Of a stretch of DNA of 64,000 nucleotides, positions 1-64,000 are shown one piece after another. The translations under genes were made by a program, and so were the position numbers. The stretch is taken from contig BLSF01000054.1 in assembly GCA_012862575.1 (NCBI GenBank), forward strand, positions 124,001 to 188,000, in the 5' to 3' direction. Origin of the DNA: Parietichytrium sp. I65-24A. Its lineage: Eukaryota > Sar > Bigyra > Thraustochytrida > Thraustochytriidae. How positions within the stretch are numbered: position 1 is the stretch's first letter; each line of letters begins with the position of its first letter. The notes beneath the pieces are model-generated. The model did not search any database, was not told the origin of the DNA, and was given only the letters and a program-made list of their open reading frames with translations.

Positions 1-979
1 GTTCTATAGCTTTATCGCAGTCCCAAAGCGCTTCTTCGGCTCGCGAAAGCTTGAGCTTGACCATAGCTCGATTCAAATGCAGCACGAGTTTGACTTCATC
101 CAGGACTCTGCGCTCGTCGTCGTTCAGGTAGTGATTGTACTCATCCTCGCTGTAGAATATGTGGACAAAGGCCGAATCGTACGCCTTCTTGGCAGCCTCG
201 AAGTCTCCGCTCTTGAACAGCTCGTTGCCCCGCGCCCTCTCCGCTTGCGAGGACTTGATGCGCTCCTCTAGCGTCGGAGGGGGGTTCTCTTCGAATCTGC
301 GCCGTTCCTCGCGCTCGCGCTCTAGCTTGGACTGCTCCATCTGCTCCCGAGTGGGCATGTGTGGAAGCTTCTTCTCCCAGTCGACCATTTCAAACTCGAA
401 AAAGACAAACGCGTTGGGCGGAACCTTGGGAGGATAGCCCTCGCTGCCATACGCCCAGGCTGGCGAGCAAATAAACTCGGCAACTTCGCCTCGGCCCATG
501 CGCTCCATGCACGCGTCCCAAGCTCTGCACCGGCCGTACACTACGTGGTGCGGATCCATTGCCTCTTTCCGGAGCTCGTCTTCCACCACATCCTTGTTGA
601 ATCTCCCCAGAATGATCTCGTGTGGGTCGTCCGTGCCGCCCACATTCACGCCGCCGATCTTCTCGCGCGTGGTCTCAAAAATGTTGTCCCACTTTCGGCT
701 TTCGGCGTTCCACAACTTGCCCACAAAGTGAAATTTCACGGGGCAACCTGCTTCCACGAACCCTCCTCCCAGCGTCCCGTCCCGAACCCATCTTTTCAGC
801 AGAGTGTAGTCCCCTTCTGGCGAAACGTCTACGAATCCTTCTTCCAGCTGCTGCTGGACGAACTTGGACGGCTCCATTATCTCCTTGTTCCTTTCTCTCA
901 CGCAGTGCAGACACTTGCCATCGCGACGCACGACTCCCGTGCCCCATCCTCCGCACGCCTCGCACTTATTCACCTCCAT
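1..979 (-). CDS. FKBP-type peptidyl-prolyl isomerase with TPR domain (5' part, runs off left edge)
   Basis: The 326 visible residues start at the ATG at 979-977. Residues 6-26 carry a CxxC...CxxC pair (C6, C9, C23, C26), possibly a small zinc knuckle. Residues 60-201 form a divergent FKBP domain ending in the family signature (AYGSEGYPPKVPPNA, 175-189, then VFFEFEMVDWE). A charged linker (205-245) leads to TPR helices (ERARGNELFKSGDF and following). Family members of this FKBP-TPR layout (FKBP4/5, plant FKBP62) are HSP90 co-chaperones that isomerise prolyl bonds in the cytosol. The remaining TPRs and the stop lie outside the window. The gene is divergent from EIPR1. The leader directly before the ATG is a five-unit 6-bp repeat. 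The FKBP-TPR class is certain; exact orthology is not. Confidence 0.9.
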   Translation of the reverse strand, partial: MEVNKCEACGGWGTGVVRRDGKCLHCVRERNKEIMEPSKFVQQQLEEGFVDVSPEGDYTLLKRWVRDGTLGGGFVEAGCPVKFHFVGKLWNAESRKWDNIFETTREKIGGVNVGGTDDPHEIILGRFNKDVVEDELRKEAMDPHHVVYGRCRAWDACMERMGRGEVAEFICSPAWAYGSEGYPPKVPPNAFVFFEFEMVDWEKKLPHMPTREQMEQSKLEREREERRRFEENPPPTLEERIKSSQAERARGNELFKSGDFEAAKKAYDSAFVHIFYSEDEYNHYLNDDERRVLDEVKLVLHLNRAMVKLKLSRAEEALWDCDKAIE

Positions 980-980
980 C

Positions 981-1010
981 CTTATCCTTATCCTTATCCT
1001 TTTCCTTTTC
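981..1010. repeat. 6-bp tandem repeat at FKBP start
   Basis: Five units of CTT(A/T)TC lie immediately upstream of the FKBP start codon (read as GATAAG/GAAAAG on the coding strand). Confidence 0.9.
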
Positions 1011-1610
1011 AACAAAGATCTTCTCTCACGGATCTGAGTGTATGAATATGAGTGTATGTGTGTATGTGTGTATGTGTGTATGTGTGTATGTGTGCACGTG
1101 GATTCGTTGGAATCGTTGGAATCGTATGCCCGGCGCCGTTACACGCTCGCGCGCTCACTCTGTAACGGTCCCCGCAGTTGTCCCGTTTCTTTCCCTCTCT
1201 TGACTCTCCTTTGTCTTTGTCTCAGCACCAACACGGCACCACGGCGCACACATTCGTAACGGCAGAAGGAACTATTCGTGATCAGAGAACTATTCGCGCT
1301 GCCTTGTGGACCGGTGAACAACGAGCTCTTCTCCGCGGCCCAGAAAGATACAGAACTCTTTTTCTAGATCTTGTCCCAGCTATTCTGGTACATCGTCTCA
1401 TAGAGGAACGCTTCTGTAACTATAACCATCCTTACCCGAATCGCTATTTCACAGATCGCACAAAAAGAGAACAAATCGAGAACGCCACAGGTGAAAGTGT
1501 CGCGCGGACCATAAAAGAGACAGAGATAGACAGAAAGAGAGCGGACTGAGGTGTCCTCGCGTCCGTCATCTCAGCACCTCAGCACCTCAGCGTCTCGCGG
1601 AACCCATTGC

Positions 1611-1631
1611 AAGGAACAAGGAACAAGGAAC
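1611..1631 (+). repeat. 7-bp tandem repeat at EIPR1 start
   Basis: Three perfect copies of AAGGAAC end one base before the EIPR1 ATG at 1633. Confidence 0.95.
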
Positions 1632-1632
1632 A

Positions 1633-2937
1633 ATGAGCCTGTTCTCCAGCAGCGGGGCCAGCTGCGGGGTGAGCAAGCTTCCGTGCCGCGCGTTGTGCAG
1701 CGCCAACTGGCAGGGTGTCCGCGGCGGGGACACCTGCAGCCTTTTCCTGGTGGGCACGTGCGGCGCGGCGGCGGAGAACGAGCTGTCGCTGGTGGCGTAC
1801 GACGAGGCGTCCGGGGACGTGCGCGTGGTGGCGTCCGCGGCGCATGCGGACGAGATCTCCCATGTGTCCGCGCACCCGTCCGCGCGCGGCGTCGTCAGCA
1901 TCGTCTCGCAGTCCGCCGCGGACCACTCGCTCGCGGTCCTCACTCTCACCGGTCTGTCCTCCGGAGAACAGCACGACGAACAGCAGGAACAGCAGGAACA
2001 TTCCTCCGCACGCGGACCCACGCTGCGAGAAACCGCGCGCGCACCCCCGCAGCAGCGCAAGGTGCGCTGCGCTCTGTGGCAGCCGCGCGAGGACACCTCC
2101 GACGACGACGGCGGTTTTGGCGCGGGGACCAGGACGAGCGAGCGGCTGGTGTCCGTGCAGGACGGGCAGGTGCAGCTGTGGGACGTGCTGGGTGCGCGCA
2201 TGGACGCCATCGGGGACTACAGGGAGAGCAACAGCAATAGCAACAGTAATAGCAATAGCAACAGCAGTGCAAATGTGGGTGTGCGGGGCTACGGTGGGGC
2301 GTGGGACCCGCACCACGCGGAGCAGGTGTCCGCGGCGATGGGACGGAACGTGCACGTGGTGGATCTGAGGAGCATGCAGGCGTGTGCGCGGCTGGAGGAG
2401 GCGCACAAGGGCGCGGTGAGGACCGTGGACTACAACCCGAACAAGCCTTACGTGCTGGCGACTGGCGGCGACGACAGGAGGGTCAAGTTCTGGGACGTGC
2501 GCAAGGCCAACGTGCCGTGCAAAGTGGTGACGGCCCACGCGCACTGGACCGCGCAGGTGGCGTTCAACAGGTTTCATGACCAGCTCGTGCTGTCCTCGGG
2601 GACAGACGCATCCGTGGCGCTCTTCCGCATGTCTTCCATTTCGTCCGCGCCGCTGCTCGACCTGGACGACAACGACTATGACAATGACTATGACAATGAC
2701 TATGGCAATGACGGTCACCAGCGCCCCGAGCACGCGGGGCACACGGACCACCGGGGGACGACGCCGGACGCGGACACTGCCGATGCACTGGTCAGGACGT
2801 TCGACGACCACAGCGATAGCGTATACGGTGCCGCGTGGAGCGCCACTGACGCCTGGGTATTTGCCACGCTCTCCTACGATGGCAAGCTTGTCGTCAACCA
2901 CGTTCCATCTGCAGAAAAGTACAAGATCCTACTCTGA
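1633..2937 (+). CDS. EIPR1: EARP/GARP complex-interacting WD40 protein EIPR1 (TSSC1)
   Basis: This 434-residue WD40 beta-propeller matches animal EIPR1 along its length: HADEISHVSAHPSARGV near the N-terminus, the central NPNKPYVLATGGDDRRVKFWD repeat (about 272-292), the HWTAQVAFNRFHDQLVLSSG blade, and the C-terminus SLSYDGKLVVNHVP...YKILL. EIPR1 binds the EARP and GARP tethering complexes and supports endosome recycling and dense-core vesicle sorting. Two low-complexity insertions sit in loops: alternating Ser-Asn (about 198-212) and a repeated Asp-Asn-Asp-Tyr (about 345-358), both encoded by short DNA repeats. The length is close to the human protein (387 aa) plus these insertions. It is intronless, and the ATG follows a three-copy 7-mer leader repeat. 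Confidence 0.95.
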   Translation: MSLFSSSGASCGVSKLPCRALCSANWQGVRGGDTCSLFLVGTCGAAAENELSLVAYDEASGDVRVVASAAHADEISHVSAHPSARGVVSIVSQSAADHSLAVLTLTGLSSGEQHDEQQEQQEHSSARGPTLRETARAPPQQRKVRCALWQPREDTSDDDGGFGAGTRTSERLVSVQDGQVQLWDVLGARMDAIGDYRESNSNSNSNSNSNSSANVGVRGYGGAWDPHHAEQVSAAMGRNVHVVDLRSMQACARLEEAHKGAVRTVDYNPNKPYVLATGGDDRRVKFWDVRKANVPCKVVTAHAHWTAQVAFNRFHDQLVLSSGTDASVALFRMSSISSAPLLDLDDNDYDNDYDNDYGNDGHQRPEHAGHTDHRGTTPDADTADALVRTFDDHSDSVYGAAWSATDAWVFATLSYDGKLVVNHVPSAEKYKILL

Positions 2938-3455
2938 GAGAACCAATTTCCGCTGTGTACCCTATATCACGACTAAACGACGGCCAAGCTCTGGCTCTCC
3001 CTCTTATCTCTCAGACACCCACCAATGCCACACGTGCTCGGTCCTTGCCATCCTCGGTGTGTATGTGTGTGCAGAAATCTGAATGACATTGAAACGCCTT
3101 TTCTCTCTTGCCGGAAATTCTCTTTGTTTTGTTGAACAACTACAGAGTGAGAGAACTGAGAGAACTTACAGAGCCTATTTTGTTTGACGACCGAAAGCGA
3201 GGAGGACACAACAAACAAAGTACACCAATAGGAGTCGGCTGCACACACTATCGATCGATTCGATGCATCCACGTCTTGCACTTACACGGCCGCGAACCAC
3301 ACGAGTGGATTGCACTCGTCTGTTTCCCAGTCCAAAGGCAACAAGAGGAAAGGACATCAAAAAGCAATTAGGAAGAAAATTGGTTTCTTTGAGTTTTTGT
3401 AGAGGATTTAGATGAGGACTAAAAGGTAATAAACACACACAACAAATCATCATCA
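2938..3455. other. Convergent 3' intergenic region
   Basis: This AT-richer stretch holds the 3' ends of EIPR1 (+) and CWC22 (-). No protein-like frame, tRNA or repeat of note was seen. Confidence 0.6.
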
Positions 3456-6158
3456 TCACTCTCCCCTTGCCGAGTCAGACGACGACCCCGACTCCCTCAT
3501 CCTTCGCCGCTCCATCCGTTCTTTCCGCGCCTGACGCAATCGCGCCTGGCTCCCCTGACTTCCTTCCGAACCTACAGACCTAGATCGCTCGCGAACGCGG
3601 TCCTCAGCCCCCGACGCTGCTCGGCTCATTTTCTTTTTCTCGCCGCGCTTCGCTTCCTCGTCAGTGTTGGAGCTACTGGGGGACCGTTTCCTTGACGTCC
3701 TCCTTCGCTTCTTACTTCGCCGCCGATCCTCCGTCGACGAGGAACTCGAGCGCCCCCGCCCCCGCCGCCGACGCGACCGTCGCGATCGTCGCGAACGAGA
3801 TGACCTGCTTGAAGACGACGAGGAGGTAGACGACGACGATCCAGACGACGACGATGATCCAGTCGAAGACCTCGAGTGCGACCTTGACCTCTTCGGCTCC
3901 GCCGTGCCAAAAATCTGAGCACGAGGCGCGGTGCTGAGATACTCCCTCATCCGGTCAGTCAGCGCTCCAAGACCAATGGACGTGAAAAACCGAATCGCAA
4001 ACTGCGCAGCCATCGGGTTGTCTTTTGGCATGATGTTTCGGAAGGTATGCTGCATCTGCGGATCATTGAAGCGCTCTCGCAGCTTGGGCACACCCATGTC
4101 CTTCGACAGCTCTTGGCACAGAACCTTGATAAATATGCGACTTGATGAGGTTGTCTCTTCCTCTGTGAGTCGAATAGACTCGAAAACGCTCCATGGCATT
4201 GCGTCCGTGTACAGCAAGTGGGAGAACAGCATGGCCACATTCATGAGCTTATTGGTCTCCAAACGGTGGATCGATTGATACTGTTCGAGGAAACCTTCCA
4301 TAAATGCCGTTTGGTATGCGCGAGACAGCCGGCAAAACCTTTCCGCGATGAGTCCATAGTACTTCAAATAAGTCTTCTCTTGACTGCAACACTCAATCAC
4401 CATATTGACCAGCTCCATTTCCAAACCTGGCTTTATCCTCATTTGCAGCAGCTTGTGGCTGGCCTCCTCATGCGAAAGAGACGACATAATTGTCAAGTAG
4501 ATTGACTTTCGAAGCTCAACAAGCTCGCCCTCCGTGACATCTATAAATGGCTCGTTCTCCTTCACAACCTGGCCAGCAGACGGTTGAGCAGCAGCATCTG
4601 CATCTCCGCCGTCTGCAGAGGCCTTCTTTTTCTTCTCCTTGCCCATGGCACGGCCTTTGAACAGCTCATCGTCCTTCTCGCTGCCTTCACTACTGACAGA
4701 CTCGGAGCTGTCGCTGTCCGACCCGGTCGCCGTGGAGGAGCTGTCGCTGTCGTCTGCAATACCCAAAATCTCTTGCTGGACTTTCTCCCAAAGCTTTTCG
4801 TTCTCCTTGAATTCTTTTTCAGCGTGAAAGGAGTCCAGCTCATACTGGGGGTCCAATTCATCATCCAACCGAATGGTGTGCGTGATCTGGTCGTCGCTTT
4901 CTACGAGGTCCAAGTCAGGCTTGACTATCGCCGGGAACGACTCGAAAGCGTTCTTGCGAACCTTGAATAGCTCCTCTATCATATACTGCACCCTATTGTT
5001 CACTTTGCCTTCCTGCAAAATGACCCGCAGTTGTTCGAAGACGCTGTGCAAACCACGCGGGATCGCCTCTCCCAGATAGTGACCAACCTGCTTCACAAAG
5101 TCAACGACAAGCTCCACGCTATCGTTGGTGCAGTTTTTCAACAGCAGCTGACATACCTGCAGCGCGAGGACCTCGTGGGCAATTTGTTGATTTACAAGAT
5201 GAGCCATGAACTTCACCAAGGCAAGCGATTTGGGCTTGTTTCGGCGCTGAAACTCTTGGCGAAACTCATACACAACCCGAGTGACCAGCAGTTCCCCTGC
5301 CTCGGGAATTTTCGTATTCACCACGGCCGCCGCCGCTGCATAAACGTTCGTGTAGGTCGGGGAGGCAAGCTGTGCTTTCATAAGGGCCTTCGTTAAAATG
5401 CCGCGACCCCTCACCAGGTTATGTTCGAAGATGTGAGGGAGGACCTCCTTGATGTTGACGATTGTCATACGGTTGATCACACCATTGATCCCCTTGTGCA
5501 GCTTGAACCAAGTCTGCTTTTGATGCTGCTCACTCCAACGCTTGACCCGGAAGCGCTTGAACTTTTCCAGCTCCCTTCGCCGCTGGGGTGCTATGTAAAT
5601 ATCTAAAGATTGCTTTCGCGCTAACCATTCTAGTCTCCTCTCCCGGCGTTTCCGCTCCTCCTCTCGGTCGCGCGATCTGCCCCGGGACCGTCTCCTTCCC
5701 TTTGAGCGAGACCTGGACATGCTTCTCGAATTGGATGATGACGACCGAGACCCCGATGAAGACGATCCTGATCTTGATCTTGATCTTGATCTCGACCTCG
5801 AGCTTGATCTTGATCTTGATCTCGACCTCGAGCTTGATCCCGAGCTCGAGCTAGATCTCGAGCTAGATCGGCTTGACCGCGACATGGACGAGCGTGAAGA
5901 CAAAGATCTAGATGAAGACCTTGATCGAGACCTTGAAGAAGACCTCGCGGACCTCGCAGACCTCGTTCTGCGCCTGGACCGCCTCCGCGATTCATCCCTA
6001 GAGTCTTCCGACTTGGCTCGATCGCGCCGATCTACGGGGTTCGAGACCTTTTCTGCGCCCTCTGCCTCCTCTTGGCGCTCTCGCACTGGATCCTTTGATA
6101 CCGGTTTGCCATCGCCCTCATCACCAGCTGCGTATCCCGGATCCATTCCGCCGTTCAT
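3456..6158 (-). CDS. CWC22: Pre-mRNA-splicing factor CWC22 (MIF4G + MA3, RS tails at both ends)
   Basis: The ATG at 6158 gives 900 residues; the frame opens 15 bases earlier only at a GTG. The N-terminal ~55-175 residues are an Arg-Ser-rich domain. The conserved start of the CWC22 core (IYIAPQRRRELEKF, about 190-205) leads into a MIF4G domain (about 225-415), an acidic Ser-rich linker and an MA3 domain (about 540-640). The conserved segment MPWSVFESIRLTEEETTSS follows, then a second RS/Arg-rich tail (about 754-860). CWC22 is a spliceosome component that binds eIF4A3 through MIF4G and so recruits the exon-junction complex. The presence of a full CWC22 shows that splicing exists in this organism even though the window's genes look intronless. 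Long GATCTT/GATCTC codon runs encode the RS region (about 5700-5990). Confidence 0.95.
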   Translation of the reverse strand: MNGGMDPGYAAGDEGDGKPVSKDPVRERQEEAEGAEKVSNPVDRRDRAKSEDSRDESRRRSRRRTRSARSARSSSRSRSRSSSRSLSSRSSMSRSSRSSSRSSSSSGSSSRSRSRSRSSSRSRSRSRSRSGSSSSGSRSSSSNSRSMSRSRSKGRRRSRGRSRDREEERKRRERRLEWLARKQSLDIYIAPQRRRELEKFKRFRVKRWSEQHQKQTWFKLHKGINGVINRMTIVNIKEVLPHIFEHNLVRGRGILTKALMKAQLASPTYTNVYAAAAAVVNTKIPEAGELLVTRVVYEFRQEFQRRNKPKSLALVKFMAHLVNQQIAHEVLALQVCQLLLKNCTNDSVELVVDFVKQVGHYLGEAIPRGLHSVFEQLRVILQEGKVNNRVQYMIEELFKVRKNAFESFPAIVKPDLDLVESDDQITHTIRLDDELDPQYELDSFHAEKEFKENEKLWEKVQQEILGIADDSDSSSTATGSDSDSSESVSSEGSEKDDELFKGRAMGKEKKKKASADGGDADAAAQPSAGQVVKENEPFIDVTEGELVELRKSIYLTIMSSLSHEEASHKLLQMRIKPGLEMELVNMVIECCSQEKTYLKYYGLIAERFCRLSRAYQTAFMEGFLEQYQSIHRLETNKLMNVAMLFSHLLYTDAMPWSVFESIRLTEEETTSSSRIFIKVLCQELSKDMGVPKLRERFNDPQMQHTFRNIMPKDNPMAAQFAIRFFTSIGLGALTDRMREYLSTAPRAQIFGTAEPKRSRSHSRSSTGSSSSSGSSSSTSSSSSSRSSRSRRSRRSRRRRGRGRSSSSSTEDRRRSKKRRRTSRKRSPSSSNTDEEAKRGEKKKMSRAASGAEDRVRERSRSVGSEGSQGSQARLRQARKERMERRRMRESGSSSDSARGE

Positions 6159-6326
6159 GGAACGACAAAACACTCCAAGGTCTTCCTGTCAATGTTCAAT
6201 TCACAGGTCAAGTCCAACCACGGAGAGAAAGAGCAACCTGCTGTGCACAAGATGAATTGGGTGTGGCGTGAGGGGGCAAAACGATGAAGCAGCTTCTCCT
6301 AATGAAATGGCTGTCTCGCCAAGACA

Positions 6327-6366
6327 CGTCCAACGTCCAAACGTCCAATTGTCCAATTGTCCAAAG
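6327..6366. repeat. Imperfect GTCCAA-type tandem repeat upstream of CWC22
   Basis: Five units built on GTCCAA with spacers of 0-2 bases lie about 170-210 bases upstream of the CWC22 ATG. Confidence 0.85.
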
Positions 6367-7155
6367 ACAACCAAATGTTTCCTTTATTTTTTTTTCACCG
6401 TGACTGACACTCACCAGGGAAACGAATCTAGTGCACCACACCTACGAGCAAGAGCTGTCCTCGCCTGTACACACAAGCCTTTTCTTCTCCCCACACCTAC
6501 ACCTGCGCACGAAATGTGTACCCACCCACAAGTGCCACGTCTAGATAGACCGATCTACCCTCTCGCCGAAGAACGCCCTCCACTTCCCACTTGGCACCCT
6601 TCCAGCTCAAGCAGTCCTTGGCCCGCACAGAGTTTAAACTAGAGAAGCTAAACTAAGACCCGCGCCTGCTCCAAGTCAAGTGCGCGGACACTATCGTACG
6701 TACGCGCGGACACCTCGCGCCTTCCTTTTTTCCCCTTCCCATCCCGCGCCTAGCCATTTCACTAATACCTATTAAGGTCCCGGGAAAAATTCCCCTGTAA
6801 ATACTGTAAATTGCGAAGATAATCCACGTCGTAATTCGCGAATAAATCACCGCCTAACCAGGGTAGCACTCCGTAACACCCCGTCCGAAAAGCGTTCCCC
6901 AAATGCCTTCGCCCAGGGAGTAATCGCTCCTTACCGATATGGGTATGAGTAGTGAGTAGCGTCTCGCTAAGTACACTACCACCATGTGCGCCCAGCTAGC
7001 CGCGAGCGTAGCGTGCCATAAGGTCCCGAGGGAGGATGGTAAGTGTGGCTAGCGTCGTGGGTAAGGCTGTGTGGGGAAGAGGAATTGGTTGGTTGCAAAG
7101 CTTGCCAAGTGATGAAATGCAAAGTCTTTGCAAAGAATGCCAACCAAAAGTGGAA

Positions 7156-7192
7156 ACTTTCTCACATTTCTCACTCAGAAATGAGAGAAAGT
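7156..7192. other. Inverted repeat / RNA hairpin
   Basis: Two 16-base arms (7156-7171 and 7177-7192) pair with a single mismatch around a 5-base loop (CACTC). This is the clearest hairpin seen in the noncoding DNA. It lies in the CWC22/cyclophilin spacer, followed by a T/A-rich stretch. Its function is unknown; it could act as a terminator-like or processed RNA structure. Confidence 0.75.
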
Positions 7193-7433
7193 GTTTTTTA
7201 AAACTGTATTTTATAAAAAGCAAATTGGAGTTGGGTCAGAACAGCTGAACATAGCTGAACAGCATTGAACAGCCACAGATTCCACGCAAATCCATCCTTC
7301 TTGGACTTGTTCAATCAAGCTCTCCAAGATCTATCTCCAAAGCAGCAGTCCACAGTCAACGAACGCGTGGCCCAAACGAAGAAGGAAACTCACTGCCAAG
7401 ACTGCCAAGCAACGAGCTGAAGGAGCTGCAGAG

Positions 7434-7489
7434 TGACGAGTGACGAGTGACGAGTGACGAGTGACGAGTGACGAGTGACGAGTGACGAG
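7434..7489. repeat. TGACGAG minisatellite, eight perfect copies
   Basis: Eight identical 7-bp units lie about 360-415 bases upstream of the cyclophilin ATG, followed by a TTTC microsatellite. Confidence 0.97.
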
Positions 7490-7813
7490 TGAAGAAAACA
7501 CTTTCCATTCCTCCTTTCTTTCTTTCTTTCTTTCTTTCATTTTCTTTCCCTTCATTCCCTTCCATTACTTCCATTCTCGCTATTCTCGAGGCATTGTAGT
7601 ACCTTCAGTACGTGCTGTTGCTGTGACTGCGACCAACACGTCCACCATCATCCATCATCGTCCATCCCCACTTCCACTCAGCTCAACTCAAGTCACTGTC
7701 GATCAACTCACGTGGTCAGTTGCTCATAGTCGCTCAATCGCAGCACGTTCGGGGCCTCAACCATCATCAATCATCATCAATCAGGGTGGTGTGGGTTGTT
7801 GTGAGTTAGGTTG

Positions 7814-7846
7814 AGAGAGCAGAGAGCAGAGAGCAGAGAGCAGAGC
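7814..7846 (+). repeat. AGAGAGC tandem repeat at cyclophilin start
   Basis: Four perfect 7-bp copies plus a partial one (AGAGC) end three bases before the ATG at 7850. Confidence 0.95.
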
Positions 7847-7849
7847 AAG

Positions 7850-8353
7850 ATGGCGCAGAGCGTGGTGTTCTTCGACATCGAGATCGGCGGCGAGTACGCA
7901 GGGCGCGTGGAGATGGTGCTCCGCGGGGACGTGGTGCCCAAGACGGCAGAGAACTTTCGATGCCTGTGCACCGGTGAACGCGGCTTCGGCTTCAAGGACT
8001 CGGTCTTCCATCGCGTGATCCCGGGGTTCATGTGCCAGGGCGGGGACTTTACGCGCGGCAACGGCACTGGTGGGAAGAGCATCTACGGAGAAAAGTTTCG
8101 CGATGAGAACTTTAAGCTCAAGCACGACGGGCCTGGGGTGCTGTCCATGGCCAACAGCGGAAAGAATACCAACGGGTCGCAGTTTTTCCTGTGCACGGCG
8201 CCGACGGACTGGCTCAACGGCAAGCATGTGGTGTTTGGCCGCGTCAAGGACGAGAAGAGCATGGCAGTCGTGCGGTCCATCGAGTCGGTGGGCTCGGCGT
8301 CAGGCAGCACAAAGGCCACCGTCAAGGTGGTGGACTGCGGACAGCTGGCTTGA
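7850..8353 (+). CDS. Cyclophilin-type peptidyl-prolyl cis-trans isomerase
   Basis: This is a single-domain cyclophilin of 167 residues. The ATG at 7850 is preferred over an upstream in-frame TTG at 7811 because it gives the exact family N-terminus ([14 protein letters not shown]). The numbering matches human cyclophilin A, with all key active-site residues in place: R55, F60, M61, Q63, F113, W121 and H126. It is predicted to be cytosolic, catalysing prolyl isomerisation and probably cyclosporin-sensitive. There is no targeting signal. It is convergent with BLTP1, and an AGAGAGC repeat sits just before the start. The enzyme class is certain; which of several paralogues it is cannot be told. 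Confidence 0.97.
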
Positions 8354-8764
8354 AGATGGGAGTGATTCGTGGATCTTGATCTGATTTGAATTGATCTGAT
8401 TTGATTTGATTTGATTTGATTTGATATGTGTTCAGCAAACTTTCCTTCTTTCTTTACCTGACGCGGGAATATGGATATTAATTTCACACAACCTTTGACA
8501 CGAAACGCGATGGTGAACGAACCGGTGTTCTCTTCGTCTCATTTGGAATGCTGCTTGCCGAGTTTTGTGTGAGGGGCGAGACAACACCAGGGTGAACGAC
8601 AAGTCCTGTGCGTTCAACGAGCGGGAAGAAAGAAAGAAGAAACAAAGGACGAGAGACTTGATGGTTTAAAAGTGTTTTCTCCTCCAAATTTACAAAATAT
8701 AATATCAACAACAGAATATGCGATATGCGAGAGGATAATTTTCAGCTCCGTCTCACACTCTGGC
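8354..8764. other. Convergent 3' intergenic region cyclophilin/BLTP1
   Basis: This holds a TTGAT repeat (five perfect units, 8401-8425) just past the cyclophilin stop and otherwise AT-rich 3' sequence. No gene was seen. Confidence 0.6.
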
Positions 8765-11700
8765 TCAATCGCCTCTTCCTCGCCTTGAACTTCTGTCGCC
8801 AGTGGGCTGGTCGCCGAATGCGCGATCCATCGCACGAAGTCCGTCGTGGGCTACAGCCAAGAGCGTCTCCAAATTGTCAGTCAACATCGCGTGCAGCTTT
8901 TCGGGCAGCTTCTCCTTGTTGAGATCGAGCCTATTCATGACAATGCCAAGCGCAATCGTCGTAGCATCTCCCATCACGTTCACTTGTGGGTTAAAAACAA
9001 AAGATTCCCTCACATTTGGGTCCTGCAAGAACAATCGCTGAAACTCGTCGCCTCCATCCCCCCGTGCTCCTCGGGCACCTGCGTCTGCGGAATCTCTTCC
9101 GCCGCCCTTGAAGAGATGGTCATCTGCAGAACTATTTTCGCCAGAGTACTCCAGCATCGAGCCCGGGTGAAGACTTTCTTGTACACTTCTGAGGCAGCCG
9201 TCCACAATCTTCTTTACGTATGTGTAGTCCCGAATGTCCGTCGATATCACAATGGGATGATCGAAGAAGTCTGACTCGAAGACGTACTGCAATCGAGGAA
9301 TTAGTTCGTACGTGGGAACTGCCGGGGCTCTTCTGTTCTGCACCCGGTCCGGAGGATTCAACTTCTGAGTCGTCCGCATCTTGATGCTTGACTGATGCAG
9401 GGCAAAGACCGGCTTCTGCCGTTTGCGCCCTTTCGAGTGCCTAGAATGTGGCATGGAGAGATTGGATCCCTTCCGCATCGGGTCTTCCTTCTTGCCACTG
9501 CCTTCGTTGTGAGCCTCCTCACGAGCGGAAGTAGCCCCCAGACTATGCACAGAAGAGCTAGACGTAAGTGGTCTGCGCTCTTTGAATGAGGCGGACGACT
9601 TCGGGTCACGCTGCTGCTGATATAGCCTGCCATGAGTGTGCAGGTACGACGCGAATTGATTACCAGGCACGAACATCTGCTCGTATCGCGACACCATGAA
9701 CGAATGCTTCAGGCTCACCTCCAACTTGCGAATAATCTCATTCCCATGCTTGCCCACACTCAGGTACAAGGAACATGTCTCGTCTAGGGTGGCGGCTACC
9801 GCAGGAGACTTCTTGCGATCATTCGAGACGTCTCGCACCAGGGAGATGTCAAGCGACTCAATGTCAATCTGCACAATTCCGGTCGCCTTCAGCGCTCGCA
9901 GAGTGGCTTCTCTCACCCGCTCTGCGTTGGAGAGGCTGCTGTCCCGACGCCCGTCCGTGGAACCGACCTCTAACACTGTTCCAGAACTCTCGTACGATCC
10001 TAAGGTCTTGCTCTTTTGGTGTCCATCACCGCCAAATGCCCACGCCGTCGAATTTGCATCAGACTCCTTGCCGTAAAATTTCGGCTTTGCAGACCGCTTT
10101 CCTTCGTCGAATTGCTCCTCTAGCTTTTTGTACAAACGAATCAAGCTCGGCATGGCTTCACTCGATAGGTGCATGTCAAAGTACGCCGCGCTTAGGATCA
10201 CTATGCTCGTACAAGTGCGCAAGTCAGGGACATCCTCCGAGACGGCTAAAAGAAAGCCCTGTGAATCCAAGGCAAGCAGCAAGTTACGCTGTTGAACAGG
10301 GTCGTTTGTGGCTGGTGAGTCCAAAATTTGAGACCAGAGCTTGTTCTTTATCTTGAATCGGCAGTGATTTAGCGCAGATTTGTTCTTCATCCATGGCTGC
10401 CAATCCGCTGCAGGTGGCGGACTGCTCTCGTGGAACCTTCGAATATCCGTCGCTGACACGTACGAGGGGCGGTCCATGAGCATGTCCATCGAGGGCATGC
10501 GAGAGGAGTCCCGCATCAAGTGCAACACAACACCCGGATCAATATGCAAACCGCCTTCAAGCTGACCGCGCGACTGGAGAAGAATCGCTTTGGTATCAAG
10601 AAAGAAGTGCACTACTTCCGGAACGTTTACCGCGGAGACCATCTGCGGCTGGAAGTATCGGGATGAAATTCCCATCACCTCGAGAGACACGACCATCGGT
10701 TGATGCATTCCTAAATCCGCCTTCACATCGATATAACCAATTCTGGTTTCGACCATCATCGTGGAACTGTGTTGAGCTGGCTTATAAAAATCTTCTTCCA
10801 TAAACAAGAACTCATCCTCGCCAACGCCGTCCCCTGTCGATTCCCGACCCCCTCCAACGCGCGCTGACGATGGCCGTTCATATCTATGCATACCACCCCC
10901 AGGAAGCTGGCGAAAGTCGGCCTCAGATTCAACGCCAACTGAGGCAGTCGCCTCCGAAACGCCGCTACTCTCTGCGGAACCCTCGTGCACAGCTCGGTAC
11001 CCAGAGAGGAGCTCTACTACCTTCTCTGCGTTCTGCCATTCCCGGGACCACCCATACTGCAGGCCAAAGAGTTTTTCAGCATTAAAAAAGTTGAAGTCGC
11101 ATTCGACTCTCCCGACGTCAAACATGGAAACGTTCACCGGCAACGCCATCAGTCCGTGCCCTTGGCTCATATTCCCGCGCAGTTCGAGGAATGTTATTTT
11201 GCCGAAATACGCCGGCTCGTGCAACACAGCTTCTATCTGTGGGATGTAGACAGTCATGCACTCCACCGTGATTGTGTCCTCGTCCCCGGCATTCATTATC
11301 TCAGGCCCGCTGCTAAACATAAACTCGATCGGCTTCTTCACCGCAATTTTGGCGCTCACGTCGTCTCCAGGATTAAGAGCTTCGAATGAGCTTACGATAC
11401 TCAATGGGCTGAGGCGAACCATGACGTTCCAGCGCACTTCGGAGCTGACGTTGGAGCCGTCTTCCTCTTGGAGGCCCTGCGCGTGGGCTCCGCCTTCAGA
11501 GTTCATGTCTGCGTCCGAATGCAAGTCGTACCCACTACTCACAAAACTTGTAGCAGGACCACGGTGCGACCGTGCTCGGTGCTCCTCCGCCTCACAGTCA
11601 ATACGGCTTAATTCGGCAAGCACGCGGTCAGCAGCCACAATGGCGACCTGGGCCAGCTGAATCTCCTCAAAAGAGATCTCAAAGCTCGCGTTTACATGGC

Positions 11701-14700
11701 TGACCGTCGTAAAATGATGTTTGCGAACCCGGGAGTCCTCAATGGACTTGGACACTTTGGACAGACGAGCAGACGGCCGTGGAGTCTCTGTGTCAGAGGA
11801 AAACCGCGGCCTCGTCCTTCGTGCCCCAGGATTCATCGGTTCTGGCCTTGGGCCAGAGTCTGTGGAGTCCACACTCTTGGCGTGCTTCTGACGTCCAGGG
11901 GACCCCTTCTTGCGAGAGCTTCCCATCATTAGATCCGCTGGAACGACATTATCTGAGCTACTACGCCGGCGTTGATGCGAAGGAATCGGGAACGGTGCAA
12001 CTCTGGTCTCAACCACGCTGACTTCGTCTACTCTCGACATGTAGGATGTCAAACAGATACGAGGGAGGCCGAAGCTTGCCAATTTCCCAGTCACTTCGGC
12101 GCCGCCAAGTGATTCGATCCCAGAGCCCGTGCGAGCATTTCTCCTCAAATCTTCCTTTGCATCTTTGCCTGAAATAGACACGCTGCCAGGGTTCACGCGC
12201 ACAGTAAGGTCGACGCTGACGGGCCGGAGTGGGGAGGTTCGATACAATGGCTTTCGGGCGTCATCTCCAGCCATATTAGACTCTGGGATGCGGATCTCCA
12301 GGGACATGTTGTCAGACTCCGCGTCGGCGACATCCGGTGCAGCCTGAGACGGGAATCTCAGGGTAGCAAGCGTATACGACTCTTTGAGCCCAACAATCTG
12401 AGGAAGCGCCGACAAACCGACGTTGATTACCGGCCCAGAAACCGTGACAACAACTGCAAGCTTCACAGCATCCTCGCGGTCCTGGGTTCCAGGTTCTCCT
12501 GACGACGAGGCGTGTTCACTGTCGTGCCTGGACTTGTCAGTGGGAGATGCCACGGATATCACCCCGCCTCGGTTCATTGTTTTTGTCTCGTTACTTCCCG
12601 AGGTGGTACCGGACAGCGAAACCTGGACGGAATTAAGTGCAAACGTGCAGGAGCTTTGCTGGTGCAGGCGCACGTCCACGGGCCCAGCTTGTGGGATTCG
12701 AACTTTCGTAGATTGAAAACTGGCGATCAAGTCTGACGATACCAGGCAACCAATCAACGAGTTCTCCTTCCTTCGCATCAAACCTTGCTCCCCAGCTGCA
12801 TTGCGAGAAGCTCCAGCAGAGGAGACAGACGCGCCAGACCGAAAGGCAGCAGAGTTCCGGATGCGACGATGAAGGGACTCCACAGACTCTCCGCCATGCA
12901 AGTCGTCAAATAAAGCCGTCACGAGGTTGTCCATGTAACCTCGGCCTCTGATACTCTCTAAGGTGACGAAGAGAGATCCGTCCTCCTTCGGCTGCCCCCC
13001 AGCGTGATGCTGCGCATGCGAGGGAATGTATCGGTATGGCACAACCAACGCGGTGTTGAATATATTAATGTTAACAGCCATACGTTTCAGCGACTTGAGG
13101 TAAAGTTTAGTACCATTCAGCTCGCTGCGAATTGGCTCCTTGACATTCTTCCACATCAGTTGCACATAACGATCCATCCTTTCAAACTGACCTAGGTCGG
13201 TTTCCCCCTCTTCAGCAAATTGTGCCGTGTGATCTTCAGCATCAGATCCCGCGTCCGGGAACAATGACCGCTCATTGGCTCGCATGTACTGGTAAAGACG
13301 AACGGCATGGATGTACTCAACCCAAAGCGATCTGCCAGACTCCACAAAACCAGGCTCAACCGTGAAGAGAGTGTTTTCGATACGAACCGTGCACGTTTGA
13401 TTCCAAGCCGAACGAATAATACTTGTCATCCCTTGCTCATCAGAAGGCAAATGCTTCGATGAGATTGGGTCGTACAAAACTTTTATATCCGTTCGCACAT
13501 TCAGAAGATCATCCACGCTTGCACCCGCTTCTTCGTCAGAGGACCCGGCCTTCTTTGGCACACCGGTATCAAACTTGACCCTATGCAAGGAGCACTGCAG
13601 CCCTTGAAACTTAACGCGCCCAAACCACACCATATCTTGGCTTTCAGATATGAAGCGATCGTCCGCGTCATCGCTCAGCAAATGATCTAGCTTTACCTCG
13701 GAGTTTGCTTTCCAGTCTACACTGTGATTGCTTCCCTCCTTCTCGAGCTCTTGACGAGGAACGAAGTCGTTCGAAAATGCCGACTTAATGATGAACTGAA
13801 ATCTCCCCGTATGCAGTTCTGCCCAAGGGCCCTTTCTCTTCAGCTCAGTCGAGGTGCCTTTGTCCCATGCTCGCCCGATTTCCGTGAGATTTGGCGAATC
13901 AGTCGTTTCGACATCAGACATAGCAGCTAAGGAAATGCCACCAAGAATGAAGTTAAAGGAGTATCGCATCCGATGTGCGCTGCCTTGAGCATAGTCGTCT
14001 GTATCTGGGACCATCAGAGTCGCGCGGTTTGGTGCCGCGTTGGAACTTGCCATCGGAACCTGAACAGCCAGGCCCTTGGGCTTCTTGGCTCGAAAGGTGG
14101 TAGCATCGCCCTCTCCCAAATTCGCGCGGTTAGGTGGCTCGCGAGAGCTGACTGCGGGGCTCTCGCGAATGTGAGTTGGTGACTGCGGCTGCTGCCCTGC
14201 CATCTCAGCAGAAAATCGATTGAGAGATGCCAAAAGGCTGTTTATCTCGGTAGCCAAACCGGATTGTAAGACAAGAAATTGCTCCACCACATCTGGTGTA
14301 AAACTATTTCTGATCGGCTCCACAATAACCTTGAGACGCATCACCAGCTCGGTATTTGGATCCGCGAGGAGAGCGCGCTCTCTGTTGCGACCCTTATGCA
14401 ATCGCGCTCCAGAAACAGACTCCGTAGCAACCGACACGTTGCTTGAGAGGGTCGAAAATGCCATTGGAAAGGAAGACATGTCAGCTCTCCGATCCATACG
14501 TGAGCCGGACTCGCTCACAAGACTGACACTCTCCAAAGAGTGGGACTTTTGGTGTCTCGTATGCGTCTCTGCAAAATCTCCTTCCTTCTCTGGATGTCTC
14601 CGTGAAACCGGAGCGTGCTTTTTCGAAGCCCGAAGTCCGGCACGAAGCCAAATCTGAGGTAGTGACTGCTCAAATAAGATTCCATCTTCCAGGCCATCCT

Positions 14701-17700
14701 TCTCGTCTTGCTTCTTATCCTTTTTCTCGAGCGCGGCTCCGCTTTTTGCGGCTGAGTAAATCTGGTCCACCGTTGTGATCGTGACTCGACTCTGTCTCTT
14801 ATCGAAAGCGATTGTGCTCTTTCCTATGTTGAGCTGTGAACTCAAGGTGCTGTCCTCGTCCTTACTGAATGATGCACTGAGTGACTTCATATTGTACCGG
14901 ACGAGCAATCTTGCAGTTGGCTGAATCACTGCCTCGATGTTGTACAATCGGCACGTCACAGAGTATTTTACTTTGACGATTCCAGGATCCTGATGCATCA
15001 CCGCAGCCGCGTTTGCGAGAGTTTCAATTTTTTCATGCAACGAGTGCCTCCTCCTGCGCTTCCGAGGCGACGAGGTGTTGGCCTCGTCCGCAGAACTGGC
15101 CCTTCCCCGATCAAATGAAGACGAGTTGCCTCGAACTCCTTCGTTCTGCCCAGGTAGTACACCTGCTCCCCAAGTATCCGAGCCATTTCCCTCTGTGGGG
15201 CTAAGACCAGTCTCGATGACTGAGCGCGGGGACATTGCCCCTGGGTTCAGTCTCGAGGATGGTCCGTACGCTCTCCCAGTGGTGAAGTCGCCCCATCTCT
15301 CCAAAGAGCTCTTGTACGACATAAACCAGGCGTCTATGAGAGTTTGTACCTTCCTCTGGTCCATTGCATGCAAGGGTATTGACGCGATAGTGCTCTGCGT
15401 TCCGATCATGAACCGCACGTCTGTCAACGTTTCTGCGCCAAGGGCGTTTCGACCCCCTGAAGCCGACTTTGGATCCACAGCCAACAGTCCATTAACATGA
15501 ACATTGGATACCCCAAAGGAACACTCCCACAGGTTCTTTTGTCCCGGCTTTGTTCCCAACACCTTGAACATGACACTTTCAATGCTGAGCAAAAGGAAAT
15601 CGCGCAGTCTATTCGCGTTTTCCGGTAAAGTGGAGGAGGATCCTTGATCTTGCTGAATTTGTGCCCCGTGATCGGCTTGTGCAGAAAGTTCCGCCTCGTG
15701 GTGCTGAGACAACCTGTTCCAGCTCATGTTCTGACGCTTGAGAGACATGACCGCCAAGGTTTCAGCGAGTTCTTCCTTGTCTTCGGACGGCGAGACTGTA
15801 TCCAAAAGCTTGCATTCAGTCGCCACTGTTGACGCAGAGCGAAGAATTGCCTTGAAGTCCTCAATGAAGACTGTCACAAAGAAAGAAGACTGCTGTTCGT
15901 GTAGAACGTACTCGACCGCATCAGGGTCTGTAGTCCCCGTCGCTTCACTAAGAAGAGAATTGCTGCTTTGTTCCTTCGCGAATCGAACTCGAAGTTCCTC
16001 GGAAGGCGGAGCTGCATAGGCCGGCCCCGGCATCACGTAAGGATCTAGGTGGGACTCCTCCACCTCGATCTCTTCGTCCAAATCTCCCATGTCGAAAGCG
16101 TCAGGCGGTGCGTGAGCGTCGGCATTGTATCCGTTTGAGGTGGAAGGCAGGTTTTCAGATCGAAACCCTGCAAGACCAGGTCGTTCCGAAGAAGCAATGT
16201 TTGATTCTGTAGGTTGGATATGGGCACCTCCCTGCAGCATTGATTTCCTTCTTTTTGCGTCCATCTTTGACTTGCGCGTCCGAGAAAGCCGCATCTTCAA
16301 GTCCTCTGTCACTGAAGATGAGTGGACTCGGGTATGGCCTGGCAAGCCGGAATCTCTTCTCTTCGCGAGAGAACTGTCATCCAGTGAAGAAAAAGTTTGT
16401 AACTCCGTGTCAGAGTCCCTCAGATTGACCATCTCGATAGTATCTCCACGACGTTTGCTCGCACCGCGCGCTAGCCCGTTCGACGCGCCTTGGTCTCTAA
16501 CAAACTTGGGAGCGCGCATGTCCCCGAGTGTGTCTTCTCCTCTCGAGTTTTGTTGATTGGATAGCCGAGCTTGATCGAAAGGAGTGTCCATATTAAGAAC
16601 CGAGGGTTGCTTCTGGGTTTTGCCCCTTCGATTCTTGGCGAGCGGCTGCCAGGTGATATTTTGAGCACCGTTGTCTGCGTCTCTTGAGATTTCTACCGGT
16701 ATGTGATGGTGGAACGGGTTCAGGCTCTCCCCGACATCTTCGTTACATCGTATTGTACTAATTTCAGTCTCGTGGAGGTGGGCCGCAGATCTGCGTTTAA
16801 AATTGAAGTCATTGAGCAAAATGGAGGTGTGTTCCAGGACGGTACGAGACGCGCTCACAGCGTTCATAAAGTCTGGCGAAACCGACGTGCTAATCTTATC
16901 CACTCGAGAGGACATCGTATAGTCCGCACTAAAGGATACCGCGCGTATTGCCGGGCCAGAGCTGGTCAATGTACTTGGGATAGACGCTGTGGAACCGAGC
17001 TCGTTGAACCCCCTAGAAAGGTTTGGAACACCATCGCTCGCTGGGCCCCCAACCACGCCCCCCGGGTCGCCGCGTCGAGCTTTTGAAGATGTCATCTCAG
17101 TCACGCTCTTGAACAAGTTGAACGTCACGTTACAGACCTTGGAAGACAAGCAAACACAATCAGCGGGGTGAACCTCTACAGTGGTCCATATTTTAGAGAC
17201 GGCCTTCTCCACCTCCGGTGAAGGAGAGGCGAACATAAATACATCCTTCGCTCTCCTTCTGCCACCGACTTTGTCTGGGACGAGAACTTGTGCTAGCATC
17301 TCTTTGGCCATGATCTGTACGTCAACGTTGCGCGGTCGCTTGACGAAGCTTGTCGATCGAGCGACAGATGAAGACGCCATCATAGGCGCATTTAAAACGT
17401 CCATAAAGAAGGAGTAGCTCGATGGAAAGTGCCGCTTATAACCTTTTTCGAGGTACATGTTCATTTGAGAGCCTACGCCAGCCAAGATGTCAAGCGGGAT
17501 CGTGTTAACGTCCGCATGCCTATCCAACTGGCACGCTGCCACTCCATGAAGCAGCTGCTCGTACTCAGGGATGAAGCAAGCAATCCTCCGGAACCGGGAG
17601 ATGACCACAGCTCTGGAGAGAGTGCCTTCGTCATGACTCTGCCACTCTGTTTGAGGGCATAATTCAGCGAGACTTTGTATTTTCTTTGGCTCTGTATTGA

Positions 17701-20700
17701 TTTCGGTGATATGATCAAGTCGCCAAGCGAGCTTGAGCACACTGCCGGCCAATAGTGCCCACTGCTGCTGTCTGCGAAACTCCAGGCCCGTCATCACCTC
17801 TGCCAGGCTTAGAGTCGCAGTCAACCACACATGGGCAGTGTTAAACATTGGCCGAATAGCATCAGCTCCTGAGTCAAATTTAACACGGTCCACTGAAAAG
17901 TGCAAACGGTCAGCGCCAAATTCGCTCGCTTGCTTCGAGTCGCTGTGCTGCGTGATACTTCCATCCATGACGACCTTCTCAATACAAAGGCGGGACACCT
18001 TACAGATTCGATCGACGACTCGTTTTGTTGAATTTGCCTGAACCAACTCGATAACATCTTCCGCTTCAAAGGCATTTATTATACCAAGAGTTGTCGCAAG
18101 ATCCCCTGTTCGAAACGACACGTCCGTCTCCTCAAGGCCGAATTGCGCCATCAGATTTATATCGTCCCATCTCATTTCGAGAAGGTATGGAACGGGCTTG
18201 ACGTGCTGTCTTTTTCTGCTGCGCTTCGTGCCAACTGGTGGGGACAGCCCTTCCCGTGCGATTTCGGCCTGAATATCCTCGCGCATCATGCTTGGAATGC
18301 CGACGTGGAGCATACGAAGGTTTAAACCTCGAAAGTAAAATTTCCCTCTGGTCTTTCCAGCACATGGCTCGTTCTTTCCACCGGCGTTTGCTTTGACCTC
18401 TTTGTCAGATGAAGGCATCTTGAGATAGTGTTTCTCGAAATAGTTCAGCAGCTGGTCTATCTGCGGTGCCACGGGGTGGAAAGCGAGCATCATGAGTTCT
18501 AACTCCTTGACACCCTGCGGCGTGACGAATATGTTGATCCGGTCTGTGCTATTAATCTCAAGTGTCTGTATTTCCGAGTCTTGTGATCCTTCCCCCCCGA
18601 ACCGCGAAGAGAAGTCTGGCTCTCTAGATCGACGATCGCTCTGTGCATTGATTTTATCGCTGCCATCAACAGCTACTACGCACACGCCCGGACCGTTAGC
18701 TTTAATGCAAGTGTGCAGAACACCACAGTCGCCCGCTACGTTCACTGGAACGCCTTGGCGAACCATGTTGGTAAAATGGACGGATTGGTTCCTCGGTTGC
18801 GCTTGGACGCTTGGACATTCCAGAATGCTAAAAGGAACACTCTCAAGGCTAAAGTTCTCCACATATGGATAGAGGTTTGCCACTTCCACGTGATGTTCAA
18901 GAATTTCACTTGCCGAGAATGCTCCAACGTTTGCGCCGGTGTAAATTCCTGTGCATGGCCTTGCCTCGCTGCTGTGAATACGGCGCATGGACTTGGCCCT
19001 CCGTAGCTCCTTCTCAATGGAGCCCTCCGACGACGAAGAGGAGGCCGTGGAGGGCGACGAAGACGACCCCGAAAGAGACTTGTCCGAGTAGGACAGATCC
19101 CCGACACGTTCTTCATCTAATTCCGTCTTGCTCCAGCTCTTGTCTAGGTCGTGGCTTACCGGCGAAGGACTGCGCGATGATGAAGAACGCGAGCGAGAAC
19201 TCGAAGAGGAACGACTTCCTGAAGAAGAGGAGCGTGATGATCGCGAATAGCTGGACGATGTTGACCGGGAACTCCTGGACCCAGAGCTTCTAGAGTCTGA
19301 TGACCTTGACGAATAGGAGGAGTAAGAAGAGTGAGAGCTATACGAAAAAGAAGAACTTCTGGAGCGCGAGGTCTTGGAGAATCTGGGCGCATCATCAAGA
19401 GACTTTGCTCCATCTTCTGCAGACCAGAATGACCCTTCCGAGTCGGAGCCAGAGTCCTTTTCGTCAGTTTGATCCGCGTATGGTTGTACAGCAGCATTCT
19501 TCTCTTCCGCGGGCCTTCGCGCTGCTCGATTGCCACTCTTATCCGCACCCTTTTGCCTCCTCGACCTCCGCGATGGCTTAAATGTCTTTCCCTCCTCAAG
19601 GTTGAGAGAGCGGGCATCATCGAGCTCCGTCTTCCGCTGTTTTGTAAGACTCTGCGCTGTGAAACTACTTGCCCGGGCGATTTCGGAAGCTCTCCCACTT
19701 TTGCCTTGAATGCCCAGCACTGGACCATTTGGTGCAATGCCCCCGGTGCCTGTTCGGAAGCTCTCAATCTTGGAGGCTTTGTCCTCCATTGTCGGAGCAT
19801 TTGCTGTGGTCTGAGAGGCGGCCACAGGAGGATGAGCGCCGCCAGTTGCACTATTACTTGGAACGCTTGTCGCTGCAGAAGCTGCTTGTGGTTTCGACGT
19901 TTCGGTCTGCACGTAATTGAATTTGTACATCTGCACAGCATATTTATAGTCCACCTTCGGGAGCTTTGCAAACAGCGAACTCCATTGCAGTGGGTATTGG
20001 TGACTCGCCGTAACATCGTCAAACATTTCAATGCGAAGTTGGCGAGCTTCATTTAGAATCTCAAGGAATGACTCTTGGTTTCTCACGTGCTGGTCCAAGT
20101 CAACAAGTGTTCCACTCAGAGAGAACTCGGCCCCGGCTTGAAGATATCCAAGCTGAATCCAAGCGGACACCTCTTCCTCGTCGCCATCTCCTGCCTTCAT
20201 GGATCGATAAACCTGCGATCGTCGATGAAACGTATCCGAGGCATACCGTCTACTTCCCATGTTTTGAAAATACATTGACGAACTGTCTTGCATCAACTTT
20301 GAGCTCTTTCCCCCCTCGTTGAAATGCTCAACTTGAGCCAACTGGCGGATCTCGATTCCCAGCTGATTGACGGAGCTAAGCCTCCACGCGTTCTGATGGT
20401 TGATCAAAGTATCCCCCACAAGCTTTGCCTGAGCCGTTTCCATGTGCACAATGCTCTTCCCATTAGGGCACCACAAAGTGATGCGCTGTGGGCTAACAGT
20501 GCACACAACTGTGCGGCGTGCGTAGAGCCGACTGAGTTCTTGAGCGCTATCTTCCTCGCTCAAACACGACGTTGTGCGATCCACACTTTCGTTGTAAATG
20601 TTGAATGGCTGTCCATGGGTTTCTGATTCCGGCGAATACGGCGTCTCGCCTCCAGATTTCTGGAACCAAGCCTGAGAGTTCACAAACGAGTAAGCCCCGC

Positions 20701-23700
20701 CGCCGACAGAGTCGTTCTCGTACCCGCCAAGTCCACTATCGCTGGAGGAAGTCCCGCGTCTGGGAAACCTGAGACGTATGAAAGAGCTGCTATGAGTGCT
20801 TGAAGGCTCTATACTTACGGCGCTCGAGGTCATCACATCTGAACGACGGCGGTGTGAAATGTGCTGGTCGTCTTGGCCATCGATCCCCACGGGGCTCACC
20901 ACTGCCTCAAGGTAGCTCTTGTCCTGATCGGCTCTTGCATGCTGTTTAAACAACATGGCATTGCTCCAGCGATAGCTTGCGTATGAAAACGCTGCATACT
21001 GGATCGCGTCTTTGGCCTTGCTGAGAGAGGCGTTGGGTTCCTCCTTGAGTGTTCTTTGGATCTGGGTCATCACATTTGTGGAGATTTTGTAAATTTGCAC
21101 GCCGTAGACCAGTCTGGCCTCCCTCTTTGCGTTTGACCCATTTTCTGGCCTAAATATAAAAGTTGGAGCATTGATCGGTCCACTGTTGCCCTTTTTGGAA
21201 ACCTTCTTGTATTTGTGCATTGCGCGAGAGGAGAGAAAGTGTGGGTGGCACTGAGAAGCGTCAAGCTTGGACGACAGACACTTGACTTCACCGTACAAAG
21301 GATGGCTCTCAATCTTTCGGGCGTTTTTGGAACCCTGGCTCTGGATTCCGATGAGCTGACTGGTATGGCTTGTTGAAGCTAAGTCCTTGCACTGTTGGTA
21401 GGAAAGGTTAACCATGCTCCCGCTGAGCATCGACACGTACAGTTTGAGCGTACCAATCAAACGACGCCTCCCATATGCCCCATCAAATATAAAGACATCC
21501 ATGTCTGACAAAACTGGCACCACAAAATAATACGTCGAGTTCCAGGATGGTGAGTCCGTGTCTGGCATGATGTGTGTCCGGAACACTTGGTCGCCGCATA
21601 CGACCTTCGCGTAAGCGTGCACTTTGACAACTTCAGAGGAGTCTGACGGTCTTGGAAGATCCTTGGCGTTGTTGAGGTGAAATTTAACGATAAACGTCTC
21701 CGCGGGCTTGGAAGCAGTGGAAGTGATTCGATCCCACAAAGCAAAAGGAAGCGCGTCTGTTGCACCGGACCGCAGAGCAAACCTCTGTCCGCCATTACCG
21801 ACATTCCCGTCGGTGAGTCTAGACCAGCCAAACGAAAATGAGTCCAAGGACTCAATTATGGAATGCAGTTGAGCGATCTGCACATCGCCGCGAATTGAGC
21901 CGACGTGAATCTTTTTCGAGTCGCTGTAGGCGCACGTTGGGGACACAGGATTCTGCTCGTCCCTGCCGTAGAGTGCATTACTGTGAATACGAATACCTTC
22001 CCATACAAGCTGACCAAATTGCGGCCGGGCGAGCGAGTTTTCGTACAGAGGATACAAGTACTTCTTTCCTCCGCGGTTCTGCTGATGCTGACGAATATGT
22101 CTTGGGTACAGGTACGGTAATTTGGTGGAAGATCTGCGAACGTTTCGGCGCATGTGCTCTGTCGGAGAAGATGCTACCGGGGAGCTAGCGGCCCCAACAT
22201 GATGGTGATTGTGATGATGGTGATGCACGCCGATCGGAGACTTTCTTTCCAACGAGACGAGATTACCCGTTGATGCCGCAGACTGTTTCAGACCACCAGA
22301 CAGCCCAGCAGTTTCGCTCGGCAGGCCAGTGGTGCCAAGAGCTTCAGACGACGGGAGCTGGATACGTACATTGTCCACATTGAAGCACAAATCCATGAAC
22401 CTGCACGCATTGTAGCGCATGTCCAGAGAAAAGCGAGATGTAGAGAGTATAATACCATGGGTATCTGGATCGTGGAAATCGCCCTCGCGATCAAACTTCG
22501 GGTGAAGATAGAGCGGAAGTATTAACTGTACGTCGGTGTAAGACATCTGCAAGAGAAGTTCGTACTCGTTCGCAGCCGCTCGAGCGATTCGCTGGTCTGG
22601 CGTGACATACCACTGCTGAAAGGCGACCCTGGATCTCAGATTCGTGTTATTACAAGCAGCGTAATCGTCCGGTGAGATGGTGTAGATACACATGCCAAAG
22701 TAATTCTTTTGAAAATTCATCAGGGCTTGAATGCCCTCCGGAATAAGAACCAGCTTTGGTCGCACGAAATGGGTGTTCATGTTCAGAACATCCGTGTTGT
22801 GCGGGTTGATTCTATTGCAGTACGAGTAGGTACCGTTGATGTAGAAGGCCTCAAAAGACAAAAAGTGTGGCTCAACCCAGTCAACTTTATGATCGTTCGC
22901 TGCGGGCTGAGGGTGCACGATACTTCTCCGCGGATGAGCAGCGGGCAGACACAAGGCAGCATGACACGAGGAACTCCAGCTGTCGACAGCCTTGTTGTTC
23001 TCAAAGCTTAGACTCCAACGAATGTTCTCTCGACTGGCCTCGAATGAAAGGGACTGGGTATCGACCTCAAACTTGACTTTGGGGACCTCAAGACGGACGA
23101 GATGGTTGCAACTGTCCTCGTCTAAAGATGACACTACATTGTCCTCGTTAACGTTGAACACCCAGGAAGCCTTGTCCATTTCGCCCTGAAACACGTACTC
23201 AATAGGGACAAAGAACTCCAGCTTAGAATAATTCGTGGACCCGCCGTATTCTGGCGATGTCCAATCCGATACCAGATCCGTAATGCAGTTGATGTGTTCA
23301 CGAGCGGGCCGCAGCTCCGGTGAGCGGAGGGCATTCTGAAATATCCATTGTTGTTTGCCATTCCATTCGTTCGTGTACTGCAGCAGCCCGCGGACGACAT
23401 ACTCAGAGCAGTTGAGCATGCGGGATTGCGTCACCGACGACTGAACCCGCGCTTGTTTCATTTTCACTTCAAACACAGTTTTGTAACCGGATGCGCTCAT
23501 GGAAACTAGCGGCATGTCGTAGCTGATGGAGGAGCCTTGGTTCATGCTCAGCTCGATCCATCCGCAAGCCTGGCCATGGGCGCGCGCAAAAGAAAGAGGC
23601 CCATCAATCTCATTAAGTGCATCACGCTTGCCATGACTGTCATCCTGAGCACTCGTTGTGCCCATGGCCTGAGCGGCAGCAGCGGACGTTGGAGACAGAA

Positions 23701-26700
23701 TTCCGTTATCAGTGCCATTTCGATCCGAACTCTGATGATGACTTCGCAATTGGGCGATTTGGTACTCCAGCAAATTCTGCAGCTCTGTCGGAATGCGCGA
23801 TCGACTATCTAGAGCTACGCGGCGGAGCTCGTGGAGCTGAGGGTGATCATAGCCGAACTGATCTTCGAGTGGTTTCAGGAATCCCAATTCGTTGCCCAAG
23901 GAAGATTCTAACCGAGCGCGAATTTGGTCCGCGGAGTAGCCGGGCAGATGTTTCGTGTAGAACGCGATTGCCATTGCCTCAAATACTGACGAGACAGGAA
24001 GTTCTGCGATTGCCTTTTCAAAATGATGAATCAGCAGGACATCGTCTGGGCAGATGTTGGAAACAAACGTTTTCAACTGAAGTTCTCTACCAGCATACTT
24101 GCGCCATAAAATTCTGGAAAGCCGATCCGAGCCAAGCTGCCGATGCATCTCGCTTCCTACCCCGATGATTCCTGATACTTTATTCGGGTCTTTTTGCAAG
24201 AGCATTCTAGCAACATCCACAAGGGCTTTCTGATACTGTTCTAAACCCTGTATTTGAGAAGAGAGTAGTCCGGATGATCTGTGCATCAAAGCTTTGAAGT
24301 CGCAATCGATAATCCAACCTTCCGATGTCGCATCCAAGTAAGCCTGTGAAATGTCGTGCGAGGAGCTCATCCGCGAAGCATAGGAGGAAGTGCTCGAGCC
24401 TCTTGATTGGCGAACCGCATTCAGACCAAACGTGTTATACAGCATTTCCGAAGTGCTCGGACTAACGCGTGCAGTATCAGATCTCATACGCTGGTCAGTA
24501 GCGTTGAAAGCCCGCTCTTGTGCCTGAAACTGTTCTCTCAGCGAGCTCCAGATATTGATATTTCCAGAAGAGTCCTCGTGGCTATCGGCGCCAGATAAGC
24601 CTCCGTACAAACCAATATTCTTCACTCGATAAGGAATGCGAAAGTTGACTGCGCCATTAAACACGATGTTGCAGGCAAAAACAAGTGGTATTCTTGCCTC
24701 CCCCACCTTGGATGGCCCATACACTGGTTGAGTTTGATAATTCAGCGGAAAAAACCGACTGAAAAAACTGTCTCTTTGCCTATCTGCCCAAGGGCCGTAA
24801 GTGATTGTTGTCAGAGACTCCACTCCATTCCGTGCTTTCACCTCAGATCTCTCCGAGCCGATGCTGATACTCAAGACGAATTTTGGAGCCTGGCGTTGAG
24901 CGGACGGACCCTCCACAAACCCTTCGATTTGCTCCGCAGTGACGGGGCCAGGCTCGTCGTACCACATATGGAATTCGATGCGATCCGTTACAAGGACATC
25001 AGGTTCAGGGAGATGGCCAGGCCGCTTTTTGGTTCTCTTTTTTTGGCGCTTGTGAAAGTTCAAAGGGGCGGCGGGGTGGTCAGAAGGAGACGAGTCCGCA
25101 TTGCTAGCCTGTGCGGGACGTGGCCCGTCTGGCTGCTGATATTGACTACTTTCACTTGCTCTGTGAGTGGAGCCTTGGCTAGACCGGGCGTGCCGTAAAA
25201 TGTGCGCTTTTTCATCAGTTGGGTCCCCCACAAGTTCGTTGACGTGATTGACGCGAACGGGCGAATGCGCGTCGGCGCCTTGCTCTTCTTTGGCAAGCTT
25301 GTCACCTCCCAAATGAGACAGTGACCTTCCAAAACTCCGAAGAACATCAAGACTGTTCCTTCGCTGTCCTCCTCCGCTCGAAGAACCGTTCCCGCCGGAG
25401 CCGGTCATGTACAGAGAGCTGTTGTTTCCTTGACCGTTTGCAGTGTGTTGAGTGCTGCTTTGATGGCCATGACGCCCCGCTTTGTCTCGGGGATTCTCAT
25501 TATCGAAGCTCTCCTCGTGATCAATCATTGAAGAATCCGTCGCGTATGCGCTATCCTCCCCCTCCTCTTCCTCATCGGGCACAAGCCTCCTTTTGTCGGT
25601 GGATGGCATAGAGATTTCTGGGAACAAGTCTCTGAAGAAACCTACGACGGCTCTTTTGCCATTCTCGAAAATATCATCTGAATAATGGACCTTTCTGTTT
25701 GTAGACGCCAATGTCTCTTCGCCAACATACTGCTTATTTCCAACGAATTTTAGCCTAACCTGGTTCCACACGAAGCGGCTTGCAACTCGATATTTGTCAA
25801 GGCCCGCATTGACTTGGTCCTCGGGGATTTGTTCGCAATAATGCATTCCGTAGCCTTTGCTCACATGCAAAACTAATGTGGATTCCAAGCTCGGGTCTGA
25901 TATGTACACACAAAGCTGGTTGAGCTCTACCTTGCTGATGGGAAACACCTGATAAAACCATGGCATCTCGTGAAGGCTCTCTTGCTTCTCCTCAGCGCCA
26001 GACATGGATTGCTCCTCTGCTTCCTCCTCGGACTCGGACGTTTCAAAATCCATGGATCCCCCATTTTCCAGATCGTCCTCTCGCGCAACACGTGCAGCCC
26101 CCCCACTCTTCCGACGTTTATGCCGCCCTCCACGGCTGCTTCCCGACCGACCCGAAAGCTCAGGAGAACGAGAAAAACGCGACTTGCAGCAGAAGATGAA
26201 AAGGAAAACTCTGTACAAGCACGAGCCAATTCTTGAGCAGGTCGATCTCTTGTGCAATCTCGAGGTTTCGAAAGCTGTCTCCGAGTCTTGATCATCTGGG
26301 ATATTTACATCAATGTGGCCCTGACTGTTCCTGCTCTTGCGAACATTCATTGGCTGCGAGCGAAATATCTTTTCCATAGCCTTTTCTATCTCCGTAAACT
26401 TTTCAACATTGTTGAAAACGCTCAGCTCCACACCAGAGAAAAAGGACGTCATGCGATAGGGCAGGCGGCTGCTTGCTTTATCCGCAAATTGCGCGCCAGA
26501 TTTAACGACACGCCTGGCGCGATGTGCCGATATGGGGGATATTCCTCCGTCCTCCTCGCCACCATGCACAGTCTCAGTCGGCTCGGCAATGTGCCCATCC
26601 TTAGACTGTGGAGGATTGTACTTTTTGCTCTCCATAAACTTCTCCGGGTTCCCGGCCACACTCTCCTTCGCGAGCCACCACAGGATAGACACTCCGCCTT

Positions 26701-27274
26701 CCACGATGCGAAGATGAATATTTGCAGATGCATATTCCAGATCTTCGAAGGTAATTTTGCCACCGTTCAGTGCAATTCGCATCGAGCGGATTCTGATTGC
26801 CGCAGAATCCGTGCTACCCTTACCGGGGCGCAGAACGAGAGAGTTGATGAACTTGGACACAATCCAGCCAACCAAGCGTGGGCTGAATTGCACGAGTAGA
26901 ATGATGCAAAAGCCCAAAATCATATTCCAGAACAGATACCCGAAAGGGAGCCCATCAGAGCCCCAATACACTTCCGCAAAGTTCTGCCAAAAGCTTCGGG
27001 CTTCGCAGAGCTGTGTTCCAGATGGCAGCGTTCGCAACTGACAACTTTCGGGACACCCGAAGGGTTCGCTAATCGAGTAGTCCAGCTGCACATCACATTC
27101 GTCCCCACGTGACGTGATCGATCTGCAGTACTCTCCTGAGGTGAGCCATTCGCACGACGTTTCCGCTTCGCAATCAATCTCGCTAATGTATGCCGTGCAA
27201 TTAACAGTTTGCGCGTGACCAAGATGCGCCGCGCAAATTGCAACGAGGCCGAGGCACGCAGCTCGCCTCGCCAT
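8765..27274 (-). CDS. BLTP1: Giant bridge-like lipid transfer protein BLTP1 (Csf1/KIAA1109/Tweek family)
   Basis: This uninterrupted frame of 6169 residues has its ATG at 27274. Residues 1-21 are a signal peptide. Residues 22-108 are a cysteine-rich lumenal head (C26, 35, 41, 50, 60, 74, 78, 90). Residues 109-130 are a membrane helix. Residues 163-200 are the chorein-like entry of the BLTP1 family (GKITFEDLEYASANIHLRI then VSILWW). The hallmark YGPWADRQRDSFFSRFFPL (about 820) matches animal BLTP1. A C2-like domain lies at about 1856-1945, a His-rich loop near 1680, a long Arg/Ser-rich segment at about 2600-2715, and the conserved C-terminal YVFESDFFDHPIVISTDIRD follows far downstream. BLTP1/Csf1 proteins form long hydrophobic channels that carry phospholipids from the ER to other membranes, including for GPI-anchor synthesis. 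At 6169 residues it is longer than human BLTP1 (about 5000), mainly through disordered insertions. No intron is needed across 18.5 kb. Confidence 0.93.
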   Translation of the reverse strand: MARRAACLGLVAICAAHLGHAQTVNCTAYISEIDCEAETSCEWLTSGEYCRSITSRGDECDVQLDYSISEPFGCPESCQLRTLPSGTQLCEARSFWQNFAEVYWGSDGLPFGYLFWNMILGFCIILLVQFSPRLVGWIVSKFINSLVLRPGKGSTDSAAIRIRSMRIALNGGKITFEDLEYASANIHLRIVEGGVSILWWLAKESVAGNPEKFMESKKYNPPQSKDGHIAEPTETVHGGEEDGGISPISAHRARRVVKSGAQFADKASSRLPYRMTSFFSGVELSVFNNVEKFTEIEKAMEKIFRSQPMNVRKSRNSQGHIDVNIPDDQDSETAFETSRLHKRSTCSRIGSCLYRVFLFIFCCKSRFSRSPELSGRSGSSRGGRHKRRKSGGAARVAREDDLENGGSMDFETSESEEEAEEQSMSGAEEKQESLHEMPWFYQVFPISKVELNQLCVYISDPSLESTLVLHVSKGYGMHYCEQIPEDQVNAGLDKYRVASRFVWNQVRLKFVGNKQYVGEETLASTNRKVHYSDDIFENGKRAVVGFFRDLFPEISMPSTDKRRLVPDEEEEGEDSAYATDSSMIDHEESFDNENPRDKAGRHGHQSSTQHTANGQGNNSSLYMTGSGGNGSSSGGGQRRNSLDVLRSFGRSLSHLGGDKLAKEEQGADAHSPVRVNHVNELVGDPTDEKAHILRHARSSQGSTHRASESSQYQQPDGPRPAQASNADSSPSDHPAAPLNFHKRQKKRTKKRPGHLPEPDVLVTDRIEFHMWYDEPGPVTAEQIEGFVEGPSAQRQAPKFVLSISIGSERSEVKARNGVESLTTITYGPWADRQRDSFFSRFFPLNYQTQPVYGPSKVGEARIPLVFACNIVFNGAVNFRIPYRVKNIGLYGGLSGADSHEDSSGNINIWSSLREQFQAQERAFNATDQRMRSDTARVSPSTSEMLYNTFGLNAVRQSRGSSTSSYASRMSSSHDISQAYLDATSEGWIIDCDFKALMHRSSGLLSSQIQGLEQYQKALVDVARMLLQKDPNKVSGIIGVGSEMHRQLGSDRLSRILWRKYAGRELQLKTFVSNICPDDVLLIHHFEKAIAELPVSSVFEAMAIAFYTKHLPGYSADQIRARLESSLGNELGFLKPLEDQFGYDHPQLHELRRVALDSRSRIPTELQNLLEYQIAQLRSHHQSSDRNGTDNGILSPTSAAAAQAMGTTSAQDDSHGKRDALNEIDGPLSFARAHGQACGWIELSMNQGSSISYDMPLVSMSASGYKTVFEVKMKQARVQSSVTQSRMLNCSEYVVRGLLQYTNEWNGKQQWIFQNALRSPELRPAREHINCITDLVSDWTSPEYGGSTNYSKLEFFVPIEYVFQGEMDKASWVFNVNEDNVVSSLDEDSCNHLVRLEVPKVKFEVDTQSLSFEASRENIRWSLSFENNKAVDSWSSSCHAALCLPAAHPRRSIVHPQPAANDHKVDWVEPHFLSFEAFYINGTYSYCNRINPHNTDVLNMNTHFVRPKLVLIPEGIQALMNFQKNYFGMCIYTISPDDYAACNNTNLRSRVAFQQWYVTPDQRIARAAANEYELLLQMSYTDVQLILPLYLHPKFDREGDFHDPDTHGIILSTSRFSLDMRYNACRFMDLCFNVDNVRIQLPSSEALGTTGLPSETAGLSGGLKQSAASTGNLVSLERKSPIGVHHHHHNHHHVGAASSPVASSPTEHMRRNVRRSSTKLPYLYPRHIRQHQQNRGGKKYLYPLYENSLARPQFGQLVWEGIRIHSNALYGRDEQNPVSPTCAYSDSKKIHVGSIRGDVQIAQLHSIIESLDSFSFGWSRLTDGNVGNGGQRFALRSGATDALPFALWDRITSTASKPAETFIVKFHLNNAKDLPRPSDSSEVVKVHAYAKVVCGDQVFRTHIMPDTDSPSWNSTYYFVVPVLSDMDVFIFDGAYGRRRLIGTLKLYVSMLSGSMVNLSYQQCKDLASTSHTSQLIGIQSQGSKNARKIESHPLYGEVKCLSSKLDASQCHPHFLSSRAMHKYKKVSKKGNSGPINAPTFIFRPENGSNAKREARLVYGVQIYKISTNVMTQIQRTLKEEPNASLSKAKDAIQYAAFSYASYRWSNAMLFKQHARADQDKSYLEAVVSPVGIDGQDDQHISHRRRSDVMTSSAVSIEPSSTHSSSFIRLRFPRRGTSSSDSGLGGYENDSVGGGAYSFVNSQAWFQKSGGETPYSPESETHGQPFNIYNESVDRTTSCLSEEDSAQELSRLYARRTVVCTVSPQRITLWCPNGKSIVHMETAQAKLVGDTLINHQNAWRLSSVNQLGIEIRQLAQVEHFNEGGKSSKLMQDSSSMYFQNMGSRRYASDTFHRRSQVYRSMKAGDGDEEEVSAWIQLGYLQAGAEFSLSGTLVDLDQHVRNQESFLEILNEARQLRIEMFDDVTASHQYPLQWSSLFAKLPKVDYKYAVQMYKFNYVQTETSKPQAASAATSVPSNSATGGAHPPVAASQTTANAPTMEDKASKIESFRTGTGGIAPNGPVLGIQGKSGRASEIARASSFTAQSLTKQRKTELDDARSLNLEEGKTFKPSRRSRRQKGADKSGNRAARRPAEEKNAAVQPYADQTDEKDSGSDSEGSFWSAEDGAKSLDDAPRFSKTSRSRSSSFSYSSHSSYSSYSSRSSDSRSSGSRSSRSTSSSYSRSSRSSSSGSRSSSSSRSRSSSSRSPSPVSHDLDKSWSKTELDEERVGDLSYSDKSLSGSSSSPSTASSSSSEGSIEKELRRAKSMRRIHSSEARPCTGIYTGANVGAFSASEILEHHVEVANLYPYVENFSLESVPFSILECPSVQAQPRNQSVHFTNMVRQGVPVNVAGDCGVLHTCIKANGPGVCVVAVDGSDKINAQSDRRSREPDFSSRFGGEGSQDSEIQTLEINSTDRINIFVTPQGVKELELMMLAFHPVAPQIDQLLNYFEKHYLKMPSSDKEVKANAGGKNEPCAGKTRGKFYFRGLNLRMLHVGIPSMMREDIQAEIAREGLSPPVGTKRSRKRQHVKPVPYLLEMRWDDINLMAQFGLEETDVSFRTGDLATTLGIINAFEAEDVIELVQANSTKRVVDRICKVSRLCIEKVVMDGSITQHSDSKQASEFGADRLHFSVDRVKFDSGADAIRPMFNTAHVWLTATLSLAEVMTGLEFRRQQQWALLAGSVLKLAWRLDHITEINTEPKKIQSLAELCPQTEWQSHDEGTLSRAVVISRFRRIACFIPEYEQLLHGVAACQLDRHADVNTIPLDILAGVGSQMNMYLEKGYKRHFPSSYSFFMDVLNAPMMASSSVARSTSFVKRPRNVDVQIMAKEMLAQVLVPDKVGGRRRAKDVFMFASPSPEVEKAVSKIWTTVEVHPADCVCLSSKVCNVTFNLFKSVTEMTSSKARRGDPGGVVGGPASDGVPNLSRGFNELGSTASIPSTLTSSGPAIRAVSFSADYTMSSRVDKISTSVSPDFMNAVSASRTVLEHTSILLNDFNFKRRSAAHLHETEISTIRCNEDVGESLNPFHHHIPVEISRDADNGAQNITWQPLAKNRRGKTQKQPSVLNMDTPFDQARLSNQQNSRGEDTLGDMRAPKFVRDQGASNGLARGASKRRGDTIEMVNLRDSDTELQTFSSLDDSSLAKRRDSGLPGHTRVHSSSVTEDLKMRLSRTRKSKMDAKRRKSMLQGGAHIQPTESNIASSERPGLAGFRSENLPSTSNGYNADAHAPPDAFDMGDLDEEIEVEESHLDPYVMPGPAYAAPPSEELRVRFAKEQSSNSLLSEATGTTDPDAVEYVLHEQQSSFFVTVFIEDFKAILRSASTVATECKLLDTVSPSEDKEELAETLAVMSLKRQNMSWNRLSQHHEAELSAQADHGAQIQQDQGSSSTLPENANRLRDFLLLSIESVMFKVLGTKPGQKNLWECSFGVSNVHVNGLLAVDPKSASGGRNALGAETLTDVRFMIGTQSTIASIPLHAMDQRKVQTLIDAWFMSYKSSLERWGDFTTGRAYGPSSRLNPGAMSPRSVIETGLSPTEGNGSDTWGAGVLPGQNEGVRGNSSSFDRGRASSADEANTSSPRKRRRRHSLHEKIETLANAAAVMHQDPGIVKVKYSVTCRLYNIEAVIQPTARLLVRYNMKSLSASFSKDEDSTLSSQLNIGKSTIAFDKRQSRVTITTVDQIYSAAKSGAALEKKDKKQDEKDGLEDGILFEQSLPQIWLRAGLRASKKHAPVSRRHPEKEGDFAETHTRHQKSHSLESVSLVSESGSRMDRRADMSSFPMAFSTLSSNVSVATESVSGARLHKGRNRERALLADPNTELVMRLKVIVEPIRNSFTPDVVEQFLVLQSGLATEINSLLASLNRFSAEMAGQQPQSPTHIRESPAVSSREPPNRANLGEGDATTFRAKKPKGLAVQVPMASSNAAPNRATLMVPDTDDYAQGSAHRMRYSFNFILGGISLAAMSDVETTDSPNLTEIGRAWDKGTSTELKRKGPWAELHTGRFQFIIKSAFSNDFVPRQELEKEGSNHSVDWKANSEVKLDHLLSDDADDRFISESQDMVWFGRVKFQGLQCSLHRVKFDTGVPKKAGSSDEEAGASVDDLLNVRTDIKVLYDPISSKHLPSDEQGMTSIIRSAWNQTCTVRIENTLFTVEPGFVESGRSLWVEYIHAVRLYQYMRANERSLFPDAGSDAEDHTAQFAEEGETDLGQFERMDRYVQLMWKNVKEPIRSELNGTKLYLKSLKRMAVNINIFNTALVVPYRYIPSHAQHHAGGQPKEDGSLFVTLESIRGRGYMDNLVTALFDDLHGGESVESLHRRIRNSAAFRSGASVSSAGASRNAAGEQGLMRRKENSLIGCLVSSDLIASFQSTKVRIPQAGPVDVRLHQQSSCTFALNSVQVSLSGTTSGSNETKTMNRGGVISVASPTDKSRHDSEHASSSGEPGTQDREDAVKLAVVVTVSGPVINVGLSALPQIVGLKESYTLATLRFPSQAAPDVADAESDNMSLEIRIPESNMAGDDARKPLYRTSPLRPVSVDLTVRVNPGSVSISGKDAKEDLRRNARTGSGIESLGGAEVTGKLASFGLPRICLTSYMSRVDEVSVVETRVAPFPIPSHQRRRSSSDNVVPADLMMGSSRKKGSPGRQKHAKSVDSTDSGPRPEPMNPGARRTRPRFSSDTETPRPSARLSKVSKSIEDSRVRKHHFTTVSHVNASFEISFEEIQLAQVAIVAADRVLAELSRIDCEAEEHRARSHRGPATSFVSSGYDLHSDADMNSEGGAHAQGLQEEDGSNVSSEVRWNVMVRLSPLSIVSSFEALNPGDDVSAKIAVKKPIEFMFSSGPEIMNAGDEDTITVECMTVYIPQIEAVLHEPAYFGKITFLELRGNMSQGHGLMALPVNVSMFDVGRVECDFNFFNAEKLFGLQYGWSREWQNAEKVVELLSGYRAVHEGSAESSGVSEATASVGVESEADFRQLPGGGMHRYERPSSARVGGGRESTGDGVGEDEFLFMEEDFYKPAQHSSTMMVETRIGYIDVKADLGMHQPMVVSLEVMGISSRYFQPQMVSAVNVPEVVHFFLDTKAILLQSRGQLEGGLHIDPGVVLHLMRDSSRMPSMDMLMDRPSYVSATDIRRFHESSPPPAADWQPWMKNKSALNHCRFKIKNKLWSQILDSPATNDPVQQRNLLLALDSQGFLLAVSEDVPDLRTCTSIVILSAAYFDMHLSSEAMPSLIRLYKKLEEQFDEGKRSAKPKFYGKESDANSTAWAFGGDGHQKSKTLGSYESSGTVLEVGSTDGRRDSSLSNAERVREATLRALKATGIVQIDIESLDISLVRDVSNDRKKSPAVAATLDETCSLYLSVGKHGNEIIRKLEVSLKHSFMVSRYEQMFVPGNQFASYLHTHGRLYQQQRDPKSSASFKERRPLTSSSSVHSLGATSAREEAHNEGSGKKEDPMRKGSNLSMPHSRHSKGRKRQKPVFALHQSSIKMRTTQKLNPPDRVQNRRAPAVPTYELIPRLQYVFESDFFDHPIVISTDIRDYTYVKKIVDGCLRSVQESLHPGSMLEYSGENSSADDHLFKGGGRDSADAGARGARGDGGDEFQRLFLQDPNVRESFVFNPQVNVMGDATTIALGIVMNRLDLNKEKLPEKLHAMLTDNLETLLAVAHDGLRAMDRAFGDQPTGDRSSRRGRGD

Positions 27275-28281
27275 CGCGGATGCCTTCCCTACGCGCCACT
27301 GGATCTAGAATTTCCTGCTTCCCGACCTCTAATCTTGCTGACCGAAATTTCAATTTCGCCTTTTAAGACGTTGTTTGTTCGCCCAATCTCTTCCGACAAC
27401 CAGCAAACCTCAATTCAAGAGTTCTCCAGTCTGCGAACCGAGAGAGGAAAGAACAGACAGGCCAGCCACCAACCACGAACCACGAACCACCAGCCACCAG
27501 ATCGGCAGCACGCTAGTGCAGTCCCCACACTACTCGACTATTGTCTCCGGCACCTCGGACACTGTCGCAACAGCCACTTTCTCTTCCGCCAAAACACGCT
27601 CTTCAACAGCAGGTCCGATCCCAAACGCCTCTGCGGGGGCCGTGTTGGCCGACTCTTGCGGGGGCCGAAGACGCTCACCTGCGTTCCGCTTAATCGTGCG
27701 CGGACACTTGACTGAGGGTGGGTGCATACGTATGCTACTCACAGAGTTCAAGAGTTGGCCGCGAGTGCCGTGAGGAAAACTGTTTCAGATTGGTCCCGTT
27801 GCTGGGTGCTCCCCTGCCGTTCTCCGATTCAGAGTCGCCACCCGTGTCTGTTAATGACAAAGCTATGGGTATGTTGTGGTTCAGCCGGTTGTTGCTAGGC
27901 AGCTAAAGAACACAAGACCTGGAGGGAAGTTGGGAGTGCGTGATGTAATGTGGTGCCTGCTCTATAAGGCGAGCTAGCGTAAACAATGAGGCTGGTGTTC
28001 CGACCAAAGGGTAGTGGGAGATAGGTAACTCTAAGAGTCGGAATTACACTTTGCGAGCTTTGTGAGCTTTGTGAGCTTTTGCACATTTTGGAATATTTTG
28101 GAAAGATGAGGAGTTGACTGTCAATGAGCTCTCACAACGTGCACCGCATCCTTGGGGAGAGAGCAAAGCTGGGAAAGATGCCAAGTTGCAGACCAGTCAA
28201 AGGCTGCAAAGCAAAGTGATTGTGTGCATTTTGGTTGATGTGACAGGGAGAGGGGTGAAGGTGAATTCTGAATACATTATC
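27275..28281. promoter_or_regulatory. Spacer between IFT70 3' end and BLTP1 start
   Basis: This 1 kb region presumably carries the BLTP1 promoter. It holds a degenerate ACCACGA/CCAGCCA repeat (about 27462-27500) and one GCGCGGACAC (27698-27707). Short open frames on both strands (for example 27530-27751 -) have no family resemblance. Confidence 0.5.
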
Positions 28282-30276
28282 TTATTCCATGAGACGCAGA
28301 TATATGCGCTTGATAGCTCTTGCTTCGAAAGAGACATTGTGGATGGTGGGGTCAACCTGCACATCTGGCCCGGTTTCGATGACCGTGAGGATGCCCTTGC
28401 CGTGGCGATCAGCAGCCTCGAGGAACGAGATGATCTCGTGCATGGTTGCGTCGGGGAGAACGAGCATATGCTTGGCCAAGGTCTCGGCCAAAGCCAAAAA
28501 GCAGCGCTTCGCGTAGTACCATGTATCGGTTCCGAGCTTCTTGTCGTACGGCTCGAGGCTCTTCATGATCCTTGAAATACCAAACTCGTAATTGCCCTTC
28601 GCGCAATACAGTGTTCCGATGACCAGATTTACAATGCACAGATGGAAGCACTGCTTCTCCGGGTCCTCGTATGCGATGCGTTCCTCCTCCTTCTCGATCC
28701 TTCGCATGAGTTCCTCCGCCTTTTCGTTTTGGCTGGTCATAATGTACGAAACGCACAGGTTTGCAAGCACGATGGCAGTGACATCGAGAATCTGCTCCGT
28801 CTTCTTAACAATTGGCTCGTAGTAATGTATTGCCTGCTTGTACTTGCCCTGCATGAAGAAAACATGTGCGACATTTCTTCGCCAGCTGGGGTGCTCTGAG
28901 CAAAACTCTGAACTCTGACGGAAGATCTTCTCTACCATGCTGTAGTGCTCACGATCCCAGTAGATGCGAGCCTGGCTCATGAGGACTGGGATGTACTTTT
29001 CCAGAGCCAGGTCGTACTCCGCAAGCGCATCTTTGACAGCGTCATTATCGCGAGAAAGCCTTGAGTCCTGGATTTTCTTGGTGAGCTTGCGCAAGTTTTC
29101 AATGTTGCGCTTTGCTAGATCGTCGTACTTGCGGTACGCTTCCTCTGGTGAAGTTTGGACCATGATGGTAGCGTCCAAAAAGTCGTACAGCTCCGGAGAG
29201 AGGTTCTTGAAGGTAAGATGGGTGTGCTCGGCGAGGACGTCTGCAGCCAAGTCGTAGTATTGATACTTGCAGTACAATAGCAATATGTTTCCAAAGGTTT
29301 GTGGTGGATGCGGTGGGTTGGCGAGCAAAAAGTTGAGCTTCCGTGACCCGCCAGTGAAGTCTTGCTCGATATTCATCAAAGCTTGATTGTGCAGGGTGAC
29401 CGGGTCAAGCTCTTCCTCCGTTCTCGGCGGCATGTCACTGAGTGCTTCGCGCGCCCCTTCGTAGTTGCCGACTGGCTTCATGGAGTACTCGATTGCGGCT
29501 TTTAAGTTGAAGGCTTCCACAAGTGCAGTTTCGCGAAGGACCTGCGAGTTGCCAACGCTGCGGACGTCCATGCCTTCAGCGTTACTTCCCACTCCGAGCT
29601 CTGGGTGTTCCCGGACTCCCCGCTCAATGATCTCCGCAATGTGCTTGAGCGCTGGGCCAAACTGGCCCATTTGATAGTGGCACAGCGCAATGTTGTGGGC
29701 CAAGTCTGGCTGGTACCCAGTGGTATTCATTGCCTCCGTGAACTTGACTCTTGCTTCTTCGAATTTGCCCTCCTTGTACGCGATGCAGGCGTGGCAAATG
29801 ATTGTCTCCGGGTCGTCCGGCAGGCACTGGTCCGCCAACGTTTCGCAAGCGCGGAGGTCCTCTTGTTCGTACTTGATGGCCGCCTGCAGCATGGCCAATC
29901 GTTGGGCGTATTGCGGGTCGTCAATCTGGAAGCAAGCCCTGGTTGCTTCGGCGTACAATCCGGCCTTGTAGAGTGACTGAGCAAAGTAGATTCTGTATTC
30001 TTGCACATCGGGGTAGAGCTTGGTGAGCTGCTCGTACATTCGCACCGAGTTTGGAAAGTCTTGCACCATGTAGTAAGAATAGCCGAGTAGAGACAGAGCT
30101 GCCCTCGATCTCGGAAAATTTTGCAGCTCCAGCGTCAACTTGGAAATCACCTCCATATACTTGCCCTCGTTGATAAGCCCGTAAATCACCTCCGTGTACG
30201 CGCCCTCCGCGATTTGATTCCCAAACACCACTTGGCCGCCGCCGCCATGGGAGGTTGTCAGAGCCGCGGTCATCAT
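28282..30276 (-). CDS. IFT70: Intraflagellar transport protein IFT70 (TTC30/DYF-1)
   Basis: This 664-residue TPR superhelix has its ATG at 30276, directly followed by a second ATG. It matches TTC30/IFT70: the opening IPEGxYT-like EGAYTEVIYGLINEGKY (about 23-39), ALSLLGYSYYMVQDFPNS, the central NIALCHYQMGQFGPALKHI, the conserved YCKYQYYDLAADVLAEH and PSWRRNVAHVFFMQGKYK. Length is as in animals and Chlamydomonas (about 640-665). IFT70 is a core IFT-B subunit that wraps IFT52 and is needed to build cilia and flagella and for tubulin polyglutamylation, which links it functionally to TTLL9 in this window. Its presence shows that the organism makes a flagellum at some stage. A TGAGGAC repeat lies upstream. 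Confidence 0.97.
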   Translation of the reverse strand: MMTAALTTSHGGGGQVVFGNQIAEGAYTEVIYGLINEGKYMEVISKLTLELQNFPRSRAALSLLGYSYYMVQDFPNSVRMYEQLTKLYPDVQEYRIYFAQSLYKAGLYAEATRACFQIDDPQYAQRLAMLQAAIKYEQEDLRACETLADQCLPDDPETIICHACIAYKEGKFEEARVKFTEAMNTTGYQPDLAHNIALCHYQMGQFGPALKHIAEIIERGVREHPELGVGSNAEGMDVRSVGNSQVLRETALVEAFNLKAAIEYSMKPVGNYEGAREALSDMPPRTEEELDPVTLHNQALMNIEQDFTGGSRKLNFLLANPPHPPQTFGNILLLYCKYQYYDLAADVLAEHTHLTFKNLSPELYDFLDATIMVQTSPEEAYRKYDDLAKRNIENLRKLTKKIQDSRLSRDNDAVKDALAEYDLALEKYIPVLMSQARIYWDREHYSMVEKIFRQSSEFCSEHPSWRRNVAHVFFMQGKYKQAIHYYEPIVKKTEQILDVTAIVLANLCVSYIMTSQNEKAEELMRRIEKEEERIAYEDPEKQCFHLCIVNLVIGTLYCAKGNYEFGISRIMKSLEPYDKKLGTDTWYYAKRCFLALAETLAKHMLVLPDATMHEIISFLEAADRHGKGILTVIETGPDVQVDPTIHNVSFEARAIKRIYLRLME

Positions 30277-31209
30277 CTTCCCGAGCCGCTTATATCGAGC
30301 TTTGCACGCTGTTCAGAGCTTCGAGCTTCCGAGGCCTGAGGACTGAGGACTGAGGACTGAAGACTGCAGACTGCAGACTGTGGATGTGCACTGCCGCTGT
30401 CCGTTTTCGAAGCTTGCGCCTTGGTTGTCTTTTGGTTGCTGTTCGCGGTCGGTCAAGTCAGCGCAAGACTTGCTTTTGACAAAGTTACGACAAAGTCTGT
30501 TCCAACGCTTGCCTAGCCCCCCGCTACCAGCGGTAGGCTCCGGTGGAGGAGGCGCCAGCTCCTATATTAATTGCTGAGTAGAGATTAGCCCCAGCCTGTG
30601 CAAATTGACCGTTGCTTGTCAGGTCTCTGGTGCTCCTAAAAGTTCGTTTTCATTCTTCGAGCTCTGCAGGGAACAACTACTTGTTCTCTACTTTGGGAAC
30701 AGCGAACCCTTCGTCGCCTCCCATTTCGTCTGGAAACTCGAGCCCGTGCCGCTTAACCATGGCACCTTCCTCCTCCAATCGCTACCCACAGTTTAGCTTA
30801 TCAGCCATGGCTATCTGAACGTCAAGCCTTACCGGATACCAACGTTCTCACTGGGAAGCGATGCGCAGGAGACGGACATTCGGCGGACCAATCTCCCACC
30901 AAACCCGGCGACAGTGCCCATCCCCAAAAAAGACAGGCTGAGAGAGCTGAGAGAGAGAGATCAATCAATCATCCTGAGGTAGATCGACACACACAACTAA
31001 CGCGAGGAGTACTGAGTAACTCTCTCACCGCATTGTGTTGATGTTGTGTCTCTGGACAGTGTCTCCACTAACTCGTACCCAGCACCCAGCACCCACCAAG
31101 TACGGTAGCAGTACCAGGTACGCGCGCACGTACTCGCAGTTTGGGCCACTGAGTCACTCGGTCCAGTCCAAGAGGTTGTTCTGTGTTTCTGTTTGGCGGG
31201 AGAGGCAAG
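30277..31209. promoter_or_regulatory. Divergent intergenic region IFT70/TIM21-Trx
   Basis: It contains a three-copy TGAGGAC repeat followed by GCAGACT repeats (30337-30380) upstream of IFT70, a small perfect hairpin CCGCTACCAGCGG (about 30519-30531), and GA-rich repeats with ATCA units (about 30938-30970) upstream of TIM21-Trx. No gene was seen. Confidence 0.5.
30337..30380. repeat. TGAGGAC / GCAGACT tandem repeats upstream of IFT70
   Basis: Three perfect TGAGGAC units grade into ACTGCAG-type units, 60-105 bases upstream of the IFT70 ATG. Confidence 0.9.
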
Positions 31210-32133
31210 ATGATGCAGCAGCGGTGCATGTTGATGGCGCGCGCGGCGGTGCGTGGAGCGCGTGGAGCGCGTGGAGGTAGTGGTAGAGGGAGCGGGAGTG
31301 TGGCGCGCGGGCGGCGGTGTCTGAGCGAGCAGGCAGGCAAGCAGAGCAAGCAGGGCGCCGTGCAGGAGCAGAGCGGCGCGCCGCCGCCGACGACGATCAC
31401 GTTCTCGGAAGGAGCGCGCACGGTGACTACAGGGTCGATGTGGATCGGTGTGGCGGCGCTCGTGGGGATGTCGGCGTTTTACATCGGCAAGGAGCTCGTG
31501 CCGACGGGGGACTCGCCCAACTCGGTGTTTAACTCGGCGTTCTCGTTGCTGAGGGACCATCCAGAGATCGTGTCGAGGCTGGGCGACAACATCAAGGGCT
31601 ACGGTGGGGACTACAGCAAGCGCAAGGAGGGCCGCCGTAACTTTGTGGAGCACGATGTATACAAGGACCTGGACGGCGTCAAGCGCACGCGCATCAAGTT
31701 CAACATGGAAGGATCTCGCGGCAAGGCGACCATCTACGCCGAAGTGGCGGAGAACATGTCACGCGGCGACTTTTCGTACATTATTATCGAGCAGATGAAC
31801 CACGGCGTCCCCGAAGCTGTGGCTCTCTTCGACAACCGCCCTCACTTTACCAAATCCGAAAAGCAGGAGAAGATCGTCAACAAGCTCAACAAGGCTGGAA
31901 CCAGTCTGTACGGGCTCACCAACTGCCCGTGGACACAGCGTCAGCTCCTCGAGATCGGAGAGTTTTCCGAGAAGCTTAACGTCGTCATGTGCGACAAGAC
32001 TGAAAACAAGGAAAAGTGTGACAAGGCTGAGCAGATGGGCATGAAGGGGTACCCCACCTGGGAGATTCGCGGAGAGCTTATCCCAAGCTTTCAGAGCCTC
32101 GAAGACCTCGAGAGCATGTGCCTGCATCTTTGA
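31210..32133 (+). CDS. TIM21 domain fused to a VKOR-type thioredoxin-like domain (mitochondrial inner membrane)
   Basis: The start was set at the ATG pair at 31210 (307 aa), because the frame upstream opens only at a GTG. Residues 1-45 are Arg/Ala/Ser-rich without acids, a typical mitochondrial presequence. Residues 76-94 are one membrane helix. Residues 101-205 follow the TIM21 pattern (SPNSVFNSAFSLLRDHPEI, then KRTRIKFNMEGSRGKATIYAEV). Residues 230-305 resemble the thioredoxin-like domain of VKOR fusions: YGLTNCPWTQRQL with a single Cys (C239), two further cysteines (C261, C270), and the cis-proline loop GYPTWEIRGE. TIM21 couples the TIM23 translocase to TOM and to respiratory-chain assembly. 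Fusion to a redox-like domain is not part of TIM21 in yeast or animals. The active site has CPWT rather than CxxC, so it would be monothiol or non-catalytic. The TIM21 call is firm; redox function is inferred. Confidence 0.85.
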   Translation: MMQQRCMLMARAAVRGARGARGGSGRGSGSVARGRRCLSEQAGKQSKQGAVQEQSGAPPPTTITFSEGARTVTTGSMWIGVAALVGMSAFYIGKELVPTGDSPNSVFNSAFSLLRDHPEIVSRLGDNIKGYGGDYSKRKEGRRNFVEHDVYKDLDGVKRTRIKFNMEGSRGKATIYAEVAENMSRGDFSYIIIEQMNHGVPEAVALFDNRPHFTKSEKQEKIVNKLNKAGTSLYGLTNCPWTQRQLLEIGEFSEKLNVVMCDKTENKEKCDKAEQMGMKGYPTWEIRGELIPSFQSLEDLESMCLHL

Positions 32134-33547
32134 AATACAAGAACGTCTATGATAAATTTATCTTTCAGTTAGTTTCTGAACTTTCCTACTTTAATTTAAA
32201 AGCCTGCCCAGGTTATCACCTTTCAGATCTCCACTCAATTGAAATAAAGTGCCCCCCCCCAGCAAGTTTAATTTTTTAATTTTAGAGCTTCCGTGAGGCA
32301 GTTCCATGCGATTTTTCTATTAGGTGATTGCCGAAGTGTCGGGCGCAACTCGCGGAGATGAGCTGCAAGTGCAACGAGTACGCCTGTCTGGCAGGCACAG
32401 CTCTCAAGCACAAAGAAGACCTGAAAAGGACTGACAAGCAACTGAGAAACAATTGTTAATGCTAAAAAAACGCTTGCAACAGATTTCTATGTTTATAGAG
32501 ACCTCTGGCAAAACAAACTTCAAGTTGGCTTGTTTATGACAAAAGATTGTTTTGCTTAAATGTCGCAGAGCTGCTTCGTTTACACTGTTAATCGGCTAGC
32601 GGAGGGATCTACAATCTCGTGCCCAAAATCTGGGGAAAGATTGCTTTCAATCTTCTGAATTCTGTATCTGGAGGCTCAAGACTATGTTCCTGTAGTGTGA
32701 GTATGGCCCCGCGATGGTATGTATTCCTTCCAGCTCCTTAATGCAAAGAGTTAAAGTGAACTTCTTTTTTGAACTGTCGAACGGCCTAGAATTGCGCTGG
32801 CGGTATTTCTCGAGACACTGGAAGGACTTGACAACAAATTTGTGGAGATGAATGACTGGAATAGCCGCATGACAGTGAGTACCGGTAAGGATTATTTTCG
32901 CTTCACTGAATTCTGTAAAATCGCACTAAGTTACTCCCAATCGCGCCAACACTTCCTAGTAAGGCTTACCTCGACAGATCCGTTCACTAGTATACTACCG
33001 GTGACCGTGAGAGCACGTTGAAGATGGCATAGAAGAGGAGGAAAGCAATGACCATCAACACAGCTTCGCCAACCCTGAAAGATCAGAATCAGCACGCTTT
33101 GCTTTTCAAATGCACAGAGTGAAACATGAGTAAGTGGGCCACCAACGCTTCTTGTTGGAGCAATGCAGTTTGCGCTCCAAAGAAGGACAAAAAGTGGGCA
33201 GAAGGAAGAGATGTTTGGCTCACTCCTGTATACAAAATTGGACAGGGGCGTCATGGAAGAGACCATTTAGCATCGGTATAGCATGAAACGCAAGCTTGTA
33301 AAAGCTCCAAAGTCAGAGCCCAAAAGCACAAAACGGATTTTTCCGCGCCGTGAGGCAATACTGGGCCACAGGTTCGCTAGATTTCGCTAGGGCTGTTCTA
33401 AGCAAAACTCCGCGGCTGTTCTCGGGAGGTTTGTGCGCGACAAGAAATCAAGATCTTTCCACATCCGCAGCTCATCAATGCCCGTGAGGAGCTTGGGCAG
33501 TCATTAAACTGCTTTGGAGTTGCAGGTGTTGAAAGCGTTTCAAAGAG
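32134..33547. other. Gene-free spacer downstream of TIM21-Trx
   Basis: This AT-rich 1.4 kb region has a poly-C run (about 32253-32262) and an AATAAA (about 32244) probably serving TIM21-Trx. Splice-site-like signals and a 33-codon frame (32358-32459) were seen but not supported. The promoter of the next gene must lie in its right end. Confidence 0.5.
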
Positions 33548-36500
33548 ATGTGGGCGTACAGTTTGGGTGCGGCAGAAGACGAGGCCAAACTCATCGAGGA
33601 AAAGACAGGGGAATACAAATTCCTGGAGAACGAGGCAATTCAAACCCGGGTGTTTGAGGGCGCAGCTCATCTGGTCTGGCGGAACGGCGTCGTTGCGAAT
33701 GCTTGGGCAGACCACGCAGGTGTCAAAAGATATGATATTAGGCTAAGCGAGGGCACACTTGAAAAAGGCATTCGAGCTGGGCTGCTCCGTGTTCGAAGTG
33801 AGTGGGCTTCGCCAGTCCAGCGCTTCTCGTCAGGTGCGAAGGTACAAGCAAGATACCTCGGCAAGCACAAATGGTTCCCGGCAACTGTGTTGAGAGTGAG
33901 CAGCTTGAGTGGCTCTGAAGCAATCTTTTACGACCTGCAGTACGACGACGGAGTGCGAGAGGAAGAGGTTTCGAGTTGCTTCGTACAAGAGCGCGATGAA
34001 GCACCGGACATGAGCATTTTCCAACACGAGCATTCAGGTTACGCAACGAACAGTTGTGTTTTCTCCTTGAATGACGAGGTGTTGATGCGGAGCGCATCCA
34101 GCACAGGCTGGGAAGTCGGACACGTAGTCTCTGTTTTGGGTGACGGATTCTACGACGTCCTTCTTTACAGTGGTACAGTTGCGAGGCGCGTACCAGGAAG
34201 CTTACTGTCGTCTCGGAGGTCGGCTCTCTCAGAGCTAGGTGTTGTTGACACGCTAGCCTCGTTCGCATTGAATCAGCGCGTGATTGCGAAACACGGAGGT
34301 ACCGTCATTTGGTGCCGCGGCAGTATTTGTAGGGTGAATACTGTTGGGCCCACATTTGACGTGCGGTTCGATGACGGGGTCGTGGAGAGATTTCTGACAG
34401 CAGACTGTATCGAGGCTTTGGACGAACCGAGCCAAGTGTACATTGAGTCTCCCCATTCGCCAGAGTCCAAGTTTGAAGTCCCTCTTGAGCTTGCTCGTGG
34501 AATGGAATCCAAGTTCGAAGTTGCTCACCTGCCTTTCAGGGTTGGGTCATCTGTCGATTGCAGGAAGAGCGGCAGCTACTTGTGGATTCCAGGAAAGATC
34601 ATCTCCGCCCGCGGAGCCGACTTCTTTGATGTCCACCTCGTGGACGGCACTATTGTTGAGCGTGCACCTAGCGTTTTCATCCGCCCGGCACGGTCCGGGC
34701 GGTTGAGCGACGCTATTTGCTACAAGCTCTTGTCGCCTGCAAAATATTCCATGGAGAATTTAGAAACTATTGCGCAAAGACTCTTCAAATATTCTCATAC
34801 GGAAGACCTGTGTGTTGTTGAGAGGTCTATCTTCATCAATGAGCTTCAGAATCATGGAGAGTTGTGCATCGAAGCCTCGGACTGGGCAGAACTCCATCGA
34901 TGCGGCCAAATGAGCGTAGAAGGGCATGTTCGAGTTGACGCCGTGTTCTCGGACTTGATTCATTTCCTTCACTCCTCTGCGAGATTTGATCTCGCCAGGA
35001 CGAGTCTCCCTCGCGGAGCAATGGTAATAAGTCCCCGCGAAGTGGTGGAAATTGGCAGCACTGTTAAGGTCTTGTTTTCTGACGTTAATGAATCCCACGA
35101 AGGGGTCGTTTACAGGCGCCACTCCTCGGACGACACGGTGGACATCGTTCTTACGAAAGAGAGGCGCAAGCTTCGTCGCGTCCCGGTGAGACCTGCCGTG
35201 TTGGTTCACCGCGAGCCTCAGGAAAAAGCTCTCTTCTGGTCTGGATCTTCACCAGAGCATAACGTCGAAGTTACTGTAGAGCACAAAAACTATGTGAGCT
35301 CCAACTTTCGAAAGGGGCGTCGGGTCCGCGTTCTGAATTCTGATAGCTGGGAAGTTGGGACCGTGGAGCACGCTTTTGACGGCACCTACTTTGACATTAT
35401 CCTAGACAGCGGCGAACGCTTGAAAAGAGTTGGCTTTGAGTGCATGCAAGAGGCAGTGGTCTGTCCGAGCAGCCCGACGCTCATGGGCGAGCCGGGGGTG
35501 CTTGGCAACCTGCCTCTGCCGTCCGCTGTTAAAGTCGGACAGTTTGTGGACGCGCGACATGACTTTGGCAGGTGGAAGCGCGGAAAAGTTGTCGGAATTC
35601 TAGCCAATCCACTCTCCGAGACGTACAAAATTCTTTTTGATGACATGGAAGATATAGTCGAAGTTGATCGACAATATGTTCGAGTGCTAGCCATGGAGCC
35701 GCAGCCACGAAGGCCCCAGATCAAGCCATCTGGGCGATGCGCACGGACTCGTCAAGTTGTGGACGCCTCAACTGAGTTCGTCTTTGGTGAAGAAACCGGC
35801 CTAGTTTCGTCCGCGCCAGGCTGCGCTTCATTTTTCAAGCACGTCTCCTTGCAGACTACTCCATTCTACACACAGAACTCGCAACATACATTGCGAATTG
35901 GCGTTCCAGCTTCTAGCAGCCAGCTGCTCGACCACAACATCGCACTCTGGGTAGATGTGCGCGGAAAGGTAGGCTCCAAACGGGTGGAGTTCCATACCTA
36001 CCAAAAGCTTGTAGAATACAGCGGTCAGCATGTTGTTGTGCCGGTTAGGTTTCGCACTGGAGGTTACACGAAGCCCATAATTGGAGACTGCGTTTTACGG
36101 CTTGGTGGACCGCACGGACCAGTCCTCACGAGCGGCGGCTTCAAGATCCGGCTTTGGCAGGGTCACTCAGTTGTTGTGAATGAAGTTGCCGAGCTCAAGT
36201 ATCCTGTGCCGAATATGGTACACCTTCTATGCTCTGCCGGAGATAGAGAGCTGGCAGTTCGATTTTCTGAGCGCTATGAGCGTTCAGGAATAAGGACCTG
36301 CGTCTCTGTGAGTGACAAAGTGCAAATTCGTCGTGACCACAGAGCAGGCGAAGTGCTATTCTTGCCCGTGATTTCGAAGCACACCCCTGACGAGTGGCTG
36401 AGCGCCTTGATAAAGGAGGAGCTCAGCGCGCTCAAGATGTGCTTGATGATTGAGGATGAGATCGCACGGAGCAAGGCTCAGCTGTTGGACTCGTTGCGAA

Positions 36501-37345
36501 GGGCAAGTCAACAATATTACCGGTTTTCCCGCGACGAGTTCTGCAACACAATAGTGCAGACGAACGCAACTTTGATCCAAAGGGCTCCGGCGTGGAGAAT
36601 CGCTTCGACTGTGTCGCACAAAAAAATTCCTCCACTCTTTGTGATCGTTCCCGACTCAATTGCCATGAACAGGTACTACACAGCGGGTGACTCGGCGGAA
36701 ATCCGCGCCAAGCTGACCAACCTAGCGTTATGTCGACCGCAGAGGCGCACGGACAGGTACACTCTGATCTTCTTCTGCCAGTCCGATGACCTGGCTCGCC
36801 AGTGTTCATGCACGAAGAACAGACAGCTGCAGCACGAGCCATTCACGATCAAGATATCCCCGGAACAGCTTAAAGAGATCCTTCCTGCCATGTATTTCAC
36901 GGTTAAGCTTATGAAATTCTCAGGTCAGCTTGGCCATCGCTCATCCGGACCGCGGGCCAATGCAATTCCTGGCTTGGAGATGCTCTCGGCAAGTGACGCT
37001 GCCTCCGTGCTGCACACGATGTACTTTGGGAACGGCTCAACATATCTCACGGAACATAGCAAGCGCCTTCTCGGAGTGATTGACGAAGCGTTCTGTGATT
37101 TGGTCAGTCCGGGCAAAGCTACAGACCACGGAAAGATATTTACAAAGGCCTTAAACAAGTGCACCTTCGCAACCCACCATGGCATCGACGCACTCCTCAA
37201 GGTCATCACGTCCGATTTTAATGCCCCGCGAATGACTAACTTGAGTCTCATGGAGCGCAAAAGTGACGGCGCCAAGGTCTGGCTCTGCCGGAACCATGCT
37301 CACGGCTCCGCCGAATACCGCCACGCCATGAAGACACATTTTTGA
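33548..37345 (+). CDS. Multi-Tudor-like repeat protein with TIR-like and NLR-type C-terminal segments (function unknown)
   Basis: This 1265-residue protein has its ATG at 33548. About eight Tudor/Agenet-like beta units share a pattern of F..G..V.....W..G.V......YD+.-DG...R+: about 37-83, 93-145, 172-220, 238-290, 330-380, 500-550, 587-635 and 661-712. A degenerate EF-hand-like helical stretch lies at 405-480. A beta-rich domain at 780-872 has no clear match. Residues 887-965 resemble a worn TIR fold (HLLCSAGDRELAVRFSERY, then VLFLPVISKHTPDEW). Residues 1025-1260 resemble the C-terminal module seen in fungal and protist STAND/kinase proteins: PPLFVIVPDS, YTLIFFCQ, and the end KVWLCRNH. There is no membrane helix, nucleotide-binding P-loop or signal peptide. 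A scaffold or immune-like receptor role is possible but unproven. The Tudor-like repeats are the firmest part of the reading. Confidence 0.6.
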   Translation: MWAYSLGAAEDEAKLIEEKTGEYKFLENEAIQTRVFEGAAHLVWRNGVVANAWADHAGVKRYDIRLSEGTLEKGIRAGLLRVRSEWASPVQRFSSGAKVQARYLGKHKWFPATVLRVSSLSGSEAIFYDLQYDDGVREEEVSSCFVQERDEAPDMSIFQHEHSGYATNSCVFSLNDEVLMRSASSTGWEVGHVVSVLGDGFYDVLLYSGTVARRVPGSLLSSRRSALSELGVVDTLASFALNQRVIAKHGGTVIWCRGSICRVNTVGPTFDVRFDDGVVERFLTADCIEALDEPSQVYIESPHSPESKFEVPLELARGMESKFEVAHLPFRVGSSVDCRKSGSYLWIPGKIISARGADFFDVHLVDGTIVERAPSVFIRPARSGRLSDAICYKLLSPAKYSMENLETIAQRLFKYSHTEDLCVVERSIFINELQNHGELCIEASDWAELHRCGQMSVEGHVRVDAVFSDLIHFLHSSARFDLARTSLPRGAMVISPREVVEIGSTVKVLFSDVNESHEGVVYRRHSSDDTVDIVLTKERRKLRRVPVRPAVLVHREPQEKALFWSGSSPEHNVEVTVEHKNYVSSNFRKGRRVRVLNSDSWEVGTVEHAFDGTYFDIILDSGERLKRVGFECMQEAVVCPSSPTLMGEPGVLGNLPLPSAVKVGQFVDARHDFGRWKRGKVVGILANPLSETYKILFDDMEDIVEVDRQYVRVLAMEPQPRRPQIKPSGRCARTRQVVDASTEFVFGEETGLVSSAPGCASFFKHVSLQTTPFYTQNSQHTLRIGVPASSSQLLDHNIALWVDVRGKVGSKRVEFHTYQKLVEYSGQHVVVPVRFRTGGYTKPIIGDCVLRLGGPHGPVLTSGGFKIRLWQGHSVVVNEVAELKYPVPNMVHLLCSAGDRELAVRFSERYERSGIRTCVSVSDKVQIRRDHRAGEVLFLPVISKHTPDEWLSALIKEELSALKMCLMIEDEIARSKAQLLDSLRRASQQYYRFSRDEFCNTIVQTNATLIQRAPAWRIASTVSHKKIPPLFVIVPDSIAMNRYYTAGDSAEIRAKLTNLALCRPQRRTDRYTLIFFCQSDDLARQCSCTKNRQLQHEPFTIKISPEQLKEILPAMYFTVKLMKFSGQLGHRSSGPRANAIPGLEMLSASDAASVLHTMYFGNGSTYLTEHSKRLLGVIDEAFCDLVSPGKATDHGKIFTKALNKCTFATHHGIDALLKVITSDFNAPRMTNLSLMERKSDGAKVWLCRNHAHGSAEYRHAMKTHF

Positions 37346-39013
37346 TTCGCTCAACATGTGCTTAGTTTTCCCCATCACTAGTTCTCATCTCATTATGTAC
37401 AAACCAGATTCCAGATTCCACGTGTCACGTGTCCGGAGCTCGCTGCCAGAAGCCCAACCAACTCTTCCTCCCGAGGCATTGTCCGCGCATCGATTGCCCG
37501 CAAATCTGGTTCTCCCAAGTATCCTAACCATGCTTCTTGTTTTCGTCAATGGGTATGTCGGCGGGTCTTTTGCTGCGTTGGAAGCTGGACTGAGTCAAGC
37601 GTAACAGATGATGACCTCACGCGGGCACGGCTCTTTCAGACGTCAATCCCGTCGCACTCAAGCTGACAAGCTCCATATCTCTGTTCCCAATCAAGACCTC
37701 AAGCATTGCACCTGACCATCCATCCACAAATACACGAGAATCGTCAACTTTTATATTGTCAGGTTCTCGCGTTTTCACGTTCTCAATATATCGGGCTTCT
37801 GGGTTCTCAAGGTCTTGCGTTCTCGCGTTCTCACGCTCTCTCGTCCAACGTCTTCCATCGATGGCACCTGTGTCATTCTTTTAGTTTACTAAAAATCATC
37901 AATCCAGGCAAAGCAAAGCAAAGCAAAGCAAACGAAATCGTAATGTGCTAAAGGCTACCTACATGTTAATATAGCCACACTAGCCTCGTGGATAAAAAGT
38001 CAGTTAAGTACTTAACCGTCTCTGCTAATGAGCCCGAGGTGAGGGTGCACGCTTAGGGAGGATAGTAGCGGTGGTAAGAGGAGAAAGGAGAGGGCATTTC
38101 TCGACAAAGTCTTCCAATTTCCAATTTGACTACGTAATGGCTACTTGAGGCACTATAGTATGATATAGTTGGTCTAATAAGAGAGGTCAAGTGACGTCAT
38201 CCATCCAAACGCATCGACGACGAGAACTGGACAAGCCTCTGTGCAATCTCCCCAACGAGACGTCTCTCCGCGTTTCTTCTAACCACATCCTCCCACCTAC
38301 AAACCGCCCCATGAAACGAACTCCATGCGCCAAAATCGTCGTGTGCAGCGAACACCTCACCTTCTTTTCATTCCCTACACCAACCCTACGGGGCGGCTAG
38401 TTCCTTACACGGTGGCCACACCTACCCCAAACACTAGGCTTTGTGGGCTGCGTCACAGTAGTCACAGTGCGAAGCTTGAGGCGGAAAGGACTGGAAGAAA
38501 GGGAGCTATGAGAGAGAGAGAGAGAGAGAGGGAGAGGGAAAAGTAACAAAAGAGGCGACTTTCCCCTCCGCCAACCCAAAAGACATACGCGGAGTCGTAC
38601 GCGGACAGGTCAGGAAGTGTCCGCGGAGTTCGCGCCAGGTTGAGCTGTTTGGGGCCAGCGTGTGTTTTTGAGTTGTTGTGTTGTTGTGTTGTTGTGTTGT
38701 TGTCTGTTTGGCCGAACGGAAGATCGGAGTTGTTGGGACGCCAGGTGAAGTTGAGAGGAAGTGGAGGTTGGCAAGAATACTGCACTTTGGGAACGGTTCG
38801 CCATTGTCGGTACGCGGGGATCGAAAGAGGGTCCGCGAGCAAGATATGGTAATTGCATAGAGTTGGGATTGCTCGCGCGCTCGGAGGTGGCTTTGGTTTA
38901 GGGCTCGCTCCGATATAAGAAATACATATACATAGTATACATAGGTCATTTGATCACTCCGATTGAAACCGTCATTGGCCGGAGGTGAAGAAGTCTGAGC
39001 TTTTGAACGAGAG
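37346..39013. promoter_or_regulatory. Intergenic region upstream of the acyltransferase
   Basis: This 1.7 kb region lacks a gene. It shows imperfect GTTCTC repeats (about 37760-37840), five GCAAA units (about 37907-37931), a GA run (38513-38531), a TTGTTGTG tract (38673-38703) and GTGTCCGCGG (38617-38626) about 390 bases before the ATG. Confidence 0.5.
38673..38703. repeat. TTGTTGTG tandem repeat
   Basis: About four 8-bp units lie some 310-340 bases upstream of the acyltransferase start. Confidence 0.9.
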
Positions 39014-41662
39014 ATGCCTCTGCAGCCGGTGGTGGAAGAAGCAATTATTTTGCCGCGCAGAAGTCGACGGAGCAGCAGTAAACTCGGAGCCTCAATGGCA
39101 GAGATGGAGATCCCAGAAGAAGGGTCCGAGGCCAAGCTGGTGGAGGGGGAGACCTTTGGAAGGGATGATCAAGATGGGCGAATTCCGGCGCAAGAGGTCG
39201 CAGAGGTGGTGAACTTGCTCGAGAAGAATTGGAAAATTCGGAAAAACAGAGACTTGCCGCAGCAGGAGCTCACTGCAATGTCCAAGCTGCGAAGGCTCCT
39301 AGGATACCTCTTCGAAGATATGGCGTTTGCGTTTGGAAGGTTTAAGGGTGGCGGCTTTGTCGGTCCACCACATTCGATCTACCAGATGTACAATGAATTT
39401 TTGGAGATCCTGCCAACACAGTCTCCATCGGAGGGCTTTGAGCGATCATGCTCTGATGGGTCTTCAGAGATTAAGCTCGATTCCAGCTTGCAGCAAATTA
39501 GCAAGCGGATGCAAGAAATTTTGGAAGGTATTGAAGGGCGGGCGCGAATGTCTGCAGTCCGCTTTTTGGGCTGGTTCCTTGGGAAGTTATGGGGGCTCTT
39601 GTTCAAAGAGATACTCGTCAATTCTGCAGGTGTCGGCCGCATCAGGTCGGAGCTTCAGTCAGCTGCCAGGTCAGGGAAGAGTGTGATGCTTCTTCCTACA
39701 CATCGTTCGCACATCGACTATCTCCTGATGAGCTATGTCTGCTTTGGATTCAATTTACCGGTGCCCCACATTGCCAGTGGGGACAACTTGAATATTCCTC
39801 TCATCGGAACGTTATTCTCCTACAGCGGCGCATTTTTTCTTCGCCGCAGCTTCAAGGGAGACAACTTATACAAGAAGGTGCTCTATGGATACCTGCTCCG
39901 CAAACTACGCGAAGGATCCATGGTGGAGTGCTTCGTTGAGGGCGGCCGGAGCCGAACTGGGATGATTAGTGATCCAAAGGTGGGAATCATTCTGACAGCT
40001 GTGAGATTTGTCCGGGAGGGGTCTCTAAAGGACGTGGTGCTCTTGCCTGCAAGTATCGACTATGAGCGAACTCTGGAGACCAGCAGTCACGTTGCTCAGC
40101 TGCTGGGGAAGAAGAAAAAGTCTGAAAGTCTTTTTGGTGCAATTCGTGCCGGATTGGGTGTTTTCTTTGGATCGAAATCTCATGGGTCCGTTCAAGTAAA
40201 TTTTTCTGACGGCGTTTCTGTCCGCGAAACCATAGAGGAGTTGGAAAAGCCGTTCCGTCGCAGATCTGAAATCTACCTTCCCGAAGAAGTTTACGTGAAC
40301 GCTGTGGCGCAAGCAGTTGTAAAGAAACAAAGGCAAATTTCCTTTGTATCGCCAGCTGCTCTGACAGCTGCGACACTCCTTGGGGCTGTAAACGACAGTG
40401 ATTTCACGCTGAGTGGCGCCGCAACGACGTTTTCCTTTTTGCACGAGATGGCTGTTCGCGCCGGAGCCAATACCGTGGCGTACAAGTCACCGGACAGCAA
40501 CCCAGCAGAGGTCAAAAGATGGATCCGCGACTCGTTCCACGTTTTACAGCCCGCTTTGGATATCACAGCTCGCGAGCGCAAGCAAAAGGGCGAAGATGTT
40601 TTCGACACCACCGCTCGACAGCGGCTCCGGCTGCGGTACCAGTGCGGCCAGCTGATCCCGATTCTTGGTGCTCAGGCAGTTGTTGCCACATCATTGTACT
40701 CTAGCGTTACGTCAAGCGACACTGCTGCTGCGGTGAAACCAGAGGTTGTTTTGAAAAGCGCAGGTGTTATTGCGGAAATGGTGCGTCATTCCTTGCCGGG
40801 TGCTGCATTGGACAGTGCAAGTTTGAAGCTCGCTCTGCAACAGCTTATTGCATCCCGCGCAGTATCTTTGAACGAGGACGGGCTCGTCATAGTAGAGAGC
40901 GAGGGCACAGAGCCCGAGAGGAAGCTCCGTGCACTTCGCGTTCTGATTGCTCCCTCGATTGCTGCCTGTTGCTCTTGCTTGTACGCGGTTGCTTCTCTAT
41001 GCCAAAATTCTGTAATCGAGGAAAGCGAGCTGATGAAGCGGTCAAGGGAAGTTTTGTACTCAACGTTGAGAAAAGAAGCGATTCAATGGGGTCATATGCA
41101 AAGTGCGAAGTCCGAAAGTCGCCCGCCAGTCGGGTTTCCGGAGTCACTTTCGACTCTGGAACTTCGCGGGGCGATTAAGTCTCTTGTTTCGATCGGTGTA
41201 TTCAGCACAATCTCATCCTCTGGGGTTGGTTCGCCGCTCACGAGGAGCCCAAACAGCTCGTTGACGGATCCTTCATCGCATATGTCTCTTATAAGTGTGG
41301 CGAGCTCCAAATCTTTTCTTTCTAGCGAAGGCGGCGGTGATGCTTCGATCGACAGAAAGTCTCAAGGAAGTTCCGGAGAGTCCCAGGTTCAGAATGCGGA
41401 GTCGCATAAATCGCCATGCCTTGAGATCGCTCCGACTTATTTACACGGAGAAGGTATTAAGCTTTTGGAAAAGCTTTCTTCTTTGCAGCGGCACATGTAC
41501 CGCGGTCTCTCACCGGTTATGAGAGTTCCGCAAGATTCTATCTTCGACGAGGAGCCTGATTCTTCGTTCAAGCTTCCTTCCCTGCCGTCGGTAGGTGCTG
41601 TTCTTTTGTTCTCCGGGATGCTCGTACCAATTCTTCGATCGCTTCGGCGTCCACCAGTCTAA
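39014..41662 (+). CDS. PlsB-type glycerol-3-phosphate (or dihydroxyacetone-phosphate) acyltransferase
   Basis: This 882-residue protein carries all four acyltransferase blocks: HX4D (HRSHIDY, H230-D235), block II GAFFLRRSF (about 272-280), block III FVEGGRSRTG (307-316) and block IV VLLPASIDYE (about 341-350). The order and spacing are those of PlsB, mitochondrial GPAT1/GPAM and peroxisomal GNPAT. These enzymes attach a fatty acyl chain to the sn-1 position of glycerol-3-phosphate or DHAP, the first step of phospholipid, triacylglycerol or ether-lipid synthesis. The C-terminal half (about 430-700) is the helical tail typical of GPAM. A hydrophobic segment near the end (about 855-875) may anchor it, and the extreme C-terminus RRPPV is not a peroxisomal SKL signal. 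The N-terminus is Arg/Ser-rich at about 15-25. GPAM-like and GNPAT-like roles cannot be separated by eye. Confidence 0.92.
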   Translation: MPLQPVVEEAIILPRRSRRSSSKLGASMAEMEIPEEGSEAKLVEGETFGRDDQDGRIPAQEVAEVVNLLEKNWKIRKNRDLPQQELTAMSKLRRLLGYLFEDMAFAFGRFKGGGFVGPPHSIYQMYNEFLEILPTQSPSEGFERSCSDGSSEIKLDSSLQQISKRMQEILEGIEGRARMSAVRFLGWFLGKLWGLLFKEILVNSAGVGRIRSELQSAARSGKSVMLLPTHRSHIDYLLMSYVCFGFNLPVPHIASGDNLNIPLIGTLFSYSGAFFLRRSFKGDNLYKKVLYGYLLRKLREGSMVECFVEGGRSRTGMISDPKVGIILTAVRFVREGSLKDVVLLPASIDYERTLETSSHVAQLLGKKKKSESLFGAIRAGLGVFFGSKSHGSVQVNFSDGVSVRETIEELEKPFRRRSEIYLPEEVYVNAVAQAVVKKQRQISFVSPAALTAATLLGAVNDSDFTLSGAATTFSFLHEMAVRAGANTVAYKSPDSNPAEVKRWIRDSFHVLQPALDITARERKQKGEDVFDTTARQRLRLRYQCGQLIPILGAQAVVATSLYSSVTSSDTAAAVKPEVVLKSAGVIAEMVRHSLPGAALDSASLKLALQQLIASRAVSLNEDGLVIVESEGTEPERKLRALRVLIAPSIAACCSCLYAVASLCQNSVIEESELMKRSREVLYSTLRKEAIQWGHMQSAKSESRPPVGFPESLSTLELRGAIKSLVSIGVFSTISSSGVGSPLTRSPNSSLTDPSSHMSLISVASSKSFLSSEGGGDASIDRKSQGSSGESQVQNAESHKSPCLEIAPTYLHGEGIKLLEKLSSLQRHMYRGLSPVMRVPQDSIFDEEPDSSFKLPSLPSVGAVLLFSGMLVPILRSLRRPPV

Positions 41663-43195
41663 GTAACGCGGTAAATATGATTAAAGTGAAAGATTGCATA
41701 GATTGCATACTGCAGAGCGAAGCTCTCTATGGTGTCATCATACGTCTCTCACGAGTGCCACTTGGTTATACCCTCGCAGAGCACACGAAAGTGAAGACTT
41801 TTGTTTTGTGTGTGAAAACTGACGGCAAAGAGTGATCAGATTAGTATTGTAATGATTTTGGCGCGTGTTTTTTTTTCGAACTGAAACAAGCTAATTTGCG
41901 GAGCCCAAGTTGCTGCCTTGGCAAACATTTCAATGGTTTTGTCTGAATTCTGATAAAAACAGCTTCCCGGCGTAGCGAGACTCAAGAGAAGATGCCGCAG
42001 AGAGCTCCTTTCTTCAAACGTGTGATATGCACCCCACGGCTACTACCGCGCAGCTCGTGGATCAATCTCATAGTCCAGAATGGAGCAAACTCGTCGTGGT
42101 GCAGAGATGCCCAAGAACTTTGCGGCGCCAAACATCAACGGGTGTCCCAATTTGAAAAATGGTGAATTCGGGATTTTTTACAGTTCCATGAGTTCCAACA
42201 TGCTGACAGCGAGAACGTAGTCTAATCAACATGGCACTGTGCTTCCATTTCTTCCAACACTCTTTCATTTGTCAACCAATCAATCAATCAATCTTGATCA
42301 ATCAACTCAACTGCTTGTCACTGCTTCTGCGCCACTAAACACTATATAACTCGAATAGTAGCCAGATTCGTCCTCCGCGGAGTTCTCAACACACTAGTAT
42401 ATTACGTGGAAAAAGCTGCTTAGGGCCGAGCGATCCGTTCGCGGTCTTACTGAGCAATTATAATTTTTGATAGGAGTACGTCGATCGGTGTGCGAAAAAG
42501 AAAAAATAAACAGCGAGCCAAGTCTTACAAAACGAAACAAAACAAAGCCAAACAAAATCGTTCGTTTGCGGTGATTAATCTATCTGTGCGTGGAAATGAG
42601 TCAGCGACTCAATCGTTTCGTTCAGATGGACATGTTATTCAAGTAATAGCTGATGAGAACATATATCGGTGCCAGGCTGGTACTAATGGCCCCTCTTGCG
42701 GCGTGGAGAGCAGCGTGAAGGTTTGCATGCACGAGTACTGAAAGTTAGAGTACCGCAGCGAGGAGAGTTTAGAAAGTCAAAGTAAACTGTAAAGTGCTAT
42801 CGACTTTTGGACCCAGCTATCCCTCGTCGATTGGCCAATCGGTACTCTTGCAAGTAGCAGTTCCCCCGCGGAGGTGCCGCGAGAGAGCTACTGTACTTTG
42901 TCTGTGATGAAAACGAGTAAGCTGGCCGCAACTCTTAACGAAGACTGGAAGAGGAGGTAGACGCATGCTCAAGTTGGGATTGCAGCAGCCGTCTGGTCAT
43001 CTCTCAGCTTCGAAGCTGGTGAGGGCGCAGTTTGCAAAGAGTCAGAAGACGGAGCAGCGGCGCAGCTGCACAGGTAAACCTTCGCTCTGGGAGCGCTCCG
43101 ATCTGGTTTATGCATCGCGGTCGCAGGAAAGAAGGGGTCTGTTCGTTCCGCTCGAAGAAAGCACGGCGTCGCAAGGAGGCAACTAGTTTGGCAAC
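41663..43195. other. Gene-free spacer 1.5 kb
   Basis: No protein-like frame, tRNA or strong repeat was found, apart from an ATCA run (about 42280-42305). The sequence is AT-rich in its middle. The promoter of the 43196 gene presumably lies in the last few hundred bases. Confidence 0.5.
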
Positions 43196-44521
43196 ATGGG
43201 CGGCGCAGTGTCCACACGAATGAACGAGAAGGCGGACAAGAAGGACAAGGTCGAGGAAGATGTAGAGCTGTCCAAAGACGAGATCAAGCAGCTTTACGAG
43301 CACCTCTCCGTGGAGTACAATCGCAAGGTGAGCGAGCTAGTTTCGAGTCGCGTTGCATCGGCGCAGATTAAGCCTGTAGACAGTTTGCAGTCCGGATCAG
43401 TCCAGGAAGACGAAGCCGTCACCGTTGTAGAGCAGGTTTCCAAGCCGAACGATAAAGCTGCAAAGGGCGAAGGCGAAGAGGAAGAGGAAGAGGAGAGCGA
43501 CGTCGAGGAGGCAACTGACGCAGGAGTTGAATCTGATGGAGAGTATGTAGACACATCATTCGAGCAGGAGATTATCGAATCCGATGACGAGGACAGCGGA
43601 TTCGCAGACAGGGCCACGTCCACGAAGCTGCTTCGCACCACAAAGTCTCGTATCTATAAAGGCAAGGATGTTCAACGCAAGCTGATCGAGCTCGTTCTCG
43701 ACGACCAACCAGAGATTTTAACCATGAAAGTCAAGGTTAACCCCAAAGCCCTCGCAATTTTGGGAGACGAGAGGCTTGACAATAAGAGCAGGGTGTACTT
43801 CAACGACAATCAAATCACCCCTAAAATCATGGCCCGCTTGGGAGAAGCTTCTCTTATGATGCCAGAGAAGGCACGCAAAAGGTTAGGCAGCGTGGATTTA
43901 TCGGCAGAACAACGCCGCGCCATGATGAAGAGCGAGGCAGATGAAAAGGAGTCCCGCGAGAAACAGAGGAAAAGGGATATGGACAAGCTGATCAAGGCAA
44001 AGCCGGATGATAGCCTGGTACACATAAATTCGGAAACAAACGTCAACCAAAAGGCGATTGACATGCTTGGTGAGCACGAAATGCTGTTGAAGGAGATCAG
44101 GCAGCAAGACCCTGGGGTTATGCTAACTAAAAAGACCATTCAGCTCACGGGAGAGACAAAGCTGCTTCCTAAAAAAGTGGTCCAAAGGCGAGGTTCAGAC
44201 ATGAATGAGCATCAGCGCAAAGAAATGCTAAAGTGCCAAGAAAAAGAGGACGAAGAGAAGAAGGCGCAAGCTAGAGAGCAGTTGAAGAAAGTGTTGGATT
44301 CTGGCCCAACTAATGAACAACTGCAAATGCCCGAAACATCCAAGAATAAGAAAAAACTCGTTCAGCTTGCGGGCGACGCCGCGATGCCGGACAAGGCAAA
44401 GAAGCGCCTTGGGGAGGAAATGACGCCAGAGCAGCGGAAAAAGATGATTGAAGCTGAGCAAGGAAGCTTCACCAGTTCTCGCGCAAATTCATTGAAGCCG
44501 TCCAATTCTAACGACTCTTGA
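43196..44521 (+). CDS. Acidic repeat protein with probable N-myristoylation signal (unknown function)
   Basis: This 441-residue protein begins MGGAVSTR, a good N-myristoylation context (G2, S6). Residues 92-137 are very acidic. From residue 160 on, a repeated unit appears. Three copies of a (K/R)xRxG...(L/M)(S/T/N)xxQR+xMxxxE motif lie at 227-247, 329-349 and 402-422. Five shorter LGE/LTGE/LAGD units precede or separate them (about 182-194, 207-221, 284-297, 310-325, 384-399). The segments between are charged and probably helical or coiled-coil. I know no family with this pattern. Membrane-associated scaffold is a reasonable guess from the myristoylation signal. It is convergent with the small gene at 44784-45413. 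Confidence 0.75.
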   Translation: MGGAVSTRMNEKADKKDKVEEDVELSKDEIKQLYEHLSVEYNRKVSELVSSRVASAQIKPVDSLQSGSVQEDEAVTVVEQVSKPNDKAAKGEGEEEEEEESDVEEATDAGVESDGEYVDTSFEQEIIESDDEDSGFADRATSTKLLRTTKSRIYKGKDVQRKLIELVLDDQPEILTMKVKVNPKALAILGDERLDNKSRVYFNDNQITPKIMARLGEASLMMPEKARKRLGSVDLSAEQRRAMMKSEADEKESREKQRKRDMDKLIKAKPDDSLVHINSETNVNQKAIDMLGEHEMLLKEIRQQDPGVMLTKKTIQLTGETKLLPKKVVQRRGSDMNEHQRKEMLKCQEKEDEEKKAQAREQLKKVLDSGPTNEQLQMPETSKNKKKLVQLAGDAAMPDKAKKRLGEEMTPEQRKKMIEAEQGSFTSSRANSLKPSNSNDS

Positions 44522-44783
44522 ACTGTAGACAACAAATATTAATTGCACACATTTTATGTCATTTCATGTTTTGAACGTTTTACTGCGCTCCGGCTTGTTT
44601 TCAGTCTTCATTCTTTTGAAATCCTTGCGGTGGCAAGCGCCCAAGTGTCTGGCTTTATATACAAGAAAATCAAATCTCGAACTCTGTGTTTAGTTAGTTC
44701 TTTTTCTTCGTGTATATGTACTGTTTGCTCACAATTTCGAACTCCCGTCTGTCGAAGCAAATAATAATAAGCGCCGTTGGCGA

Positions 44784-45413
44784 TTAGTGAATGGGTAATC
44801 TGTTCGCCTTTTTTTTGAGGCCTTGTTTGGCAAAGTATAGATTTCGGCCGTAATTCTGGTTCGGAAGAAACCCAGAACTCATCTTCTGGGCCAAGTGGGC
44901 CGATGCATTGTCAAAGTTCTGTTTACGGATCACGGCAAGCCTCAAAAAGGTCTCGATTGCAGTGCTTTCAGCATCGGCGTCTTTCATCCCAATGCGGTTC
45001 TGCCTCAAAGTCATTGGTTCTTGCCTGAGTAGCTCTGTCATTGCAAGTGCTTCGTTCCGCATTTTCTGCGTTGAAGCTCGCGTGCTCGTGGACACTTTCG
45101 CAGTCCCCTCAGCAGCATTCTCTCGCCGGTGCAGCCCTTTCTTGAAAAATCGCAACCTTCGATCATCGGCCTCTTCATCCTTCTCTTCCCTCCATTTCGC
45201 CTCTGTGCAAGGGGCGATCTTGTGAGCTATTCTTAGCCCACCGGCCTTCAGAGCTGCTGCAATGCGCTCCCTCTCTTGTTGCCTCTCCTTGGCATCCTGA
45301 ACCGCCTTCAGGTGCTTTTCAAGGCCCAGGTCTCCACTTCGGCACACTTTGACCGCCAGCTGCCCTTGCGACGACGCGCCAAGAGTTACCGACTTCCATT
45401 TCACTCTGTCCAT
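44784..45413 (-). CDS. Small basic protein of unknown function
   Basis: This 209-residue protein has its ATG at 45413. It is Lys/Arg-rich and mostly helical, with a charged coiled-coil-like stretch at about 30-95 and a conserved-looking C-terminus (GFLPNQNYGRNLYFAKQG, about 180-197). It has no signal peptide or membrane helix. The frame is the only long one in its interval. Its codon usage resembles neighbouring genes, and it lies cleanly between a convergent and a divergent neighbour. A GAA-type repeat precedes the start. The family was not recognised. Confidence 0.65.
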   Translation of the reverse strand: MDRVKWKSVTLGASSQGQLAVKVCRSGDLGLEKHLKAVQDAKERQQERERIAAALKAGGLRIAHKIAPCTEAKWREEKDEEADDRRLRFFKKGLHRRENAAEGTAKVSTSTRASTQKMRNEALAMTELLRQEPMTLRQNRIGMKDADAESTAIETFLRLAVIRKQNFDNASAHLAQKMSSGFLPNQNYGRNLYFAKQGLKKKANRLPIH

Positions 45414-46467
45414 GTTCCAACATGGCCGCCCCGACAGCTTCTTCTTCTTCTTCCTAATGCGAGCGTCGGTCGAAAGCCGCTCGCCCTTATGACGGAAGAG
45501 AGAGGGAGCTGACGCTGATGCTTGTGCTCAAAGAGCAACTTGCCTCAACAAACCTTGGGACTCCTCTCACTGTTCTTTTTAGCCTTGCAGCGAGAGTACA
45601 CCTTGCACTCATTGCACTCTGTTCTTCGCCCTCGAAGCACCTTGTGCAGTCGCCAACTCTGGCCGAAGAGTTGAATCCCGATCTCATGGCTCCTGCAAAT
45701 TGAGCTCTCTATATCGTTGTCAGACCAACAGCGAAGACAACACCAGCAACAACAAATGAAAACATCATCTCCAGCTCTGAAAAAGTTCTCCGCGAAAACC
45801 TCTTGAGCTGTAACTTGATAGATATATACAAATATAAATATATATGACTTTGACGAGCGCTGATCTTTGACCTTCGTAACTCGAACTTTCTTGGCAGTGA
45901 ATCATGATCGCATCCTTTGCGAACGGATTTCTGGCGGCACACCTATTCTTGTACAACAGCACGGCGTGCCAACCCCGGCGCATCTCCCATGCGACCTGGT
46001 GTTACCGGTGCACTATCGCGGCGATGAAAGAATGAAAACCTCGGAATCAATCGCCCTCCTCACCTGCGCTCAGCCGGAGTTCCACGAAGCGATCGGAATC
46101 GCTCAGCCAAAGAGAAGAAAAGCCAAATCCGAAACAAAGAAACAAACAAACACCCAGAATCGGCACGACGCTCGAGAAACAAACACCGCCCGCCCCTGCG
46201 CTGGTCCATGCCACGAGAACCGTGGCGTCTAGCGCCATCTACCATAAACACTAGCATCCGCGAGCCAACCACGCTCCAATGCAACCAAGACGCGCGACGA
46301 CTTGTGACAACTTGACTCATTTTCAGTCAGTCAGTCAGTCAGTCAGTCAGTCAATCAATAGAAAGTTTAGGAGAAGCAGGTGGGAGAAAGAGAAATCTCT
46401 GCGCGGAATCCGGCGTCAGTGCGCAGCAGAGAGTGTGTGTGTGTGAGTGTGTGTGTGAGAGAGAGAT
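45414..46467. promoter_or_regulatory. Divergent intergenic region
   Basis: This 1.05 kb region carries a seven-unit CAGT tract (about 46324-46352) and a GT/GA-rich run (about 46431-46466) that abuts the ATG of the COA1-like gene. A weak plus-strand frame (about 45867-46232) opens at a TTG and resembles nothing. Confidence 0.5.
46324..46352. repeat. CAGT tandem repeat
   Basis: About seven 4-bp units lie roughly 115-145 bases upstream of the COA1-like start. Confidence 0.9.
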
Positions 46468-47103
46468 ATGTGGGGAGTGGCGGGGAGGAGAGTGGCGGCG
46501 AGAGGGCGGCCGTGTTTGCAGGCGTGGCGAAGGCAGTTGTCCTCACAGGAGAAGCAGCAGAAGTTGGATCCGCCGGTGTCGCCTTTCAATTTCCTGACGG
46601 TGTCGATGCTGCTGGTGTCAGTGATAGGAGCGTACAAGATGCTGGGCGTGACGGTGGACGTGAAGGAGAGGGACCTCTCGGAGGAGGACGCGCAAAAGAG
46701 AGCCATCGCAGCGGAGCAGGCGAATAAGGAGATCACCGAGAAGGAGCCGCCGAATTTGAAGATGATTGGCCTGGCCGTCGTCGCGGGAGTGGGCATCGGG
46801 CTGTTGGGAGGTCGCATGCTTGCGCCCAAGGTGTACGCGAACAAGAACGTGTCCCATGGAGCCACCAAAGCAGTTGTGAGGTTTTTGGAGGATAAAGGGT
46901 TTGGATCCCCGATCAACATTACTCACGTGACTGGGACGTTCAAGGAGAATGGCGCGAAGCTACACTTTGACACAAAACATGAAGGGAAGAACGCGGTCGT
47001 TCGCGCTCAGGCCGTCCGCGATTCGTCTACGGACACCTGGACTTGTACAGACGTGCAAGCGACGTACGAGACTGGCCAGAAGGTAAAACTGAAGGGCATG
47101 TGA
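46468..47103 (+). CDS. COA1/TIM21-like mitochondrial inner-membrane protein
   Basis: This 211-residue protein has its ATG at 46468. Residues 1-30 are an Arg-rich, acid-free presequence ending near RRQLSSQ. Two membrane helices lie at about 39-57 and 98-116, separated by a charged Glu/Lys helix. The C-terminal 80 residues fit the COA1/TIM21 superfamily pattern: a helix (KAVVRFLED), GSPINITHVTGTFKENGAKL, then a strand pair GKNAVVRAQAVRD ending in WTCTDVQATY. COA1 helps assemble cytochrome c oxidase and complex I, while TIM21 acts in protein import; this protein could serve either. It lies 150 bases from the convergent TTLL9 stop. Superfamily placement rests on motif pattern only. Confidence 0.7.
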   Translation: MWGVAGRRVAARGRPCLQAWRRQLSSQEKQQKLDPPVSPFNFLTVSMLLVSVIGAYKMLGVTVDVKERDLSEEDAQKRAIAAEQANKEITEKEPPNLKMIGLAVVAGVGIGLLGGRMLAPKVYANKNVSHGATKAVVRFLEDKGFGSPINITHVTGTFKENGAKLHFDTKHEGKNAVVRAQAVRDSSTDTWTCTDVQATYETGQKVKLKGM

Positions 47104-47253
47104 TCTCTCTGCGCACAGATTTGACAGCCTCCTCGAAAAAGAAGAGAGCGAAAGTGGGGAGAAATAATATTTGCACTGATCCGAAAACCACAATAACTTA
47201 TTTATTTTGGACGACCCACTCAGTCGCGACGTCACGTCAAACACCAATCTGAA

Positions 47254-48684
47254 CTAGGTCGTTCGAATATCCGAGGTCGCTTCTAAAGCCCTCTTGTTTG
47301 CTTCTGCGTTGGCCTTGTTGGAGCCGTGTATGGGCATGGTGGGCTTAGCTGGGGGCCTGCGCTTGTTTACCGGAATCTCGCATCCAAGGTAGGTGGAGTG
47401 CACAGAGTCATGCTTTGAAGTGACTGGCGTGTCAGCCCGATAGATTAGATCGAAACCTCCCACGTGAAGCTCTTCGCCAGAGAGGTTCCCTTCTACATCC
47501 ACAATATCTAAGACATCATTGAGCATAGAAAATTTAAGATTGTAATCTTCCCTTGTGTTGGCGCTCAGGGAAGGCGATGCGTTCACTTCGAGCAGCCAAG
47601 GCCGAAGCTGGTCATCAAACATCACGTCATAACCGTAGAGCTCGAAGCAATGCTTGTCATTGATCAGCACCTTTTGCACGCACTTGAGCGCGTTTAGCAT
47701 AATGTCCTGGATGTCACTAAACAACTTGTTTGTCACCTCAATTCCAAATCGAGACATCAGATACAGTTTCAAGTCTCGAAGGTCCCATTTGCCACCAGTC
47801 GAGCTGTTGTACTGGTCAGAGCTCTTTTGAACAGCCACATTTGTCAAGTGCACGTAGTTGTTCGACATATCGCTCGCGTCGGAGGAGTATTTTGAGTTGC
47901 TAAAGCGCGCAAACCCGCCGCGATATAGGTAGACGGTCATAGGGGAGAACGACGTAACAAGCGCATACAAGCGCATATCAAATTTCTTGCCCCCAACGAG
48001 AAACGGGTTGGCGATGTACCGCTGCACAACATACGACTCGACTTCTGAGTTCTCAGCTTTCCATCTGTTCTCGCTCCGCCACTTGGAAATCTGGGACAAA
48101 TTGCGGAAAAGGAAAATCCCCTTTCCCTGTGACCTTCCGATGGGCTTCATGATCCATGTAGTGTTGTTCTCTGCCTTCTTGAATGTCTCTACAAAGAGAG
48201 CGTACTCCCCAGGAAGAACAAAGGTGGTAGGGCAAAAATTAAACTTTTCGGCTTCCTCATAGCTCTTCTGCTTTTCGAGCTGCCGTTTGTGCCGCTTGAC
48301 GTTTTTGATCAAGAGATCCTTACGGCACAGTTCACGGTCGTTCCGGTAGTGGTTCACCCTCTGCCAGTGTTCCAAGTGCGCGTTGTCAAAAACCTCAAAC
48401 ATCCAGTCCCTCTCTGCCCAATGAAAGTCCCAGTCCATGTCGCTTTCCGTAAACTTCCATCCGCGGGAAAGCATAACATCGTAGATCGTGTTTCTGAAGC
48501 TCGTTTTAAACCTGATGGTGGAAGGATCGATGCTCGCTTTCCCTTTCACTCTCTTGGACGGCTCTTTATACCCGCCGCTCACCCTCGTCGACCGATTCTG
48601 CTTGCTCTCATCCTCCGAGTTATTATTCCCTCCCGTGCCTCCGCCGCTTCCGGACCGCGCCGGATCCGTCTGGCTGTCCGACAT
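47254..48684 (-). CDS. TTLL9: Tubulin glutamylase TTLL9-like
   Basis: The ATG at 48684 gives 476 residues; the frame extends upstream only to a TTG. The TTL domain spans about 35-430. Characteristic TTLL9 segments include FKTSFRNTIYDVML, NHYRNDRELCRKDLLIKN and the ATP-grasp sites WIMKPIGRSQGKGIFLF (about 175-191), KFDMRLYALV, VHLTNVAVQK and YGYDVMFDD with LLEVNASPSL. The C-terminal VGGFDLI motif is also as in TTLL9. TTLL9 adds glutamate chains to axonemal tubulin with TTLL1-type partners, and in Chlamydomonas it regulates flagellar motility. It supports the flagellate nature implied by IFT70. All catalytic segments look intact. Confidence 0.95.
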   Translation of the reverse strand: MSDSQTDPARSGSGGGTGGNNNSEDESKQNRSTRVSGGYKEPSKRVKGKASIDPSTIRFKTSFRNTIYDVMLSRGWKFTESDMDWDFHWAERDWMFEVFDNAHLEHWQRVNHYRNDRELCRKDLLIKNVKRHKRQLEKQKSYEEAEKFNFCPTTFVLPGEYALFVETFKKAENNTTWIMKPIGRSQGKGIFLFRNLSQISKWRSENRWKAENSEVESYVVQRYIANPFLVGGKKFDMRLYALVTSFSPMTVYLYRGGFARFSNSKYSSDASDMSNNYVHLTNVAVQKSSDQYNSSTGGKWDLRDLKLYLMSRFGIEVTNKLFSDIQDIMLNALKCVQKVLINDKHCFELYGYDVMFDDQLRPWLLEVNASPSLSANTREDYNLKFSMLNDVLDIVDVEGNLSGEELHVGGFDLIYRADTPVTSKHDSVHSTYLGCEIPVNKRRPPAKPTMPIHGSNKANAEANKRALEATSDIRTT

Positions 48685-48730
48685 TTCTCCTGCCCAACCT
48701 TCTCCACGCACTGCGTATGCGCACCTCAAT

Positions 48731-48781
48731 CAATACACACACTACACACTACACACAATACACAATACACAATACACACAC
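48731..48781. repeat. ACACTAC/ACACAAT repeat upstream of TTLL9
   Basis: Degenerate 7-8 bp units lie 47-97 bases upstream of the TTLL9 ATG. Confidence 0.85.
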
Positions 48782-49638
48782 TCCACGCAATCAGCATACA
48801 CCGCGTACACCGCAGAAACCGTCCTTTGCGATGTACAGGCGAAGTGCTGCCCCGTCTCCTTGTCGTGAATGATCGATCGCAGTGCACAATGGACTTGCAC
48901 TTGGAGTTATTGCACCTGGCAACAGTCTTGGCCAACGGATCCCACTCAGCTACGCCCGGCTAGTGAATACACTAGCGTCTGGGGCGGGGGGTTGACTGTT
49001 GATAGCGGCTTGGTAGTGAGTTCTATTAGAGCGAGGAGAGGAGGGTGCCAGGTCGTGAGTGTTTTAAGTTTTGGTGATGGTATTTAGGGGTTTTGGTGGT
49101 TGGGTTTAAGTTTGGGGTGGAAGAAGAGTTGTTTCAGAAAGGGAAAGCGCAATTAGGACAGAGAAGTTCAATCGTTGTAAATGGGTACTACACGATGTAT
49201 TAAATGAAGAAACGAAAACTATTAAATTTGAGAAAAATTAATTCACTGATTTCGTTGAATGAAGACAGTCTCCGAATCGCAGAACAAAAGCCAGCGGTCC
49301 AATTAGCGAACAAACAATCAATTCTCTCCCCATCCGTAGCTGCAAATACCAAAAACAACTAAACACCAATCGAAGAGAACTGTTTTGCGCGACTTCCCAA
49401 CCGCTCCGATAACTACTAAAATACTACTAATGCCAAACGCGATTCTTTCACGTAACGAGGGACCCCTTGTCACGTCTCGCCGCGATACTTCTCAAACACA
49501 CTCAACACATCTCAACAACTCATCAACCCACAGCACAGTAGCAGTGGTGTCCGCGCAGACGCTCTCTAAGGTGCGCGCGTACGTGGATAGTAAGCGGACA
49601 TCTCCGTCATCGACCGATTTATCCATTCCTCCATCGAT

Positions 49639-49688
49639 CGTTCGTTCGTTCGTTCGTTCGTTCGTTCGGTCAAGGTCGGTCAAGGTCG
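49639..49688 (+). repeat. CGTT x7 followed by doubled CGGTCAAGGT upstream of cathepsin C
   Basis: Seven perfect CGTT units (49639-49666) run directly into two copies of a 10-mer ending eight bases before the ATG at 49696. Confidence 0.95.
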
Positions 49689-49695
49689 TGGCAGG

Positions 49696-51783
49696 ATGCG
49701 CTCGGCGGTGGCGGCATTTATTTTGGCGACGGCATGGAACGCGAGAAGCGGCAGAGGAGACCTTCCGGTGCACTGCATGGGCGATGAGATTCTGGGCGCG
49801 TGGACACTGAAGGTGAGCCTGCCGAGTGAGGCAGACAATTTGTACTCGGAGACGAGCGTGTGCGGGCACAAGCGGCCAGATGACTTTCGCAGCGCCATGG
49901 AGGATGGAGACGGCTTTGAGAATTGGTATTTGGCTCGGAAAGGGCTCGAGAATGAACAGACGGTGAAACGGTTTGCACTGTGTGTGCCAAATCTGAATGG
50001 GACATCCTCGAAGGTCTGCCCGCTTGGTAAGGGCGAATCGGCAAGTGTGGACAAGTGCTCGACTTTGAGCAAAGCCGACGGATGCATGGAGACGGAGTTC
50101 ACTTTGGTGTACGACGAAGGATTCTCGTTTAGCGCCAATCTTATGCACTCTGACTTGAGTACCAAATTTGTGGCGTTTTTCAAGTATTCCGCGGATTCCA
50201 AGCGGTCGTCTTATCCACGGCTGGAGGACCTCGAGTCGTTCACTTCTTACTGCGACGAAACCTTCACTGGATTTTGGTCTGCGCGGGGCGACCTTGTGAA
50301 GAAAGACGGTAAATTCTACCGCGGGTGCTTTGTGGGAAGCAAGTCGGAGAAGGTGGCGCCACACTCTTCTGAGATGAGAGGAAGTGGTTCCGGTTCTGTA
50401 GACCATCAATACCTCGTTTCCCCTGGTGCCGGCGCTGGGTCCCTGCTGCAGGTGGGCGAGCAGAGCGCCACCTCACTTGCCGTTTCCCAGCGAGCCAAGG
50501 TGAAGAACATGGCCCGTCTGAACACCTTCTTGGACCAGACGTTGGAAATTTCCCGAGAGTTTGTTGACCGCGTGAACCATGCAGACCTTGGTTGGACGGC
50601 TTCCATGGAATCTGCAGAGCTCTTCAACAAGAACAAGGTTGGTGACTCGCTGTCAAGGATGGGCGTTAAAACTGTTACACACGGAGTTTCAAATATGATG
50701 GCCTTGCGGTCCAGATTTTTGGCCATGACTCGGGGCGGTGACATGTCTTTTGCCGATAGCCACACCAAAGGCACGTCGGACTCCAGCGACGGCGCGCTCG
50801 CTGAGACGAAGGCGATGATGGCTACTCTAGAGAAGAACGAGCTCTTTCTCCAAGTTGCCAACACGGAGGAAGAGAAATCCGAAGATCGCTTGGAGACTGC
50901 GTGTGCACTTGAGACCCTGGGCCCAAAATTCTCCTGGCTAGACGAAAAAGACACTGGATGTCCCGGTGTAGTCGGCGCTGCAGAGGATCAAGGCTCTTGT
51001 GGGTCGTGCTATGCGTTCGCTGCGGCTCATGCAGCTACCGCGCGATTGCGTATTGCCTCGCACCCGTCAAGCTCATGTCAGTCGGATGACTCGCGTCGCG
51101 ATACATCTATCTTGAACGTGGAGCTTTCGCCGCAGTCAATTTTGGATTGCTCATACGCAAATCAGGCTTGTGACGGAGGGTATCCCTTTCTGGGAGCATA
51201 CCATGCCTTTGCGGAGGGACTCTACAACATTTCTTGTGATCCATACCTGAAATCGTCGCGAACCTGCGCAGCAAAAGACAGCTCCTGCAAAAAGTACTAT
51301 GCCAGTGACATCAAGTACGCCGGGGGCAGTTATGGGTATGGTACTACAATGCACGATATGATGGTGGACCTCATGTTGTACGGTCCGCTCACGGTAGCCA
51401 TAGATGCACAGCCCGATCTGCAGCTTTACTCTGGAGGCGTTTTCAGCTCAGTGTGGGGCAAATCGCATGACACTATTCAGACCGCGCATAGTTTTTGGCA
51501 GAAGACAACTCATGCCATCATGCTTGTCGGATGGGACACGGTTGAAAGCCGCGGAGAGCAAGTCCCGGTGTGGATTATTCAAAACTCCTGGGGCAAAAAT
51601 TGGGGTGAGAGCGGGATTTTCAAGGTCCGGCGGGGCATCGATGACATTGCAGTGGAAACCATGCCTGTGTCTATCAGATTCTCCGACAAGCCAGTGAGCA
51701 AAGTTGGCATCCAGAAACTCAGCGCTTATAACGCTTGCGTGGAGAAGGCCAAGAAGGAGGCTACTGCTGCAACAAAGTCTTGA
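49696..51783 (+). CDS. CTSC: Cathepsin C / dipeptidyl peptidase 1 (peptidase C1)
   Basis: This 695-residue protein starts with a signal peptide (about 1-20) followed by the exclusion-domain opening GDLPVHCMGDEILGAWTL, the mark of cathepsin C, which makes it clip dipeptides from N-termini. The papain-fold domain begins about 420. The catalytic cysteine is C438 in QGSCGSCYAFAAA, the histidine H606 in THAIMLVGW and the asparagine N630 in QNSWGKNWGE. The DCSYANQACDGGYP loop is also typical. It is longer than the human enzyme (463 aa), with an extended, Ser-rich region between exclusion and catalytic domains (about 215-415), as in protist DPAPs. It probably acts in lysosome-like or secretory compartments. 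The catalytic residues are intact. Confidence 0.95.
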   Translation: MRSAVAAFILATAWNARSGRGDLPVHCMGDEILGAWTLKVSLPSEADNLYSETSVCGHKRPDDFRSAMEDGDGFENWYLARKGLENEQTVKRFALCVPNLNGTSSKVCPLGKGESASVDKCSTLSKADGCMETEFTLVYDEGFSFSANLMHSDLSTKFVAFFKYSADSKRSSYPRLEDLESFTSYCDETFTGFWSARGDLVKKDGKFYRGCFVGSKSEKVAPHSSEMRGSGSGSVDHQYLVSPGAGAGSLLQVGEQSATSLAVSQRAKVKNMARLNTFLDQTLEISREFVDRVNHADLGWTASMESAELFNKNKVGDSLSRMGVKTVTHGVSNMMALRSRFLAMTRGGDMSFADSHTKGTSDSSDGALAETKAMMATLEKNELFLQVANTEEEKSEDRLETACALETLGPKFSWLDEKDTGCPGVVGAAEDQGSCGSCYAFAAAHAATARLRIASHPSSSCQSDDSRRDTSILNVELSPQSILDCSYANQACDGGYPFLGAYHAFAEGLYNISCDPYLKSSRTCAAKDSSCKKYYASDIKYAGGSYGYGTTMHDMMVDLMLYGPLTVAIDAQPDLQLYSGGVFSSVWGKSHDTIQTAHSFWQKTTHAIMLVGWDTVESRGEQVPVWIIQNSWGKNWGESGIFKVRRGIDDIAVETMPVSIRFSDKPVSKVGIQKLSAYNACVEKAKKEATAATKS

Positions 51784-52336
51784 AGAGCGAGACGCTTTGA
51801 CCTGGAGTGCAGCGTCGTCCTTGTCCCTGCGTGTGCATTTGCTTGCACGAATTGCCCATGCTGGCTCAACTGGCCCAACTTGCAATTGCTTTTTATTTCC
51901 TCTTTCGCAAAGTTTCTTTACACCTTTTCGTTTAAATAGTTCTGGAGCATTTTGCTTCTATCTTGTTTATTTTGGGTCATTTTTGTACACACGTTGGATG
52001 CAAGTGATTTCTCACGTATTTCCAGGCAGAAATCAAGTGTGAGTGTGAATGTGTGTGAATCTCTCAACTCTGAACACCACCACCACCACCCATCGCACGA
52101 ACAAGTGCGCCCAAAACGACAAATAACAAACTAATACAAGAAATAATGAAAACTGCTCATTTAATAGAGAAACGAAGGGAACTATGTCTTGTTTGTGTCA
52201 GTTATTCTCAGTCAAGAACCGTTTGCAGGTCGCGAATGTCGTTTTACATTTGCGCGCAGAGTTTATGTCTATCAGACGATCAAAAACAGTTGCAGAAGTC
52301 AAATGGCGGGCAGAGGATCAGATTCCGCCACCGAAT
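51784..52336. other. Convergent 3' intergenic region
   Basis: This is an AT-rich spacer between the cathepsin C and sulfotransferase stops, with a short CAC run (about 52077-52091). No gene was seen. Confidence 0.6.
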
Positions 52337-55027
52337 TTACGCGAGGGCAAGCCACTTGGGAAAGGCAAAGTCGTCGTATTGGTCCCCTTTCAGCTTGTCG
52401 GGAATAGGCGCCACAGGGGTGTATACAATGTGAGAGGCCGTGAGCGTCTCACGCAGCTGACGACTCCAGGGCTGGAAAAAGCGACCCAGTTTGGCCCGAA
52501 GTTCTATGGATGGTTTGTTCTTGTGCGACGGTTTACTTGCTTTGCTATACTCGCCAAGCACGTAAAAGCCGTCCACAAGGTGTGGATTGTATTCGTGATG
52601 TTTTTTGGTGCTATTCAAGCCGTTGAACGTCTCTAAATTATAGACCACAGCTTGAGGGTACACCTTGAAGTGTTTGGAGAAGATGACCATGATATTCTCG
52701 TCTGGGAAGGCCTGGCGCCATTTCTCCAGCCAAACGATGTAGAGGCTGTGCAAGATCCCGCGATACACCTGGTAATCCAGCGGGCTGCTGCCGTGCATTG
52801 AGCTCACGTCCAGCGAAAAAGATGCGGCCAGCCGATCAAACCTCGACTCGAGGTCGGAAAATGTGCAGTTGTCATATTGGTGGTACATGCCAGAGCACAT
52901 CTGAAAGTAGCTAGAGATGAAGCGGTCCACGGGGTCTCGAAACATAAACACGAGGCGCGTGGACGGCACAAATCGCATCATGTCGTTCGGCTCGGCCAAA
53001 TCCATGTAGGCGGGAGTCTTTTCGAATGTGAGAGACTTGCGATGCGAGAACCCGTAGTAAGCGAGATTTCCAAGAGAATGGTATTTTTCCCACCAGGTTG
53101 TCAGGTACGGCGATTGAGCGCGTAGCTCGTTCCAGACGAACATTTTTGGGCCAGGTTGTTTCTTGAGGACGTTGGTGGCAGCGTGGCTGTTGAATGTCAT
53201 GGCAGATCGACGGATCCGATCACAGGGCGGGCGGTCCCATCCTTGGCCGCGATCCATGCAATCAAAAAAGTGGACTTCGACTCCGCCGTCGAGCCGCCGC
53301 GAGTAAGGGTTCATGTTGAGCCACACTGCGAGCTCATCGGTGCCAGCCTTTTGTGCTCCTAGCACGACAAAGGAAGGCAGACAACGACCGACCGACCTGG
53401 TCAGGTGCTTCTTCTCCTCAGGGGTAACGGTTTTCTTGGTGCGCAAGCAATACCCGGCGTCCACAATGGTTTCCGAAGTGAGCGGCGAGGCCTCCTTGAC
53501 GCCGCTCCACATGAGGCTGTCCAGGTCCTCTTGCGGCACGTTTTCGTCCGAGTTGAGGCCGCTGTATCGGCCGAAAGCAGCTTTAGCGAGGTTGGAGAAT
53601 TCGCTAAAGTTATCAAAGTGAGGATAGTGGAGCGCGCGCAGGACTCGATGGTTGACGATGAGAGATAATTGGCTCATGAGGGCTTTGTCCGGGAGAGCCA
53701 GCGAGGTCCACTTGACCAGGTTGGAAGACAGTCTAGCCATGGAAGACTTGCTCTTGTGTACGCTGTCAAGCTTGGCTTCGACTTCGCGCACAGGCCGACC
53801 GCTGAGATCAGCCAGGGTTTTAAGAGTAAAGTCAGAGGGCTCGGAAATGTCTTCCGCCCGCATGATGTACCCACCCACCGACTGCCTCCGAAGATAGCTC
53901 GGCTCGAGGAGGAGGCCATACACCATGGACCACACCTGCGCTGCTCTCATTGGCGTAATGTCTTGGATCATGCAAGGTCTTGCGTTTTGGATGTTTTTCA
54001 TAGAGAACGGGGCCGGCAAGATGTTCTTGATCCACATGAGTCCAAGCCAAAGGTTATTGGTAGGTTTTTGGTCGTAAAAATCTTGTGCTTGGGTCGGCGA
54101 GGTGGTCTGCTGAATGGTCCAGCGCCGTATTCTAGCTAGACAGAGTTTGTCGATCACATCTTCGTCCACGAGCGGAGGTCCGACTTGCCCAAGCAGCATC
54201 TCGTGTTCGTCGAAGGCAGAATCGAGCGCGTTCGAGACGCTCATCACGCTGTCGAGGTTGATATCGAGTCGGTTTGCCGCATTGGCGAAGAAAGGCATTA
54301 AGAAAACGGCATGCGGCAGAACAATGCCGGGCGTTCTATCAGGATTCGCAGCTCTGCGGTCGGCCAACGTTTTGACAATGCCGTCTACCAATTCTTGAAC
54401 AGCGATTCTCGTTTCAAGCGGGATTTCAGAATATTCGTAGTCCACACGCTTGGTGTGATTGAGCACTGCCGCCACCACGCTAAACGGCAAGATCTCGGCA
54501 CTGTCTTTAGGCATCTCCACATCCAGACCGAGGTCCTTGAACTCCGCTAGAAACCCGCCCACCGCGTTGCACAGTTTCGCGCCCCACCCAAGCACTACGA
54601 ACGCGTCCGCCTTCTTCCCAACCACATGGCCAAACACGCGGAGGTCTTCCAGCGTCTCCAGCTCCTGCACCTCGCCGTCGTCCAGCTCCACTTCCGATGT
54701 CGTGTGCATCACGGCCCAATCCACCTGCTCCACTTGGCCGCCCGACTTTCTCCCCGGGTACTCGTGGAATTCTGAGCTCGACAATCGGATCCCAATGCGG
54801 GCCACGCTTCCGCGCCCAGATCCCAACCTTGCATTCTCAAACAGAATGATGCCCAGCCCCACCAACACGAAGATACCAAACGTAAGCCGCCGCGACTCGC
54901 CTTTCCCGCGCTCGCCTTTCAACCGCTTCCACCACTCCATGCTCCTCGCTCTGCGTCCCCGCTCCTCCTTCTCTTTCTCCTTTCCCCACACTTGCAAGCG
55001 GCCCAATACCCCCGCAGGAACAACCAT
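52337..55027 (-). CDS. Type II membrane sulfotransferase with long N-terminal extension
   Basis: The ATG at 55027 gives 896 residues; M30 (54940) is an alternative start. Basic residues precede one membrane helix (about 48-64), a type II Golgi topology. The C-terminal third is a PAPS-dependent sulfotransferase: the 5'-phosphosulfate loop FVVLGAQKAGTDELAVWL (about 555-572) and the 3'-phosphate motif RLVFMFRDPVDRFISSYF (about 693-710), with EKTPAYMD between them. Such enzymes transfer sulfate from PAPS onto sugars, as in heparan or galactan sulfation. The roughly 450 residues between the helix and the PAPS loop match no domain I know. Sulfated polysaccharide in a cell coat is a plausible product but unproven. 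Confidence 0.85.
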   Translation of the reverse strand: MVVPAGVLGRLQVWGKEKEKEERGRRARSMEWWKRLKGERGKGESRRLTFGIFVLVGLGIILFENARLGSGRGSVARIGIRLSSSEFHEYPGRKSGGQVEQVDWAVMHTTSEVELDDGEVQELETLEDLRVFGHVVGKKADAFVVLGWGAKLCNAVGGFLAEFKDLGLDVEMPKDSAEILPFSVVAAVLNHTKRVDYEYSEIPLETRIAVQELVDGIVKTLADRRAANPDRTPGIVLPHAVFLMPFFANAANRLDINLDSVMSVSNALDSAFDEHEMLLGQVGPPLVDEDVIDKLCLARIRRWTIQQTTSPTQAQDFYDQKPTNNLWLGLMWIKNILPAPFSMKNIQNARPCMIQDITPMRAAQVWSMVYGLLLEPSYLRRQSVGGYIMRAEDISEPSDFTLKTLADLSGRPVREVEAKLDSVHKSKSSMARLSSNLVKWTSLALPDKALMSQLSLIVNHRVLRALHYPHFDNFSEFSNLAKAAFGRYSGLNSDENVPQEDLDSLMWSGVKEASPLTSETIVDAGYCLRTKKTVTPEEKKHLTRSVGRCLPSFVVLGAQKAGTDELAVWLNMNPYSRRLDGGVEVHFFDCMDRGQGWDRPPCDRIRRSAMTFNSHAATNVLKKQPGPKMFVWNELRAQSPYLTTWWEKYHSLGNLAYYGFSHRKSLTFEKTPAYMDLAEPNDMMRFVPSTRLVFMFRDPVDRFISSYFQMCSGMYHQYDNCTFSDLESRFDRLAASFSLDVSSMHGSSPLDYQVYRGILHSLYIVWLEKWRQAFPDENIMVIFSKHFKVYPQAVVYNLETFNGLNSTKKHHEYNPHLVDGFYVLGEYSKASKPSHKNKPSIELRAKLGRFFQPWSRQLRETLTASHIVYTPVAPIPDKLKGDQYDDFAFPKWLALA

Positions 55028-57143
55028 CCGCGAGGACCCCCCGCACCTAAGCGTACCAAACGCCCCCCAACGTCCGCACCTTACGCCTCTGCGCCACTCG
55101 AGCCTCTAACTCCAAGCAGCTGCGCAGCTACAAACACTGCTGTGTGTGCGTGCGGACAGTGCGACTTGTGGGTGTCTTGCTGCGGGACTTGTGGGACTGT
55201 TTGCGGTGAGTGAGAGTGCGCTGTGAGTTGTGTGAGTGAGTGAGTGAGAGAGTGAGAGAGTGAGAGAGTGAGGGAGGACACTTTTTGTGCTTGCTTTCCT
55301 TTCTTTCCTTTCCTTTCCACTTTTATTCTCTCTCTCTCTCTTTCTTTCTGCTGTTTCTCAATCAGGATGTCTCTCACTCAAAAGGTTCCCACCACGCGCT
55401 TACTATAAACGATAGCCCTTCCTTGTGCGCAGCGCTATCTACCGACTCGGATAGCAATGTGCTTACGGTACGTCCTTAGTGAAGCTGTAGGCGCTACGGC
55501 TTGGTGTAGTGGACTGTGTAGACAGTGCGACAAAGAGAGGTGCACAGGATCGTAGTAATACTAGGACCAAAGGATATAGAAAGATTAGGCCAAATGGTAG
55601 GAAGGGTTTCAACCTTCGATCGGAGAGGAAAGCTTATACCAATTAGTAGAACTCTGCCTCGACTGGTCGGAGTCTAACTGCTGGATAGAGGAGTGGTAGG
55701 ACACTGGTAGATGGTGAATGCGTTCCGAAGACCCTCGCTACTAAGCAGGAGCTCCACAAAAGAGGAACAACGGACGTGCAAATAAAACCCGAATACGATG
55801 GATAATGTCTATGAATAACTTTACCTTACATTGTCTTGTAAGAAACAATTCCTGCTCGTCAAGTTCGGATGGTCGTACGCTTTATAATAGCTCGTTCTAA
55901 TAGTCAGGTGAACAGTACAGGTGAAATCGTCTCGCAAACGGTGCGATAGGAGTGGACTAATCTGTCCTTACAAGTACCCCAGCTGCAAGCCAGTTTGATT
56001 GCTAGCCTTTAGCTTCTAATGTACCACTATGAGTTACCTTAACAGTGAGCAACTGTCTGCTTTGGGAGTTGTGTAGCAACACGATTCCAAACTGTGTGTA
56101 CTGAGAGTGAGTTCAATACTATCCTGTTACTATGTGCACTCCTATGTAACGGATTGGCTGGAGAAGTCGTATGGTGAATCGTAACTGTCGCCTATGACAG
56201 CAGGGCTTACGAGAAAGGTGTATGACTCGTCTAGGGAAGTTTTAGGAAGCTCTACCGCATTCTGCGAAGCACTAGGATAGGGTAAGGAGAGTTAGAGGCC
56301 GTTAAAAAACTGCATGAGCTCATCTGAACTCTTGGAACGACATCAGTTAAAACTCTCTCGTAACTCAGCCGCGAGCCGCGCGGTTAACTGTTCTCACTGT
56401 CAATGAAGAGGATCTCCTGTACCGGTATCGTCGGTTTTATTGCAAATTGCAGTCTTCAGTGCAAATCTCGCAAGGGTTCTATTACTGGAGACGGCAAGAC
56501 AGTTCCTAGGTAGCGGAAGTGTCGAAAGATCCCATCTGTCATCAGAGATACATTAGTCATATGTCGAGCAAAAGAGTCGCCGTGCAATTTAGTATACTCT
56601 ATCGCTTGTACTCCTTTGAGCAGCCAGGCTTTTGCACCAACGCTCGTGCTTTGCTGGCCGTTTTCCCTCCGTTTTCCCTTTTCGAGGGAAATCGAGTCAA
56701 CTGCCAGCGAGCTGGTGGTTTTGCTGCTCTGACTACGATGAATTAACCCTGGAAGCCGACCTGAAGTTGCAACGGTCGGAGTTGCGAAACCACCTCAGGC
56801 GCTGATGCTTTACACGCGGAGAGATTCGATGCACTGGGGTTGTCTTTCCACCACGATGAGAGCAGCGTTATGCAATGCAGCGAACGAACGAACGTTGCGG
56901 AAATTACTCGCTTACTGCACCCAACTGCACCTGATTATCCTCGTTGGCATGGCAAATGGGGTTTGAAGAGAATGCAGGAGTCATGCCGTGACCCTAAAGG
57001 GGTCGCTTTTGCGAATCCACGATGCAGCAGTTTTATGCTTAACGGCACCAGACACTCACACCGGTGTGTGTGTGTGTGTTTGTGAGTGGGCCCATAGACA
57101 CTCTACAGCGACGCCTTGGCACCGCTGCTGCCGCCGCCGCTGC
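55028..57143. other. Gene-free 2.1 kb spacer
   Basis: The left end carries a TGAG/GAGAG tract (about 55217-55275) and CT-rich runs upstream of the sulfotransferase. From about 55380 to 56520 no frame exceeds background, and short GATAGC/GCTATC inverted repeats occur near 55410-55454. A GT run lies at about 57063-57080. No tRNA or known RNA was recognised. Confidence 0.5.
55217..55275. repeat. TGAG/GAGAG simple repeat upstream of sulfotransferase
   Basis: TGAG units grade into GAGAGTGA units about 190-250 bases upstream of the sulfotransferase ATG. Confidence 0.85.
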
Positions 57144-58010
57144 TCAAAATTCTTCCGGGGGAATGAGCGCCTTCCCCTGCTTGATTGCATCTGCCAGGCT
57201 TTGATATCGCTGAAAGCTTGTCGGAGAGGTGTTTTCGTTTGGGTCAATCAACCTGGCCCATGTGTCGCGAAACTCGGGCTTGGGTATATCTCTGCCGCCG
57301 TACTTTTCAAATTCTGCCATGTAATTCACGCGGAGCCCCCAGTACCAGAGCTCGTATCCACATTCGCGGAGCAAGCTGGCGACCACTTTGGTGAGCAGGG
57401 ATCCGCAGCTGCGGCGATCCCTTTTGAACGCACACATGGAGTAGTCGTGGAATCCGCGGCCGACAGCGTAGCCAGCCGTGACTGCTACGAGCTCACCGTG
57501 CTCCCACATTTCGAACACTGCATGGTGCACGAGGCTTTGCTCGCCTCTGCACACCATCTGCTTGAACATTTCCGCCAGCTCCTCCTCGTACCACGTCATT
57601 CCGTGCATCTCCTCATGCGCTCTGGCTAGCTTGCTCGTACTCCCTGCGAGGTCCTTATTCACGGACAATGTGAACTCGCGAGCGTGCCTTTTCACTTTGC
57701 GAGACTTTGCAACTTGAGCCTGCGATACTTTCCTCAGGTCCAGGCAGAAGCGCAGCTCCGGGTTGGCGCACGCCACGAACGGGCTGCCACTCGGCAGCGG
57801 GAAGATGGCCAATCTCAGCAGCTCTTCCACCCACGCCCGCGCCGCCGGGTCCGTGCGGACGCGCAGCTGTGGGCCGCTCTGCGAACCCGAACTCTGCGAA
57901 CTCTGCGAGCGCACAGGTTCCACGAGGCCCACCACGAAGATGAAGTCTCCACCGGCGCAGATGAGACCGAGCCCCACCGGGCTTCCGAAGCGCAGGACCG
58001 TGGGCTCCAT
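57144..58010 (-). CDS. Leucyl/phenylalanyl-tRNA-protein transferase homologue (Aat family)
   Basis: The ATG at 58010 gives 288 residues; upstream the frame opens only at GTG inside a repeat. The Aat pattern is clear: AIFPLPSGSPF then PELRFCLDL (about 68-92), KSRKVKRHAREFTLSVN (about 102-118), HEEMHGMTWYEEE, VFEMWEHGELVAVTAGYAVG (about 165-184), ELWYWGLRVNYMAEF (about 220-234) and DIPKPEFRDTWARL. Bacterial Aat attaches Leu or Phe to N-terminal Lys/Arg, feeding ClpS/ClpAP. Here E167 aligns with E. coli E156, but the E. coli D186/Q188 segment reads YWG, so the same chemistry is not assured. Two unusual N-terminal features are a Ser/Gln linker (35-48) and the absence of a clear transit peptide. 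Eukaryotic copies are plausibly of bacterial or plastid origin. Confidence 0.85.
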   Translation of the reverse strand: MEPTVLRFGSPVGLGLICAGGDFIFVVGLVEPVRSQSSQSSGSQSGPQLRVRTDPAARAWVEELLRLAIFPLPSGSPFVACANPELRFCLDLRKVSQAQVAKSRKVKRHAREFTLSVNKDLAGSTSKLARAHEEMHGMTWYEEELAEMFKQMVCRGEQSLVHHAVFEMWEHGELVAVTAGYAVGRGFHDYSMCAFKRDRRSCGSLLTKVVASLLRECGYELWYWGLRVNYMAEFEKYGGRDIPKPEFRDTWARLIDPNENTSPTSFQRYQSLADAIKQGKALIPPEEF

Positions 58011-58721
58011 CCCGCGCGCTTGCTTCTTGCTCCTTGCTCCTTGCTCCTTGCTCGTTGTTCCTTGTTCGTTGTTCCTTGGCCGCTCTGCACTGCACTGCAC
58101 TGCACTGCGTTGCGCTGCACTGCTGTAGTCTGCTTTGGGTTTGGGCTTCTTGCTCTGGGATTGGGCAGGATGGGCTCAGTCAAGTGTTACTGTTTGGTGG
58201 GCGAAATGGCTACGAATGCGGTCCCGACCACCTTGCGGCATGCGGCGCGGTCGTTCGGCGCTTTGGATGAGAGTTGCGGGTCGTAGCGGCCGTTGTTGCG
58301 TGGTGTGCATGCAAGCAAGCGAGCTTGATGCTTGATGCTTGTTGCATGTCGCAAGTTGCATGTTGCATGTTGCTTGAGTTCTTTCCTGGAGACGAGGTCG
58401 GGAGCATCGTATGTTTGATGATGGGGTAGGTCAAGTCATGCCTCGCGGAGGGCGCGTTGTTGGCCGCGCTAGCATGGCTTCTTCGTTCAAAGGAATCATC
58501 GAGCTCGTCTTGAGAGGTGGGGAAATCCGGATCGATTGGCCCCAGGGAGGTTAATGAAGCCAAGTAGATAAATGTCAATAATGTTGTGTTCAGAATTCAT
58601 TTACAGTGAGTTCAGGCCAAAAGCATTTTTATTTTTCCAAGGTAGGTGCAAAGAAATGGGCGGCAAGAGCGTTTTTGCTCTTGGGCTTTGTCGTTGTTGT
58701 CGTCGTCGTCGTCTCGCGAGT
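58011..58721. promoter_or_regulatory. Region upstream of Aat homologue
   Basis: It holds a 7-bp CTTGCTC-type tract (about 58022-58078) and a 5-bp TGCAC tract (about 58086-58125) just before the Aat start, then sequence without gene features up to the methyltransferase stop. Confidence 0.5.
58022..58125. repeat. CTTGCTC-type and TGCAC-type tandem repeats at Aat start
   Basis: Degenerate 7-mers (58022-58078) and 5-mers (58086-58125) occupy most of the first 115 bases upstream of the Aat ATG. Confidence 0.9.
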
Positions 58722-59417
58722 TCATCTCGGTGCGTGGGCTGGTGGGTGGTATGGCCGCTCGGAGTCTTCCTTGATCCTTTCTGCACCTTCGGTGGAAAAG
58801 AACCATTCCCTTTGATACGCTCTCTTTGCACACGCAAACGCAGAGAGTGGCGGGTCTGCTCCTGCAATCCGCACGCAGTCTACAGCCCACTCGTACTCCG
58901 TGCGGACAAGGTGCGGCATTCTGCATTCTTTGGATGCAGCTGAGATGGAGACCAGATGCCCTCCGGGTTTGAGCACCCTGCAGAGCTCTTTGAGAGCCCG
59001 ATGGGCTGAGCGCACTGAGCCAAGCGAGCAAAAGACGGCGTCGAGCGCGCCGGCGTCAATGATCAGGTCGAATGATGCGGGCGGCATCGGGCTCAAGTCT
59101 GTACAATCGGCTTGGACGAAACTCATCCCTTGCATGTGGCTGTCGCGTGCACGAATGCGCATAATCGCCGACGCTGAGATGTCCGCGTTGGTGATGTTGG
59201 ACCACCCGCGCTTCCACAGCTCCTCGGACAGTCCCGACAGGCCACATCCCAGGTGCAGTATTTTCGTCTTCTTACAGTCTGGCTTTAGATAGAGCTCCAG
59301 CACCTGAAGCACCGCCGAGCAGTCCGCGTAGTCCTCGTGCTTTTCAATCGCCTTGTGTTTCCTGTGCTCGCGTTCCCAATACTCGCGACTTCCAAACGCC
59401 TCTACCGCGCTCTTCAT
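58722..59417 (-). CDS. Class I SAM methyltransferase, EEF1A-KMT4/METTL13 type
   Basis: The ATG at 59417 gives 231 residues; the upstream frame opens only at TTG. The N-terminus FGSREYWEREHRKH matches the WxxR/YW(E/D)xRY start of the METTL13/EEF1AKMT4 group. Motif I is ILHLGCGLSGLSEEL (about 53-67), an acidic ribose-binding residue follows in NADIS (D79), and the family mark DLIIDAGALDAVF (cf. DKGTLDA) lies near 120-132, with EECRVLKPGG-like ELCRVLKPGGHL after it. Members methylate lysines of elongation factor 1A. Substrate here is inferred from family only. A single domain is present, not the two-domain METTL13 fusion. Confidence 0.85.
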   Translation of the reverse strand: MKSAVEAFGSREYWEREHRKHKAIEKHEDYADCSAVLQVLELYLKPDCKKTKILHLGCGLSGLSEELWKRGWSNITNADISASAIMRIRARDSHMQGMSFVQADCTDLSPMPPASFDLIIDAGALDAVFCSLGSVRSAHRALKELCRVLKPGGHLVSISAASKECRMPHLVRTEYEWAVDCVRIAGADPPLSAFACAKRAYQREWFFSTEGAERIKEDSERPYHPPAHAPR

Positions 59418-62400
59418 CGCGCCACTCTCCCGCTCTGCGCAAAGCCTGCTTCTCGCGCCGGCATCACCTTTCTTCCTCCAAGGCCGCAAACAATCAACGC
59501 GCAAACCGCCAGGATCCTGCCCAAAACACGCACAGGAAACCTCGCTCTTCGCTGTGTCTTGCCCTGTTCGAGCACCTGCGGTCCCCGCAAGTTGATCGAT
59601 GGGCTCGAGGACACACGTAACCTTCCCGCCACCGTTACTGGTGTGTTCGAAATAGCCGTTGGCAAGTCCTACAGTTTCTCTCGGTACTAGTACTCAGTAC
59701 CATACCCTCCTAAGCCCGTTCAGCCAAGCCAATACAATTTGATATTTTGCACATTTTGCACAGCCTGGAACCCACCCACATACTGGAGTTGGTGCCGGTT
59801 CTATGATGAAATGTTCTTTACGAACGAGCTATTGCGAAGTGAACTCAAACTCAAAGACGATTATGTGCGTCAGAGCTGCGGATTTTGTTTGTCAGCGCTA
59901 TTCGCAATTTGAGTTACTTGCGGTAAGTTACGTGGGAAGTCCGTCGAAGTCGAAGAGAAGAACAGGAGATGGAAAGGTCATGAGAAGCTGTCATGAGTGA
60001 AATAAACCAAGTAACACTTCAAAATCGAATGAAAGAAAGAGCAGCACCGAGAGAGCTCTTTTCCCTTCTCCCAATCCGCAAAATCCATCTGCAAAGTTTG
60101 CGTTTGATCGCTAAAAAAAAGGAACAGCGCCAGCGGTGCAGAGAAAGACACCTGTCGCACGGATCACGGATCACGGACCCCGGAACTCTGCACCAGCCTC
60201 CAAAGCGAACTTTTGAACTTTTAAACTTTCGTCCAGTCGAGTGTGCGCGTGTGTGTGTGTTTATGTGTGTGCATGCGAGTAAAATTCACAGTCAAGGCGG
60301 AACTCTCGCTGGGCAAGTTCAAAAGCCGTCCATATCTCCCACTGGGCCACGTTGCCAAGTGTGCGCTTCCGTGACAAGTGTGAGGAGCTTGCAGCGGCTT
60401 TGGTTGCCTTGGTGCGAGAGTAGAGTTCGCGACAGCGTCAGCAAGAGTCCCATGGTCCCACGGTCCCACGGCGTCTAGCTAGCTATAGAGTGAGAACTGG
60501 ACTGCTTTTGCAAGTTTTCCAATTCGGAAATGTTCAAAATTGGAGTTGTGGAGCGCCTTTTGAACTGGTCCGCAAAGTCCCTGTGGTCCAAAGTGACATG
60601 CGCGGCGCCCGGGTCTTGTAAACGTGTTCATTTGTTTTATCTTATCCTTTGTTTACCTATGTTTACCTGTTGGGAAGGTGTTGGTGAAGTTTCATTTTTT
60701 TTTTTGATTGGAAGGAGCTTCTCCGTTCGGGCTCAGCTCTTTCTTTCTTTCTTCCTTCCTTCCTTCCTTCCTTCCTTCCTCTCTTCTCGAAGTCCGATTT
60801 ACAGAATTCGGGAAAATTTGAAATTGTAAAATTATTTTTTTTTTCTTTTATCGTTGTGGAAAGAAAGTGAAAATGTTCTTCCAAGAGTTGCATGTACACT
60901 GTTAGTTGTGGCCGTCTTTTCTAAATTCTGTTCTCAACACTGCATTCTGCATAGATGCAACCGCTTCTTCAATGTGTGAAAGAAAAAGAATTGTGTGGTA
61001 GCAGTGGCTTAGCAACGCCTAGTCCCCATCTGAGTTTTGAACCCGTCGAGCGCAGTCAAGCGCCAAAAGTCCAAACAGTCCAAAACATTTCTGCGGCTGT
61101 TCCACCTTACGTCAAGCTCACCGTTACAGAGCACGTTTGCCAACACAAGAAACGAATGCAAGTAGGGCCCGACCGATTCGCACAGTAGAGAGCCGCTCTG
61201 GCGCAGGATCTGGGCAGCCTAGCCTCAGCTACTACACATTAAGAGGCGCGAAGCAAGCTGGCCCAGTTTGAGAATCCTCCGAAGTTTTAATTTTAATCGC
61301 ACTCACTATCAAGTGAAAATTACAAAATTTACAGCTGCTCTTCATCAGAACAGAGTGCTGAGTGTGCTGAGTACCGGTACCTAGAGTTATTGAATGGAGA
61401 GCCATTGGCGATGCTCATCCGCCCAGGCAACGGAAAATGCTTCGGAACAGGTCAGCTCACAGTCAGGAATCCTGTGCTGAGACGGCTCTTCCTCCAGTCC
61501 TGGCCCGTATTAAAGTATATCCTAGCACACTCAAGCTGAATCACTAGGCTTCTTAGCTAGTTTTGTTTGTGAAGATTCTTGCTCTTCCCTTTCCCATCCC
61601 TCCTCTCTCTCATCTCTGACGCCGCTCGCGCAGCTCTGATTTACTATTCTGTTTCTGTTTCTGTTCTTGTCGCAGGCGAAGATAAACAGACTGTATCAGA
61701 CTGTCCAAAAGTGGTGCGTTTGCATGATCTTTAATTTGTCAGTTTCCCAGAAAAGTGGCGGATTGGGAATGGTATGAAAACTATTGAACAGTTGGTCCTT
61801 CAGTGGAAATTGGAAGTGAGTTACTTTGTTATTTTTGATCATGGGGCTTCCAACATTCCAGTGCCAACAGTGCCAACGTGAAATTTCGCAGTGTACTGAG
61901 TAGTATCCAAATTCAGTACTCGAGCATCACGCGATGCAGTGGTTCATCGGCAAAAACCAGTGCAAAATGCGCTCCGACTGAGCTTTACCGGTACATATAC
62001 TGAGCGCTCACTATTCGCCGTTAGCGATCTGTCCTAATGGCAGGTGCTTTCCAAAGTTCTTCGACTGGTCCTAGACTCCTTGTACGGGTTTCCGTGCCAG
62101 TCTTCGTTCTTCTTTCTCCGTCGATTCAACTTCTTTTAGAGTAAAAAAGAACTAGTTTGGAAGAATAATCGTTTCCGACGCAAAAGACTGCACTGCGAAG
62201 AATAGAGGAGCTCCACGTGTCAGCGTGTCAGCACCTTTCTCTTGCTCCCCCCTTTTCCTCCCATTTTTTCCCAAAAACCAAAATTTGAATCCAAAACTGA
62301 AGAAGAATTGTTTTTTTCAAGAATGGTGACATACTCTCCTCAGACTCATCAGCCTCGTGGGAACTTCGCAACGTTTTGAGAGAGCTTCAACATCGCGAAA

Positions 62401-64000
62401 GCTCTGCGGAATTCAAAATAATTAATTCAGAACAGCAATGCGCTCGTTTTTGCCAGCCTGGTCGCTGGATTCCTTCAGCTTTGGACTTGCTCCAAATTGC
62501 GCCAAGATCTCAACTTTCCTTCCAAGATTTTCCTTCAAGAGCCAGCACAGCACTTTCCAATGGTCCTACAGCGCTGTCACGCATGTTTTATAGGGCCTCC
62601 ATGCACACTTCCACTACCGTACGCATAGACATATATATAAGCTCGGTAGTTAAGGTTATTTATGTTTAGATAGAAGGTCCAAGACATCCGGAGCGCCGAC
62701 ACTATCGGAAAGCCTATACGCAGTGGAAGAGAGATTGGGGCTATCAATATTGGTATCAGGCGGGATAAGAGTGCTTCAAATCGCCGGTGAGGACGTCACT
62801 TTAGAACTTCCACTGGCCCGGCCGAAAGAGCCGTCTTGGGATGCCGGCAAGGAAAGGAGGAGTTTGAGAAAGTTTGAGGACCAAGGGAGAAAAAACGAGA
62901 ACGAGAAAAGGCTCTTTTTGCTCTTTTCCAAGTTCGAACGCGTTCTAGCTGCACCAATCATCGTAGACGATCGCGCACGCGAATGCACACTGCGAAAGCT
63001 ATTGCGCTGGTTCCTCCCTGAGTGATTTCTTGCACAACTTTGAACTCAGACCTGCACGCTGCAGGTTCCCCCTCCTTCCTTTTCCTCTAGGTTCTGCTCA
63101 GTTGCAGTAGCGTAGTAGCGGAGGGATAGCGCCTTCTATCGCGCTGGAGGGAAACAAGAAACGCCAGCAGCCACCCTCACGAAAACTCTTGTCATTTTTA
63201 AAACAAGTTTTGTAATTTTGCAATTGCGAGCACACAGAAACTGTGCCGGAAAGTAAATCAAATTAGGTGATTTTTGTTTTTACTGTTAATTAGATTTTTG
63301 AAAAGGATGCACTTGGCGTGAGAAAAATGAAAGCGTTTCATCAAAGGGTGCTACCGTAACCAAGTCTGTGAAACCGGAAACTCGGAAGCGGATAAATTAC
63401 CCAGTAAGTTAGTGGTATGAGTAACGGAACCAATGCGACTGACTGACTGCTAACACCACAGCTTTTATCTGAGCCCAAAACGATCGCACCTCGAAAGAGG
63501 GAAATCGAGGGAGCAAAATGTACGCTGCTTCTACCGGGAACAGTAAGCTTGCGTCAATCTCACTGTCGATACGACAGCCAAGTCAAAAGTCGACGTCATT
63601 TGATTGGAGAAAGGCTTATTTTTTATTGACAAGTATTTGACAGTATTGACCACGTATTGACAGCCGAAAAAAGCTGCCGGGGCTGCCGATGCGTTCAGTG
63701 AATTGTGAGTGTGGAAAGCTTTTTACACTCGGCTTGGTTCTCAGGTTCAGGCTGCCAGTAACACTCTGTATGGAGGCTTCCCACTGCGCTGCATAGCACA
63801 CCCTCTTGAAAGGCTGAGCGCCATGCATCTTCTCCGTCCCTCTCAGTCGTCTCGACATGTCTCGACTGTGAATCTGCAACACCTACTACCTCTTACTCCG
63901 CTGAGTAGGTTCAAGGAAAATCTCAGACCTGACAAGTTACTCAAGTTACTAGCCGAAGTGCGGCCAGTGAGTTTTAGTAACACTGTTGTATCGACCACGC
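59418..64000. other. 4.6 kb without recognisable gene
   Basis: No protein frame above about 100 codons has family-like sequence. Present are a GT run (about 60247-60270), TTCC microsatellite (about 60745-60780) followed by poly-T/A stretches, and generally AT-rich DNA. No tRNA, rRNA, snRNA or complete transposon was recognised by eye. The left end presumably carries the methyltransferase promoter. Confidence 0.5.
60736..60780. repeat. TTTC/TTCC microsatellite
   Basis: A pure pyrimidine run of TTTC then TTCC units. Confidence 0.95.

Follow-up and report, generated by a model that had tools for sequence, protein, structure and literature searches.

The window, a stretch of 64,000 nucleotides from Parietichytrium sp. 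I65-24A, contains a complete open reading frame (ORF) on the forward strand at 31210..32133, which starts with ATG at 31210, ends with a TGA stop at 32131–32133, has no internal stop in the ORF reading of the window, and encodes a protein of 307 amino acids (P0001). From the N- to the C-terminus, the protein comprises a likely mitochondrial presequence (residues 1–40, 31210..31329, +); a predicted membrane helix (residues 68–96, 31411..31497, +); a TIM21 intermembrane-space (IMS) domain (residues 102–212, 31513..31845, +); and a VKOR-type thioredoxin (Trx) domain (residues 216–307, 31855..32130, +). In the genome (42.5 Mb, 172 contigs; introns ignored), the protein itself gives one match, and the Pfam family of TIM21, PF08294, also matches once, at P0001.

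The adjoining gene on the reverse strand (window positions 28282–30276) encodes a 664-aa TPR-repeat protein, which we take to resemble IFT70/TTC30 of cilia. Positions 8765–27274, also on the reverse strand, hold a single 6169-aa open frame. The N-terminal 2400 residues of its product match Csf1_N (1.4e-18) and BLTP1_N (7.4e-10), neither of which reaches its curated cut-off, as well as a C2 domain, and the rest, scanned in two pieces, yields no match at 1e-5; the frame probably encodes a bridge-like lipid transfer protein without introns. On the forward strand, positions 33548–37345 encode a 1265-aa protein with Agenet/Tudor-type domains.

Domains of the fusion protein

The presequence is suggested by basic composition (nine Lys or Arg and no Asp or Glu in residues 1–38) and by low model confidence: the 10-residue blocks over residues 1–40 have mean AlphaFold2 confidence of 42–49, and confidence is mostly below 50 across residues 1–69. 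The single membrane helix claimed in an earlier note on this DNA is seen in the AlphaFold2 model ahead of the IMS domain; the hydropathy maximum, a mean of 1.51 over 19 residues at 79–97, is slightly low, the customary 19-residue threshold being 1.6.

PF08294 covers residues 70–194 (E = 2.1e-17; 63.8 bits vs. the curated cut-off of 24.1). AlphaFold2 confidence dips within the TIM21 part, where the blocks of residues 131–150 average 64 and 76, and reaches averages of at least 90 in all 10-residue blocks from 151 to the end. Structure searches with the TIM21 and the Trx parts retrieve the expected solved folds (for the former, that of the TIM21 IMS domain; for the latter, with both sequence and fold similarity to 3kp8), and so model and search agree on both folds that the earlier note had predicted. 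The N-terminal membrane helix and the IMS domain are common to P0001 and TIM21 proteins (PF08294; yeast Tim21, 2ciu), whereas about 95 further residues, forming the Trx domain, distinguish P0001 from TIM21-only proteins. Yeast Tim21 terminates soon after the TIM21 fold.

For the C-terminal part of P0001, Pfam gives no match even at E values as high as 1. As a single sequence this part matches the VKOR Trx domain weakly (E = 0.0011), and a profile of the Trx parts of 21 fusion sequences matches it firmly (E = 5e-10); the Thioredoxin family of Pfam is weakly matched by 7/21 family members, with the best value of 0.0011. A protein search with the Trx region only returned 15 candidates, none of which was scored. 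Pro282 (32053..32055, +), presumably the cis-proline of the Trx fold by its position, is Pro in 84/84 aligned rows. Pfam, the profile match, and the predicted folds thus bear out the earlier proposal that TIM21 and a VKOR-type Trx domain share a single frame, and we regard this architecture as near certain.

The VKOR membrane domain (PF07884) is absent from P0001 in the Pfam scan. As a partner encoded elsewhere in the genome it was rejected as well, with no PF07884 match found (introns ignored; in the control for this search, 4/14 genomes were matched). Likewise, P0028, a standalone Trx protein, used as a genome query for a second VKOR-type Trx domain, matched P0001's own domain at 2.9e-9 and gave only weak further matches, at 0.0142 (a PDI-like frame) and 0.0535.

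The fusion family and its descent

The whole-protein database search found 26 proteins, 20 of which (P0002–P0021) have both domains. The other six (P0022–P0027; P0023 and P0026 are labelled Bacillariaceae) are diatom-type TIM21 proteins without Trx; P0026 stops inside TIM21 and is uncountable as with or without Trx, and the five that reach the C-terminus end shortly after the TIM21 fold. The profile search, in which the 7994 candidates sharing most words were scored, gave 16 matches, namely 13 fusions, two diatom-type proteins, and P0028. A joining of two genes by sequencing or assembly error is practically out of the question: the frame has no stop, and 20 database proteins share the join, which rules out both misassembly and a chance ORF as the source of the fusion. 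One of these proteins, P0013, bears an MMETSP transcript name and has both domains in one ORF, which makes two separate transcripts unlikely; we take MMETSP to be a transcriptome project.

Two fusions are named. P0008, from Hondaea fermentalgiana (a thraustochytrid, as we assume), is 57% identical to P0001. P0019, on a 159 kb contig, is assigned to Batrachochytrium salamandrivorans BASA81; this label is fungal, in contrast to that of the other named fusion, and our guess is that P0019 possibly comes from a contaminating protist in that assembly. Among the whole-protein and profile-search matches, few of which bear organism labels, no oomycete-labelled sequence occurs; Tim21 has been reported in a brown alga, diatoms, and oomycetes in a paper whose main text does not contain the word thioredoxin (PMC3097184). 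Among the listed titles and opening lines of abstracts of open-licence PMC papers, none concerned a TIM21–thioredoxin fusion; Tim21 and thioredoxin-like domains are mentioned separately in PMC5203823.

In the unrooted TIM21 tree, the 21 fusions lie on one side of a branch and the six diatom-type rows on the other (support 100/100); in the unrooted Trx tree, a branch of the same support (100/100) separates the 21 fusions from 63 prokaryotic-type rows (62 loci and P0028, which groups with cyanobacteria). Groups common to both trees are P0012 with P0014, P0013 with P0015, P0002 with P0005, and P0016, P0018, and P0019; among the differences between the trees is P0017, whose neighbor is P0021 in one tree and P0020 in the other. 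Across the 210 pairs of fusions, identity in one domain correlates with identity in the other (Spearman 0.72; the pairs are not independent). The simplest reading of these sequence relationships would be one fusion followed by joint descent; being unrooted, both trees fit one gain, and are also compatible with a diatom loss or a more involved history.

In the Trx tree, the fusions stand next to cyanobacteria, weakly supported (83/51) and with a branch length of 2.0. The tree's sample was collected through a cyanobacterial-type query and leaves out eukaryotic VKOR, its columns are few, its bootstrap is unsettled, and it includes a long row, P0021; hence, this grouping does not fix the donor of the Trx domain.

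Cysteine pattern of the thioredoxin domain

The cysteine alignment comprises the 21 fusions and the 63 prokaryotic-type Trx domains, 62/62 loci and P0028 being included. The three cysteines listed in the earlier note stand where it placed them. Cys239 opens the CPWT motif (Cys239 to Thr242, 31924..31935, +), which retains the Cys at the nucleophile position and has Thr instead of the resolving Cys; Cys261 (31990..31992, +) and Cys270 (32017..32019, +) are the first and second members of an ancestral second cysteine pair. Further cysteines of P0001 are Cys6, Cys37, and Cys304.

The first active-site Cys is found in 20/21 fusions and 63/63 prokaryotic-type rows, and Cys261 and Cys270 are both present in 21/21 fusions and 61/63 prokaryotic-type rows. 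The counts for the first active-site Cys and for Cys261 are partly built in: the prokaryotic loci were retrieved with six peptide patterns, and two of these include both that Cys and the equivalent of Cys261. Neither the second Cys of the active site nor the equivalent of Cys270 is part of any pattern. The second active-site position is Thr in 21/21 fusions vs. Cys in 63/63 prokaryotic-type rows, so that the replacement of CxxC proposed from P0001 extends to the whole family (CxxT in 20/21, DxxT in 1/21), and a normal redox CxxC is ruled out for the fusions. The two rows without the second pair, L066 and L067, are the most distant pair in the Trx tree; in the fusion-only alignment, Cys270 is seen in 20/21, the Cys of P0021 falling in another column.

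The His of the CPHC motif is present in 60/63 prokaryotic-type rows, and Trp replaces it in 18/21 fusions, where the thiol may no longer be activated. Cys239 and Thr242 align with both cysteines of the Synechococcus CPHC motif, named Cys209–Cys212 (PMC3800646). One structure match, 4nv6, is by its title the Synechococcus C212A variant, i.e., the same cysteine loss made by design.

The mean column identity of the Trx domain across the fusions is 54%, and retention of Cys239 in all but one of them despite this divergence suggests that the lone thiol is selected; Thr242, present in every fusion, points to fixed loss of the resolving Cys. P0021, the sole fusion with Asp for the active-site Cys, keeps the domain, and hence the thiol cannot be essential in every fusion. 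The Trx part of P0021 is fast-evolving (24% identical to that of P0001, vs. 47% for the TIM21 part), which suggests that at least one lineage has a drifting domain that lacks the thiol. The Asp of P0021, the universal loss of the resolving Cys, and the change from His to Trp would also suit a redox-dead scaffold, in which the Trx fold is kept solely for docking or stability, with partners in TIM23, TOM, or the respiratory chain, and Cys239 is a relic; against this stands the retention of Cys239 in 20 fusions though their Trx domains average only 47% identity to each other, and we hold such a scaffold to be possible but not probable.

The earlier note had suggested a disulfide switch, in which Cys239 pairs with Cys261 or Cys270, with the three cysteines acting as a redox sensor at the import channel. 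All three exist, and their retention in the fusions, by itself, would agree with a switch; however, the joint presence of Cys261 and Cys270 in almost all relatives that bear a full CxxC indicates that this pair most likely predates the fusion and that its members partner each other, and the resolving Cys is missing from every fusion. We therefore consider the switch very improbable. A lone Cys239 beside an old pair, in which Cys261–Cys270 most likely forms a structural disulfide, fits a single-thiol domain better.

The second disulfide of Synechococcus VKOR is, as we assume, C231–C244; literature support for it was looked for and not found. The Trx domain of plant VKOR homologues is cited as having four conserved cysteines (PMC4555120), a number that fits CxxC plus a second pair. 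P0001 shares with Synechococcus VKOR (3kp9) the Trx subtype, the second cysteine pair, and the YPTW loop; it differs from VKOR–Trx enzymes, among them Arabidopsis LTO1 (outside the alignment), in having no VKOR domain and Thr for the resolving Cys. The standalone cyanobacterial-type P0028 is of the same subtype (38% identical to the fusion profile across 80 columns) and, unlike P0001, keeps an intact CPHC and has no TIM21.

A possible role at the import channel

Placement on the IMS side, as the earlier note had it, is supported by homology to TIM21, and by TIM21 topology the Trx domain would lie in the IMS beside the TIM23 gate. We propose that a genuine TIM21 gained, most simply once, a C-terminal Trx domain of the VKOR-fusion type, which would act at this gate as a client-capture module with a single thiol. 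Inner-membrane proteins that bear cysteines would be bound, on their way in or during assembly, by Cys239 and the groove by Pro282, either non-covalently or through a short-lived mixed disulfide; lacking a resolving Cys, the domain would not be self-sufficient as an oxidase or reductase, and clients would be released by partner thiols, glutathione, or Erv1-type oxidases, with Cys261–Cys270 serving as the structural disulfide. Single-thiol client capture is in our estimate the best explanation, with about an even chance of being right.

With the first cysteine alone, a Trx domain is able to attack a client disulfide or to become glutathionylated, and cannot itself resolve a mixed disulfide, which favors capture and holding, or assisted exchange, over catalysis of oxidation. 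In Synechococcus VKOR, electrons pass from the substrate to the Trx cysteines and further to the VKOR domain (PMC3800646); P0001, which lacks both the second cysteine and a VKOR domain, would have neither an active-site disulfide nor this electron exit.

TIM21 links import and respiratory-chain assembly, and resembles Coa1. The Trx domain might accordingly serve assembly of the respiratory chain, e.g., of complex IV, rather than import, which would agree with the TIM21 part's weak resemblance to Coa1 (a sub-threshold Pfam match in P0001, E = 0.0041; just over the cut-off in the Hondaea fusion, 4e-05) and with the links between import and the respiratory chain described in Arabidopsis (PMC3949100). 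Nothing in the Trx domain, however, suggests metal transfer, and the CxxxC pattern of Sco proteins is absent; we consider this role improbable.

As for clients of the proposed capture module, the Tim17 gene of this genome lies on contig C86 in two exons, whose cysteines, each exon being searched alone, align with residues 10 (DPC, exon 1; E = 5.2e-15) and 77 (FDC, exon 2; E = 1.5e-25) of the solved TIM17 8e1m. In yeast, Tim17 is the channel subunit, with a C10–C77 disulfide on the IMS side (PMC4893733, PMC11850723). Erv1-type domains occur at three places in the genome (L003, L004, and L005), and L005, on contig C53, combines Thioredoxin and Erv1 domains in a QSOX-like manner. Given the kept cysteine pair and the Erv1-type domains, Tim17 is a possible client. 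It is a doubtful extension that the fusion is a natural form of a laboratory "trap" mutant, an import-gate Trx domain that captures emerging cysteine-bearing clients such as Tim17 and thus provides a thiol checkpoint in TIM23. If so, a stramenopile-like protist lineage would have joined a domain of the VKOR disulfide-pathway type to the protein-import gate and removed its resolving cysteine, and the CxxT center would be a ready-made client trap. Work in yeast speculates that the presequence pathway senses the mitochondrial redox state (PMC11850723); a translocase subunit with an attached Trx domain would make such a link directly testable in culturable thraustochytrids. Were the domain redox-dead, the fusion would still show clearly how a translocase subunit acquired a new module within a single lineage.

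It speaks against the capture model that yeast Tim17 is served by its own oxidoreductase, Dbi1, which faces the IMS and also serves Tim22 and Cox20 (PMC11850723). As a cysteine-bearing inner-membrane factor next to TIM23, Dbi1/DMAC1 is a functional parallel to P0001, with no sign of homology: it carries a CxxC and is predicted to cross the membrane twice, and the main text of the paper on it does not contain the word thioredoxin (PMC11850723). In this genome, searched with introns ignored, no member of the Dbi1/DMAC1 family passes the cut-off, L082 and L083 falling below it and L083 being unconvincing on reading; among four CHCH-family matches read for Mia40, also with introns ignored, none has the CPC motif. 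P0001 itself shows neither CPC nor twin CX9C helices, the features of Mia40 (PMC3097184). A precedent for Trx fused to another protein in thiol chemistry is QSOX, which combines Trx and Erv (PMC3800646) and carries its own oxidase domain, whereas here the combination of Trx and Erv resides in a separate protein, L005.
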